Assembly (NCBI RefSeq): GCF_964204645.1
Contig: NC_134027.1
Span: 22,184,485-22,248,484, forward strand
Source: Tubulanus polymorphus
Taxonomy: Eukaryota; Nemertea; Palaeonemertea; Tubulaniformes; Tubulanidae
Direction of reading: 5' to 3'
DNA length: 64,000 nt
Shown here: positions 1 through 64,000 of the stretch, one piece after another
Numbering within the stretch: the stretch's first letter is position 1
How the letters are laid out: each line of letters starts with the position of its first letter
The notes under the pieces: model-generated
The model's database searches: none
What the model saw: the letters and a program-made list of their open reading frames with translations, nothing else
What the model was told of the DNA's origin: nothing
Translations under genes and position numbers: made by a program

Positions 1-292
1 TCAACATCAAGCAACACGATATAGGTATTTCTCAGAGAAAATGAGTGACAAATACGAAACCAGGATCATTTGGGAGTACCTTGCTACTTTTTACCAGTTC
101 CCGAGATGGTTATTTTTTTGTTTGATCAAAGTGAATTAATTTTGATCAAGTATGACTATAAGATATGCCATCCAGCGAGTAGCTGGTAGGACAGGACTGG
201 CATCCCATCACAGTAAACAAAGTTTATGGTTCCACTCACTGTTGATCAAATGCGCCTCATAATAAGGCACCTCTGCTGGTTTCGATACTTAC

Positions 293-3200
293 AGTGATGT
301 GATTACTGGTTGTAATCTTTCCCTCTGGCAATCCTTTCACACTGATTCCCATACGAGGTTCTTGCACTACGTTCAAATTTGTCCCAATCACCGTCAAATC
401 CAAACCACCGCTATAAAAAACAATCAGATAATCAACCAGATGTACAAGAATCTTTAAGCCGTTAAACATTTTGAAAAATTTCTTTTTTTGGAAAGTCTAA
501 AAAAAGACTATCAGAAATAGAATCATTTATGAAATCGGTCCCTTCACTTCATTGCGCTCTGTCAATTACGAAACAATGTTTAAATTTTCTCTTACCTGAG
601 AAAACTCCTTCTCGGGTAGATATCACTAATCGTAGGATCGTCTTTGAATTCAAACAGTTGTTTAGTGCTAATAACCGCGTTGTCTATTTGTACTGTAATA
701 CTCATTCCCGAACCGTTCGACTTCTTCTCGGTGGTCGTCGTTTCAGCTGAATCGGTAGTCATTGTCGATTCATCGGTCGTCGTCGGATCGGAAGTTGTCG
801 ATTTGGACAAGATTGCACGGCGCGCCACTTTAGAATGAAACCAAGGATTCGTGACGCATTTTATCTCGAAAGGCATGACCCTGGTAAGGAACAGTAAATA
901 TTGGTATATAGTCTAAACTTAGTTAAAAGAAAAAAACAGTTGTGGGATCGATTCAACTCTGAATCCAATAGGCGGTGTTTGTTGGGAGACAAGAGTTGAC
1001 TGAAGCAACTTGGTTTGCTGTTTGGTTGGTGACTGGAGTGAAATGGCTTGAGGGAGGTTGCTTCACTCAATCAATGAATGAGTACCGGCACTGCTACTGC
1101 AACAAGTGAAGATTCTATGATGGTCTACCAGTTCGGTTCGGCGGTTGTTACTGCGCTTCAATTTCTTTTACATTTCAATTATTTCGATTCAACTTTTTCT
1201 AATTAGTAAAACTTTTCAGTAGAATCTCTATACTATACGCTGAGTGAGAAAGCGAATCATATCGATTCGATGATTTGCTTGATGAGATTCGCATTTTGAA
1301 GCCTAAAAGTTCGGTTCAAATTTCATTGACGAAAAACTAATTTTCACTACGAATAATAGTGTATTGTTGCGCCATCTAGTGTCTGCCACTACCCCATTCA
1401 ATATCAATCAATGTCATCATCCAGATTGATACCGGGCACAGCCATATTGATTTTAACAAATTGATTGAGACGACAAACATAACTAAATTGTCAGTTGATT
1501 CAGCCAAATGAACACAGCTAATTTCTATTCCTCAGATACAGATATTCTTACTATTTTACTGCTTACCGCCATATTTTACAGGGAATGTGTCCAATCTTCA
1601 CGGATAGTTGAGTCCCAATGTGTAAATTCCTACCAGTGATGGTAACATTTGTACCTCCAGACTTCGGTCCCATAAACGGTTTTATCGCGTCGATTCTAGG
1701 TACCTAAGTAAATTGATGAACAATAAAATTGTAATCATAGAAGATTAACAATCAACATGTACTATAATCAACGAATCAATGGTGACAAGGCAATATTTGT
1801 CAGGCTACTTCTCCTCTCAAGCCAGAGCACCTGCAGTTGCCAAATCTACCATACACGACCGGGAAAATGTATAGAATGTCCTTAGGTAGTTTACATTTTT
1901 ATGTTAATCATGTTAATCAATGTTAACCCTTTCAGTACGTCTACACCGCAGTGCGGTGTATGAATCAGTGATGGATTTTGCTAGTACACCGCACTGCTGT
2001 GTATTGTTTTGATTAGTAATTAGTAATTATCTCTCTTGAAAAATGGCAGCACCTGTCAAACATAGTGAAATACTAGTAACTAACGATACACTGCCCTGCG
2101 GTGTAGACACATTATAGTGGTATTCCCATTATTCAACACACTAGGGTGGAATTTTTCAAAATTTTCAAATCATCTCCAGCACTATAGGATATTAATCAGT
2201 CAGCACTGAAAGGGTTAATCAAGCCCCAAGAGATAGCTTTCTATATCTAAGTGACATTACTATATTTTGGTTTCCAACCATCCTGTGAGTGGGTATTTTG
2301 CTATTTGTTGTTATTATTGGGATAAATCCTCGCGAGACTCAAATGACAAGCTATGGCATTTGCGCTAATTCTTAACATAATCACCTTGTAGTAGAAAGCT
2401 TTCATTCCGCTATCTACTGAACCTTCGATGATATATTTAGTTGTCGTCTGACTTCGATCTACGACCAACATTTCAATGTCTCGTTCTAGTTCCATATTTG
2501 ACCGTCCAGTTATACACAAAACCCTAGAAACGAAGAGACGAATTGCAAAATTCATCATCGAAATAAACCTCGAAATAGGGCGCTGACTGCTAATACTAAG
2601 CAGGGAATTGTTATCATGAGTTAGAATCCCAGCTTGGTAGCGCGAAGTAAAGCACCAGTATATCATAAGTCCTTAAGGCAGAGAGCCCATTAGGAAAATA
2701 AAGATGATGATATGATGCCATAAGATCTTTACCCACAGGGTTTGAACTGACAACCTCACCTCCCAGAGTTGAATGCTTTTACCCTTTGCATTCAACTCTG
2801 GTACGCCAGGTTGTGGGTTCAGAAACCCCTGAGTAATGGGCAAGAATCTTATAGCATCATCAATGACTCTCTGGCTTTATGAGTTGTGCATCGAATTAAG
2901 CACAGTGATGTGTGTGGTTACTAAGGCTTAGTGTACACAGCATAAACTACACTCTTTTAATGGGAAATGTCACTTATTTTTCCCCACTTTTGGGCGTTGC
3001 TCCAAAACAAAAAGCCCTTTCTACAGAAACCAAGGTGTTGGTTTCGCGAAACAAACCTTTGTTGTTTCAAAGCAAGGCAGGTAGACATTTACTAATATTT
3101 TCTAAAATCAGGAACTGCTTCATCAGTACAGTAAGGGAAATGGGTGAGAGGGAGAACTGGGGAGAGGGAGAGGGTAGGGAAATGTGGGAGAGAAGGGAAA

Positions 3201-6200
3201 CCAGGGAAGAGGTAGAGGGGAATAGGTTAAGAGAGGGGGAAGAGAAACAAGGGCAGAGAGAGGGACAGGAGAAACAAGGGAGAGAGGGAGAGGGGAATCA
3301 GGAGATAGTGAACAGACGGAAACAGGGGAAAGGGAGAGGAAGGAAGCAGGGAAGAGGGAGAAGGAGAGAAAGATAAAGGGAATGGGGAAACAGGGGAGTG
3401 GGTGATGAGGAAACAGGAGTGGGAAACAGATTCTACGAACAATTCTATGAACTTACATCGATTCGTTGCGTTCGGCGACTTTACACTTGATTTTTGCGAT
3501 ACGGACCTCGACGTTTGAAGTGGAGATCGCCGGATTACCGAAATCTCGTCCGCGGATGATGATCTGAGTACCACCTGCCGTCGGTCCTGATGAGGGTGAA
3601 AACTGAAAAAAATATCCCATCCATAAGGATTCACAGGCAAAGTTGTCGCTTAAACTGACCAACAAGTCTTTTAAAATGCTAGGCCTAAATGAAGGGAACT
3701 GAGATTGATGAAATCTGGATAATGCATAAATTCTGAGCCTGACGGTATAAGGCATCCTCGAATTTTTCATCGATTTTCATGATTTTCACACAATTCGCAT
3801 AATCGTTCAAACTTTTCGCATCAATCTGATCCCTAAAGCCACAGACACACTGGGCGATTTCGTCGGCCGACGAACTCGGTGGAGGTCGCCATTTTGCTAT
3901 CACGTGAACCGTCGAAGAGCCGTGATTGGCTGGTTAATACGGCGCTCAAGGCGACTGACTGATCGCCGTACCCGGACACACTGGGCGATTCAAGCGCTGA
4001 CGACAGAATCCAACATGTTGGATTCGGGAGATTTCGTCAGCCGACTAAATCGCCAAATGCGATTGCCCGGACACACAAGGCGATTTCACCGGCGATTTCG
4101 TCAGTCGACGAAATCAGCCGACGAAATCGCCTAGTGTGTCCTCGGCTTAAGAGGAAAAGACAATGCACACCATATTGTACAGTATGCTGCCTACGGTAAA
4201 ACAGGACATATCATATCTTTGAGAAAACATAAATTCCGAAAAATTTCACACATTTCTGATCATTCACAGAAATTCAACTTTTACGATTATTGCAGTTTTT
4301 TTACACGTATCGACAAACGTTATACGTACAGAATCGATGAACGGTGGACACGTATCTTTCGTCCATAGATTCGAACATGTGTCACGTTGCGTACATTGAC
4401 CGTTGCACCAGCCGCAGTTCAATGGATCGGCAGTCGTCACGCATTCGCCGCATTCTTTATAAATGCGACACGAATCGACGGGAAATTGAATTATCTGAAA
4501 AATGAAGAAACAGAAATCAATAATATTAAGGTCTTCATCACGTTTTTTATCCATTTTCGAGCCAACATGAAAAGAACGGAAAATTTTTCATTTTGCATCA
4601 TGACTGTGCTCTAAACAAAAAGCAACATTCAAGGAACATTGAAATGCTTTTTTTGCGATGAAACAAGAAACATTTTTTCGATCGCTGCATATAGGCCTGT
4701 GCGATGTCTGAATATCAAAACAAGAAACCCTCGTACGCAATATCCAATCAGTGACCACAAGCAGCTCACATGACTGAGGAACAATGTATTCTTTTTGGAT
4801 ATCATGCGGAACAATTACTACTGTTTTGGGACATTTACTAGGTTTGTTTCCCATGTTTCTTGTTTCGCTATGCGTGATCGTGGAAACATAAAAACACATC
4901 AATGCAAAAATCCTCTGCTCTGTGCGCTTAAGACTGGTTTGGGATAGAATTTATATTTGCCGTGATGCGCATCTCTGAGTTACTGCATCAGTTAAAAACA
5001 AATCTAAGATTGGTAATTAGATGAGTTTATAAAAATTCTAAGACCCACAATTGATTTTTGGTTTTATAACCAAGACCGGATTAAGACGGATTTGTACTCA
5101 GATCTTAGCACTGACTATGCCAACTGGCATATGCGAATGATTTGGGGGCATTTTTTAGACTTTCTGTTTTTGTCATCTACAAACACATTGGAATCTTGAT
5201 CTTGATAAGTAAAAACTGTGCTATGACCGTGTCCTGCGTATTGGTGATGTGTGTTGGGGACGCAGGGATTACAACAGATCTCTTTCTTTAAATGTTATCA
5301 ACACATAGCCGAATTTTTCGATATTGGGCTTATTTTTACGTTTATGGATGTCGTGACATTTACGTGATAGGATAAATAAGATAATCATAACAGGAAGGAA
5401 AGCAACAGGAAACAATCCGCAGATTGCCTCTCTGGAAACAGACTATATAAATAACTACTTTCGTTCAATAGTCTAATGAAAAAACCTAGAGGATCAGTTA
5501 CAACAGAAAGGTTAGGCCTTTTTTTAATAGCTTGGTTTACGGGGTAGACCTATTAAAATATCATTTCGGAGGAGGAATAAAAAACAATTCCCTTAGTGAG
5601 ATGAAATCCCTTTTTGAAGGAAGAGGGAACTGTCGATAGGGCAATATACATATGTCCATACAAACAATTCTTGGAAAGTTTGAATTCTGCACATTGCGAT
5701 CAAAAAGAACCTTGCGTTTTAAAATTTTTTTTCATCATTCATCCTTTTGGCACCTGTGTGGAATTAAGCTGTTCTGGGCCTAATTTGGCATGGGCCGAAA
5801 AAATGCTAGTATGATCGCGGCTTGTTCTGACTCAATTAAATGAACCATTTTCAAAACAACTTTGAAAGATAGCTCATTGAATTCAGGTGAAAGGTCAGTA
5901 CTCAAAGTGATAGTAGGTTTATCAATGAAGTGATCAATACTCTTCAGTAAAGCTACTGTCTGGTAGGAAAGTGTGCAGTGTCTTTTTTCTCAAGTCAAAA
6001 TCTAAAATATCGTAAACATGTTTACCAGTTTCGGCCGACAAAAATCTCTATTTCGACAAAGCAAGATATAAAGTAGTGCCGAGTGATGCGATCCAAATGT
6101 GCAACAAATGGACCAGCGTTTGAGACCAGATGTTTGACATCAGGAAACCATACCGTTTTATGACCCTGATCGTACTTGTTACATCCAGGGCTCCCGATCC

Positions 6201-9200
6201 GGAAGCAGGGTTTTTGTTCCAGGTATAAATCTTTGGCGCCTGTAACTTGTACTTTTGTGAATAGATGAAATAATTGACTACTAAACGGCCATAAAGGCTT
6301 TAAAATGGCACGGTCATTTTCCTTCACAATTTTGAGTTCTATCTCCTCTTCTTCTAAAGAGCCATTTCCGCGGGATAAGTCGAAGATGAATACATGAGGT
6401 ATCGTCAAGAACACGACCCCCTAAAATATTGAAGTTGTTTGTTCGTTTGTTTTGGCTTTATGTCACTTGGATCTTGGTTTCCCGAGACTACCGGTAACCC
6501 TATTGGACTGTCATTTGACCTCACGATGAGACAGCAGTTGAATCATTGCCAGCACTCTGTAAGCAGCCAGCAGGACTCGAACTCACTTGTCACTCAGCAC
6601 TTTATAGAATTACGTATGATTAAAAAATCATTAGATAGCAAGGCCCAATTTAGGGATTTGTACCCGGTGGACCATTCCACCCCTTTCAAAATTCAAATGC
6701 GCCCCCAAAATGTCTGGAACAATACTTTTAGCAAGGATTATTTCAAAAAGGTGAAAAATAAAATCCGAATGGGCCCTGATAAGTGTCATAAAACCCCTTT
6801 TGTCCAAAATCTACAGTTGAAGGCCAGCAGAACCCCCACCAATATTTCGCACTTGCAGCCCCGCATTGCCAAACATGCCATTTTTTAATTAAGTGCCCAT
6901 TAAACTTTTTTTGGTCCACCCCTTCAAAGAATCCTAGATCTGCCCTTGGATAGCAACCGGCGTAACTTGAAACTCAATCAATTCAGGATACAGCAACAGT
7001 TTATCTGATATAGATGGACATCATGCAACAATCTGCCTCCATAGCACCTTAACCAAACAGCAACTAAAACGCGAAGAAAAGCATAAGGCTTTTCCATAGT
7101 CATTGATTTGGAAAAAAACATTTTCCCGAAACTTGAGTATCATAAATCCACGATTTATCATTTACACAAACAAATCAATCGCAATTTCAAAAAGATTTTC
7201 ATGCACGTTTTTCAGTGCAGCTGAGCAAAATCGGATTTGTTGAGAAAAAAGACGAGTAGAGACAAAGAGCGGTGATACTGGTTCATTGACTCTCTTATAC
7301 CAAAAATACATAAAGAGGATGTATTTTTGCTCATACGGGTATCAGCAGCTGTAAAGGAGGTTTTTATAAAAAGCGAGGCGCGCTGAGGTTAGAAATCTGG
7401 TAACTGTGAAAATGAAACGCCCACCACCACCGCCATCATATCCTGTTCAGAGTTAAAACATGACACATCACACCAAAACACACCTCTAAACGGTGACCCC
7501 CTAATCAGTGTATTCAGTCGAGATTCACATGACTGTGACTGTGCTGTTGATACTGCGTTACAGCATTGTGCGCCTCTGTAATTCCAGGAATTACTGAAGC
7601 AACACAGTACCGTACCAGTACTACACAGCCGATCGCGTTACTGTTATTCTAATAATCATATCGAATATGTTTAGAGACAAAGTAATGGAACCGTTATTAG
7701 GGTTCGGGAATCCGATGAGAATATTTCTTAGCTATGAATCGCAAGAATTTGGGTATAATGCTTTAAAGCCCAAATGCCTTCAGGTTGAAAATTAGATTCA
7801 GTCATCCCTCTATTTCCCTATTTTCTCAGTAAACCCTGTTAAAACCTCTTTTTTGTCTAACATGCTTCAATATATATATTATTTATATCTGCCATAAAAA
7901 GTGTGTTTTTGGCCCCCCTCTTTTGAGTAATTTAGCTATTTACTCGGACAAAATTTGAAACCTTTGTACAACAAAAGAGTTGTTAACTTCAAGTGCCCTC
8001 CTCGCAGCACAGTAACAGTAACAGGATACCCAAAAGTCGTCAGTACACATAAACAAAGTAATTCATACAGTAGTACTTAAATTTGGCTACGAAAGTACAT
8101 TGCAAGGGTAAAATCTAGGCCTGCCGCCAAAACTTGACCCAGGTCAGATATAAGAAGGGAATACGAAATTGATGGTTGTTGTAAAGCAAGGAGGCCTATC
8201 AAACTGGCAGGTGCCCTTCTCAAATACAAATATGTAGATCTGCCCGACCGGGGCTGACTTGCACTTGCTCAGTCATAGGTTAGTTATGACCAGCCTAGCC
8301 AATCTAACAATTTAAGCCCAATCTTAAGATCTAGACCACTTTGGGACTTATGTCTTGACTATGGAATCGCCCCACCCCCGCCACTCAAGTCGTTAGATTG
8401 GCTATATAACCAACATGGTTTTCTATCGGTCTCAGATGTAAGTCTTGACGTTGCAACTCGTGTCCTAGCTGAAGCGCTCTCCTCCGATCCGAGATTTAGT
8501 AACCAGGGACCTGATGTTTATCCAACGGGGAAAAAATCTACTAGAGAATTCTACGTATTACATATTTCGCATTTGATGTTTATAATAGAGTAAAAGCCCC
8601 TGTATTCATATGTGCGCAGCTATCTAGGCCGACCCTGCAATCAAAATACACTAAAAACTACAGCGCGCGCGTACACAAAGAGAAAAATAGCCGGATTTAA
8701 TAGGCGGATCTTCATCTATCAACGGAGTTCACTGATTTATAAACAATATCGCATTTATTAAGTCAGTAAATCTGTAGTAAATGTTTGGTTGTAGAATATC
8801 TAGGCATCATGAAAATACCGTTGCCTGGGCTTGATACTTCGGGCAAAGGGCATTCAGTTGGATTGAAAAGGAATTTTTTTTTCAGGTAGAAGACTTTATT
8901 ATCCGGCGCACACGAGGCAATTTTCAGTCGGCTTAACGCTTCTTCTCGGTATTTGTCAGTTTGACAGAGTTGTTCTAGGCTCATTTAGATTACAGACGAG
9001 CCCAGGACCGTGAAAGCTGGCTTATGTCGACAAGCAACGCGATGCCTACCAACTCAACTGGGTTTATCGCTGATTAGCGGCAACTAGCGGTTCGACAAAA
9101 GCCAGCTTGCGACGGCAACGTGACGCCTACCGACTCGTCGCAAGCCGTATTCGGCTAGTTGCCCATGTTCTACTCCGGCCTACGGTAGGTGGGCAGTTGC

Positions 9201-11025
9201 TTTCGATCGCAGCCGACATAAGCTCATCTGCGACGCGACGGAACTGAGCGCAGGGGTTCCAGCTAATGAGAGACCTTAATACATAGTACAAATTATCACA
9301 GCTAGACAGCATCATTCGTAATTAGTCATAAACTTTCAAATTCAAGTAGTTCAAAACGTAAACCAAACCTTCAGCACGGCTGAGGACTGGACCGAAGATC
9401 TAGAAACGAAATTGGTAGAATTATGGTGTAAGCGGCCATCTTTATAGATGTCGCTAGCACGTTGTATTCAAAACAGAATCAGAAAGATCAAAGTCTTAAA
9501 GAGCTTTTCTAATAGAAATATATTTCCTAATAATTCAAATTTATTCTCAAAATGCTTATCACGTGACCATTTGAGCCGTTGCAGTTGCTAGTAATCGCAA
9601 CCGACATAAGCAGGGAAGCAACTGGGAGGATCTCATATCCCGCTAGTCAGCCTCAGTTGCTGCGAATCGGAGCGTAGTCGACATAAGCTGGGCTGCGATC
9701 GCTCTCAGTTGCGTCGGTAGGAGTCGCGTTGCTTGTCGACATAAGCCAGCCTTTAAACAACCGTTGAGCAATCGATCGCTTGGTGTCTCCCGTTGCTGCA
9801 GGCAAGTGATTCTTTTGTTCTGTTGAGCGAGAATTGCTCGAAAACGTTGCCCGTGCGCGATAGGGTGTAGAATTACCTGGTAAGTTGGCAATTGAGGGTA
9901 TGAGATCAACGACGCAGGCTGATCTTCGGCAGGGCAAGTCGTGACCTCGATGGTAACCGGCCCCTTGTTTTCTAACTAATGACTAAACACGTATCTATTT
10001 CATTCCCCTGGTGTAAAAACGACGACAACGCACAGCAGTCCCTTAAAACATAAACCAGGGTAGTTTCAACCCAGTTTCAAAAATGCGAAAACTAAACATT
10101 GGCAAACGAGACAAAACAAAAATATATATATTTTTTCCAGCGGACTACCGTGACTGGTTGGTGGCATAGGACTTGTCGAAAAAGTACCATGCGTAAAGCG
10201 AAAGAAATACAGCCAATGCTCGATTATGCATGACTGTTGGATTGACGTCTCGTTGCTGGACACTGGAACATAATTGCGATTGACAATGAACTAAAGCATT
10301 GTCGAATAAAACACTCTTATCCATGTCCACTGTAGATAATAAAAAAGTGCCACGATAAATAGATTTTTATCCGAAGTCTATTGATATGAAACCGCAACGT
10401 TTTTAACTGTTCACTGACGGCCATCATCGGGTGGGATTAAATTTCGTCAGATAGAAAAATCTTTATAGTGGCACTTTTTCATTCGATGAACTGAATTTTT
10501 CAGGATGGCCGCTTTATGGTGAGGAATAAATCCAATCGATTAACACACTCAAGTACGTAAAACATAGACAGAAACAGTGTGATCATACACGCCATATAGC
10601 GATATGAATATATTTCCCAGACTTATCCCTGATTTTTAACTTTTAAAGAAAAAAAAAAACGAAGAAAATTCCCCGATTTTTCCCTGATATCCAGGTAAGT
10701 GACCGCCCTGTTTCTGTAATCAGGGATGAGAAATTTGGGCGATAATAGTCGAGGTCCTTCTGTATGAATTTGCCGGTCGACTGCGAAAAAAAAGCTCCAA
10801 GCTCTCTCTTTCACTCTAAAAAGCTGTAAAACGAAATCAAAATCAGACTACGCATAGCGGTGGTTACATGCAGGGACTCATGTCGAGGACTCATTATACA
10901 CGCCGTAATTAACCATAATTCACCCGAACTAGTTGTAAATAACAACTCTTCGACCTTTTGTTGCGCAGATAATATGTTGGTCCTCTCGTTCAGGTCATAT
11001 TTAGCTATGAAATGAATAACTGCTG

Positions 11026-11092
<67 letters not shown>

Positions 11093-14000
11093 GCTCGTGT
11101 GTATGATTTGGAACTACTACTTGACCAAATACACGCTTCATTGAGAGATAGAGAGAGATTCATGAGACTCACAATAAAAGCGGCACCCGGTAATTTATTT
11201 TTTTTAGCGCGGCGCGCGCATACATACACGGCAGCGCATGCTACCAGCATAAAAACAGCTACCAGCATCGTGCACACGCGCCGCTGACTTGTTCCCAGGG
11301 TCGTCGCTGGCTGGAAGATGACAAACAACCAAACGGTCAAATTTCATATGATACAAAGGAAAAACTACGAGAATTAACCTGTTCGAAATTCGACGGGCGT
11401 ATATAATAGCCGGTGAAATTATCGAATTCGATGAGCAATTTTACGAACGCGTGCGCGTTTTTCATTTCGCGTATTCAAATTTCTCGTTCATTGCGATTAA
11501 ATTAATCGCTATCAGCTGCGAAAACGCGAGGAGCGCGCACAAAGGCGAATGACGGCAATCATTTTTCAATTTTCGAGAATAGTGAGTTCACGGCTGTCGG
11601 AACCGAACCCTGGACCGTTTATCCCGACTATTAGCATTCTCAGTATCTTACTGTTGGTAGACATAATAGCAATTTAATCATTATGTACTACATATTCGTA
11701 TTCAGTAAAAGTTAAATCTTACTAGCTACAAAACTCAATATGTATAGATTGCATTATTTCAAAATTCTTATATTGCACTGAAAATACATCAACTCCTTTT
11801 ACTCCCAAATTGATAATAAAAGTTTTTTCAGATCTAAAAAATCTGTCTTTCAGATCTAAAAAATGATATTTGTAGTACATGATGCACCCTTGCTCAATAT
11901 GACGAATTTAGGTTAAAAATCACTTTTTACAAAGAAATATAGTTTTAAAGCAGTGATGAAATATCTATGTACTTACGTATGTATTCCTAAATATTGTTGT
12001 AAAAAGTTTTATCTAGTTTTCATAGTTTGATAGAAAAGTGACTATGGGGGATTTTTACCAGGGTGGGGGGATTTTTACTGGAGGATATTTACCTGGGATT
12101 TTTGCCTGTTACTCAATATGACATAGTATATACACTTTGTCCCAATGCTCCATAAGATCTGAATTACATAGAGCAGGGAGCTGGGAGTAACTCCCAGCGT
12201 AGAGGAAGAATGTTAGCTCTAAACACCAGGGGCCAGTTGTACGGTCACGACTTGAGTCCAAAAGTGGTCTAAAATCTTAAGGCTGGGCTTAAATTGTTAG
12301 ATTTACTATAGAACTAAGTTGCTCTTAGACTGGTCTTAAGTCTAAGCCATGACTATGCAACCAGCCCCTGGGCCCAGTTCTAACTGAAGTCCAAAAGTGG
12401 TCTTAAGTTATAAGATTGGCTATAAAACTTAGATGGTCTTAGACAAGTCTTACAAATCTCACGACTGAGGAAATGAGCTCTGGGGCCAGTTGCATAGTCG
12501 TGACTTAAGTCCGAAAGTGGTCTTAAATCTTAAGACTGCTTTTAAGTTGTTAGATTGGCTATAGAACCAAGTTGTTCTTAGACTGGTCTTAATTCTAAGC
12601 CATGACTATGCAACCGGACCCTGGATTTTGTTTTGTAGATATGGATTTCGATATCTGGGTGGCCTCTTACAGATCCTTTATATTGAGCTAGAGGCAATAA
12701 CACTTCAAACATACTAAACTTTACTGGAGAGCTAGTTTATTCAACTATCTAAATAGACAATGTTTTAACTGAATAATCCATTGAAAGCTGAAATGAGGAT
12801 AAACAAATTTGAAAATTGTGTTCTCTAGAAATGATTACTTCCTCAAGTACTCAATGAGTTTGAAAAGGGGTTTGGTCAAATACGCGTATCTACATGGAAC
12901 TCAACGACCGCATGCTCCTATCACAATTTTCTGAAGCCCTTTAGAATAACGACAATTTTTTCAGGCAATTTTCCCATCTGCGACTAATACGAACAGCAGA
13001 CAACTGTCCAAGATTTAAACGTTATGATTCTGTTCAATCTGACCCAGTGCCAGGAAAATGTATCAAAATGCACTGAAATTTCCCAGATGTGTCCCTGTGG
13101 TTTTTCACAGTAGGCTTATGCCTTTTTCACTTAGTCGTGCTGGACTGTCAAAGTGTCTCTGCCCCGGGACTCACCCATTCATCTAATCATTTTTAGTAGA
13201 CATCAGTGGCGTTGGAACCGTAGCGACTGCAGCAACGAAAGCCGTGGCAATAATTTACTGAATGACGTGTTTTTTTCTTTAAAAAAAAAATAAAAAGTAA
13301 ATTCGCCGCGGCAATATTAGAACCTCTGGAAAAATCGAAAATTGGCCGCGGCAATCAAAAATTGCTTCCAACGCGCCTGTACATCAGATGAAAATGAGAA
13401 TGAGTAATTTCACATCACACCCACATTTTGTCGGCGTGGATACTGAGGTTTTTCACTGTAGGCTTTTAATGCCTTTTTCACTTCGTCGTGCTCGCCTGTT
13501 GAAGTGAATTCACCCCTCAATTCACCCATCTGATCATTTTTAGTAGACATCCGATGAAAATAAGAATGAATAATTATACATTCCGGTGGTGTCTGTCTGG
13601 TGTGTTCAGCGATTTCCTGTTTAGTCGATTTTATCTGCATCTGCGCGGGGGAAATTGAAAACTAAAACCCCTCGATGATCGATGTTTGTTTATTATTATG
13701 AAATGCTATCTCACTATGTTATACTCGGCAAATTGGTTTCGTGATTTTCAATCAGGTCTTATTTTTATTATACAATCATATTCGGCCGTATAATCAAGAT
13801 TATATCGCATTGTGTTATTATCGAATCAGGCGCAGTTATATCCAGGGCCTCCCCGAGTAGCGTGTGATACACCGGTTGTATTGTCTGGACTTAATTTCAT
13901 GTCTCGAGTTTCAATTTGTTAATCGACACCTGGGCCTCCACAGTTTCCCAAATACAGGGGCCACTGCCGAGGGTAGCGCAACTTATAAAAAGGGCATTTT

Positions 14001-17000
14001 GAAATAAAAAGGGCATTCTGAAATTTCCAAGCAATTTAAGTCCTGAGACGAAGTGCTTTCTAGCAAATTAATTGCATTGAGATGTAGTTTCCAGGTAATA
14101 AAGACAAAATCTTGAAGAATTATGTGCTTTCTGTTTAAAATCATCTAGCTTGTCTTGTAAGAAAGTGCCCTTTTCTACTTTGGGCATGAAAAAAAGGCAC
14201 AAGATTTTTGCAACGGTAGCACGTGCCTAGGGCGCTACCGTCTGAATCCGCGCCTGAAATATTACATAAATCGTGCTCGTAATTAATAATCTATTCAAGT
14301 TCCATAATATTACTAATGTACACATGAACAGTTGTTTTGGTTTTTAGATCCGGACTCGGGGTTTCCTTGCCAAGAACCTCATTTCTCAGCCTCCTAATGA
14401 CCCCCAGCACAATCGAGTCGATCCAATTTTCTCTGGGATCAATTTTTTTTGGATATTTAGCTTAATATATTGAACACATACCTCGAATTTGTCATAATAC
14501 GACCAGTGAAACTGTGCAGTCTGAATAAATCATTGTTTTTACATACATTCTACTCTCTATTAAAGGATTGCCTTATCAAAGGACGACCTTCAATATTCAC
14601 AAGTTTATTCGCCATTCTTGCAAATTCATTTGTAATAGGCCTATACTCCTTTTATTTTATTTGACATGCTTTTTCAGTGACATGCGCGTGTTTTCTCCGT
14701 CTTGATTCGATAAGAATCCTACAGATTAACACGCTCAAATGCGTATGTAACACATAGACGGAAACTGTTTGATTTCACGTGCAATCCAGCAATGTCAATA
14801 AATGTCCCTGATTTTAAGCGTTTTTTTCAAAACTCCCTGACTTTTTTCTAAGGCAAAAAAAAATGGCAGGACCTGGTTCCACAGTTGTGAGTTAGAGTTA
14901 ACTCCGAGTTTAAACTAGGTCGTTTTCAATGAGTTGACTCGGAGTCAAATCTTAACACAGAACTGTGGACAACTGGGTCCAGAATTTTCCTTGATTTCCA
15001 GGTAAGTGGCCACCCTGTCTTCTGTTCCTGATTCGTTCATCTCACTTGAGGAAATCCGATGCCTATTGTGACATTCGATATATATCTATCAATCTCATGT
15101 CATACGGGAAGAGATAATCATGTAATAAATCGACATTTTTCTTTTTTCGAAATTGATATGCTGTCGCAATTATCAGCCTTTAGCGAACGAACTTTGCGCC
15201 GCCGTGAAAAATATCAAGCATGAACTGATATTTGGCAAGTACGGCGACTTTTTTTTTACAGCCTGAAGTTCACATTCTATCCTGGCTGTTCATATTGCAC
15301 ATACGTGCAATAATCGGGCAAAAATCAACCCATGTCTCTTTATCAAGGAACATTCAAAATTGTATGTGTTCTATTATCAAAATTTAGTAGTTACATTCAG
15401 TGTTTTCCATATGCTGGAATTTTATAAAGGGAGCTGCATCCATTGTTAAGTAATGGCTGCTGAAATAGCAAGGCTTTCGATCCCCACCAAAAATACAGAC
15501 AATAAAGCTTACTTTTTGATGTGATCTTCTATTTCTGGTAAGGGCAGCAGATATTTTTTCATAAGAGGTAGCTGATTTTAGAAGGGTTGATTTAAAAATG
15601 AAAGGGGTGGTCACCCCTCTTAAACCAGTCGTTGAACACACAACTATATCTGTACTTCGATTTCCGATTTCAAAACTAAACCCCCTGTTTCGCTCCCGGC
15701 AGGTGTGGTGGGTCCGTAAGGGACTCAAAAAATCAAACGAAATTTACCAACCAAATAAATAACAGGGACAATCCCTATTTTAAGATCAAAACCAGTCGTT
15801 GAGACCATTGACCTTCATCGCAATTGCTATGCAGAGCTAATATGAGTTGACTGCAACCATAGCCGCGATTACACAAGCATTTTGCTGAATTAAACCAGGA
15901 ACAACCGTTCACACGGGTATCACATAGGTCTGTTCCTATTTCACCCAACCAAAAATGTCGGACCAGGTCAGAGCCAAATTTTAGCAGAGTCAAATTATTA
16001 CATGTGAATTGCAACTGAATTGCCCCTGGTTCTGGAAGTGACTCGCTTTTTAAGCATTGTTTAGCATAGATTATAAAATGAGTGGTTTACATGTGAATGC
16101 GCTCTCTAATTAGCCACAGGCCAAATTTTACCCGGGCCTGATTTGTGCCAATATTATGAACTAATTATAACTGAATTATTATGAACCTTTACATCAGAGT
16201 CGTCCAAAGTTGTGAACTGCTGTGGATGGATGGATAGTTCAACTAAAGTTTTATTTACGCTAAACAAACCCTGAATTGATTCAAAATATTTACCTTCGAA
16301 TTCGATAGCATGTAGAGACTGGAAGCATTGTTGTGCGTGGAGAACGCCATATCCTTGGAGATAGGTTCCGTAGTAACGGGAATATTAGCGAACATAGTTC
16401 CGGCTCTTGTCTGATAACCTCCCAGAAAATACTGTAAACAAACAAACATAGGTCCGTTTTATGAAGGCTGCTATTGAATTTTCGAAGGAAAATTCATTTA
16501 GGCATGAAAGCCTTATCTAAAGGTGTCAAAATATGAATATCTAACTCAAATACTGATTCAGGGTCCCGACCCATCAATTATTCCTGGATATAAGGATTTT
16601 CGAGCAGAAAATTTCAAGGACGTGTCTGCATTACTTTCATATCCAAATTACTGTAGACTCCTCCTAAATCAGTACTGTTTATCGCGGTAAACTGTTAATT
16701 CAGTGATTTTGTAAGCAAACTTTTATCCCTTATACCACTAAACTTGGTTTCTAATTCCGTAAACGCCGAATTGGGTAAAAACAAATCCTGGTCCCAACTG
16801 TACCGATTAAGGAGTAAATTGTGATGAAAGGACAAAAAACCACAAAACACGAAACCCTGCCAGCTTGATTAAATTGCCATTGTTGCCTAAGACCAACTAA
16901 TAATTCCCTGAACCAGGTTCGGGCTGGGAGAGTCAAAAGGCCCAAACAATCGGACCCTGCATGCTAAACTCATCAATATTCGTGTAAATTAAAAGGTAGA

Positions 17001-18897
17001 TTGACCCATAAAATTGGAGCAAAAGTTAATTCCCTTACCTTAAGAACACGACCGGTTTTGGTTCCTAGAATACCAATGACGTAATCTTTATATTCTATGA
17101 CATGTATCGCCGTAAAAACAAGCTTTTGAGCGTATTGAACGTGGCTGATGTATGGACGGTCACTGCCAACTCCTGAATTCCTTAACGATCCTTTACAGTA
17201 AACATTATCGTTTGAAAAATCCTGAAAACAAAAAAAAAACGCTGAAAATTTCACTTTCAAATGCAACTGGGAAAAAGATATACTGGATTAGAAGGTGACA
17301 CCAAGGGAAGTAACAAATCAATGAATGAAGCCATGAATCTGGGCTGGGTGCAGAGCCGAATATAACCCCCCAACCTTTGTTACCAGTTCAAACCCACATC
17401 CGCGGAACTGGGTCAACTCCAGACATCAGTGAAAGTTGAACCAAAGATAGAACTTGCTCCAGAAACTGAGGGCTTACAGCGGCTTAAAGCCCATAACTGC
17501 GAAACTGGGTCCAGAGTCGATTTGATAAAACAACTGTGCAGGGGTGCGGAGTTAATCAAATCCTCAACTGTACATTCAAGGTCCAGAATTGACCGTGAAC
17601 TAACAACTTTAGAACGAGGCATGTGAATAACAAAATCCCCAAACCAGTAGAACTGGGTCCATAGTCAATTCAAATGCATCCCTTTGGAATCCCAAACCCG
17701 TTGTTTTAAGTAAAAATTCAACCACACTCTAATGGCCATCATCGAGCATAGTGAGAACGCAGCATTCTTTCAACTTACCAGCCCCATTTCATATTCGCAA
17801 GCCGGTTTCGTATCCCAGATCCAACGAAGACGGTGCCCGATCGCGCTGTAGCAGTCTTCCTGTACCGTTCGAAACGCTTTGTCAACGCTAACCATGGAGA
17901 ATGCGCAAATCACGGATCCAGCCGACTCGTCCAACTCCTTCGACAACAAACTCTTACCTTTACCGAACGTCACGTACAGTTCGTTTTTATGAACGTAGGC
18001 GGCGGTGGCGACGTTGTAGTCGCCGTTCGTGCATTGTATCGGTAATTCCGTATACGATATATAATTCAGATCTTGCACGCACGTGCGGATCAGTCGACTG
18101 CCGTACTGCTGATAGCCGCTCGTCGAGTTGCGCTGAATCGCCAGGTAATAAACGAACCCGGCGTACTCGAATCCGTAAATGTAGTCGACGATGTACGACG
18201 TTTTGTACGAGCGGTTGATGTCGATCAGCGAATACTTCTTCTTGTAGTCGTCGAATCGGGTGTACGCGATGTAGTACGCGTCGGTCGTCTGGTTGTAGAG
18301 CAGACGTCGCGACGACACGGCGTGCGAGTTGTAGCGCAGGTCGCGTCGGTCGTACGAGTTGGCCACGTGCAGGATGTTCGCGCGGCCGTACTGCGATACG
18401 AGCTGGTTGAAAAACGCAACCACCGTGCCCGCGCCGCCGACGTACTGTGCGTTGTATCGGCCGCCGATCGACCGCGACCGCGCGACGTCGTCGAGCGTGT
18501 GGCCCGTGCAACGACCTTGACCGACCGAGCCGCAGTAGAGCAGCAGACGCGTGTCGTCGTCGATTTCAAGCACTTTCGCGACGTTGTCCGCGCGCATTCG
18601 GCCGTACGCGCACCGCGCGGGCGCCGGCGGACACTTGCGGTTGTCGTCAACCGGGCCGCTCGCGAACGCCTTCGCGATTGTCAAGTTACGCGCGAACAAC
18701 TGAAACAATCGGTTGTCGCCGGCGACGTAGACGTATTCGACGCCGTTTTTCAATGTCGTCACGGTGACCTGTCGGAAGTTCGTACCGCCGTTCGGCTGAG
18801 CGAATCTGATATGGTCGTCGATAGTTGAGCTTGTGCTTATCAGTAGCGACAAGGTTAAGAACGAAATGATGATAATCCTAGTCTCTGTAAACTTCAT
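293..18897 (-). CDS. MET: MET/RON-family receptor tyrosine kinase, extracellular 5' part (gene continues past position 1)
   Basis: Nine exons join in one frame (810 codons): 18897-17779, 17221-17039, 16431-16294, 4494-4330, 3602-3457, 2523-2385, 1703-1567, 880-596, 410-293. All borders are GT-AG and every junction phase agrees. The first exon starts at MKFTETR, followed by a hydrophobic signal peptide, and carries most of the Sema domain (GFEYAGFVYYLAIQR, SRLIRTC). The PSI domain is in 4494-4330, with CGWCNGQC: three residues between the last two cysteines, as in MET, where plexins have more. PSI runs straight into IPT1 (SGPTAGGTQIIIRG), then IPT2 (GPKSGGTNVTITG) and IPT3 (SFLSGGLDLTVIG, VQEPRM). 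Sema-PSI-IPT-IPT-IPT without extra PSI domains is the MET/RON plan. Known family role: cell-surface receptor for HGF-like ligands that signals through a cytoplasmic tyrosine kinase. The IPT4, membrane and kinase parts are not in the window, so a divergent plexin cannot be fully excluded. No furin motif like that of vertebrate MET is seen in Sema. Confidence 0.85.
1923..2218. mobile_element. piggyBac-type MITE, copy 1
   Basis: A 288-bp element (1927-2214) with terminal inverted repeats CCCTTTCAGT / ACTGAAAGGG, flanked on both sides by TTAA, the target duplication of piggyBac transposons. The interior has several near-palindromic blocks built on ACACCGCAGTGCGGTGT. No coding capacity. It lies in the MET-like intron between 1704 and 2384. 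A second copy in inverted orientation is at 30117-30405. Confidence 0.85.
3137..3420. repeat. Purine-rich low-complexity tract
   Basis: Nearly pure A/G on the plus strand with GGGAGAG and GAAACAGGG units for about 280 bp, in the intron next to IPT1 exon 3602-3457. The open frame across it (Glu/Arg/Gly-rich) is a product of composition. Confidence 0.85.
3834..4149. mobile_element. CpG-rich inverted-repeat element
   Basis: The left arm (3834-3873) contains GACACACTGGGCGATTTCG and the right arm (4105-4149) its complement CGAAATCGCCTAGTGTGTC. Between them the unit CCCGGACACAC...GGCGATT recurs at about 3971 and 4067. Non-coding. It sits in the MET-like intron between the PSI and IPT1 exons and is far richer in CpG than its surroundings. 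Confidence 0.65.
9010..9755. repeat. Long imperfect inverted repeat, GC-rich
   Basis: A segment at about 9013-9052 (AGCTGGCTTATGTCGACAAG followed by caacgcgatgcctacc) reappears inverted at about 9714-9753. The intervening DNA has further related blocks (gacataagct, cctacggtagg). No gene is seen. Probably a decayed foldback or composite element in the large intron. Confidence 0.5.
10340..10485. mobile_element. Short MITE-like palindrome
   Basis: AAAAAGTGCCAC near 10341 pairs with GTGGCACTTTTT near 10468. About 140 bp in all, non-coding. Confidence 0.5.
10540..10735. repeat. Dispersed repeat, copy 1 (second at 14,725)
   Basis: Shares the order of motifs with 14725-15030: taacacrctcaa, acatagacrgaaac, TCCCTGATTTT, and CCAGGTAAGTG at the end. 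Non-coding; the family is not recognised. Confidence 0.6.
11027..11090. repeat. (AT)n microsatellite
   Basis: About 32 AT units. It produces artefactual Ile-Tyr frames on both strands. Confidence 0.97.
12229..12620. repeat. Three tandem copies of a palindromic element
   Basis: Units begin near 12229, 12370 and 12481. Each starts with a GGSCCAGTT motif and gtcacgacttgag/cgtgacttaag, and the complete ones end with gccatgactatgcaacc, the inverse of their start. The middle unit is truncated. A related, divergent copy in the opposite sense is seen around 8266-8420. Confidence 0.7.
13120..13560. repeat. Direct duplication of a 110-bp segment
   Basis: 13120-13230 and 13438-13556 share GGTTTTTCACxGTAGGCTT, GCCTTTTTCACTT, GTCGTGCT and TCATTTTTAGTAGACATC. 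The second copy is open on the minus strand (76 codons, 13640-13410); the first has stops in the matching frame. I recognise no protein family. Confidence 0.55.
14725..15030. repeat. Dispersed repeat, copy 2, split by a palindrome
   Basis: Matches 10540-10735 on both flanks, but the interval about 14871-14985 is an unrelated palindrome (TGGTTCCACAGTTGTGAGTT at the left, its inverse CACAGAACTGTGGACAACTG at the right). The younger palindrome appears to have inserted into the older repeat. Confidence 0.6.
15628..15785 (-). repeat. Dispersed repeat related to 59,945-60,093
   Basis: On the minus strand it reads like 59945-60093 on the plus strand, sharing GGGATTGTCCCTGTTAT, TTGGTTGGTAAATTTCG, ACCACACCTGCCGGGAGCG and GAAATCGAAGTACAGATATA. 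A shorter relative lies at about 22468-22525. Family unknown. Confidence 0.7.
16557..16810 (-). repeat. Dispersed repeat family, copy 1
   Basis: In the opposite orientation it shares, with 29400-29660 and partly 27860-27960, the motifs for 'gggaccaggatt...acccaatt', 'ggtttaccaagataaacggtacc' and 'tatccaggaat'. Intronic and non-coding. Confidence 0.6.
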
Positions 18898-21800
18898 TTT
18901 GCCTCCAGTTACTTTTCATTCATCTAGAAATTACAAAGAAAATTCATAGATAGTAATACAGGCTAGAACTTGCTAAATCCGGATTTTTAATCTTTAATTG
19001 ATATTTGGTCCATTTAACCTGGAACCATGTAAACTATAATTCATAATTCCGATTTTACTTAATTCCTAGAAATCTGTGCAGTACCTAGTCATTTGAATTC
19101 AGTGAGTTCTACTGTACAGTAACCGTCGCCTAACTCGGACAAACTAGGACCAGCAAAATTTGTCTGAGCTAAGCTGAGTTAAAAACACGAAAAATAGGAA
19201 GTTAGAAAATGATTTCCTTTTTGTCCGAGTTGGTCATGTCTGAATAAGGCGAGGTTTCCTGTACATACGTACATGGAAAATGAAATGGAGTCCTTGGCAG
19301 GACTAATGAACCTAAGTGGATGTGGAGACATATTTCATTTTACTGTAAAAAAACCACACTATAGAAAAAAAACCTACATCTATATAAATAATACGCATGA
19401 ATCAGATTTAATCAATATCTTTTATGACAAACACTTGCTCCACCACTTTGTTCAGGTTAGTGAAATTTGTGTACGAAAGTAAAACCATTAAATCTTTGTT
19501 GTGTTTGTCTGTTTTATCCTTATTGTGCTTATCCCTAGAAAATCTTTGATTCTATTTGAATATGTATCAGTGTCCCATCGCAATACTTAATTTGCATCCT
19601 ACACTGAGTCCAGGATTCCAAGTCGAAGATTACTTTGGCTTGATAAGGCCAGGAACCATCCTTGCTGACGGGAACCCATTGGCTTTCGAAAATATTCCGG
19701 AGACTTTTCAAAATGTTTTGAGGATTTTGATTTAGAGTTATTTCTCAAGTTAAGAGATTTGATGTCATTGAATTTACTAATCAAGGAGTAGTATGAAGAA
19801 CCCTTTAGATCGATTAAGAAGTCCAGGATAAAAAAATGTCATATCTCAGATCATAGTTTTTCGAATATGTCAATTTTCAATTAATATGTAGTAATCAAAA
19901 ATTTTCATATTCATGTTCATTATTTGAGAAAATAAATTCAATGGTCTTATCAACCCGGTGAAAGAAGAAATGAAGGAGAGGCTTCCATTTTATTATGGGT
20001 TGAAATATACCAAATATGAAACGAATGACGTAAGCAATGCCAAATATGTGCCCCACTTGATGTCATTATCATCTGACCCCCTTCATTCATGATGCCATGT
20101 ACTGTTGCAGCTTGTCAAGGAAAATCGTAATGAAAAAGTACATAGGTCTGAAAAAAAACGAAAGTTAAACTACCTATGTACAGTAGACTCCGCCCGAGTC
20201 AGATCCTATCAACACAGAAAATCGGATGTTTTCTTTTTAAATATCCTTTGGTGACACTATAAAATACATCTAACTCAGATATTACACTTTTTTATGGTCT
20301 AAAAAGGTCCGACTACGTATTCAAGGAACTCTTCATACCAGGTAATCCCCTTTATCTAAATTCTAAACCATACAAACAGCGGACATCCTATACGTGACCA
20401 TTCGACCTATCGAGATCTCAAGTATTCGAAATTTAAGGAATCCAGCAAAACTGATGTAAATTTGATAAAGCGAAAAAATCTACTTTGAATTCAAGCAAAA
20501 TTTGATTGATAATTTTTCTTCTTCGTATGAACCTACCTAATTGCGCCTCAATCCACTTACGTATTGCGATCTATGACACACGCGCGCATTCGTATATAGT
20601 TAGTACATGACGTACATACAAAGTCCTGTCAACAACCGGCGACAATGCCAGGTTTTATTTTACTACCGGATCCTAATAGCTGTCATTCATAGAATTATAC
20701 ACTCCAGTTAAAGTAAAGGGGTATTCCCCTCAGTAAATTAATAGAACGCACAAAGATAACTTTGACTCATCGAATTTAATGAGCCGCGATCTAAATGAAT
20801 GAGGGCCATTTTCGACTAACGCCCAAGTCATGTCTGGTAGCAGTTGAAATATACATTTTTTTAACGCAAAAGATAATAGAGATCGGCACGTGTGAATCAT
20901 TGAAATATTCTTCTTGAAAATATAAACAATGAATGAAAAATTAATCACAAGAAAAAAATGTCTACAAATTAATGAATGAATGAATGAACTACTAGTAGGG
21001 CCATAGAAGGCTGGCATACATTGAACGTCTAAGCGCTTTATCAGTTCATAACTACTTTATTGAAAATGCGATAAAAGAATACGAAATTATCTTTTTTGGC
21101 CTAAATAATTCACTTATTGACATGAAACGTCGTAATTTCTGCAATGCAAAACGTTTACCGTGTAAGAGTTCAGGGTTTTTGTCTTGCTATGTGCTATGTG
21201 CTAATGAGCAGGCTTTCTGTGTCGGGTTTAGGGTTCTTGTCTTGCTGTGGCACTTGCCTTTTAGAAAATTCATTTTCATATTTCTTTAGAATTGTCATTT
21301 AGAACTTACTATTCTTCTATATTACACCACCAATGTTTCGTTATAACTAAGATCGGAAAATTCATCAACCAACTCTGCCACAGCACCCAGCAATAGTTTA
21401 GGTGAACAAAAGGCCAGTCACTGTGTGTCTTGAGTAACCTGGCTCAATAAATTTTTTTCCCCTGATCTCCTACATCTGGATGAGATCGCAATTTACCGCC
21501 AATATTCGAAATGACATCGGGAACGACAAGACAGCTTGTTTACGTTATACAGAATAAATTAGGACAACTCAGTGGGGAGTGCTGAATACCCAGTACAACA
21601 GAATGAACCTATCAGTTTAGTAAGCTGCTTATCTGTGGACCGAAAATACTTATTGATAGCAATGTTGATAAGTTTATAGGTAAAACCATGGAATCTCAGT
21701 AGCCTTTACAAATTACATAACATACTAAACGCCTTTGGCCTCATTGAAATTTAGTCCTCAACAATGAAATGAAGGTTATCCCAAAAATAAACATTTCTTG

Positions 21801-23418
21801 AAAACTTAGCCTATAAGGACATGTATAAACATGCTTTCATGCTAGAGCCTTGAAAATTAAATAAAAGCTGCCGTTAATTGCAATAAATAGAAATCAAGAG
21901 CAGCTGCTTTTAACGGTTGTTTCAGCTTTTTCATTCATCAAAGAATTCATCAGTAAAAAAGTTAAGCTAGGACGACGTTTCGCAAACAAAAACATAATTT
22001 GTTTCATGTCTTCGTTTCCACGCTTTTGCAGCTGGTAAAACAAACTGCTGCACCCTGTTAACCCGACCAGTCCCAACGCCCCCCCCCCCAAGACAATACT
22101 GAAATCACAATTTACGTCGAAATTTGAAAATACTCTTTCAGCTAGGGCCTAACTAAACAGCCATCATCTGGAGCCAGTTTTATGGACTGGTAGCCTATCA
22201 ACTTTAATACAGGGGCTTATTCAATTCTTTTTCAATTTAGTTAACCACCTGGTTAAAGATAATACAAGTCGATAAAACCGGGCCCTGCGGTGTGGTGAAA
22301 TGAAATTTCAGGCCAATCCTACGTTATTAAGTTCGCTATAAGTAAAAGTAAATACAGTTATAAATAGCGAAGTCCAAAAAACTACCCTATTTACTCAAAA
22401 ACAGAAAGAGAAATATTCTATAATTTTGACGAATGAATTTAAAGTTCAATACCATGGTAATGTAAACAAAAAATCAAAAGAAATCTACCAATCAAATAAA
22501 TTGCAGGGTCAATCCTTTTTTTAAGATGAAAAAAAGTAATGGAAGTGAACTTATCATTCTTAACTCTTGAGTTAGGTTGAACTGGTGGGCCCTGGTGTTG
22601 AAATCAATATCAAAAGAATCTATCCATTCATTTTGCATGCAGATTTTTTCCTAATTAATCCGAGATTTTGAAACACTTTTTAAAGGAGAAAGTCGAAACT
22701 TAATTTACATTTTACCATTGAATTATTATCGACTAAAAATTAAAAATCGAGCTTACCTTTAAAACGAAGTATCAAAATACCAGGAAGGTTGAGAGAGAGC
22801 ACGGGAACCAGAGACAGTTGAAGTTGTTTGCTCGTTGGTGGTTTACTGGTCTATAATAGACTGATTACACAGAAACTAGGCAGCAATTATATAAACCCAC
22901 CAATCAGTGAGCAGAGATTGCTGTGATTTTCATCAACAGTTATCAGGGTCAGAGTACATTAGGCCGATGCCTGGTGCACAGCAGTAGTTACTATTTTTTC
23001 GTCAATGACCTTCATTTATCTTATCTACGTGGGATTTTGGTAGAGAATCCATTGCAGACAATCATCGCCAGGTGCTTGACCATTTGACAATAACCACCTG
23101 AGCATATAACTACATTTTTCAACAAGACAACCAAAAACATAAAATTCTAATTAGTCACAACTACCGGCAATAATAATTGCCATAGGTTTTTTAGTTTTTT
23201 AATAGGCTTTTTAAACTACAGTTCTCGTTGATGGATTCGCCTCCCGGAATTCTGCAAAAAAACCATTCCCAAATTTAAAAAAAAAGTTTTAAATTTTGTT
23301 GTCTTATTTTCGATGGTGATTTGTAAAAAAATTGGTTTTCTTAGTTAGACCAACTTCAGGGTGTGCGCTTCTACAACAAAAGGCCAAGATCAATCAATCT
23401 ATCTGAACTCTTTTTTAG

Positions 23419-23578
23419 GGGCTCGTATCTGAGTTGTAGGTAATGTAAAAGTGATAAACTGTTAATCCAATGTCTATAGTATATATAAAATAATAATTTC
23501 TTAGTTATTTTATATATACTATAGACATTGGATTAACAGATTATTGTCTTTACATTACCTACAACTTATATGAGCCCC
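23419..23578. mobile_element. Near-perfect palindromic (foldback) element
   Basis: The central arms are exact: GTTAATCCAATGTCTATAGT and its continuation (23461-23493) are mirrored at 23506-23537 around a 12-bp loop. The outer arms (ggggctcgtat...taatgtaaa, mirrored to 23578) carry mismatches. As RNA or single-stranded DNA it would form a hairpin of about 75 bp. Non-coding. Confidence 0.8.
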
Positions 23579-24729
23579 TCCCTGTTGTGGTACGGTAGGA
23601 ACCAGCTGGGGTCTTCATATGATAGGGCCTAGACCAATCGATACAATTGATTTGTACAATAATTAGATTGACTAAAAGAAAGCTTCTTGCACTTACTTTT
23701 TGAAACGTTACTGTAATCATGGGCACTGCCGGTTGAAAGAATAGGCCGGGCCCCGGGTGTATAGACTAGTAGACGTCCTCGGCTCATCGCCTCACTCACT
23801 TCAAAAATCGTTTTCCTAGCGATGTCATTCCGCGTTAACCATCCATATTCTATCACCTATATGTTTCTAACCATATTTGAGTCGCTAAAATTCCTGACTT
23901 CAAATAAATCGAAAAATACACGTGAAAACCTAGTTTATTTACTTCGAAAAAGTTAGGAAAAGTAAACAAACTTTTATTTCCGGGATTGTTCTGAAATTCG
24001 CCGATAGGTCGCAGCAGCGGAAATAAAAACGCCGGGCACCATCATGAAGGGTCCATAGAAACCAAGACAACAAGAAATGTGACACTGATTAAGCGAAACA
24101 ATTAGCAGAAAAATGATCTAGTTTTGATTCATTACTTCCAGAGCAATTTCATAATTTCTGGTTCAGGAAAGATGAATATGCTAGGCTGATAAATATTATG
24201 AGAATCATTTCCACCATGACAATGCAAATCTTTGTGATTGGATTTTTTGTTTAACTGATAAAGCCCGGCCGTCCACAGGGCCGCTTAAAATTCCGAATTT
24301 ATTCCCAATATGAATTATGTGTAAATATTTTATCATCCAGATTTGAATTCATGTTCATAGCCAGTCCACCAGCTCGGTAAGCTCCTGTCCGTTCTCGAAA
24401 GTTTCCGAGTCGATCTTTACCCGAATAAAAACAAAGAATCTCGATATATTTTTTCGTCATCTTTAGTTCCAAGCTACTTGATACATTTTTCAGTAATCTC
24501 GAATAATTTTAGTATAAATTATATATTGGGATTCCCTGCGTATTATGCAGCATGGACTCATGCACAATGCCGCCCTAACCGGCACGTGCGACCCCTTAAA
24601 TTTGTTAAAGTGCTCTTCAATAAAGATTCTCATAAAAATACCGTCCGGCCCGCCACCAGCGCCCGCAAAATCCGACGTCCCGTCCTGTAATGAATTAGGA
24701 TTTGAATCAATTGCCAAAGAGGCCGGTAC

Positions 24730-25150
24730 GTTATATTGAATCAATTGCGAAAAAGGGGGCATTATATTGATTACCAAAAGGCATACGTTATATTGCCAAA
24801 AAGGGCATGTTATATTGTGAAAAAGGGCATGTTATATTGTCAAAAAGGCACGTTAATTTGCCAAAAATTCAGAAAAGGGTTCCAAAATAGTTTTAAAAAT
24901 TCCTTGAATTAATCTCCAAACGTGAGGGCGCATTCAATCATTTTCAATCATATTACTGAAGTGCTCTAGACCCAATGACTATCAGCACGTTCAATTTGAT
25001 GAAAAATTCCAAAAGGCACATTGAATTGCCAAGGGCACGTTAAATTACCAAAAATTCAGAAAAGGGATAAAAAAATAGTTGGCTCAAAACATGACTCCTC
25101 AATAACTGTCACAAAAAGGGCACTTTCAAATTGCAATAAATATTTAAAGT
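24730..25150. repeat. Degenerate tandem array
   Basis: Repeated 'ttgccaaaaagggcatgttata'-like units of about 20-30 bp, well ordered at 24770-24860 and scattered beyond. Confidence 0.6.
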
Positions 25151-26600
25151 GGTATATTATTGCCTAAAATTCAGACAAGGGTTTTTTTGCTATTCTCTTG
25201 CCTCAGGTGCTCTGATAGGGCTTCAAATTAAAAAAAAATATCTTGGGAGGGGCCCCGGCGTCGACACTTGCTCCACGCGGCTATGACTAAACTACTCTGA
25301 TGGAGCTGCATTATTTGGTGTTTCAATGAATTAGTATTCCCAAGACTATTAAGACACAGTCGAAACGCCTAACAAATAAATATTAGCTCATTGTCCACTA
25401 TTTTCGTGGGATTTTTGTTTATTTAAAGCCCAGTCAATTTGGGATTCGAACTAGTTAGTTACCTAATCGTTGGTGGTAAGCTTTTTATAATCGGATGAGC
25501 TTATACCAACGTTAGGGATGACAAGGACCAAAACACGGTTGAAAAAAGTAACACTTAAAAAATATACTTTCTATTCACTTCAGTCCACAATTAATGGCTT
25601 AATTCACAAACTTACACAGGTACCTTTCGAAATAATCCAATTTTATGAATGTTTCGAGTGGTTAATCAACATTATTTTGAGAAATTAATTAATTTCTCCA
25701 CCAATTTCGCCATTGGCCGCCATTTCTCTGTATTGCACATGTGGCATGATAAGACAAGGGGACCTACAAGGATTTATATAAAACTTCCAAGACGAAACGA
25801 CAATTTTTATTTTTGATGGTTTTCCAACTTATATTTCAAATCTTCGTGTTTTCCAAGATAAATAATAAAACAATAAATTTTTTGTAAACGCAAAATGGGA
25901 AAAAGTGTTGATTTCTTAATTTTTTCAATTTCGTCGTTTCGCTTCGTGAGTTTGTGCTGTTGTCCTGGCCTCAGTCCACAGGTGCCAGCACCTCCAGTAA
26001 TTTTCAAAATGGCAGCTGTTGACTGGACGGAAATTTACTCTCACTTTACGGCTGATTTGCACATGGATTAAGATCGTCAGGTGAGGTGTTATAGGTATCA
26101 GACAAACTACGAATCTGTTGTGCGTCGATTACAACAAAAATTAGACGGATATCTTAAGAGACAATGAAATGCCAGGCAAATTACTCGTCAGTCAAATTGG
26201 CTGACGAAGATTTCATACAAAAATGACCTTCCCATTCCTGACTGTGGTTTGTGAAAATATCCGATCGTGAAACTAAACCACAGACAGGTTACTGACTAGA
26301 TTCGAACCTGATGGCGCTTGCTCGGGTGTATACAAACTAAGACGCGCATACTGTAAATGACGCCGCGTACCACAGAGACGCGCTAAATTCATTTCCGGGT
26401 TGCTGTCATCCAATTTTCAAAGCCCTGTGCTGTTTGAAGTCTTCCTACGGCTGAATACAGTTTTATGAGCATGCAATGGACAGAATTGTAGAAGTCCAAG
26501 AAGAAAACAACACTTTATTGATTGATGATGCAGTACCTAGTGAGCTCTTGTTTCTTTTGATTGAGATTGAGAAGAAGGCCGAAAAACATCACCACAACCA

Positions 26601-27220
26601 GGGCTTGTCACAATTTGATGGAGGATGGATGATACCAGTATCCCTATATAAAAAAGAAGGAATACTATTACTAATCGAAGTGGATCCGCACCTCTCGTGA
26701 TTGACGCAATCTGTTGAATGACAGAATCCAGGCTAAAATCTCTATACTCTCTCTAGTGAAGATATCTGAAAATTAGCCATTGACAATATACTGAATTGCT
26801 GATGACATTTTGAATCTTAAACAATGATATTTAAGTAATTGATTGAACCGTTTACGCGGAGAGGTGCGGATCTGCACTTTTACCGGTGAGGCTATATGTA
26901 GTTAAAACATTCGACCGATTGTCAGCGAGCTCGGTGGTCTAGTGGTACGATGCTGTGCTAGTAATTTACTGGCCCGGGTTCGAGTCTCGCTCTATCTGCT
27001 ATTTTTCTCTAACTCTATTCTCCACACTTTCCTTGAATTTTCTAAGTCGTGCACCTCTGTACGCATGCGCGGCGTTAATCGGCCAATCAGCGACAGTTAT
27101 TAGCGTACAGATCCTAGTCCCGTACGAATAGACTCCAGAGTAATCCGTACGGGTCCGTACGAGTAGCCACAGCGATTACTAATTAGTATCATCCATCCTC
27201 CATCAAATTGTGACAAGCCC
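26601..27220. mobile_element. 620-bp element with perfect 35-bp terminal inverted repeats
   Basis: 26601-26635 (begins GGGCTTGTCACAATTTGATG) is exactly inverted at 27186-27220. An inner inverted pair (GATCCGCACCTCTC near 26681, GAGAGGTGCGGATC near 26859) suggests nested palindromes. It contains the tRNA-like segment 26921-26992. No transposase frame is seen, so it is a non-autonomous element. A 74-codon frame beginning at 26476 crosses its left end and is unlikely to be a gene. Confidence 0.75.
26921..26992 (+). repeat. tRNA-like segment, probable SINE head
   Basis: It has an A-box-like GGTGGTCTAGTGGTA and a B-box GGTTCGAGTC at normal spacing. AGCGAG at its start pairs with CTCGCT at its end, and CTAGTAA sits where an anticodon loop would be. 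The anticodon and T stems do not pair well, so it reads as a tRNA-derived Pol III promoter rather than a working tRNA. Confidence 0.5.
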
Positions 27221-27344
27221 CTATTTAATTAATTCCGGGTTCGGATTCTCGAGTATCGGCAGTGCCGTGCGTTTAGAACTACGTCTCAACGCGCTGCGAG
27301 GGCGCTTGCGACATAAAAACAAACTTTAAATGCGAGTTAGGTCG

Positions 27345-27412
27345 GGCTGTCGACTACAGTCTCCTACGGCAGTTCCCCAGTGTGTCGACTACAGTCGCCT
27401 ACGGCAAGTTAA
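27345..27412. repeat. Two-unit tandem repeat
   Basis: TGTCGACTACAGTCTCCTAC and TGTCGACTACAGTCGCCTAC, each followed by ggca and agtt, about 33 bp apart. Confidence 0.8.
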
Positions 27413-27659
27413 GGGTTAATATTGGTTAAGTAAACTGGTGGCTGGATGGCATTGTAAAAATCAAAAGTCATTGATGCCGTGGTATTTGTCCACCAGTTAA
27501 CTGGACGAGTCAATTCAATTCAATAAAGTGTTCTCCCAAGATAGGGCTATTTGCAAGGTTTGGTTGGGAATTCTTCCTAGCTCAGTATCTTGTCTCTGAT
27601 GAAAAGAGTTGGCTTGTCGAAAATCTATCGCTGGCCACTTGATCCATATATTTATTATA

Positions 27660-27960
27660 TAGCAGGGTCCCTACGACTCCTTGATTCCTTGAAAACTCCT
27701 TCCAAACGAAAAATATTTTTTAAGCTCCTTGAGAATCCTTGAATTTGAGCAATATGCTCATAAGTCCTTGAAAACTCCTTGAATTATGAGAAATTGGCAA
27801 CCAGAAAATTTTTCGGCTTTAGGCCTACCTGGTACTTATTATACATACAGATTCCCTCCGAAATAATTGGTTTACTAAGATAAGCAGTACCAATTGAGGA
27901 GGAGTCGACAGTAATTGAGATGTGAAAGTGATGCAGACACTCCTTGAAATTTTCTCTTTG
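27660..27960 (+). repeat. Dispersed repeat family, copy 2
   Basis: Starts with ACTCCTTGATTCCTTG, repeated internally as ccttgaaaactccttgaa, and continues with attggtttactaagataagcagtacc. The same order appears at 29250-29660, and the latter part, inverted, at 16557-16810. Confidence 0.65.
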
Positions 27961-28065
27961 AAAAGTCAGAAATTATTAAAGATTATTATTACAAAATTAT
28001 TAGATTATTTTTGTCATTTAATAATTGGAATTTATACGTTTTTAGAAATTTTTTAATATTTACAG

Positions 28066-31000
28066 TAAGCGATGTTTTGCCGATGCCTGATTTATCGAAA
28101 GAAGATTATCAGAAATATCCGGGATTCGTGAATCTGTTGAATTCGATCACTCACCATATCTCGGAGACCGGCATTTCTTACGACACCGTTGATGAAATTG
28201 CACAGGTATCTACGTACGCAGAGCTGACTACTATTTGAGAATAGTTTCTACTCTTTTAAGATCCCAACAACTATAAGAATTTCAAAATACCCAAACCTAA
28301 AGGTCCCTTTAGAATCTTTATGAAGATACTCGTAGTTGAAAAATGCTTTTTCTGGCGGATTTTTTTTGCAGGCAAGAGAATCGTTGACGTTTCAAAAGCT
28401 GAAATGGATCAATGGTAATATTTTGTTGAATACAATTCACGAAATCGTCGAAGACCAAGAAATAGAAGACACATCTCAGCGACAGCAGTCTTCTAAGGTT
28501 GAGTAGTTGAATGAATATCTTTGATCTCAGCAGTTTCTTAAAATGAAAGGTTTTCAACGGATTATGGTCAACAGAAAGTATTTGAAAAATGTTGAATGCG
28601 AAATGGACTTTTGGGTTCTATAGGCCTACTTGGGGGATTTGTTCTATTCTTAGCTCTTTAGTGTCGATCACATGAGTTTTTTTATTGAGCTGGACACACC
28701 ATCTCAGTAGAAAAATGAATTTAAAGTATATTTGTTGGGTCATATGATAACGTATGGATTTGGGAGCCTAAAAATTCAGTTTGAAGTTCAGTTGAAAATG
28801 GACTGATTTTGACAACGAAAGACTGAGTATTCGACATGCCATCTGGCGGGGAAACCTGGCGTTGCACCTCCCCATTCTGTTAATTAACATAATTAGCATG
28901 TCTCAGCTATGACATTTATATCGATCCAGATTTGGATATTACGAAACCTGTGTGATACGTAAATTTCACTTTTTCCCACAATATTCGTATTAACTAGATC
29001 CACTGTATTTTGATAGTTTTCAGTAGCGGTGAAAGCGATGTTGAACAGCGCTGAATGTAGCGATTATCTAACGTGTCATCCAGATCCAACTTCCAACCTC
29101 ACATTATTCAATCTCGATAAAGTCGATCTGCAACGTCTCAATAAGCAAGTAAGAGCAATCCTCTTGAATTCTTATTCATTTGAATAGAAGGATGATTTAA
29201 CCTCTGTGATATGTCAGTAACCTCTGTGTGTATGTCTGTAGAATATGATACAGGGTCCATACAACTCCTTGATTCCTTGACGACTCTTTCTAAACAGAAA
29301 AAGCTTTTATAAGTGATTTGATTTGAGCAAAATGCCCGAAAACTCCTTTAAAAACACAGTTTTGAGAAGTAGGCAATTAGAGATGTTTCTAGTTATAAAG
29401 TAAATTACGCCTTAATAGATACAGTTGGGACCAGGATTCTTTTTACCCAATTGGGTGGTTGCCGAAATGGAAACCGAGGTTAGTTTGTGTATAGGATAGA
29501 AATTTGCTTACAAAGCCACCAAATTATTGGTTTACCAAGATAAACGGTACCGATTTAGGAGTAACCTATAGTAATCGGGTATGAAAGTGTGAATGTGGAT
29601 ACCTTCTTATTAAAAACTCCTTATATCCAGGAATGACTGATCTCCAGGAAGCCTCTTATAGTAACGTTCATATTTTCCATTAAACTGGATTGTTGGTCCC
29701 AAATAATCCGGGTTTGAACTTTATGTAAATCAGTGATTTTATGTCAAAACATACAGTCCTAAATGCTGATTCCCTTTGATGTTTATACATGTATTTCTCA
29801 ATTGAGGAATTCTGTTGCTTTACTGCATAATCGATATCGTACGTTTTAATATGATTTGTAGGAATATGAGTCGGTGAAAAGTGAGCTGATGAGTGAAATT
29901 CGCAAACGTTTGGAACTGAAAGTTCGTCGTTTGATACAATTTCATCTGCCGCAGCAAACTGAAGGCATTTGTTCGGCGGAAGGTTTCAGTCGTTCGATTA
30001 TTAACGACGTTAGTCAATTGCAACAACAAAAAGATTTAGTGAAAGGAGAAATTAAACTTCGGCATAATTTATTGGAAGTTTATCACAAGGTACGTTGGCG
30101 GTGGTGGGTGCATTCATTAACCCTTTCAGTGCTCACTAATTGATACCCTATAGTGCTGGAGATAATTTGAAAATTCTAAAAAATTCCACCCTAGTGTGTT
30201 GAATAACGGGAATACCACTATAGTGCGTCTACACTGCGGTGCGGTGTATCGTTAGTTACTAGTATTTCACTATGTTTGACACGTGCTGCCATTTTTCAAG
30301 AGAGATAATTACTAATTACATCAATACACCGCAGTGCGGTGTACTAGCAAAATCTTTCACTGATATAGACACCGCACTGCAGTGTAGACGCACTGAAAGG
30401 GTTAAGGAATATGTGTACTGGCAGGCTGTAGCTGGGGACGAGTTAACCTATGCTAACCTTGCTTACCACTAATTTCCTACTGACTCAGAAATAGTTTACC
30501 GAATCGCCTTGTTCATGCCTGTATATATATACGGGTATTCGAACTTCGCCTAATGAAAAACCTCCGAAAGCGTGAAGCGTAATATTCCTAGAATTCCTGG
30601 AAGTATGCGGTTTCACTATTGTATCAACATAAGTAAACTAGAACAAATTCAATTAATCTAGGCCTATATTTTTAATGGAGTAACATGACGATCTAATCAT
30701 GGACTCTAAAACGAGACTCTGTGATCTTACTCGGCGGTTACCGTACGAGTATTCGAGAATTTTTGCACGCAGTGAGCTTGTGCAACAACAGCTAATTAGT
30801 TGAAAACAATTTTCGTGGCCCCAATAAACACCGAAGTTGCGTTGAATCAAAAACTGGACATTGCTTGGCTGGAAACACCCATCAGAACTTTTGAACAGTT
30901 CAGAAGTTCTCGGAGGACGTGTTGCATGAAGACGTTTCGGGTGTATACGTATATGAAATATTGGACAGATTTTCAACGTGAACCCGCATCTTAGAACCAT

Positions 31001-34000
31001 TGCGATGCAGAATATGGTGAATTGAAATCCATTACTGTGGAACCTTGTTATAACTACCTTGGAATGTAATGATTTCTCAGTTGATAAAAACTACATTTCG
31101 TCCTAGATTTTTTGATTTTGATTATTTCATACCGGATATAACGAGCTATTGGTTGAAAACTATCGTGCACATTTCGATATTGAATTGTAGATATGTATCT
31201 TTATAATGACTTGTATTGAGGTGACATAACGAACATATTTCTCGATCCCTGATGTTTGTTGTAGCGAGGTTCCACTGTATTTTCAATTATCACCGAGCGG
31301 GATAACAAAAATAATTGGTCCCAATTGATTCGAGTTAGTAGGAGTTAACTGTATATATATATATATATCGTAATTGTTTTTAGGTTGTGATGAAATCTAT
31401 TCGTAATGTCGAAGAATTAATCAGCACGTATAAATTGAAATTTCAACTCAACTCCGACAAAACCAACTGTGATTGGCTGTTAGCTAAAGGTGAAGGTCTA
31501 ATGCTTAAATTGAAGTAAGTAAATTAGGCTACGCAGTGGATTTAACTTACGCTAACTGTTATGTATCGATACATTATAGTTAGTGGGACTTTCATTACTG
31601 TTTTGAAAGTTAGTATGACTGTTAAGGCGGGTGAGATGTCTACCCCATCGAAGATGGAGGTCATTGGCCGTCGAACGTAGCCTTCTTGAAATTATTGTTA
31701 GCGTGTTACGGCCTGAAATTCATTGATGGATACCCATGAAACTTGATGTTAGAGTAGAGATGGGTTCACTTTTCCAGACTTGAACCAACAACTCTGATTG
31801 AACAATTAAGCAAACACTGTTGTTCATGTAGTATGCAATATGTCTGTTACCTTTCGTTCAATTTCTTGCCTATTTACTGTTTGCTATACGTATGTGGCAT
31901 TGAAACATTCTGGTTTGAATTCAGTTTACCAGGGGCGGATTTAGACCCTGTCGACCGTGTCGCTCGACACGGTAGGACTTATAAAGTGTCTTTTTATTTT
32001 TTCTCTGTATCAAAATTTGCTGTTGTAACCACCTGAGATACACAATAGATATTTTTCCTAAATATATAACCTATGTTTCTTGACTATATGCCTCTCAGAG
32101 ATGCTCAGAAAGCTCTAAAATGATAGGTAAATTTCAAAAATTTTGCTGATATACCTTTCCGCCCTAAATTAAGAATATATGCCCTTTTCATTGGTCGACA
32201 TAGTCACAACATGCCCCTGGATCCGCACCTGTTTACTAATTGTGAGTCGTCATTTGGGTAATTCAACATAATGATTGTTCTATCTATGACCTAAGTGAAT
32301 TTAACTGTACTCATAAGCTACGTCTACGCCTACGCTAGCACATTGAACCTGGGTTTCTATTAACGGTTTGACCAAAAACCTGAGTTCGCAGTGAATAGCG
32401 TCTACACTTAACTCACTGCTGCATTCAATGCGGAGTGTACTTTTCTTTCCAAAAGAAGGGTTTCTGAAACCGAGGTCTTATGGTCAACTCTGCGTTGTTT
32501 CTAGCGTAGTGTGGACTCATGACCCTGGTCTAAGAACAAGTGTAGATGGTAACCACTATAATTTTGAGTTACTGCAATTCCTTATTGTATCATTTTAGTT
32601 TTTCTGATGATGGGGTTTAGAAGTAACCCCGAAACTGTTAGAAAATAAACTTTTCTACATAATCTACCGTGGGTTTTTATTTGTTAACTCTACACTGAGA
32701 TTAACATCAGTTCACTATAGTCGAGTGTAGACGAGGCTATAGCTATCATTTGGTCAGCGACCTTTTAAGAATTATACTGCATTTTGATTGATTGATGTCT
32801 GTTGTAGTTTCCTGGTTGATCAATTAAATGTGATGCACTTATCTTCTTTCATAGGAAGTTAGAATGCGAACGATTGTATTACACGTACTGTCAGAATGAT
32901 TACGAACCGGCTAAAGTTCTCGGCAAAATCGAGTAAGTACTTTGCGCCAGTTTGGTTACCTTTGTTTTTATGAAACTTTCCAGGGAAAAAACATTCTGTA
33001 TTTGGAATCAGCGATCGTTCAATTTTCGTATATCTTATTTGAATACCCGGCATTTTATTTATGAATGAATAATGTAATGAGTTTTGTGTCATCGGATCTC
33101 TTATGATTTGGAAATCTTCAAAAGATCTAAGCTTCACCCAGTGAAAATAGAAATAAAGATCTAGCCTTCACAGATTGTCAGGACAGATCCAGAGACAGAT
33201 TTTCGACTGCCTTCTAAAAAGGAAATGGCAGTGAGCTGATACTACGTGATGATCCATGCTAGACAAGCGCCAATGGTGCAGAGTCGAAAATATTTCTAAA
33301 AATTGAAGATTGTTTGAGACGCAATCTTAGAGGATCCCAGCAGTTTTAAGAGACAAATTTAAGATTCTGAATTTCATAATCTGTCTTTGATCATCAAACA
33401 CAAATAAGGTGTTGAGAGTGAGGTGCCTTTTTTCTTGTAATTTCCGGCACACTCTGCCCTTTTGTGGCTTTTCTAGGTTACTCTTGTTTTTGATTGTGGA
33501 TATTTATTTAACATGTTTTTTTCAGTGCTGGGCCATATCAGCTCATGGAATCATATCCTGCTTGGTTGGCCTTTCCGTTACCTCAGATATTTTACCCCTT
33601 TTGATATATCATTATCTGCTCTTACCGTCCCGGCATTACTATGCCTTTTATTGTGTCCTCGATATGATGCCCTTTCGAGAAGTCATTTCACATTTAAATC
33701 AAAATACTGGTTATAAGTCTGTCACAAGAGTGTTATTTGATAGCTGAAACGATGATTGTTGCATTTTTGCATTTTTCCAATGTTGCGACTTTGAGATCAC
33801 GACGATCTTATTGAATTGACTACATTGGCGTCACTGAAGCGAAGTAAATTAAAAATTTTATGGTAAAATCGATCAAAATAAAATTTTTTATGTGTGTAGC
33901 AAACCGTTGGGAACCCGGGGCATGAAACCCCATCAGTATAGGTATGCCTTTAAGTGTGTCATGCAAATCAAACTCGATATCAATAGTTATGTCAATGAAC

Positions 34001-36467
34001 TTCTACAGCGAATTTTCATACAGAAATATTCGCGAATTTCTCGTCCCAGTAGAATATATATGTAGAAATTGATCACATAGTTGCACGATTGAAATTGAGT
34101 GGTAATGTCAAATAGAAATGCTCTCTGTTCCAGTGAGATTGGCAAGAATACAGTAATAGTGGTTGGAATTGTAAATATTGCAAATGCGAGTGAAACTGTT
34201 ACGAGCATTATTGTTGTACGTTTTGATTTTGTTGTTTTTTGATCGGACGAAACCATTTTTGAACCTCTGAACAACTGAACTATTATAACAGAATTTGACG
34301 TAACGATCAAAGTTAAAGGTAGAATGTAAAGATAGAAAACGGTAATCAGGAAATATTTTCTCTGGGCGAATAATCGAAAACATCCAGAAGACTGTTCGGA
34401 AAAATGCACCGACAAAGTAGGTATAAGGTATATGATCAACAGATTCATCGCAGTAATTATCAACGTAACGAATCTAGCGAATCTCGGTGTACACATCGAA
34501 CGAGAGGTGAACGGGAAGAGCACAACTGCCGCGCGTTCTAGAGTTATCGCTACGATTAACCACGAACTATTACGGACTGCTAGCGTTGTGATAAATTCGT
34601 AGATTTTACAGCCGATCAGCGAATTTAAGATGAATATAGCACCGCTTTTCGCTCGCCAGAGAACGAACTGTAAAACAGGCATCAAAGATAAGTTGATGCA
34701 ATAGACAAAATCACTGATAGACAAAACGGTCAGATAGTTAGCGTAAGATAAACTGCGGAATCTACGACTTATCATTATAAGGAACGTAGCTAAATTTCCG
34801 AAAGCCCCAAACAGGAACGAAACAGACAGAATTGTCAATAACACAATACGGGAGCTACCGGATTTGTTCACCACGGACATTAGAACGATGTTACTGCTAT
34901 AAGTTCGACCAAATTGCAAGTGACTAGAATTCGTGATCATTGCTTTCCGAAGGCTCCTTACGGAATAAAACCGGCCGAATTACCGATGACGCAGTACGAG
35001 CCAGCCTTGTTTGCCGCAGATGTTAGAACGATGATACTGTGCTACATGTGTAGGTTCGACCAATTCCCAAATGACTAGAAATCATCACGTATAATCTAGT
35101 TTATACGTCCATGGTCTGACCGTGATCTCGCAGGCTGTGGCCACGTAACCTGCAGCGCAAAGCAACCACGACCACAGAATAATTCCAGCTCGAATACGGC
35201 ATTAGAGAAATAATTGAAGTTTGTCGATTGTTTACATTGGTTCATTACGACGCCAATTCTAAGAAGAATTGAAGCTCAATGTGGCTGGTGTCTTCGTACA
35301 TTCAACATTTACCTTAACGCAATTTAACGTGTTAAATTTCGCCTGTAGAAATACTACACATTTTCAATCTGAACAATTCGCAATATAAAAGTTCACAAAT
35401 CACATTCCGTTTAGTTTGTTACGTTGAGTTATCGACAAACAAAAAAAACTTTTACAGACTGGAGATCACCGTCATAATTCAACTTCCAACAAATGAAAGC
35501 ATTAGTTTTATCAGACAGCATGTTATGGTATTCTCTCTAACTTTCCAAATATGTGAGGATTAAGTCTCTCCACATAAGCGCAGTGATGGTTTCTAGTCAT
35601 TTGGGAATTGGTCAGACTGATTTTAAGATGAAACATCGGTTAGAACGTCCAAGTTCTTGGGGTACATCTGTCAATTCCGTAATTGAGATGAAATGCGTGA
35701 ATTGTAGCTTCATACATTTTCATATAGAAATATGACGGGCACCAAGTGCATGTCATACCCATCGTGACAATTGATGATCGGGGGTCTATACAGCGTACTG
35801 TTTGGCCAAACATAAGATGATATTGTACCGATTATGTAGTACTGTTCGCCCGCTTTGTCTTGAGTATATTCCTTCAAGACAACGATTTTTTAGTAGCTGA
35901 GCGGGGGCCACGACCCCTGAACCCCCCCCTTTGGATCGGCCCCTGAGCTGCGTCGCTGAAAATGCCTCACCGTCCGCGAGGGTGTTTTTTATGCTATTGA
36001 AAAACTATTGCTGTCCCGGAAACAATCTCCCAGTCCCGGTAAAAATTGTTTTAATTCTTCAATTTTCCTTATTACGTCCTTGAAAATGGTGTTTTGTCCA
36101 CGATACAGTAATTGATAAGTTAGGCATGTCTGAACCCAACCGTAGCTAACATTTGGTTTGAAACTAAACCATTTGCCATTGAGGTAACGGTTTAAAAAGC
36201 GTGTTCGACTGTATCACGAACTGCGGGACTGTTTCAATTTACAACAGAATTCATCGCTTGTGTTCGTACTTGTTTTTCAGAAGAGAATTGGATCAACGAA
36301 TTGAGAAGAAACTTTCCGATTTGGACGATATGACGAAAGTAATCGAAGCGTATCAGTCAGTAGGAATGGGATTCGATGAATTAGTGAATGAATATTCGAA
36401 ATTGAAACAACATTACGACATGCAAAAACTGGCATTAACCGATTTAGCTTTAAATATGGCATCGTAA
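28066..36467 (+). CDS. HAUS4: HAUS augmin-like complex subunit 4
   Basis: Seven exons: 28066-28205, 28372-28497, 29017-29148, 29862-30089, 31384-31514, 32855-32932, 36281-36467. All phases agree; from the first in-frame ATG (28083) they give 334 codons, against about 363 in human. The N-terminus (DLSKEDYQKYPGFVNLL, then HHISETGIS) matches the start of vertebrate HAUS4 (NLSKED...). The C-terminus (FDELVNEYSKLKQHYDMQK) matches the conserved tail FDRLVKEY..LKQ. Most of exons 4-7 is charged, heptad-like and probably coiled coil. HAUS4 is one of eight augmin subunits, which recruit gamma-tubulin to spindle microtubules for branching nucleation. Exon 1 begins with two bases of a split codon, so a short 5' exon (about 15-20 residues) may be missing. 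The donor of exon 2 (AAG/GTTGAG) is weak. AATAAA at 36563-36568 is a suitable poly(A) signal. Confidence 0.87.
28741..28880 (+). repeat. Dispersed repeat ('gccatctggcggg' family)
   Basis: It shares 'tatggattygggag.ctaaaa', 'attttgac.a.g.a', 'CGCCATCTGGCGGG'-like and 'ccccattc' blocks, in order, with 45030-45185 and 56330-56495, and more weakly with 1227-1410. Intronic in HAUS4. Confidence 0.6.
29250..29660 (+). repeat. Dispersed repeat family, copy 3 (longest)
   Basis: Contains both halves of the family: the 'actccttgattccttg' part (29259 on) and the 'gggaccaggatt...tatccaggaat' part (to about 29632). It lies in the HAUS4 intron between exons 3 and 4. Confidence 0.65.
30117..30405. mobile_element. 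piggyBac-type MITE, copy 2
   Basis: 281 bp between TTAA at 30117-30120 and TTAA at 30402-30405, with the same termini as the copy at 1923 but in opposite orientation, and the same internal ACACCGCAGTGCGGTGTA palindromes. It lies in the HAUS4 intron just after exon 4. Confidence 0.85.
31351..31368. repeat. Short (AT)n tract
   Basis: Nine AT units just upstream of the acceptor of HAUS4 exon 5. Confidence 0.9.
32315..32752. mobile_element. Possible MITE with diverged inverted ends
   Basis: AAGCTACGTCTACGCC at the left matches, inverted, GTGTAGACGAGGCTATAGCT at the right, with a few mismatches. About 440 bp, non-coding, in a HAUS4 intron. Confidence 0.45.
33987..34940 (-). CDS. Rhodopsin-class GPCR, intronless, nested in HAUS4 intron 6
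   Basis: A 317-residue frame with seven hydrophobic segments. TM1 (about 31-58) has GN; TM2 has LSISDFVYC. TM3 has the usual cysteine (GCKIYEF) and ends in LERA in place of DRY; a second cysteine in the loop before TM5 (SSGCFRL) would form the conserved disulphide. TM7 has INFYIY where NPxxY is expected. The short N-terminus has NSS and NKS glycosylation sites. The TM7 form resembles invertebrate peptide-receptor-like GPCRs, but the ligand cannot be told. The gene is complete, on the strand opposite HAUS4, with no intron, compatible with a retrocopy or a lineage-expanded family. The other GPCR here (42,611) is a distant relative at most. Confidence 0.85.
   Translation of the reverse strand: MITNSSHLQFGRTYSSNIVLMSVVNKSGSSRIVLLTILSVSFLFGAFGNLATFLIMISRRFRSLSYANYLTVLSISDFVYCINLSLMPVLQFVLWRAKSGAIFILNSLIGCKIYEFITTLAVRNSSWLIVAITLERAAVVLFPFTSRSMCTPRFARFVTLIITAMNLLIIYLIPTLSVHFSEQSSGCFRLFAQRKYFLITVFYLYILPLTLIVTSNSVIIVQLFRGSKMVSSDQKTTKSKRTTIMLVTVSLAFAIFTIPTTITVFLPISLEQRAFLFDITTQFQSCNYVINFYIYILLGREIREYFCMKIRCRSSLT
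35005..35092 (-). pseudogene. Fragment of the nested GPCR 5' end
   Basis: TTAGAACGATG, TTCGACCAA and TGACTAGAA recur in the same order as in 34875-34930, the start of the GPCR. Only the first codons are duplicated and no frame continues. Part of the same segment (CTAGTCATTTGGGAATTGGT) appears again, inverted, at 35581-35616. Confidence 0.6.
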
Positions 36468-37514
36468 CTTTTGAGTATTGGTTTCCTATTCCTAGAGGTT
36501 CAGTAGATGTCAGAATTACCGGTGCGTATAAATGAATTGATATTTGTATCAAAAAGTTGTTCAATAAAATAATCCATATTTTCATAGACTTAATGTATTG
36601 GTTCTTGGGCTTCCATGTGACCATTGTCTAGTTCCGTATGTGTTTGTATAGGATTAGGATTAGGATTTTATTTTCACTACAACCATTTCTATGGTACATG
36701 GAATGAGACTTATATTAAGTGCCACACGTGAAAATTCATATATATCCTTTTGTTTTCATTTGATTCTACCACGAGAGAAATCTGTCGACAATTTGGTGTC
36801 GTAAAATACAAATTCTCGCATTGTCGCCTGAAATTTTTCTAAAACGAACCAAAAGCCGGCCATAAAGAAATCCGAATGCGGCGTCGACGAGTCGAACCGT
36901 ATCCTGAAGTTTGAATAAAGAAAATTTTTAACGTAGCGTAACGTGTCTTACATATATTCAGTTAATCTCGCTCGCAAAGAACATAATATTCGGAATATTT
37001 TTTTAACGGATAAAGAAATTAACCATGCAGCTTTTTTTTCTTTGAAATCTAGGCGTTATAATCACAACCAATTCCGCCTACACAGGTAGTACCGGCACCG
37101 GCAAAATGTTGCCGCATAGATTTTCGGACTTTTTTTCGCATTGTCAAGTACGAATGGGGAGAGAACATATTTTGGTTATTCTGCTCCATTATACTGTATT
37201 ATTTTTGTTTTTTTGTTGTTTTGTTTTGTTGTTTTTTTTCTATTCTCCATGTCTCTTGTTTGTCCTGTCCACTTTATTGAAAATGTCAATCCAATGATGT
37301 ATATGTTGAACATTAAGGATCAATAAAGTTATTTTGAATTTGAATTCTACCAGTTTGAACGGATTAACGAATAGACCGGTACCGCTTAAAGCAGAATCAA
37401 TGTGTGACCCCCTGGCAATCGCTTTGCTGGGATGTCATTATATTTGACAGTTCCTTGTAGGTATAATAATGAAAACGCATGCATCTTTTCTTCTGAACGT
37501 TTTATGTTCAGAGA
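36468..37514. other. Gap between HAUS4 and the Ig-type gene, with a retroelement-like tail
   Basis: The HAUS4 3'UTR occupies its start. At about 37140-37345 there is a T-rich segment ending CAATAAAGTTATTTTGAATT, the style of 3' end seen in many invertebrate LINEs and SINEs; a similar ending (CAATAAAGATATTTTGAATT) occurs at 50923 and 61950. No gene is seen. Confidence 0.5.
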
Positions 37515-40262
37515 TTAGTTATCCAGCAGCACCATACGGCGAAACTCATGCATGTATTTGTTTTTAGCGCGGCACACGTAATTCGAATCCCAGCCGGTCA
37601 CATCAGCTGCAGTCGGGGAATTGATGATCAAACGAGCCAAAACCCGCGTGGAATGTCGAGATGTGACGATCTCTACGTTACCCGTTGGCGCTATTTCGGA
37701 GGCTGCCCTTTCGAACGCGCTCAAATCGTGGATCCGACCTGTCTGACGCGTTCGATAGAAACGCACGTCCGGTAGCGGATAGCCGGTTGCATCGCAGTTC
37801 AACATAACCTGAAAAAGAAGTTGAACCATCTTTAGTTATCACATCTCTTAATACATTATATCTAAGATATGACAAAAAAAAAATAATCGGTATATCTAAC
37901 CCGTTTTCTAAACAGGAAAACACTTTGGTGTGTTCGTAATGCAGGGGATCCGGGCACTAATTTTGAAGAACTTTGCACATTTCAAAGGGCCACTTTGATG
38001 TCCGAAAATGCAATATTGTATACAGGCACGCTAATTGCCCTAGTCCCCATGGATTTGCCCGTGAAATAGAAACTAAACAGAAAAAGGTGCCAATATCGTA
38101 ATTCGTACCAGATTTCGTAAGAATACAAAAAGTTATATTTACATGTATAATGAAAATTAGTTCATCTTCGATGAAATTTACAAGATGTAAAGAAGCGTGG
38201 TAACTGAGTAAGCACTATAGCGAACTTAGTGTATCCTCGCTTGCCACAGTAGCGGTGTCGGTACCGCATTGTGTCAAAGTTTATCAAAACTGAAATTAAT
38301 TTCGCGATTTTTTACGCCCGAATACGCCCAGCTATAAGCTTATCTTTTTGCGATGGAATAGGAGCATCAGTTCTGTTATAGTTATGCGGTAAAATTCAAC
38401 TGTTAATTTAGGATTAGAACTTAGTCCATAAAGGCTCCTGAAAATTTGCCTCTTCTTTCGAGAACCTTGGCGTCTAGGTTTTACCAACAACTATGGGACT
38501 GTTAATGGATGGACCCTGGGCTGAGAGTAATTTCTTAGCCGGGTTCAGGATTGGGCCGATGAATTTAGAGTATCTATTGGGCGTAATAGTGACTCCAGTC
38601 AAATCTACTCGTTTGTATTCAATTAATTTCAATATTCAATCCACCTATCTTGGGTCATTTCGATCCGGGCGGCATTTTCATTTGTACGAATACATATATT
38701 ACCCGTTTCTTGCTCGTTGAATTGTTCACCACATGCGTTTCGGTGTTCGAAATGAATCTAACCGGTTCGAACCCCACAAACTTGATCATTTTCGTTTGCA
38801 ACGCGTGGCGATATCCGACCTCCAATTTCCATCGTTCATCGAAAATCGCTGACCGGCTACCATCCACTTCGAAGTAGGCCATAAGATAGTTATTCCATTC
38901 TATTTTCGACACCGGTTTAACCAGATTGCCATTGCTACTTGTCATCCAAATATTAGGGCGCGGATAAGCCACAGCCAATACCATAATCACGTTCATCCCT
39001 TTGCGGTCTATAGGCACCGAGCCGAACATCCCCAACGCGTCAGTCTTAGCCTGCCATAACCGATGATGCAACCAATCCGTGTACAAGATAACGTTTCTAA
39101 TCTTTCCAGAATCACTTTTCCTAGTGACGAATGTGCAAAAAGTGGAGATAATTTGAATCACGTTGTCGACGCTCAAGTCTTTGTAAGGACCAGACACGCA
39201 GTATTCACCTGCGATATCATTCATCGCGTTCAGTCTAGCGACATTTTTCGTCTCGAAAGTCTGATCGTCAATCCATCTGCTGTACGATCCACCTCTATCC
39301 AACGTGTTCCAGTAGTCATCTATTCTTTGGCCGTCGTTTCCGAGTAACCGGTACCAGTTACCTTCCACAACGACGTCTTTCTTACCGCGAGCAAATTGCG
39401 GTGCCGCATCAGTGACGTCTATTGTCAGGCGTCGTTCCAGATTTACCTTACCATCGACGGCATCTTCTACGAATACAGTTTCCGGTGACCCGGTCACTCT
39501 ACCTAGTGGAACGTTGCGCACGATTGCCAATTCTCCAGCATTTATGTTGACATGGGCAATGTATAATTGGCAGCCGGTCAGTTTCAACATCAGTCTGTAA
39601 ACTCCTAGTAGTCCACTAGATTCGGGCGCTGATTTGAGTTCCAAACGTGTTGTAGTTGACGAACCTGAAGTCTGTTGAGATATTCTTCCGTATCTGCCGT
39701 CGTCTGAAAATGTAAATCTTCATTATTTGGTTAGAAAACCTAGGCCGAACAAAGATAATTTGTTTCCCTTTAATATACCATGACTGCACTAGGGTCGTCT
39801 TTCAAAATAACTGTAATAAATACATATCATCATTCTAATTACAGTCAAAGTTCCTTATACCACCATCCGTAATACCACCGAATTCACCTATCTCCTAGAA
39901 TTTTTCTTTTGGACACAGTTAATTTGGTATCTCCACAGAATTTAGTCAAAACGTCAAATGTTGGATTTTCACTTGTCTATGGAAACCGATATCAATGTAT
40001 CTTTTTTGGTTCAATGATTTTTAGTCATGATTATGAAGATATAAAATGGAAAATTACCCGAACTCGTAATTGGCACTTCTCGCGATGAAGGAAACCGGAC
40101 GTACCAGTAGGCTTCCGATGACAGGTTGGTTTCTATAGTGACCGATATGACCAGCGGCTTGTGTGGCTCGTACTTGGAAACTTCAATTCGCCGAATCCAT
40201 CCGAGATTATTCGAGCACTGGCCCTGCGCGGCCGCAGCAACGCAAGGCTTCACGATGCATCC
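37515..40262 (-). CDS. Immunoglobulin-type ectodomain protein
   Basis: Three exons chain in phase: 40262-40058, 39703-38703, 37808-37515 (499 codons plus stop). The last exon is a clear C2-type Ig domain: VMLNCDATGYPLPDVRFY, later NYVCRAKN, and the stop follows the end of the domain. The middle exon has Ig-like stretches (one cysteine in AGEYCVSG, another in KLTGCQLY) and several possible N-glycosylation sites, including NNSTS. The first exon has C-x4-C spacing (GCIVKPC) and QCSNN. No membrane segment follows the Ig domain, so as read the protein is secreted, unless other 3' exons exist. I cannot name the family. Exon 1 has no ATG; a phase-compatible start exon is at 40496-40374, described next. 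Confidence 0.65.
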
Positions 40263-40347
40263 CTACAAACAAGATTGAAAACAGATGAGGTATCTGTGGC
40301 GACTATGGCAATTGAGAAAATACCAGGTTCGCTAGTGTGCATATCAA

Positions 40348-41110
40348 CAACGATGGCGGAATAGGAAGATTACGGACAGTGCGCTTCCCGCGACGCCGGT
40401 CACCATCCAGAAATAAATGTAAATGTTAAACGTGTACCAAACGGCGTTCTGCCACGTGCGAGAAAAGAACACTCGCGAGGTAGCGTTCAAACTCATACTC
40501 TCTCCAGTGAATATCTCTTAGGAGCCTGTTTTATAACCACCCAGTTCTTGGCTGGATGCTTCCTCGTTCGAGTCGAAAGACTTCGCTTGTAAGAGCCTTT
40601 CTACTTTGTCGTTCTGTTCATCTATTTCGCAAGGCTCCCCCGGGTTGCTAGGTCTGTTGACTGCTCATACACCACCACAGATGGCATCGACGCGACAGTG
40701 TTATGCATGCAGATCTTACTTTTTGCTTCACCTTCTTGTCCACACGGACTGATCGAATAGGTATCCCCGGAGAGTAAGTGTGTCTCGAATGATAATGGAT
40801 GCACTTTGAATCGAATTTTTAACGAACAACTAAGAGCGCCACTCGCTATTGCCCGACTATTAATGCCTTTTCACTCATATAGTAAACCATTTAATGAATT
40901 TATTACACCGCTCAACATGATTTTAAGAGCGTACACTTGAAAGCTACTCTTTGCAAAAAAATTAGCTGACAATTTTAACAAATCGACGCGTATGAACCAT
41001 TCTTAACGAACACCATTAGAGAAGGTATATACACACCGACGATGAATAGTTAGTGACATTAAAGCCATTGTTGATTTTTTTACCGATAACAGTTCATTTT
41101 GCCTCCAATA
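40348..41110 (-). repeat. Duplicated 5' end of the GPCR at 42,611-43,585, possible start exon of the Ig gene
   Basis: 40360-40496 is nearly identical to 43451-43585, the first 46 or so codons of the GPCR (start MSLNATSRVFFSRTWQNAVW). Weaker similarity continues upstream to about 41110, against about 44190, which would cover the 5'UTR and promoter. The GPCR reading ends at a stop soon after TM1. A GTAATC donor after codon 41 (40374) is in phase 0 with the acceptor at 40263, so the copy could splice to the Ig gene over a 111-nt intron, giving 540 codons with TM1 acting as signal peptide. The duplication is seen; the splice is inferred. Confidence 0.6.
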
Positions 41111-42610
41111 CTAACAATTATTAATACAAGGTGGCTGCCTTCTGAATCCACCCCTCTACGACATATCAAATATCATCTCTGATCGATCTTTTCAGTCATG
41201 CATTTGGGACAAGTCTATAGATGATTTCAGAGGATGGCCACCTCTCCGTAATTAGATTTCCGTAACGAATTTGTTGTCAGCTTTCGCTTTCACGCGACTT
41301 ATTATCATTCAGCCTTCGACTTCACACATGTCCAATGCGGAGTGGATCGATGTTGCCTGTAAAATGGTACTACGTGGTCAATTAAATAACGGAAAATCTG
41401 GTGGAGCAAAATAACAGCAGAACATCGCGAGCTTGCTAGTTAGAAAGATACCCACGATAAACGAAGTTTAAAGCCCTTTATATCATATATTATAAAGATC
41501 ATAAATAAATATCAATTAACACGTCACTGCCAGAACTACTTTCAAGATTTTGGGTTTATTAAGGTTTCAATTGATCCGAACATTCCGGTCAGTTTGCCCT
41601 CAAGAACATTCGCAATTTACCTTAGAAAAAAGGGTTCGAATACCGATCGCTAGAACCTGCTTTGAACCTTATTACACCTAGAATATATAATGTAAGAAAA
41701 ACCACTGTTACCAAATATGAACACTTTTTATTGAGATTCAAACTGAATAATGCAATCTGAGATTGAGATCAATATAATTTAAATGACAAACGAGATTTTT
41801 CACTCTCTCCCTCCCTACCAGTCAGCTGTTTTTATTTTGTGAACGTTGCAAAATACAATGGTCGATGCAGCGTCCTTATTAAAGACAGTCGAACATCTCT
41901 GGTTAATTGTAAGTCATAATCGGGAATTAGGAAATATCTACATTTGAAAGATCAAAGGTTGAGACCTGATAGATCAACTTGATCATTTATTAAGTACTGC
42001 CTCGTCAGATATCAAATCATCACGCCCGATATCGATAAATAGCGGGCGTGATATCACGAATCGTAACAAAAACTACGTATCAAAAATCCATAGAATAGTA
42101 GTAAACTTAAACATTACTACTATTTCCTTTATCAAAAGGTCATGGCTGCTATTTCTTTTCCAATATTTTTTTCATAGTTTTAGACTCAACGAATCGGGCA
42201 TTGAATCCCCCACTAGCTCTGGGAATAAGACCGCTTCGATACGCGTTTTATCATCCATGCTGGCCAGGGTTTCATTTGCCTACCGTCAATACTCACGCCA
42301 AAACAAGCTCTGGCCGCCAGTTCAGCACCCACCGGTCTATGTATAAACCAATGAGATGCGTTGTTTCTCATCGGCAGATTCGTTCTATCAATACTACGAA
42401 CCTGATTGGCTAGATATATTAACAAAAGCTCTTAATATGTAATACCAGCCAGAACCAAAATAGAGCGTAGACTGATCGCTTTATGTTATATCGGCTATGG
42501 AACTAAAATTTACTTTGTTTTAATGATCTAATGTTGTTTGATTGGCCCATTGAAGCTTATTGTCATAGACCTACGCCTTGATTGTGCGACCGGTTAACGA
42601 CTGATGATGT
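41111..42610. other. Gap upstream of the Ig gene
   Basis: No gene recognised. A perfect 10-bp-stem hairpin ATCACGCCCG / CGGGCGTGAT lies at 42019-42052, next to repeated GATATC motifs. The 3'UTR of the GPCR should lie at the right end. Confidence 0.5.
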
Positions 42611-43585
42611 TTACCGGATCCTGGTGACAAGACGCGTCAATTCGTGGCGAAACAATTTCAAATTAGCCACGTAAATAAAGAAGTTGACGCCGCTGTTAGT
42701 GATCATCATGACTCCTCCGATCATGTTAGATAAATTTTGCAGATGCACCGGCAATTGTGACTGCACAGTCGACGTGCCCTGTAGGGTTTCAAACACCGCG
42801 CTGGGCACGTTGAATAGGAAATACGCCACGGTTATGCAAATCAGATTGCGCACGCATCTGCGTTCCTGTCCTGATGTGTTCGTGTTTTTGAAGCGAGCGT
42901 CTCGTCTGGCGAACTGACTGGCGATCAGTGCAGTGGATACGGCAAAACCGCAAAAAGGGATTATTATAGTCACAACATACGTATAAATGATCTTGATTTT
43001 AGTCGAGATACCCGGGACCATATACCATTCACAATGTCTCGTTACGCTGCCGTCGTGACTCTGGTAGGTTTTCAGGTAAAACTGGCCGATCATCGCGCTC
43101 TCGGAAACAGTGAAATATGCGAATACCGATAAGACCAAATACCATCGTCGAGTCCGCGTCACGAATCTTCCGACCTGTAACGGCGCCAACACGGCTACGC
43201 TGCGCTCAACGGCGAAACACAACAGCACCCAAGAAGAGGTTTTCATACCGATACTGATCAGAAACATACCCAGCTTACAGGAGACATCGCTAATCGCGAA
43301 GAACATGTATTTACCGTGAAAATTACCGGCCACGATATGAATCCGCTCGAGCGCTTTCAGCGAGAATGTAACGACGAAAATCGAATCGGAGAAGGCCAGC
43401 GGTACCAGGTACTGAAAGCTGCACGCGTCTATAGAGCGACGCACACGGAACAGAATGATTACGGACAGTGCGCTTCCCGCGAAACCGGTCATCATCCAGA
43501 AATAGATGTAAATGTTAAACGTGTACCAAACGGCGTTCTGCCAGGTGCGAGAAAAGAAAACTTGCGAGGTGGCGTTCAAACTCAT
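42611..43585 (-). CDS. Rhodopsin-class GPCR, intronless
   Basis: A 324-residue complete frame with seven hydrophobic segments. The N-terminus is short with an NAT glycosylation site. TM1 is around 20-45 (GSALSVIILF). TM2 has LAFSDSIF. TM3 carries the conserved cysteine (DVSCKLGM) and ends VERS in place of DRY; loop 2 has its partner cysteine (RHCEWY). TM6 is around NLICITVAYFLFNVPSAVF; TM7 has NSGVNFFIY, a variant of NPxxY. It resembles invertebrate peptide-type GPCRs; the ligand is unknown. Its 5' end and upstream DNA are duplicated at 40348-41110. Confidence 0.85.
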   Translation of the reverse strand: MSLNATSQVFFSRTWQNAVWYTFNIYIYFWMMTGFAGSALSVIILFRVRRSIDACSFQYLVPLAFSDSIFVVTFSLKALERIHIVAGNFHGKYMFFAISDVSCKLGMFLISIGMKTSSWVLLCFAVERSVAVLAPLQVGRFVTRTRRWYLVLSVFAYFTVSESAMIGQFYLKTYQSHDGSVTRHCEWYMVPGISTKIKIIYTYVVTIIIPFCGFAVSTALIASQFARRDARFKNTNTSGQERRCVRNLICITVAYFLFNVPSAVFETLQGTSTVQSQLPVHLQNLSNMIGGVMMITNSGVNFFIYVANLKLFRHELTRLVTRIR

Positions 43586-43839
43586 TCCGCTCTACACAGA
43601 ACCGTTGAATAATAACCGCCCAATTTGCATTCCAGTTCTATCCATGTCACATGGCTACCTGACAAGGCTCGCTCTGGTGGTTGACCCGGTAACTTGCGGT
43701 CTGTTGACTGGTCACAATGCCGCCGATTTATATAGATAGACCAGCGAAAGTATCGACGCGATAATGTGTATTAATATGTGTGCAGGCCTTAGTAAAGATG
43801 GCTTAGCTTTGTGCCACGGCCCGATCGAGTGAGAGAGTG

Positions 43840-43842
<3 letters not shown>

Positions 43843-43879
<37 letters not shown>
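43843..43879. repeat. (GA)n microsatellite
   Basis: About 18 GA units upstream of the GPCR start. It is absent from the duplicated copy at 40.5-41.1 kb. Confidence 0.95.
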
Positions 43880-43882
<3 letters not shown>

Positions 43883-46800
43883 GATAATGGATGCACATTA
43901 GTATATTCATCGCACCATCATCCCTACCGCTATCGCTCCCCGTTAATGCGTTTCAAGTAATTGCCAGCCATTGAGTTCAAATCGAATCGCCAATAGATAA
44001 CATTTAGAACGCAAACTCGAAAACTGTTCTCTGAGACGATAAGCTCTTTACGAAATTCGACACGTATCAAGCCTTCTTAACGAATATCATCCGAGAAAGT
44101 ATACATTTCGACAATAAATAGTTATATTTAGAGCCATCGTTGATAATAGTGCGTTTCGATTCTTATAGCTCTACTATGAGTAATTCATTTGGCGTGTATT
44201 TCTTCAAAGATATATAATACCGGGGTTGGCCCCAACTTCATCTGATAGATGCCTTTTCGTTTTTGTTCCTATTTTATAGATTTCCTGTGCTCACGAATGA
44301 CGGCTCTACACCATTTTGAGATTTTTGTCCATAATTTTCTAAGGACTAACCGGAAAATCTGTGAATTCCAGATATTTTCCAGGATTTCTCCAATTTCTCA
44401 GAAAAGCCAAAAAATGTTTCAAATTGAGAAATAGTCAAATTGTCTAAAAGAAGCGACTATGTCTATGATCTCTTCACTTACTGTATAGAACGTTGTTAAC
44501 AACGTCAAAATCAGCTTCAAGTTCGTCTCCATAGTCAGCTATGCGACAAGAAATGTGTAAAACAAACGAATAGCAATTCGCGTGCTTTATGAAATAATCA
44601 CAATATTTGGCACATAACTCTCATTCGTTTCGTGGCAATTGGCAGTAATTTCTCAAAACATATATACATGTTCTAATTTCCAGACAGGGAATCTATTTGA
44701 AATTATACGTCATTACATAACCACAAAATGTTACTGATGAAGTAATAGCCTCTTCTGTAATAAGGGTCGTAACGTGGTACGACCTTGTTTGGTCGGCATG
44801 CACAACGGGGTACCCGCAGTGGTGCTGTGGCAATCGAGGATTCCATTTATGGCAGGCGAGGATCCGACAGGTTCGCTAGTAGAGAGTTGGTCGGCCGCGT
44901 TAGATTTCTTCTACATTTCAATTAAGTCTAAATGAAATTTTCTCACAAATGAATCAATTATTAATGAAAACTATACCGATATCCGAGTGGAAGAATGAAA
45001 GTATTGTATGTTTGGTGGGTGCCGTGATAATATATGGATTCGGGAGTCTAAAACTCATGTTCATAGTTCATTGAAAATGAAATAATTTTGACCAAGGACG
45101 AATTACTGCTCATCACGCCATCTGGCGGGATAGGTGGTTTTGCAGGTATATATTGACTATATCGTCGGGTACCCCATTCCAATGAGCGGAAGTTAATATG
45201 ATGTTTGAGCCTGAGCTTGAAAGTTATGATCACAGGCAGATATTGAGCTCTATGGCCAACACATAACATCATAAATTGGTCCGCTAATAAAGTGTTTTGT
45301 GGTATAGATGACACGTTTGTATGAATTTGTGCTGAAAATAGATAATTTGTCAGGAATTAAGGACCAAAAATTGGCAATATTTTTGATACAAACTGAGAAA
45401 GTATGAAAACATTTGAGAACGCGTTTACTGTTTTTGAATATACACGGGGTGTATTTCGAACATGCTTTAAATTCCGGTACTGCTGTGCATTTCGGTGTGA
45501 GAATGATAACGGTCTGTTAATCAATGATTGAAAAAATGGAACCACGTTTTTAAGATACTTTATCAACATGTCTTAGTTAAAACAAAAACAAAAATCACAG
45601 GAAATAATACGTAGAGCTTAGGTTTCAATTTTACTTATCATGAGGACTCTACGTTCGACTGTGGCAATCGACGATTCCACTTGTGGCAAGCGGGGATCCA
45701 CCAGGTTGACAGGGTCGTCGCACTGATTTGCACGCCATCTAGTGGGATAGCCGGTGGCACGGAGTCCTCATCACGAAGTGGTACTTTCACAAATTCGTTC
45801 AATTCTTACCCAACCTCACTATAGCTACGCACCTGAAAGTTGATTGATATCGAGGGATTACATTGATTAACAGGGGATTTTAGCTAACAGTGAATTATTG
45901 AGGTTATCTCAACAGAAGCCTTTTTTCGTAAAACGTTCGGATGATGTATGCTTCGTTGCACGGCAAGATATCAAGTTTCATTAGTCAAGATAACACAATG
46001 TCTGTGGAAGCTTAAGCCGTGTGTGAACGTGAACGGCCCTTCGGGTAAGCAAATTTGGAAAGTTATTCTAGACGAAAATATTTCAAATGCAAAACGAATT
46101 TGGCCTTTTTGCCTTGTCATCCCTTGCGAATTCAATTTGAATCTGACCCCAATTCTAAAGATTGGGGATTCAATTTGGTGGATAGAATTTTAAAAAGTCG
46201 CATAATGAAAGTGAACAAATTCTGGCCCATTTCAATTCATTGCGTCATTTATGGAATTTGTATATACCAGGTAAAAATGCAGGTGCAAATTAGCATTCCG
46301 TGACTGTAAACCGGGCCGCTTCTATTGGAAATAATAAACTAATTATTAATGGTGTGAATATCAATTCTCCACGTTGCAGTCTTAAAAACGAAATTCAATA
46401 TATTCTCAAAACGTTTCTCTTTCCTGATATTGCAGTGAAGCATAGTATCCATAATGGTAGTCAACGCACATTTACAATACATTTTACGTAAATTGGTACA
46501 TTTTACGTAAATTCGTTTATTGAATTTCAGTGTAAAAGAAGTATCTTGGAGATTACGTGCCAGTGGTACAGTAAGAACATAATCTATATAATTATGTATC
46601 ATCAACGTTTGAAGATTCCTTTCCCCGCTCGTATCTTCTTAAAAAATTATTTTCATGTTAGGTTGCTGTTCATCCTTCTTCAGAAAATGTACATCCACGT
46701 GTTTTAGCGACGTCCTATTTATTGTCAGCGACCTGAAAGAAGAGTTCCATCAGCTTTAAGGCACCATTCGACTCTATAGATTTCAGTAAGGACAAAAAGA

Positions 46801-47255
46801 CAATGATTAATTCAATTATTTGTACAATCACATTTTACCACACGTTGCTAAAGATGTGGAACAAGTCCCGGGCGTCAAGTATAACGTTTGTTGATTGTTT
46901 ATATATCAATATAACGGCTTTAGCGACATTGGCTGTGCTCTAGGACAACCAGCGGGAAAAATGGCTTCAACGAAAGCTGCAATTATCTATTGTTCTATTC
47001 GAAAAACGCGCTGAAGATTTGGCTTGGAAAACTGGTCGATATTGTCGCCAGTCTATTGATTTCCAATTAGATGAATTAGTTGATAGTTTCAGCCATATTT
47101 AATTTTTTTGAAAAACAATGAGTTTACCGTGCAGCATGTCAGTGTTTCTTTGTTTCGATATTTTAATAATAGATGAGCTACGCTTCGCGTTCAAAAAGGA
47201 TGTAATTCACTACTCTTTGTAGATTCGTAGTTAGAGGGAAGAAATTGCGACGGCA
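43880..47255. other. Region upstream of PAN-GON gene A
   Basis: No functional gene is seen apart from an exon-like remnant at 46945-47101. The 'gccatctggcggg' dispersed repeat lies at 44,850-45,185, with a second short relative (CGCCATCTAGTGGGATAG) at 45,733. The promoter of the PAN-GON gene should lie close to 47,256, but no core element can be assigned. Confidence 0.5.
46948..47101 (+). pseudogene. Exon-like open segment, copy A (unrecognised)
   Basis: After CTCTAG a frame reads DNQREKWLQRKLQLSIVLF and continues for about 52 residues to a stop; it is charged and helix-like. The twin at 58237-58395 follows TTATAG. All five differences I see between the copies in this frame change the protein, including loss of the stop in B, so it is not maintained as coding. 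It could be a relic exon; no family is recognised. Confidence 0.35.
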
Positions 47256-50200
47256 ATGAAAATAAGAAGCATGACTTACCTCGTTCACATTCTTATGACT
47301 TGTTTGCTGATTAACTGCGAATGTTTCGAAACGGGCTCGGTATATTTCGCAGAAGTAGCGACAAGAGGAAACGATTACTCGATAGATGGACCGTATCTGT
47401 CTATTGATAATAATTCAGCCTCTTTGATCAGTTGCAGCGCCGCGTGTTCACTGGATACTAAATGCAAATCGTTCAATTATCACGGAGATTCCAGCGTTTG
47501 CGAATTGAGTGACAAGTTACCAATTGGCCCGACGTTCAGGCAAAGAAATGGCACAGCATTTAGATTTAAGGTCAGTATAGGATATTTTTGCACTATTTTT
47601 GCACTATTCAAACAGCATGTTCCATAGAATATGTCCATACGCTGCTTAAGCGTTTACGTAAATTGGCTCTGGATCCAGTTCGAAAATTGTGCGCTTGATT
47701 TCTACTCTCCGGATCAAGTTCCATAGTTGTATTTGTTTGATTTGACTCTGGATCTATGAGTTCCATAATTTGAGGTCTAATTTGACTCCACAGTTGTATG
47801 AGTGTAATTGTGCGGATTAAGTCCCACGATCGAAATATTAGGAAATGACTATAATTCAATTAACTACAAATTTAGCCTGCTTCAATTTTGGATCAGCATT
47901 CTGTGACTGTAAACCAGTGAAAAAAGTGAATAGCACTTTAAAAACCCCAAGCGATCCTTTTTCTAAACATTGTCAATATCAATATCAAGAGAGTGGAACC
48001 TCGTTACAGCGAATATCAGCACCAGAAAATATGTTTGTTTTCACCGATTAGTCGTTATATCCAGGATGAAATGCATTAAATTTTCTTATTTTGGACGGAA
48101 TTCTATATTTGTTGTATCCAATAAATCGCTGTGTCCGAGTTCAAGCAAAGGAAGGCATTAAAATGAAAAGTTAGTTTAAACGAAGCGTTAAAACGAGAAA
48201 TGAAAAAATGTGAAGCAAATTGTTTGAGATTGAGTATGTGGCCCCAAAATCAGCCTTCATTTGAGCTAAATTGATTAATAAGTAAATTTGGTTATCAAAT
48301 TTCAGTGCAGCGTTCTCGAAGATGATTGCCAGCGCTATAGTAAGTTTATAATACGGGATATCGACAAATTCAAGTTCTGGAATTACGCGTTTGATGGCGC
48401 TAGTCAGAACCGGAAATTTGAACCTAAATCCGCCATGCTCTAGTTCTTTTGCAATGAAAATCTCTCGCTTCAAGTTTTCAATGAGCGATATTTTACTTAC
48501 TATTTATCGTCACGCATAATCCTTTATATATGATATCCTACCGCTACGATGGATATGATAAAACCTCACTGCAAAGGCTAGAAATTACTATAAATGTCCT
48601 AAAATTATCAAAAAATATTTTGCAACTGCTGACGATGCAAAGACTGGTTGCCAGGTGTCACATGGTGGCAGCACTTGACGGCCCAATTTTGATTGTTGGT
48701 TCGAGTCCTGGTCCTTTTCATATTTTTATTATGAATCTACCAGTTTAGTCCTTTAAAATCAATTTTATTTCATAATATTATTTTATGTTTATCAGTGTAG
48801 CCTGCAATAAATTTACTTTAAGAGTCCTGAACTCAAAAACAAAGTGATGACACCCGGCACCAGTCATTGCTTCGAGCGTCATCGCTAAATCTGTTATTTT
48901 TGGTAATTTTTTTACATTTCTAGTAATATTTAGCGTTCGAAGTGAGGTTTTATCGAATTCAACACATTGTCAGGATATCATATTCAAAGGATTATGCGTG
49001 CCGTTTTATAGTAAGTAAAATATCGCTAACTAAAAGATTGAAGCGGGAGATTTTTATCGCAAATGAACTAGAACATGGCGGATTTAGGTTCCAATTTCCG
49101 GTTTTGACTAGCGCCATCAAACGGGTAATTGAAGAACTTGAATTTGTCGATATCCCGTATTAATCATCAAAGTTTGAAATATATACAATCTAGAATATCT
49201 CTTCTCATAGAGATTTTAAGTTATGGGCAAGTCATACAAAATAAATCTTATTTCATCTTTAACGGTGATTTTTCATTATTTTTCGTCATCACCTCAAGTA
49301 ACCAAAGATAATTTCTCATATTTCGATGGTCACTGCTAGATCGTGGGAACGTATGCCATTTAGCATGATAACTGCTCATTGAAGAAACTAGCTTATGACG
49401 ATACGGCCATTTTGTTTCATCTGCAGGTCTGAAACCGGTGTCGTGTACGGATGTGTTGATCAGAGGCGATACCACAGACAAGACTTACGATTTGTACCCG
49501 ATAAAAAGCGCGTATAAACGCAAATTCAGAATCTTCTGCCACGCGATGATGTCACTAACACCTAGAGAGTACCTTCCACTTCCGGCCGGGCGGAAAAATA
49601 ACTTCAGCGAGGCAAAGAAAAGCGGGATATATAGAGTGTGGAAGGACTGGTGTTACATCAAATTCTGGCGAGTTCGTATCTCTATTTGGGTAAGTAAATA
49701 TTGTATCTTATATCATTGTAATATCTACAGACGTAGGCCTACGTACGTCGTGCTGAATATGATTTATTGTTTGGTGGTAACCTGTTGATGGTACTTCAAA
49801 GTGATATAGATAATACTTTTCTGTACTTGTTGAATAACGAGTATGCGATGAACGTATGCCGTGTCAAATTGACGCAATAAAGATCTTCCCATTATTCGAG
49901 TTAACAGCACGTTGGAAATTAGAGAAAAAAACAACCAATATATTGGAAATCGAAGTTTCTCGACTGGCAGAGAATTGTATTCTTTATAACAGAAACGTCG
50001 GAATTAATGAGTTGTAAAAAATCTTTATCGAGAAAAGCAGTTTGTCGAACGTACCTGAATACTTTCGCAGTGTAGTCTTTATGAATTTTCGATGGTAGCC
50101 CATTCAACTGTTTTCTAGCGTGATTGACAATAGAGTTTATTGATAGCGTATACATCAGGTCAAAAGTTCAACAAACAAATACGGCGATTTAATTGACTAA

Positions 50201-51654
50201 AATAGGCCTAATGTCGTCCAAGGATTTCGATTTGAGGAGAATTCTAATTTCGGAAAATGTAAAAAAATGGATATCGAAGTGTACCGTATACGAAAAATAA
50301 CGTTATTTTTGTTCATATTTCAGAATTACATCGTTATCAAGACAGATTATAGATTCGCTTCCGTCAATTGTAACCCGACTAATAAAGTGAAATACGGCGA
50401 AGCGAAAGCGTGTGCTAGATACAACTCTGGAATGGGTGCGGCAAGGATTGACTTGACGCAAACCGGATTCAAGATAGCCCATGGGGTTAGTTAGCTTAAC
50501 CTTGAGCATTTATAACTAGACGAATCGAATGGGTTTGTTCAACTGAAAATTGAAGATAATTGCATGATCATTAGGCCATCTTGACTGTACTTGTGACTAT
50601 ATTCGTTTCATTTGCCGAGAATATTCATCAGAGTCGTTAGTTGAAAATCGATTTTTTTCCGTGGAAGTATACGGTATAACGAAAAACCCACACATATAAG
50701 AGCAATTTGAAATTGACAAGAATTTATCAATGATTGAGATAGACGTTCTTTGCTAATTTGACAATTGCTAGTGATTGCCAAATTCAAAAACCGGAATAAG
50801 TAAATAAAAGAGAAAAGTAACTTGAAAGTTAATTGACGCCTTGAAGAATGACTCATACATATTGCTTAATATTGACGACAACGATTCATAAATATGACAT
50901 AGATGATAGGATATTAAGGGCCAATAAAGATATTTTGAATTTAAATATCATATCGATAATTGAATTGAATTGACCGACAGCCAGTCTAGCTCCGATATAT
51001 TAATGGTGTAGCGTACATTCTCTCAAAATTTTTAAAAAAGATATGAAATCAAATGAAAAATATGAGTCATATGATTAGTTCAATCACAAAACAAAACGCC
51101 AATTTTGATAATTGTTTTTTTCAAACGCCAATATTGATAACGTAATGCACATCGAGTAGCACAAAACCCCTTAAATAACGCACAGTTCAATGTATGTTAA
51201 CATTATCGTAATGGTTTTGACGACGCGAAATGATAATCGTGAAAATTACATTTGGTTAAAATAACCGCCAAAGTAGTTTATAGTTGCCGCAATGTGCTTC
51301 TCTCTGTCTCCAGTCTTAAGTTTTTGATAATTTTGAATTGATTCTAATTGAAAACAGAGAAACAGGTCTACAGCTGCATTAGCAAACCTGTAATATCCTC
51401 ATGGAATCCTCGCTTGTCACCACAGCGTCGCCGTTATCCTATGCGCCAGGCCTGGCATAACCTTGCTACCGTTCCCTCGACGTCTATTGCTAACTATTTT
51501 ATAATTTCAGGTAACGTGGAAGAAATACGGATACGGTAGATGGAACATGGTCGGCCCGACGTTTACTGCCAATAGACAAATCATGAATATCAAATGCCGC
51601 GCACAATGCGGGGGATGCAATAACAATAACGCTCTTCAGTTGACACCGTTGTAA
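47256..51654 (+). CDS. Secreted PAN/apple plus GON domain protein, copy A
   Basis: Five exons: 47256-47570, 48306-48339, 49427-49689, 50324-50485, 51511-51654; phases 0, 0, 1, 0, 0; 305 codons. Residues 1-23 are a signal peptide (MKIRSMTYLVHILMTCLL). Residues 25-115 form a PAN/apple-like domain with CSAAC, CKSFNY, CEL and a last pair in the microexon (CSVLEDDCQRY). Residues about 117-305 are a GON domain: CTDVLIRG, FRIFCHAM, PREYLPLPAG followed by NNFSEA, WCYIKF, FASVNCNP, GEAKACARYNSG, TGFKI, and the terminal CRAQCGGC signature. GON domains are known from the C-terminus of ADAMTS9, ADAMTS20 and nematode GON-1; here there is no protease, thrombospondin repeat or membrane segment. Likely an extracellular matrix or secreted binding protein; ligand unknown. 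Exon 4 uses the donor GGG/GTTAGT, also kept in copy B. Confidence 0.85.
48351..49160. mobile_element. 810-bp foldback element in intron 2 of gene A
   Basis: The long arms are inverted copies: ATACGGGATATCGACAAATT at the left end and its complement at the right end, with related sequence for about 240 bp (48351-48595 and 48925-49160). TA flanks both sides (48349-48350 and 49161-49162), as for Tc1/mariner insertions. The matching site in copy B is empty. The interior has a B-box-like GGTTCGAGTCC at 48698. No transposase frame. Confidence 0.85.
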
Positions 51655-54600
51655 AATAACGCCCTAAAATCCCACAATTACAGAACGAATGTCGAATATT
51701 GATGTATATTATATAGTCGATCTAATTAAACCGGTCAAGCTTTGTGTACGGCATTAAAGTGCGTGTGTCAAGTAACACTGCGTTCACCGGTTAGTGTTAT
51801 AACAGCAAATGACCGTTGACAGTCGACAGCTAGAGTAAACGATGAAAATAGGTTACAGCCTGTCAACCGGTCGACCATTACTTAAGCTATCTTCCATCTT
51901 TATTTTCTGTTGGTCGGATGTATACATTCTACGTATCTCTAAACGCCCTCTCTACGACATTTTAACGTGCGCAGGCCCTTAACTACACATGGTTTGGTAT
52001 TCACAGATTGTTACGCAATCATACGTCATAACATTCCACCGACCCATGTATGGAATGTTTACGTTCCTACACACGTCACATTATTCTAAAAATTCTTTTT
52101 GCACTCGCCGTAGCCCATGGCCTAACCATTGGTTTCGCTTCGCTGTGAGAATTTTCAAGTTATTCCAAGACATGTTTATTTACATAACTATTTATTGTTT
52201 ATGTATGGCGCCAGTAGAGTCTGATGATAGCAACACTGGCCATGAACTCCAACTCTCGTATTTTCTTGTTCGTTATTTATTGTTCGACCGCTGATAGCTG
52301 AAAGCTCAATAATATATTTCCTGAAAGCCCAACAATATATTTCCTAAAAGCTAAAAAACCGATTTTACTATTTCCGACACCAGGCAAGTTGACTTGTAAA
52401 TGAACCTGCCTAGCGTTGAAAACCACATTCACGAATAAACGCACCATAATTTCCGTATAAGGAAAATGTATCTCTCGATACAAATTCAAGCATGAATCCC
52501 GACGTATCAACCTTTTCGGAGTCTTTCTTTTTGCATCATGGAATCGTACCTATCATCGTTTCAACACGGACAGTGGGTTTCACCAAGGTGGAAAATATGC
52601 ATTTCCATTTACTTAAGGCCACGCAAAGAAATACCTTAGTTATGTAATCAATTTTTTGGAAAGTAACGAGAGGGGTTAAATTTTATTTCAATTGCTTTAA
52701 AAAAAGATTGAAATACAAAGTTCAACCAGAGACTTATAGAAGAGACGCCAGAAGGAAGTTTTTCTACTAATGCCACGAACAAATACTAGTAATGCAAGAA
52801 GAACATTTGCAGAAACTTAATTTAGAATTAAGAAGCTACTTTAACCTAAAAAATCAAACTATATCGACTCATATCGAAACGGAGACAAAAATTTCTGCTA
52901 TTTTCACGCTTCATCGAAATGAGGTAAAATGAAACGAACTCAACCGTTGTCACAGTAAAATGTGGATTACCTATTTGGGAGGGTGAGCATATAAACGACC
53001 GCAGAATAAAAACGCTGTCGCACAATATACAGCTATGTGGGCGAGCAGATTTTGATTTTTGTTGAGAAAATTGATGCTTTCCCGATGCGGGCGAGCGCAT
53101 TTGCTTTTTTTTATTGGGGAACTTGTTTATGACGCGGGCGGCATTTGACTTTCTTAAGATACTAGGGTATTTCTCTGAAATGGCACTAAATATTCCTAAT
53201 ATTTCCAATGCATATTTCTCATAGCATGAATAGTTTAGAAATATCGCTTTCATTCCCAAAACCACTTTGGATTCGAGAAACTCTAGCACACCGAATGCTT
53301 GTCTTTTCGGAGAATGTGCATTCTCTTGCACCTGTTCTGCCTCTCACTGAAATTCCATATTTGAACTTCAATCGACCATTTATCAGAAGTTTTGGAGTCT
53401 TATTTATTATGTTGACAGTCAAATGACATATACATTTGCGGGAAAAGTTACAAAATGTCAAATTATGAGGTACGCACACCCAAAACAAAGCGAAATATCC
53501 CAAAAAGATCGTGGACAATCAAAAATAAATAGACTTTAGTCGTGATTGCTTCCTTCTATCGGCTAGGCGTGGGAGATTAAAGCCGGGCGTAGGTCGGCTT
53601 TGTATACAACTGGGCAAAAATACGTCATGCATGGTTGAGCGCTACCGTGTTTTTGAATGGCTTTAAAAATTGAGAAGAACCAAAATTACAGATTGTTCCA
53701 TTGTGTATATTCAATGTTGATGACCAGTTGCCAGGTGAAAAAAAATTGATTCAAAATCACGAAATTACTGGTTTACATTCCGTGTGATGTTTCCCTGTGG
53801 AGAATTGTAAAAACCAAGGTATTTTAACTATCGCCAGCAGGAATTGAAGATTTCGTGTTCAGAAGGTAACAGATTTTGAGAAATTTTGAATCCGATGTGT
53901 CAATATTCGACGTCGAGCTCAACAGTGCAATGGTTAGAATGGTTATGAAGGTGAACAAATTTCAGAGAAGCTTAATTAGTAAAGCGGAGCAATACTTATA
54001 TTAAGGAGATATCTGTCTGTGTTGATATGATTATCATGTCATCAATCCTAAATGACAGCGGATCATTTATTGATAAACGCTCCTAATGCAATAAGCCTTA
54101 TCACTTGTACTGGTTCGACTTGGTTCGATACGGTTCGTATTTGCCTCACAATAACGCGCACGCCGTGAATGTAAAGCGCCCGCACGACATCCAGGAGCAT
54201 CGTTGCCTAATTTAGTTTCACAACTTGTACCAAAAGCTACAACGTTAATTATACATGTACTTCGATCAGCTTTCATCATGAACTGAAATAGTTGACTGTA
54301 TACGACTCATTCGTTTTATCATAATGAAAAAGAACTTTTCCAGTAAAATGGGATTCTCTCTTGTCCTCTTTGATATCAGATGTAGGTATTTGTGTTTGTT
54401 TAAAAGCAGGATTAACGGTGATCGGATATATATCAGGCCACACCAAAAAATCCTATTTCTCGGGCGGGGCAATCACCAAAATGGGTAGATAGGTAGGACA
54501 TTTTCTTTTCTTGTTATAGAAAAAAAGATCGTTTATTCTTCTATCAGTGGGTAGGTTGCCGTAAATAATTTTTACTGGACTAAATTTTTAGTCAGGAATA

Positions 54601-55363
54601 TGATTAACAGCTAGTAGACCACAATAATAAAAGGAAATTGAGGTGTTTGTACAATTAACTATAAAAAAACTATATTTTGAGCATATTTCACGGAATTCCT
54701 GGAATTTTAAAATCCAAGGTCGCCATCAAAGTCCGATTAGCAAAGTTGTCTTAGCATGACTGAGCCATTTCCAGAATCAAATTTTAAATCCGATATAATA
54801 AAATGTTTTTATGATGTTGATCTCAGTGCCGACATCACGATTTGATATTTAAAAAAATTTACGAGAAAGGAGAGTTTGGTAGTCGGTCGGCCACATATAT
54901 ATTTTTGAAAAAAGTTATTTCACCTAAAATTTTCAAAAAGGGTCGGTAGGCGATTATACTTTATTTTGAAAACGATTATTTGAAATGGGGAAATATCGGG
55001 TCGGTCGGGACGGAAAACAGGGTTTTCCTTTGGTGTGGCCTCACTGGGATCTGCTGTAAGTTCATATACTTAATATAAAATGACTACTGAATATATCACA
55101 AGGTTATACAACCGACGGGATGTAGCCGAATCTCGTTGATAAAAACACCTAGTTCTGTTTGGATTTTGGACTTTATCCTGACTGAAAATAGCCTCTGGGT
55201 TCTTGGTTATAACGATGAAATACATACAACTCGATTGAAGTGATTACGAAGTCAGATAACATATGCATCCACAATAAGTCGAGTCGATATCGAAGTTTTT
55301 TTCTCAAATGACGCTGGAAGATATTTGAAACACATGCATAAACACGGGAGTATCGTGTCCGTT
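51655..55363. other. Downstream part of the duplicated unit A
   Basis: To 52,704 it is shared with copy B. From 52,705 to 55,363 it is unique in the window, and no gene is recognised. Open frames at 52846-53331 and 53219-53518 (minus strand) overlap each other and have no family features. Confidence 0.5.
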
Positions 55364-55650
55364 CTAATCGCAACGCGTCCGTCTTAAACAGCGACACGCC
55401 CTCCCAAAACCTTTTAACAATTTCACCGTTTCGACCCTGAATCTATCGTTGGTTGCACAATATACGATATAATTCATGGTTGAGTCTAATGGAGTCATTA
55501 TGTCGTATCCTATCATTGATAGCTTTCCCATCACGTGTGGATCGTTATGTCTCGGCTGTGGCAAGCCTGCTTGCACTAGGATATATTCATAAACGCCAAT
55601 CGACGTAGGAAATTCTAAAACGATGAACAACATAACAATGGCAACGATTC
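55364..55650 (-). pseudogene. C-terminal fragment of a third GPCR, cut by the duplication breakpoint
   Basis: Reading leftward from the (AT)n tract the frame gives LRIVAIVMLFIVLEFPTS (a TM6), a loop, then DIMTPLDSTMNYIVYC (a TM7 with an NxxxY-type motif) and a basic tail RFRVETVKLLKGF, and ends at 55364. The upstream five membrane segments are absent, because at 55,657 the microsatellite begins and at 55,742 copy B starts. It is not close to the other two GPCRs. If the duplication is a simple tandem one, an intact version would lie after copy B, beyond the window. Confidence 0.65.
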
Positions 55651-55654
55651 TGAG

Positions 55655-55656
<2 letters not shown>

Positions 55657-55742
<86 letters not shown>
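55657..55742. repeat. (AT)n microsatellite at the duplication junction
   Basis: About 43 AT units, directly between the broken GPCR and the first base shared with copy A. The likely site of the rearrangement. Confidence 0.97.
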
Positions 55743-55745
<3 letters not shown>

Positions 55746-58236
55746 GAGCGCTGCTTTTGAATTCCAGATATTTTCCAGGATTTCTCCAATTTCTCAGAAT
55801 CGCCAAAAAATGTTTCAAATTGAGAAATAGTCAAATTGTCTAAAAGAAGCGACTATGTCTATGATCTCTCCACTTACTGTATAGAACGTTGTTAACAACG
55901 TCAAAATCAGCTTCAAGTTCGTGTCCATAGTCAGCTATGCGACAAGAAATGTGTAAAACAAACGAATAGCAATTCGTGTGCTTTATGAAATAATCACAAT
56001 ATTTGGCGCATAACTCTCATTCGTTTCGTGGCAATTGGCAGTAATTTCTCAAAACATATATACATGTTCTAATTTCCAGACAGGGAATCTATTTGAAATT
56101 ATACGTCATGACATAACCACAAAATGTTACTGATTAAGTAATAGCCTCTTCTGTAATAAGGGGCGTAACGTGGTACGACCTTGTTTGGTCGGCGTGCACA
56201 ACGGGGTACCCGTTGTGCTGCTGTGGCAATCGAGGATTCCATTTATGGCAGGCGAGGATCCGACAGGGTCGCTAGTAACTATACCGATATCCGAGTAGAA
56301 GAATGAAAGTATTGTATGTTTGGTGAGTGCCGTGATAATATATGGATTCGGGAGTCTAAAACTCATGTTCATAGTTCATCGAAAATGAACTAATTTTGAC
56401 CAAGGACGAATTACTGCTCATCACGCCATCTGGCGGGATAGTTGGTTTTGCTGGAACCCACCACGGGTTTGACTATATCGTCGGGTACCCCATTCCAATG
56501 AGCGGAAGTTAATAGGATGTTTGAGCCTGAGCTTGAAAGTTATGATCATAGGCAGATATTGAGCTCTATGGCCAACACATAACATCATAAATTGGTCCGC
56601 TAATAAAGTGTTTTGTGGTATAGATGACACGTTTGTATGAATTTGTGCTGAAAATAGATAATTTGTCAGGAATTAAGGACCAAAAATTGGCAATATTTTT
56701 GATACAAACTGAGAAAGTATGAAAACATTTGAGAACGCGTTTACTGTTTTTGAATATACACGGGGTGTATTTCGAACATGCTTTAAATTCCGGTACTGCT
56801 GTGCATTTCGGTGTGAGAATGATAACGGTCTGTTTATCAATGATTGAAAAAATGGAACCACGTTTTTAAGATACTTTATCAACATGTCTTAGTTAAAACA
56901 AAAACAAAAATCACAGGAAATAATACGTAGAGCTTAGGTTTCAATTTTACTTATCATGAGGACTCTACGTTCGACTGTGGCAATCGACGATTCCACTTGT
57001 GGCAAGCGGGGATCCACCAGGTTGACAGGATCGCCGCACTGATTTGCACGCCATCTAGTGGGATAGCCGGTGGCACGGAGTCCTCATCACGAAGTGGTAC
57101 TTTCACAAATTCGTTCAATTCTTACCCAACCTCACTATAGCTACGCACCTGAAAGTTGATTGATATCGAGGGATTACATTGATTAACAGGGGATTTTAGC
57201 TAACAGTGAATTATTGAGGTAATCTCAACAGAAGCCTTTTTTCGTAAAACGTTCGGATGATGTATGCTTCGTTGCACGGCAAGATATCAAGTTTCATTAG
57301 TCAAGATAACACAACGTCTTTGAAAGCTTAAGCCGTGTGTGAACGTGAACGGCCCTTCGGGAAAGCAAATTTGGAAAGTTATTCTAGACGAAAATATTTC
57401 AAATGCAAAACGAATTCGGCCTTTTTGCCTTGTCATCCCTTGCGAATTCAATTTGAATCTGACCCCAATTCTAAAGATTGGGGATTCAATTTGGTGGATA
57501 GAATTTTAAAAAGTCGCATAATGAAAGTGAACAAATTCTGGCCCATTTCGATTCATTGCCTCATTTATGGAATTTGTATAAACCAGGTAAAAATGCAGGT
57601 GCAAATTAGCATTCCGTGACTGTAAATCGGGCCGCTTCTATTGGAAATAATAAACTAATTATTAATGGTGTGAATATCAATTCTCCACGTTGAAGTCTTA
57701 AAAACGAAATTCGATATATTCTCAAAACGTTTCTCTTTCCTGATATTGCAGTGAAGCATAGTATCCATAATTGTAGTCAACGCACATTTACAATACATTT
57801 TACGTAAATTCGTTTATTGAATTTCAGTGTAAAAGAAGTATCTTGGAGATTACGTGCCAGTGGTACAGTAAGAACATAATCTATATTATTATGTATCATC
57901 AACGTTTGAAGATTCCTTTCCCCGCTCGTATCTTCTTAAAACATTATTTTCATGTTAGGTTGCTGTTCATCCTTCTTCAGAAAATGTACATCCACGTGTT
58001 TTAGCGACGTCCTATTGTCAGCGACCTGAAAGGAGAGTTCCATCAGCTTTAAGGCACCATTCGACTCTATAGATTTCAGTAAGGACAAAAAGACAATGAT
58101 TAATTCAATTATTTGTACAATCAAATTTTACCACACGTTGCTAAAGATGTGGAACAAGTCCCGGGCGTCAAGTAACGTTTGTTGATTGTTTATATATCAA
58201 TATAACGGCTTTAGCGACATTGGCTGTGTTATAGGA

Positions 58237-58401
58237 CAACCAGCGGGAAAAATGGCTTCAACGAAAGCTGCAATTATCTATTGTTCTATTCGAAAAACGC
58301 GCTGAAGATTCGGCTTGGAAAACTAGTCGATATTGTCGCCAGTCTATTGATCTCCAATTAGATGAAATAGTTGATAGTTTCAGCCATATTCAATTTTTTT
58401 G
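58237..58401 (+). pseudogene. Exon-like open segment, copy B
   Basis: Twin of 46948-47101. The same frame has L to S, G to S, F to L and L to I changes, and the stop TAA has become CAA, extending the frame to TGA near 58400. The absence of silent changes suggests no constraint. Confidence 0.35.
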
Positions 58402-58546
58402 AAAAACAATGAGTTTACCGTGCAGCATGTCAGTGTTTCTTTGTTTCGATATTTTAATAATAGATGAGCTACGCTTCGCGTTCAAAAAGGATGTAATTCA
58501 CTACTCTTTGTAGATTCGCAGTTAGAGGGAAGAAATTGCGACGGCA

Positions 58547-61500
58547 ATGAAAATAAGAAGCATGACTTACTTCGTTCACATTCTTATGACTTGTTTGCTG
58601 ATTAACTGCGAATGTTTCGAAACGGGCTCGGTATATTTCGCAGAAGTAGCGACAAGAGGAAACGATTACTCGATAGATGGACCGTATCTGTCTATTGATA
58701 ATAATTCAGCCTCTTTGATCAGTTGCAGCGCCGCGTGTTCACTGGATACTAAATGCAAATCGTTCAATTATCACGGAGATTCCAGCGTTTGCGAATTGAG
58801 TGACAAGTTACCAATTGGCCCGACGTTCAGGAAAAGAAATGGCACAGCATTTAGATTTAAGGTCAGTATAGGATATTTTTGCACTATTTTTGCACTATTC
58901 AAACAGCATGTTCCATAGAATATGTCCATACGCTGCTTAAGCGTTTACGTAAATTGGCTCTGGATCCAGTTCGAAAATGGTGCGCTTGATTTCTACTCTC
59001 CGGATCAAGTTCCATAGTTGTATTTGTTTGATTTGACTCTGGATCTATGAGTTCCATAATTTGAGGTCTAATTTGACTCCACAGTTGTATGAGTGTAATT
59101 GTGCGGATTAAGTCCCACGATCGAAATATTAGGAAATGACTATAATTCAATTAACGACAGATTTAGCCTGCTTCAATTTTGGATCAGCATTCTGTGACTG
59201 TAAACCAGTGAAAAAAGTGAATAGCACTTTAAAACCCCAAGCGATCCTTTTTCTAAGCATTGTCAATATCAATATCAAGAGAGTGGAACCTCGTTACAGC
59301 GAATATCAGCACCAGAAAAGATGTTTGTTTTTACCGATTGGTCGTTATATCCAGGATGAAATGCATTAAATTTTCTTATTTTGGACGGAATTCTATATTT
59401 GTTGTATCCAATAAATCGCTGTGTCCGAGTTCAAGCAAAGAAAGGCATTAAAATGAAAAGTTAGTTTAAACGAAGCGTTAAAACGAGAAATGAAAAAACA
59501 TAAATTGTTTGAAATTGAGTATGTGGCCCCCAAATCAGCATTCAGTCTATAAATTTGTTTATCAATTTTCAGTGCAGAGTTCTCGAAGATGACTGCCAGC
59601 GCTATCGTAAGTATGTAATTAATCATCAAAGTTTGAAATATATACATTCTAGAATATCTCATCTCATAGAGATTTTAAGTTATGGGCCAGTCATACAAAA
59701 TAAATCTTAACTCATCCTTCAAGGTGATTTTTCTTTATTTTTTGTCATCACCTCAAGTAACCAAAGATAATTTCTCCACTTTTCCTCTTTATTTCGATGG
59801 TCACTGCATCTACACTGTGTGTGTGTGTGTGTGTGTGTGCGTGTGTGCGTGTGTGCGTGTGTGCGTGTGTGTGCAGTATCCCTTGAATGACGCGTAGTTA
59901 TCACTGTATACAATCCCCAGTGTAATGGTTTTTTAAAATCTTAAAATAGGGATTGTCCCTGTTATTCATTTGGTTGGTAAATTTCGTTGGATTTTCTGAT
60001 TGAGTGTCCCTTACAGACCCACCACACCTGCCGGGAGCGAAACAGGTGGTTTGATTTTGAAATCGGAAATCGAAGTACAGATATAGTTGTGTGATCGGCG
60101 GTCGAGTTAACAGAATATTTCTAAATCGAAGTACATAATTAGTGTATGTTTTTTCCGGCGTCAAAATCTCGTTATATCTATATGTCTGGAACACGATGCC
60201 TAATGTTTGATTGGGGAGGCTAAAAATCCGGAAAAAAGTCAATTGAAATTAGCGCAATTTTAATCGGGTGGGAACGTATGCCATTTAGCAGGATAACTGC
60301 TCATTGAAGAAACTAGCTTATGACGATACGGCCATTTTGTTTCATCTGCAGGTCTGAAACCGGTGTCCTGTACGGATGTGTTGATCAGAGGCGATACCGC
60401 AGACAAGACTTACGATTTGTACCCGATAAAAAGTGCGTATAAACGAAAATTCAGAATCTTTTGCCACGCGATGACGTCACTAACACCTAGAGAGTACCTT
60501 CCGCTTCCGGCCGGGCCGAAAAATAACTTCAGCGAGGCGAAGAAAAAAGGGATATATAGAGTGTGGAAGGACTGGTGTTACATCAAATTCTCGCGAGTTC
60601 GTATTTCTATTTGGGTAAGTAAATATTTTATCTAATATCATTGTAATATCTACAGACGTATGTCTACGTACGTCGTGCTGAATATGATTTATTGATTGAT
60701 GGTAACCTGTTGATGGTACTTCAAAGTGATATAGGTAATACTTTTCTGTACTTGTTGAATAACGAGTATGCGATGAACGTATGCCGTGTCAAATTGACGC
60801 AATAAAGATCTGCCCCATTATTCGAGTTAACAGCACGTTGGAAATTAGAGAAAAAAAACAACCAATATATTGGAAATCGAAGTTTCTCGACTGGCAGAGA
60901 ATTGTATTCTTTATAACAGAAACGTCGGAAATGAGTTGTAAAAAATCTTTATCGAGAAAAGTAGTTTGTCGAACGTACCTGAATACTTTCGCAGTGTAGT
61001 CTTTATGAATTTTCGATGGTAGCCCATTCAACTGTTTTCTAGCGTGATTGACAACAGAGTTTATTGATAGCGTATACATCAGGTCAAAAGTTCAACAAAC
61101 AAATACGGATATCGAAGTGTACCGTATACGAAAAATAACGTTATTTTCCTTCATATTTCAGAATTACATCGTTAACAAGGCAGATTATACATTCGCTTCC
61201 GTCAATTGTAACCCGACTAAGAAAGTGAAATACGGCGAAGCGAAAGCGTGTGCTAGATACAACTCTGGAATGGGCGCGGCAAGGATTGACTTGACTCAAA
61301 CCGGATTCAAGATAGCCCCTGGGGTTAGTTAGCTTAACCTTGAGCATTTATAACTAGACGAATCGAATGGGTTTGTTCAACTGAAAATTGAAGATAATTG
61401 CATGGTCATTAGGCCAGCTTGACTGTACTTGTGAATATATTTTTTTTCATTTGCCGAGAATATTCATTAGAATCGTTCGTTGAAAATCGTTTTTTTTTTT

Positions 61501-62684
61501 CCGTGGAAGTATACAGTATGATTATACAGAATGATTGAGATACACGTTCTTTGCTAATTTGATAATTGCTAGGAATTATCACGATTGATAGAACACTATA
61601 TCCGTGTTGACGCGATGTAGAGAGAATCCCACAATTATAACGAAAAATTCCGAAATTGTAACTTCGAGATAGTAGTTTATTTCAACGTTTCTAATGACTA
61701 TTAGAATATAGTCGAAACGTTGAAATAAACTACTATCTCGAAGTTACATTTTCGGACTTTTTCGTTATAATTGTGGGATTCTCTCTACATTGCTAGGGAT
61801 TGCCAAATTAAAAAACTGGAATAAGTAAATAAAAGAGAAAAGTAACTTGAAAGTTTATTGACGCCTTGAAGAATGACTCATACATATTGCTTAATATTGT
61901 CGGCAACGATTCATAAATATGACCTAGTTGATATGATATAAAGGGCCAATAAAGATATTTTGAATTTAAATTTCATATCGATAATTAATTGAATTGACCG
62001 GCAGCCAGTCTAGCTCCGATATATTAATGGTGTAGCGTACATTCTCTCAAAAATTTAAAAAAGATATGAAATCAAATGAAAAATACGATTCATAGGATAA
62101 GTTCAATCACAAAACAAAACGCCAATTTTGATGATTGTTTTTTTCAAACGCCAATATTGATAACGTAGTGCACATCAACTCAAACAGAACCCCTTAACGC
62201 ACAGTTCAATGTATGTTAACATTATTGTAACGGTTTTGACGACGCGAAAAAATTATAATCGTGAAAATTACATATGGTTGAAATAACCGCCAAAATAGTT
62301 TATAGTTGCCGCAATGTGCTTCTCTCAATCTCCAGTCTTTAGTTTTTGATAATTTTGAATTGATTCTAATTGAAATTGAGAAAAGAGAGAAACAGGTCTA
62401 CAGCTACATTAGCAAACCTGGTGTATACTCATGGAATCCTCGCTTGTCACCACAGCGTCGCCGTTATCCTATGCGCCAGGCCTGGCATAACCTTGCTACC
62501 GTTCCCTCGACGTCTATTGCTAACTATTTTATGATTTCAGCTAACGTGGAAGAAATACGGATACGGTAGATCGAACAAGGTCGGCCCGACGTTTACTGCC
62601 AATAGACAAATCATGAATATCAAATGCCGCGCACAATGCGGGGGATGCAATAACAATAACGCTCTTCAGTTGACACCGTTGTAA
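58547..62684 (+). CDS. Secreted PAN/apple plus GON domain protein, copy B
   Basis: Exons 58547-58861, 59573-59606, 60352-60614, 61162-61323, 62541-62684; every exon has the same length as in copy A, again 305 codons with no break. It keeps the signal peptide, the PAN cysteines, the GON core and the final CRAQCGGC. By hand count about 17 residues differ from copy A against about 10 silent changes. Replacements include R to P and W to S in exon 3, I to N, R to T, N to K and H to P in exon 4, and V to L, W to S and M to K in exon 5. None hits a cysteine. Function as for copy A; both look able to make protein. Confidence 0.85.
59807..60267 (+). mobile_element. Insertion private to copy B, with (GT)n and a dispersed repeat
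   Basis: Relative to copy A (cactgct.agatcgtgggaacg) about 460 bp are added in intron 2. They contain (GT)n at 59816-59873 and, at 59945-60093, the repeat also found inverted at 15628-15785. The exact class is unknown. Confidence 0.7.
61574..61788. mobile_element. Palindromic element private to copy B, with 9-bp target duplication
   Basis: Arms 61615-61690 and 61715-61790 are nearly perfect inverted copies (ends ATGTAGAGAGAATCCCAC / GTGGGATTCTCTCTACAT). ATTGCTAGG occurs at 61565-61573 and again at 61789-61797, bracketing the insertion. Copy A has a single aattgctag at the site. It lies in intron 4 of gene B. Confidence 0.8.
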
Positions 62685-64000
62685 AATAACGCCCTAAAAT
62701 CCCACAATTACAGAACGAATGTCGAATATTGATGTATATCATATAGTCGATCTAATTAAACCGGTCAAGCTTTGTGTACGGCATTAAAGTGCGTGTGTCA
62801 AGTAACACTGCGTTCACCGGTTAGTGTTATAACAGCAAATGACCGTTGACAGTCGACAGCTAGAGTAAACGATGAAAATAGGTTACAGCCTGTCTACCGG
62901 TCGACCATTACTTAAGCTATTTCACCCGCCTTTACATTAATTTCATCAATTATTCATAATTCTTAATGTTTCTTATAGATCCATCGCGTAGACAATTATA
63001 AGGTAGATAATGTAATGTCAATATTTCGAAATGCCAAAACTGCACTAGTGCAGCATTTATAATTTATTCACCAGAGCATTTCCAACCGGGTAACTGTTTT
63101 GGTAGTTGTTCTTCCGTGTTGTACCATTGGATCTTCTGGTCATTGTGGTTCCTCGACCTGCTTATGATCCTCTTAATGTAAAACAACTCGCACGACTTAT
63201 TAAGTCTATCTATCCATCTTTATTTTCTGTTGGTCGGATGTATACATTCTACGTATCTCTAAACGCCCTCTCTACGACGTGTGCAGGCCCTTAACTACAC
63301 ATGGTTTGGTATTCACAGATTGTTACGCAACATTCCACCGACCCATGTATGGAGTGTTTACATTCCTCCACACGCCACATTATTCTGAAAAAAAATTCTT
63401 TTTGCACTCGCCGTAGCCCATGGCCTAACCATTGGTTTCGCTATGAGAATTTTCAAGTTATTCCAAGACATGTTTATTTACATAACTATTTATTGTTATG
63501 CATGGCGCCAGTAGAGTCTGATGATAGCAACACTGGCCATGAACTCCAACTCTCGTATTTTCTTGTTCGCTATTTATTGTTCAACCGCTGATAGCCGAAA
63601 GCTCAATAATATATTTCCTGAAAGCCCAACAATATATTTCCTAAAAGCTAAAAAACCGATTTAACTATTTCCGACACCAGGCAAGTTGACTTGTAAATGA
63701 ACCTGCCTAGCGTTGAAAACCACATTCACGAATAAACGCACAACAATTTCCGTATAAGGAAAATGTATCTCTCAATACAGATTCAAGCATGAATCCCGAC
63801 GTATCAACCTTTTCGGAGTCTTTCTTTTTGCATCATGGAATCTTACCTATCATCGTTTCAACACGGACAGTGGGTTTCACCAAGGTGGAAAATATGCTTT
63901 TCCATTTACTTAAGGCCACGCAAAGAAATACCTTAGTTTTGTAATAATTTTTTGGAAAGTAACGAGAGGGGTTAAATTTTATTTCAATTGCTTTAAAAAA
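62685..64000. other. Region downstream of PAN-GON gene B
   Basis: It matches 51655-52704 of copy A except for the private insert at 62921-63212, which has no recognised content. No gene is seen; ATTAAA-type signals near 62756 and 62786 could serve for polyadenylation. Confidence 0.5.

Follow-up and report, generated by a model that had tools for sequence, protein, structure and literature searches.

Tandem genes joining PAN and GON domains in Tubulanus polymorphus and the wider occurrence of GON outside ADAMTS proteases

The window, a 64,000-nucleotide stretch of the Tubulanus polymorphus genome, contains two tandem genes in which a PAN domain is joined to a GON domain, gene A (47256-51654) and gene B (58547-62684), both on the + strand and predicted from genomic sequence as intact, four-exon models. 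Exon 1 of gene A (47256..47574) carries the ATG, a hydrophobic N-terminus, the PAN domain (residues 40-87, at 47373..47516), and a candidate phase-1 donor; exon 2 (49427..49689) encodes the N-terminal part of GON, a fibrinogen-related-domain-like segment; exon 3 (50324..50485) encodes the middle of GON and scored 18.7 bits when scanned alone, below the cut-off of 22.6; and exon 4 (51511..51654), which alone had no Pfam match, encodes the Cys-rich C-terminal part of GON and the stop codon. Gene B has the same order, with the ATG, hydrophobic N-terminus, and PAN domain (residues 40-88) in exon 1 (58547..58865), followed by the N-terminal (exon 2, 60352..60614), middle (exon 3, 61162..61323), and final parts of GON, the last with the stop codon (exon 4, 62541..62684). 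Every intron is bounded by GT-AG, the frames are open, and the spliced coding sequences are each 888 nt including the stop; the proteins, which differ at 15 of 295 positions, are thus 295 amino acids long, not 305 residues as had been proposed from the sequence alone.

Pfam searches of both predicted proteins returned significant GON (PF08685) and PAN_1 (PF00024) matches, bearing out the sequence-only reading that the two domains are joined here in two intact genes. GON was matched at E=2.7e-21 (76.8 bits) in gene A and 1.2e-22 (81.2 bits) in gene B, above the gathering cut-off of 22.6 bits, and PAN_1 at 3.5e-7 (30.4 bits) and 3.1e-7 (30.6 bits), respectively, above the cut-off of 21.4; with E near 1e-21, a chance match for GON was rejected. 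Four PAN cysteines (60, 64, 70, and 82 in gene A) were invariant in all eight aligned PAN segments, A and B among them, and are presumably the core disulfide-bonded ones. A profile built from the PAN segments retrieved micronemal proteins, HGF, and plasminogen, and A and B resemble the HGF N-domain, the plasminogen PAN domain, and apicomplexan MIC4 in the above-cut-off PAN_1 match and the four invariant cysteines; GON is, to our knowledge, not a feature of those proteins. As in ADAMTS9, ADAMTS20, and C. elegans GON-1, GON is C-terminal in a protein with an N-terminus of (here putative) secretion type, and because it aligns in gene A to model positions 3-194 of 199, its earlier description as a full GON domain is correct. 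In contrast to those proteases, the 295-residue A and B proteins have PAN in place of metalloprotease and TSP1 parts, and their GON has eight cysteines (113, 144, 182, 210, 224, 277, 281, and 284) rather than the ten conserved in the ADAMTS9/20 module according to the cited part of PMC4448532. This count argues against an ADAMTS-type GON, not against membership of the Pfam family.

The earlier statement that metalloprotease and thrombospondin repeats are lacking also held, as the Pfam matches of spliced A, listed to an E of 10, and of spliced B, listed to 0.01, included no such family, and neither protein has the metalloprotease, disintegrin-like, and TSP1 parts that together mark an ADAMTS protease. 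Since GON is the last module of ADAMTS9, ADAMTS20, and GON-1 in the animals named in the cited part of PMC4448532, the exons could in principle be the terminal 3′ exons of a larger ADAMTS gene or else fragments without function, as suggested by two further copies on contig C3, one reduced to a lone last exon (E) and the other (G) to PAN and the first GON exon. This is now largely refuted and highly improbable. Gene A has its own ATG and hydrophobic N-terminus; two TAG codons precede that ATG in frame, at distances of 24 and 36 nt, and both genes have open frames and canonical splice sites. Across the 268 Mb genome, none of nine ADAMTS_CR_2 matches was within 3.6 Mb, and none of at least 46 TSP1_ADAMTS matches (150 of 229 candidates scored) was within 324 kb, of any of 32 GON matches. 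The closest of these two ADAMTS marks to any detected GON is therefore 324 kb away, so that A and B are not ADAMTS 3′ ends, a candidate ruled out by the start codon, the upstream stops, and this distance together. The two outcomes named beforehand as fatal, a missing GON match or membership of a larger ADAMTS gene, were thus not encountered as far as the genomic sequence goes.

The region is a tandem duplication of ∼11 kb, with copies spaced 10.5-11.4 kb apart. Seven aligned pieces relate 44362-52704 to 55758-64000 at 93.6-97.3% identity, placing gene A in a first unit (approximately 44362..55757) and gene B in a second (approximately 55758..64000) that extends beyond the end of the window. 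These units belong to an array on C3 of six complete PAN-GON models across about 225 kb, or five if copies F and I are the same, as they may be one gene assembled twice. Copy E comprises the last exon alone, and the partial state of copy G refers to the DNA that was read. A PAN-exon tract in gene A (47303..47577, +) matches the first exon of two diverged paralogues, F and I, over 275 bp at 94.9% identity without gaps, whereas the adjoining intron is unalignable; likewise, between A and F, dS is 0.076 for exon 1 versus 1.69 for the GON exons together. Gene conversion over the PAN exon is the probable cause. For GON, dN of 0.31 against dS of 1.69 (saturated when exon 3 or exon 4 is considered by itself) points to constraint in this one old gene pair, and dN/dS between A and B (0.023/0.050) is too noisy, with counts too small, to demonstrate that the young copies are constrained. 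A multi-copy array of this kind, together with a PAN domain and a GON N-terminus resembling fibrinogen-related domains (FReDs), would suit an expanding set of secreted, lectin-like proteins for immune recognition, comparable in role to the FReD-based FREPs. We consider this unlikely, as the A-F comparison indicates constraint rather than diversifying selection.

Genome-wide, about 24 GON loci were found, about 14 of them PAN-GON, and the pairing of PAN with a GON outside ADAMTS is therefore supported well beyond the two genes in which it was first noticed. PAN followed by GON on one strand occurs at five places on four contigs (C3:22.2, C3:4.2, C4:26.69, C6:12.39, and C7:16.2 Mb), against 0.08 coincidences expected under a rough uniform model. 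Four of the five are in the Pfam PAN list itself and the fifth, C6:12.39, was recovered through PAN_1 at E 9.4e-6; the final GON match at that place contains a TAG. Six spliced models (A, B, F, one C7 copy, C3:4.2, and C4) carry both domains above the Pfam cut-offs, the last four with the split junction codon omitted and the C7 model beginning without an ATG; the copies read leave out a fourth copy at C7:16.2 Mb and two fragments at C6:18 Mb. An N-terminal Kyte-Doolittle mean of at least 2.3 over 10 residues was present in all six proteins tested (five PAN-GON, including A, and one signal-GON), and the PAN-GON proteins are predicted to be secreted, with this hydrophobic N-terminus as the putative signal peptide.

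The remaining GON exons adjoin Kringle, trypsin, or EGF-like exons, or sit directly after a hydrophobic N-terminus. At C7:19.5 Mb, two GON domains lie downstream of trypsin exons (E 4.5e-6, with NDIALL and GDSGGP motifs) in the same orientation. At C6:10.765 Mb (L034), a hydrophobic N-terminus and GON (E 3.9e-12) share one exon; a second GON piece there scored 19.0 bits, below the cut-off, and the last exon was not found at that locus. One Kringle exon on C12 (L038, near 5045) has an in-frame stop, and that copy may therefore be broken. Because GON adjoins several partners and not only PAN, it looks like a mobile extracellular module, of which ADAMTS9, ADAMTS20, and GON-1 would be one set of carriers. 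A candidate phase-1 donor follows PAN in eight of ten PAN exons, and nine of ten GON starts with a single candidate acceptor are in phase 1; donor and acceptor phases disagree for two of the ten PAN exons (L016 and L033). From these phases we infer a phase-1 module shuffled onto PAN, Kringle, trypsin, and EGF partners. In the GON tree, the PAN-GON copies did not all join and seven of 13 inner branches were open; a single origin of PAN-GON is therefore unsupported. The trypsin-GON arrangement at C7:19.5 Mb also raises the idea that PAN-GON proteins act as competitors or regulators of proteases that carry GON, in that their own protease-free GON would occupy the anchoring site that places trypsin-GON on its substrate. 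This seems very unlikely, given that the two GON starts at that locus share 18% and 30% identity with gene A and that we know of no ligand common to PAN-GON and trypsin-GON.

Profile searches showed that the first ∼60 residues of GON resemble the start of FReDs, with tenascin-C matched at a full-sequence E of 9.3e-6 (best single stretch 1e-4) and 25 of 28 matches being FReDs by name. Comparison by hhalign gave 66.6% (P 5.4e-5), with values of 57-67% over runs and so not near 100%, and two invariant cysteines were in register between the GON and FReD N-termini. Reversed and PAN controls were run, and the reversed control gave no such FReD match. By profile similarity GON resembles the N-terminal subdomain of FReD proteins such as tenascin-C/R, angiopoietins, techylectin-5A, and FIBCD1; the resemblance is confined to the first third of GON, the remainder having no match in these proteins. 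It appeared with profiles or consensus only: Pfam Fibrinogen_C matched the GON consensus at E=0.067 (13.4 bits, below its cut-off of 22), and none of 14 GON segments scanned singly in Pfam matched it at E ≤ 1. We consider homology of the GON N-terminus to FReDs probable on these profiles.

Our preferred reading, which we hold to be about evenly balanced between right and wrong, places A and B in a multi-copy family of small PAN-GON proteins that would be secreted and have binding or adaptor functions. In the proposed mechanism, PAN would bind one partner, a glycan or protein, as do the PAN domains of MIC4, HGF, and plasminogen, and GON would bind a second, so that the secreted protein would act in matrix, mucus, or body fluid as a soluble, two-headed adaptor or a recognition protein of lectin-like type; no enzymatic activity would be expected, and the set would grow and be kept uniform through tandem duplication and gene conversion limited to exons. 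The earlier proposal that GON may have its own ligand, with PAN adding carbohydrate or protein binding, is plausible, and no GON ligand was met in the literature searched. The main rival, in our judgement unlikely, places PAN-GON and signal-GON proteins in the secretory pathway, where they would help cargo from the ER to the Golgi in the manner of the GON of GON-1 and ADAMTS9, with PAN selecting or holding the cargo. Tandem expansion with recent conversion would be unusual for such a housekeeping secretory factor, and the LQLTPL C-terminus of A and B is not an ER-retention ending. In its favor, the gon-1(sig_GON) construct, made up of a signal sequence and GON, rescues the secretion defects of C. 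elegans gon-1 mutants, the authors concluding in the cited part of that study that GON is required rather than the protease domain (PMC4517882). This work points away from an extracellular adaptor and toward a secretory-pathway role. The single exon at C6:10.765 Mb, in a gene recognised in part only, suggests the same protease-free arrangement encoded in a genome rather than built in the laboratory, and PAN-GON is that arrangement plus one domain.

A broader and more tentative proposal, which we think possible but rather doubtful, is that GON is an old and mobile extracellular domain akin to the N-terminal part of FReDs that in this genome has left ADAMTS for PAN, Kringle, serine-protease, and EGF partners, its protease-free members being natural counterparts of the signal-plus-GON construct; in that case, what GON does in ADAMTS would be only a special case. 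Descriptions of GON usually present it as the tail of ADAMTS proteases, and its wider non-ADAMTS use here appears to be the main finding. The PAN-GON pairing, for which the sequence-only reading knew of no description, was not found in the open-access literature searched, in part among the best-matching papers only; for some invertebrates, UniProt has short proteins named "GON domain-containing". GON next to serine-protease or Kringle exons, with none detected on ADAMTS, allows its own role to be asked. If GON does share its start with FReDs, their fold and class of ligand become candidates for the GON-1 portion that is important in worm secretion. No solved structure of GON was retrieved from the PDB by sequence search, and small GON proteins that naturally lack a large protease would offer expressible units for structural and binding work. 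Elsewhere in the genome, a search for COX1 gave no candidates, and a Hox cluster, pointing to a bilaterian and probably a spiralian, comprises ten homeobox matches along C6:5.318-5.635 Mb that share a strand; the top match has 95% identity with its query.

Two complete forward-strand genes were rebuilt from the window sequence, gene A (exons 47256-47574, 49427-49689, 50324-50485, and 51511-51654) and gene B (exons 58547-58865, 60352-60614, 61162-61323, and 62541-62684), with open frames and GT-AG boundaries at every intron. They sit in a tandem duplication with a copy spacing of 10.5-11.4 kb and encode proteins of 295 residues each that differ at 15 positions. Both predicted proteins matched the Pfam profiles of GON (PF08685; E = 2.7e-21 in A and 1.2e-22 in B) and PAN_1 (PF00024; E ∼3e-7 in each), and every one of these scores exceeded the curated cut-off. 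In A, the GON alignment spans model positions 3-194 out of 199. PAN_4 was the sole further family listed and fell below its own cut-off. These results bear out the sequence-only reading, which had described two intact genes pairing PAN with a GON domain outside an ADAMTS protease; the functional part of that reading remains a proposal. Intron 1 of A also holds a 266-bp inverted repeat with 85% identity between its arms (window 48349-48614 and 48897-49162), possibly a mobile element, and no such pair was reported within gene B.

Exon 1 carries an ATG and then a run of hydrophobic residues; two TAG codons lie in frame 24 and 36 nt 5′ of this ATG. A hydrophobic N-terminus followed by PAN also occurs in paralogues elsewhere (stretches L016, L032, and L033). 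Domain searches of the whole assembly (267.8 Mb, 77 contigs) gave 32 GON exon matches at E ≤ 0.001, nine ADAMTS_CR_2 matches, and at least 46 TSP1_ADAMTS matches (150 of 229 candidates scored). The closest GON to an ADAMTS_CR_2 match is 3.6 Mb away, and the closest to TSP1_ADAMTS, among the matches listed from the same 150 of 229 scored candidates, is 324 kb away. The possibility that A and B form the tail of an ADAMTS gene was therefore rejected, given their own ATG, the upstream TAGs, and the distance of all ADAMTS marks listed. The genome as a whole likely has no ADAMTS-GON gene; this stops short of proof because a highly diverged GON or an unscored TSP1 may have escaped detection, and because the ADAMTS marks searched were ADAMTS_CR_2 and TSP1_ADAMTS rather than metalloprotease families.

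Depending on the distance limit used for grouping, the 32 matches form 23 to 25 GON loci (about 24), of which about 14 are PAN-GON. Seven copies lie at C3:22.23-22.45 Mb, six of them complete (A, B, C, D, F, and I) and one, G, showing PAN plus only the first of the GON exons in the examined DNA; there are also single loci at C3:4.2 Mb, C4:26.69 Mb, and C6:12.39 Mb (whose PAN exon matched PAN_1 at E = 9.4e-6), and four copies at C7:16.2 Mb, three from sequence and the fourth inferred from coordinates. Copy E, a lone last exon within a 975-bp segment that shares 99.5% identity with A, falls outside this count. PAN is common in the genome, the scoring of 150 of 214 candidates having given at least 102 matches. 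For 20 GON loci, a rough uniform model predicts 0.08 PAN places within 5 kb of GON, versus five separate places seen, four in the genome-wide Pfam PAN list and the fifth (C6:12.39 Mb) from a separate PAN_1 match. In spliced form, the models of B and of four paralogues each contained both domains above cut-off, the paralogue models omitting the split junction codon and the C7 model beginning without an ATG. A candidate phase-1 donor fitting the GON acceptor was present 3′ of eight of 10 PAN exons, the exceptions being in L016 and L033.

Beyond the PAN pairing, this genome appears to use GON as a promiscuous module. Kringle exons occur just 5′ of GON on the same strand at C12:8510000-8519999 and C12:8644000-8653999 (three ORFs, E = 2.4e-20, 9.1e-22, and 1.4e-12), one at the former locus being interrupted by an in-frame stop, and EGF-like exons precede two same-strand GON domains on C10 (GON E = 6e-9 and 2.9e-12), the sole EGF ORF tested scoring below cut-off (E = 0.0036). 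At C6:10.765 Mb (L034), a hydrophobic N-terminus is joined directly to GON in one exon (E = 3.9e-12); a second GON piece there scored 19.0 bits, below cut-off, and the last exon was not found at the locus. Trypsin exons are followed by two GON domains on the same strand in tandem copies at C7:19512000-19521999 and C7:19532000-19541999 (trypsin E = 4.5e-6), both carrying NDIALL and GDSGGP motifs; a trypsin-type serine protease, a class other than ADAMTS, thus adjoins GON. No partner was recognized in the examined flanking DNA at C1:12.18 and C6:21.27 Mb, and the survey leaves out two GON fragments at C6:18 Mb. From order, strand, and spacing, we infer that neighboring partner and GON exons form one transcript. 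Candidate acceptors include one in phase 1 at 19 of 21 GON starts, and of the 10 starts with just one candidate, nine have it in phase 1, the pattern expected of a shuffled extracellular module.

A and B have a secretion-type architecture and two domains of binding-type families, and PAN-GON would act as a soluble two-headed binding protein. Matches of the PAN profile included HGF, plasminogen, and apicomplexan micronemal proteins, which bind proteins or glycans. The main rival to such a binding role is a function of PAN-GON or signal-GON proteins in the secretory pathway, since the L034 exon has the same layout as a Caenorhabditis elegans construct of a signal sequence plus GON, which rescues gon-1 mutant secretion defects (PMC4517882); that rescue is the strongest experimental lead on GON alone.

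The first ∼60 residues of GON are probably remotely homologous to fibrinogen-related domains (FReDs), judging from profile comparisons. A profile of 14 GON segments had eight matches among PDB sequences at E ≤ 10, all FReDs by name, the best being tenascin-C (E = 2.1e-4 over its full sequence and 8.7e-4 in the best single stretch), and one of 16 N-terminal segments had 28, of which 25 were FReDs by name (best 9.3e-6 and 1e-4, respectively; top four all tenascin-C) and three were two peroxygenase chains and an unrelated protein; the same 16 segments reversed gave five matches, none a FReD (best 0.28). Comparison by hhalign of GON with the N-termini of eight FReDs encoded in this genome gave a probability of 66.6% (P = 5.4e-5), or 57.4% with a longer GON alignment, versus 0.06% for reversed GON and 0.14% for PAN. 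Two invariant cysteines at the start of GON align with two invariant ones at the start of FReDs, where they are disulfide-bonded. Counting against kinship, however, Pfam Fibrinogen_C reached only E = 0.067 with the GON consensus, and a Pfam scan of single GON segments gave no Fibrinogen_C match at E ≤ 1.

Within the C3 array, A and F share a 275-bp ungapped tract of high identity (window 47303-47577). It starts within the hydrophobic N-terminus and ends 3 bp beyond the exon, and the intron sequence flanking it does not align. Exon 1 from residue 22 onward has a dS of 0.076, versus 1.69 for the pooled GON exons (dN 0.31; exons 3 and 4 singly saturated). The simplest reading would be ectopic gene conversion confined to the sole stretch still alike, and the ratio of about 0.18 suggests that GON is under constraint. 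Inverted near-identical PAN-GON copies F and I (98.7-100% in four pieces; L026/L027 versus L030/L031) and an 8.3-kb inverted repeat with PAN-GON segments (L028 versus L029; 99.8% identical) may be either very young duplications or assembly duplicates.

No open-access paper was found naming GON and PAN domains together, nor did any of the open-access matches listed describe GON as linked to PAN, Kringle, or FReD. Most papers found for "GON domain" concern, in their available text, ADAMTS or matrix. An ADAMTS review places GON at the end of ADAMTS9/20/GON-1 (PMC4448532, in part), the accessible portion of PMC549037 covers gon-1 kinship, and PMC4224354, the sole open-access paper found for "PF08685", counts GON among matrix domains in the text available. 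A sea-anemone matrisome paper (PMC12549020) is indexed twice each for "GON" and "kringle", neither in the main text as available, and a table in it may name GON. The novelty of PAN-GON is provisional because the search covered open-access literature rather than eukaryotic protein databases.

Elsewhere in the window, reverse-strand exons at 592-18915 appear to form one plexin-like gene (weak Sema, E = 0.021; PSI, 2.9e-6; IPT/TIG, 1.4e-8), and two single-ORF rhodopsin-family GPCR genes lie on the same strand at 33987-34979 and 42611-43591 (7tm_1 E = 3.2e-17 and 3.2e-18). In the wider genome, C6:5318228-5634747 holds a Hox cluster, which marks the animal as a bilaterian: ten homeobox matches lie there on the forward strand within 317 kb, with 61-95% identity to an Antennapedia-type query.
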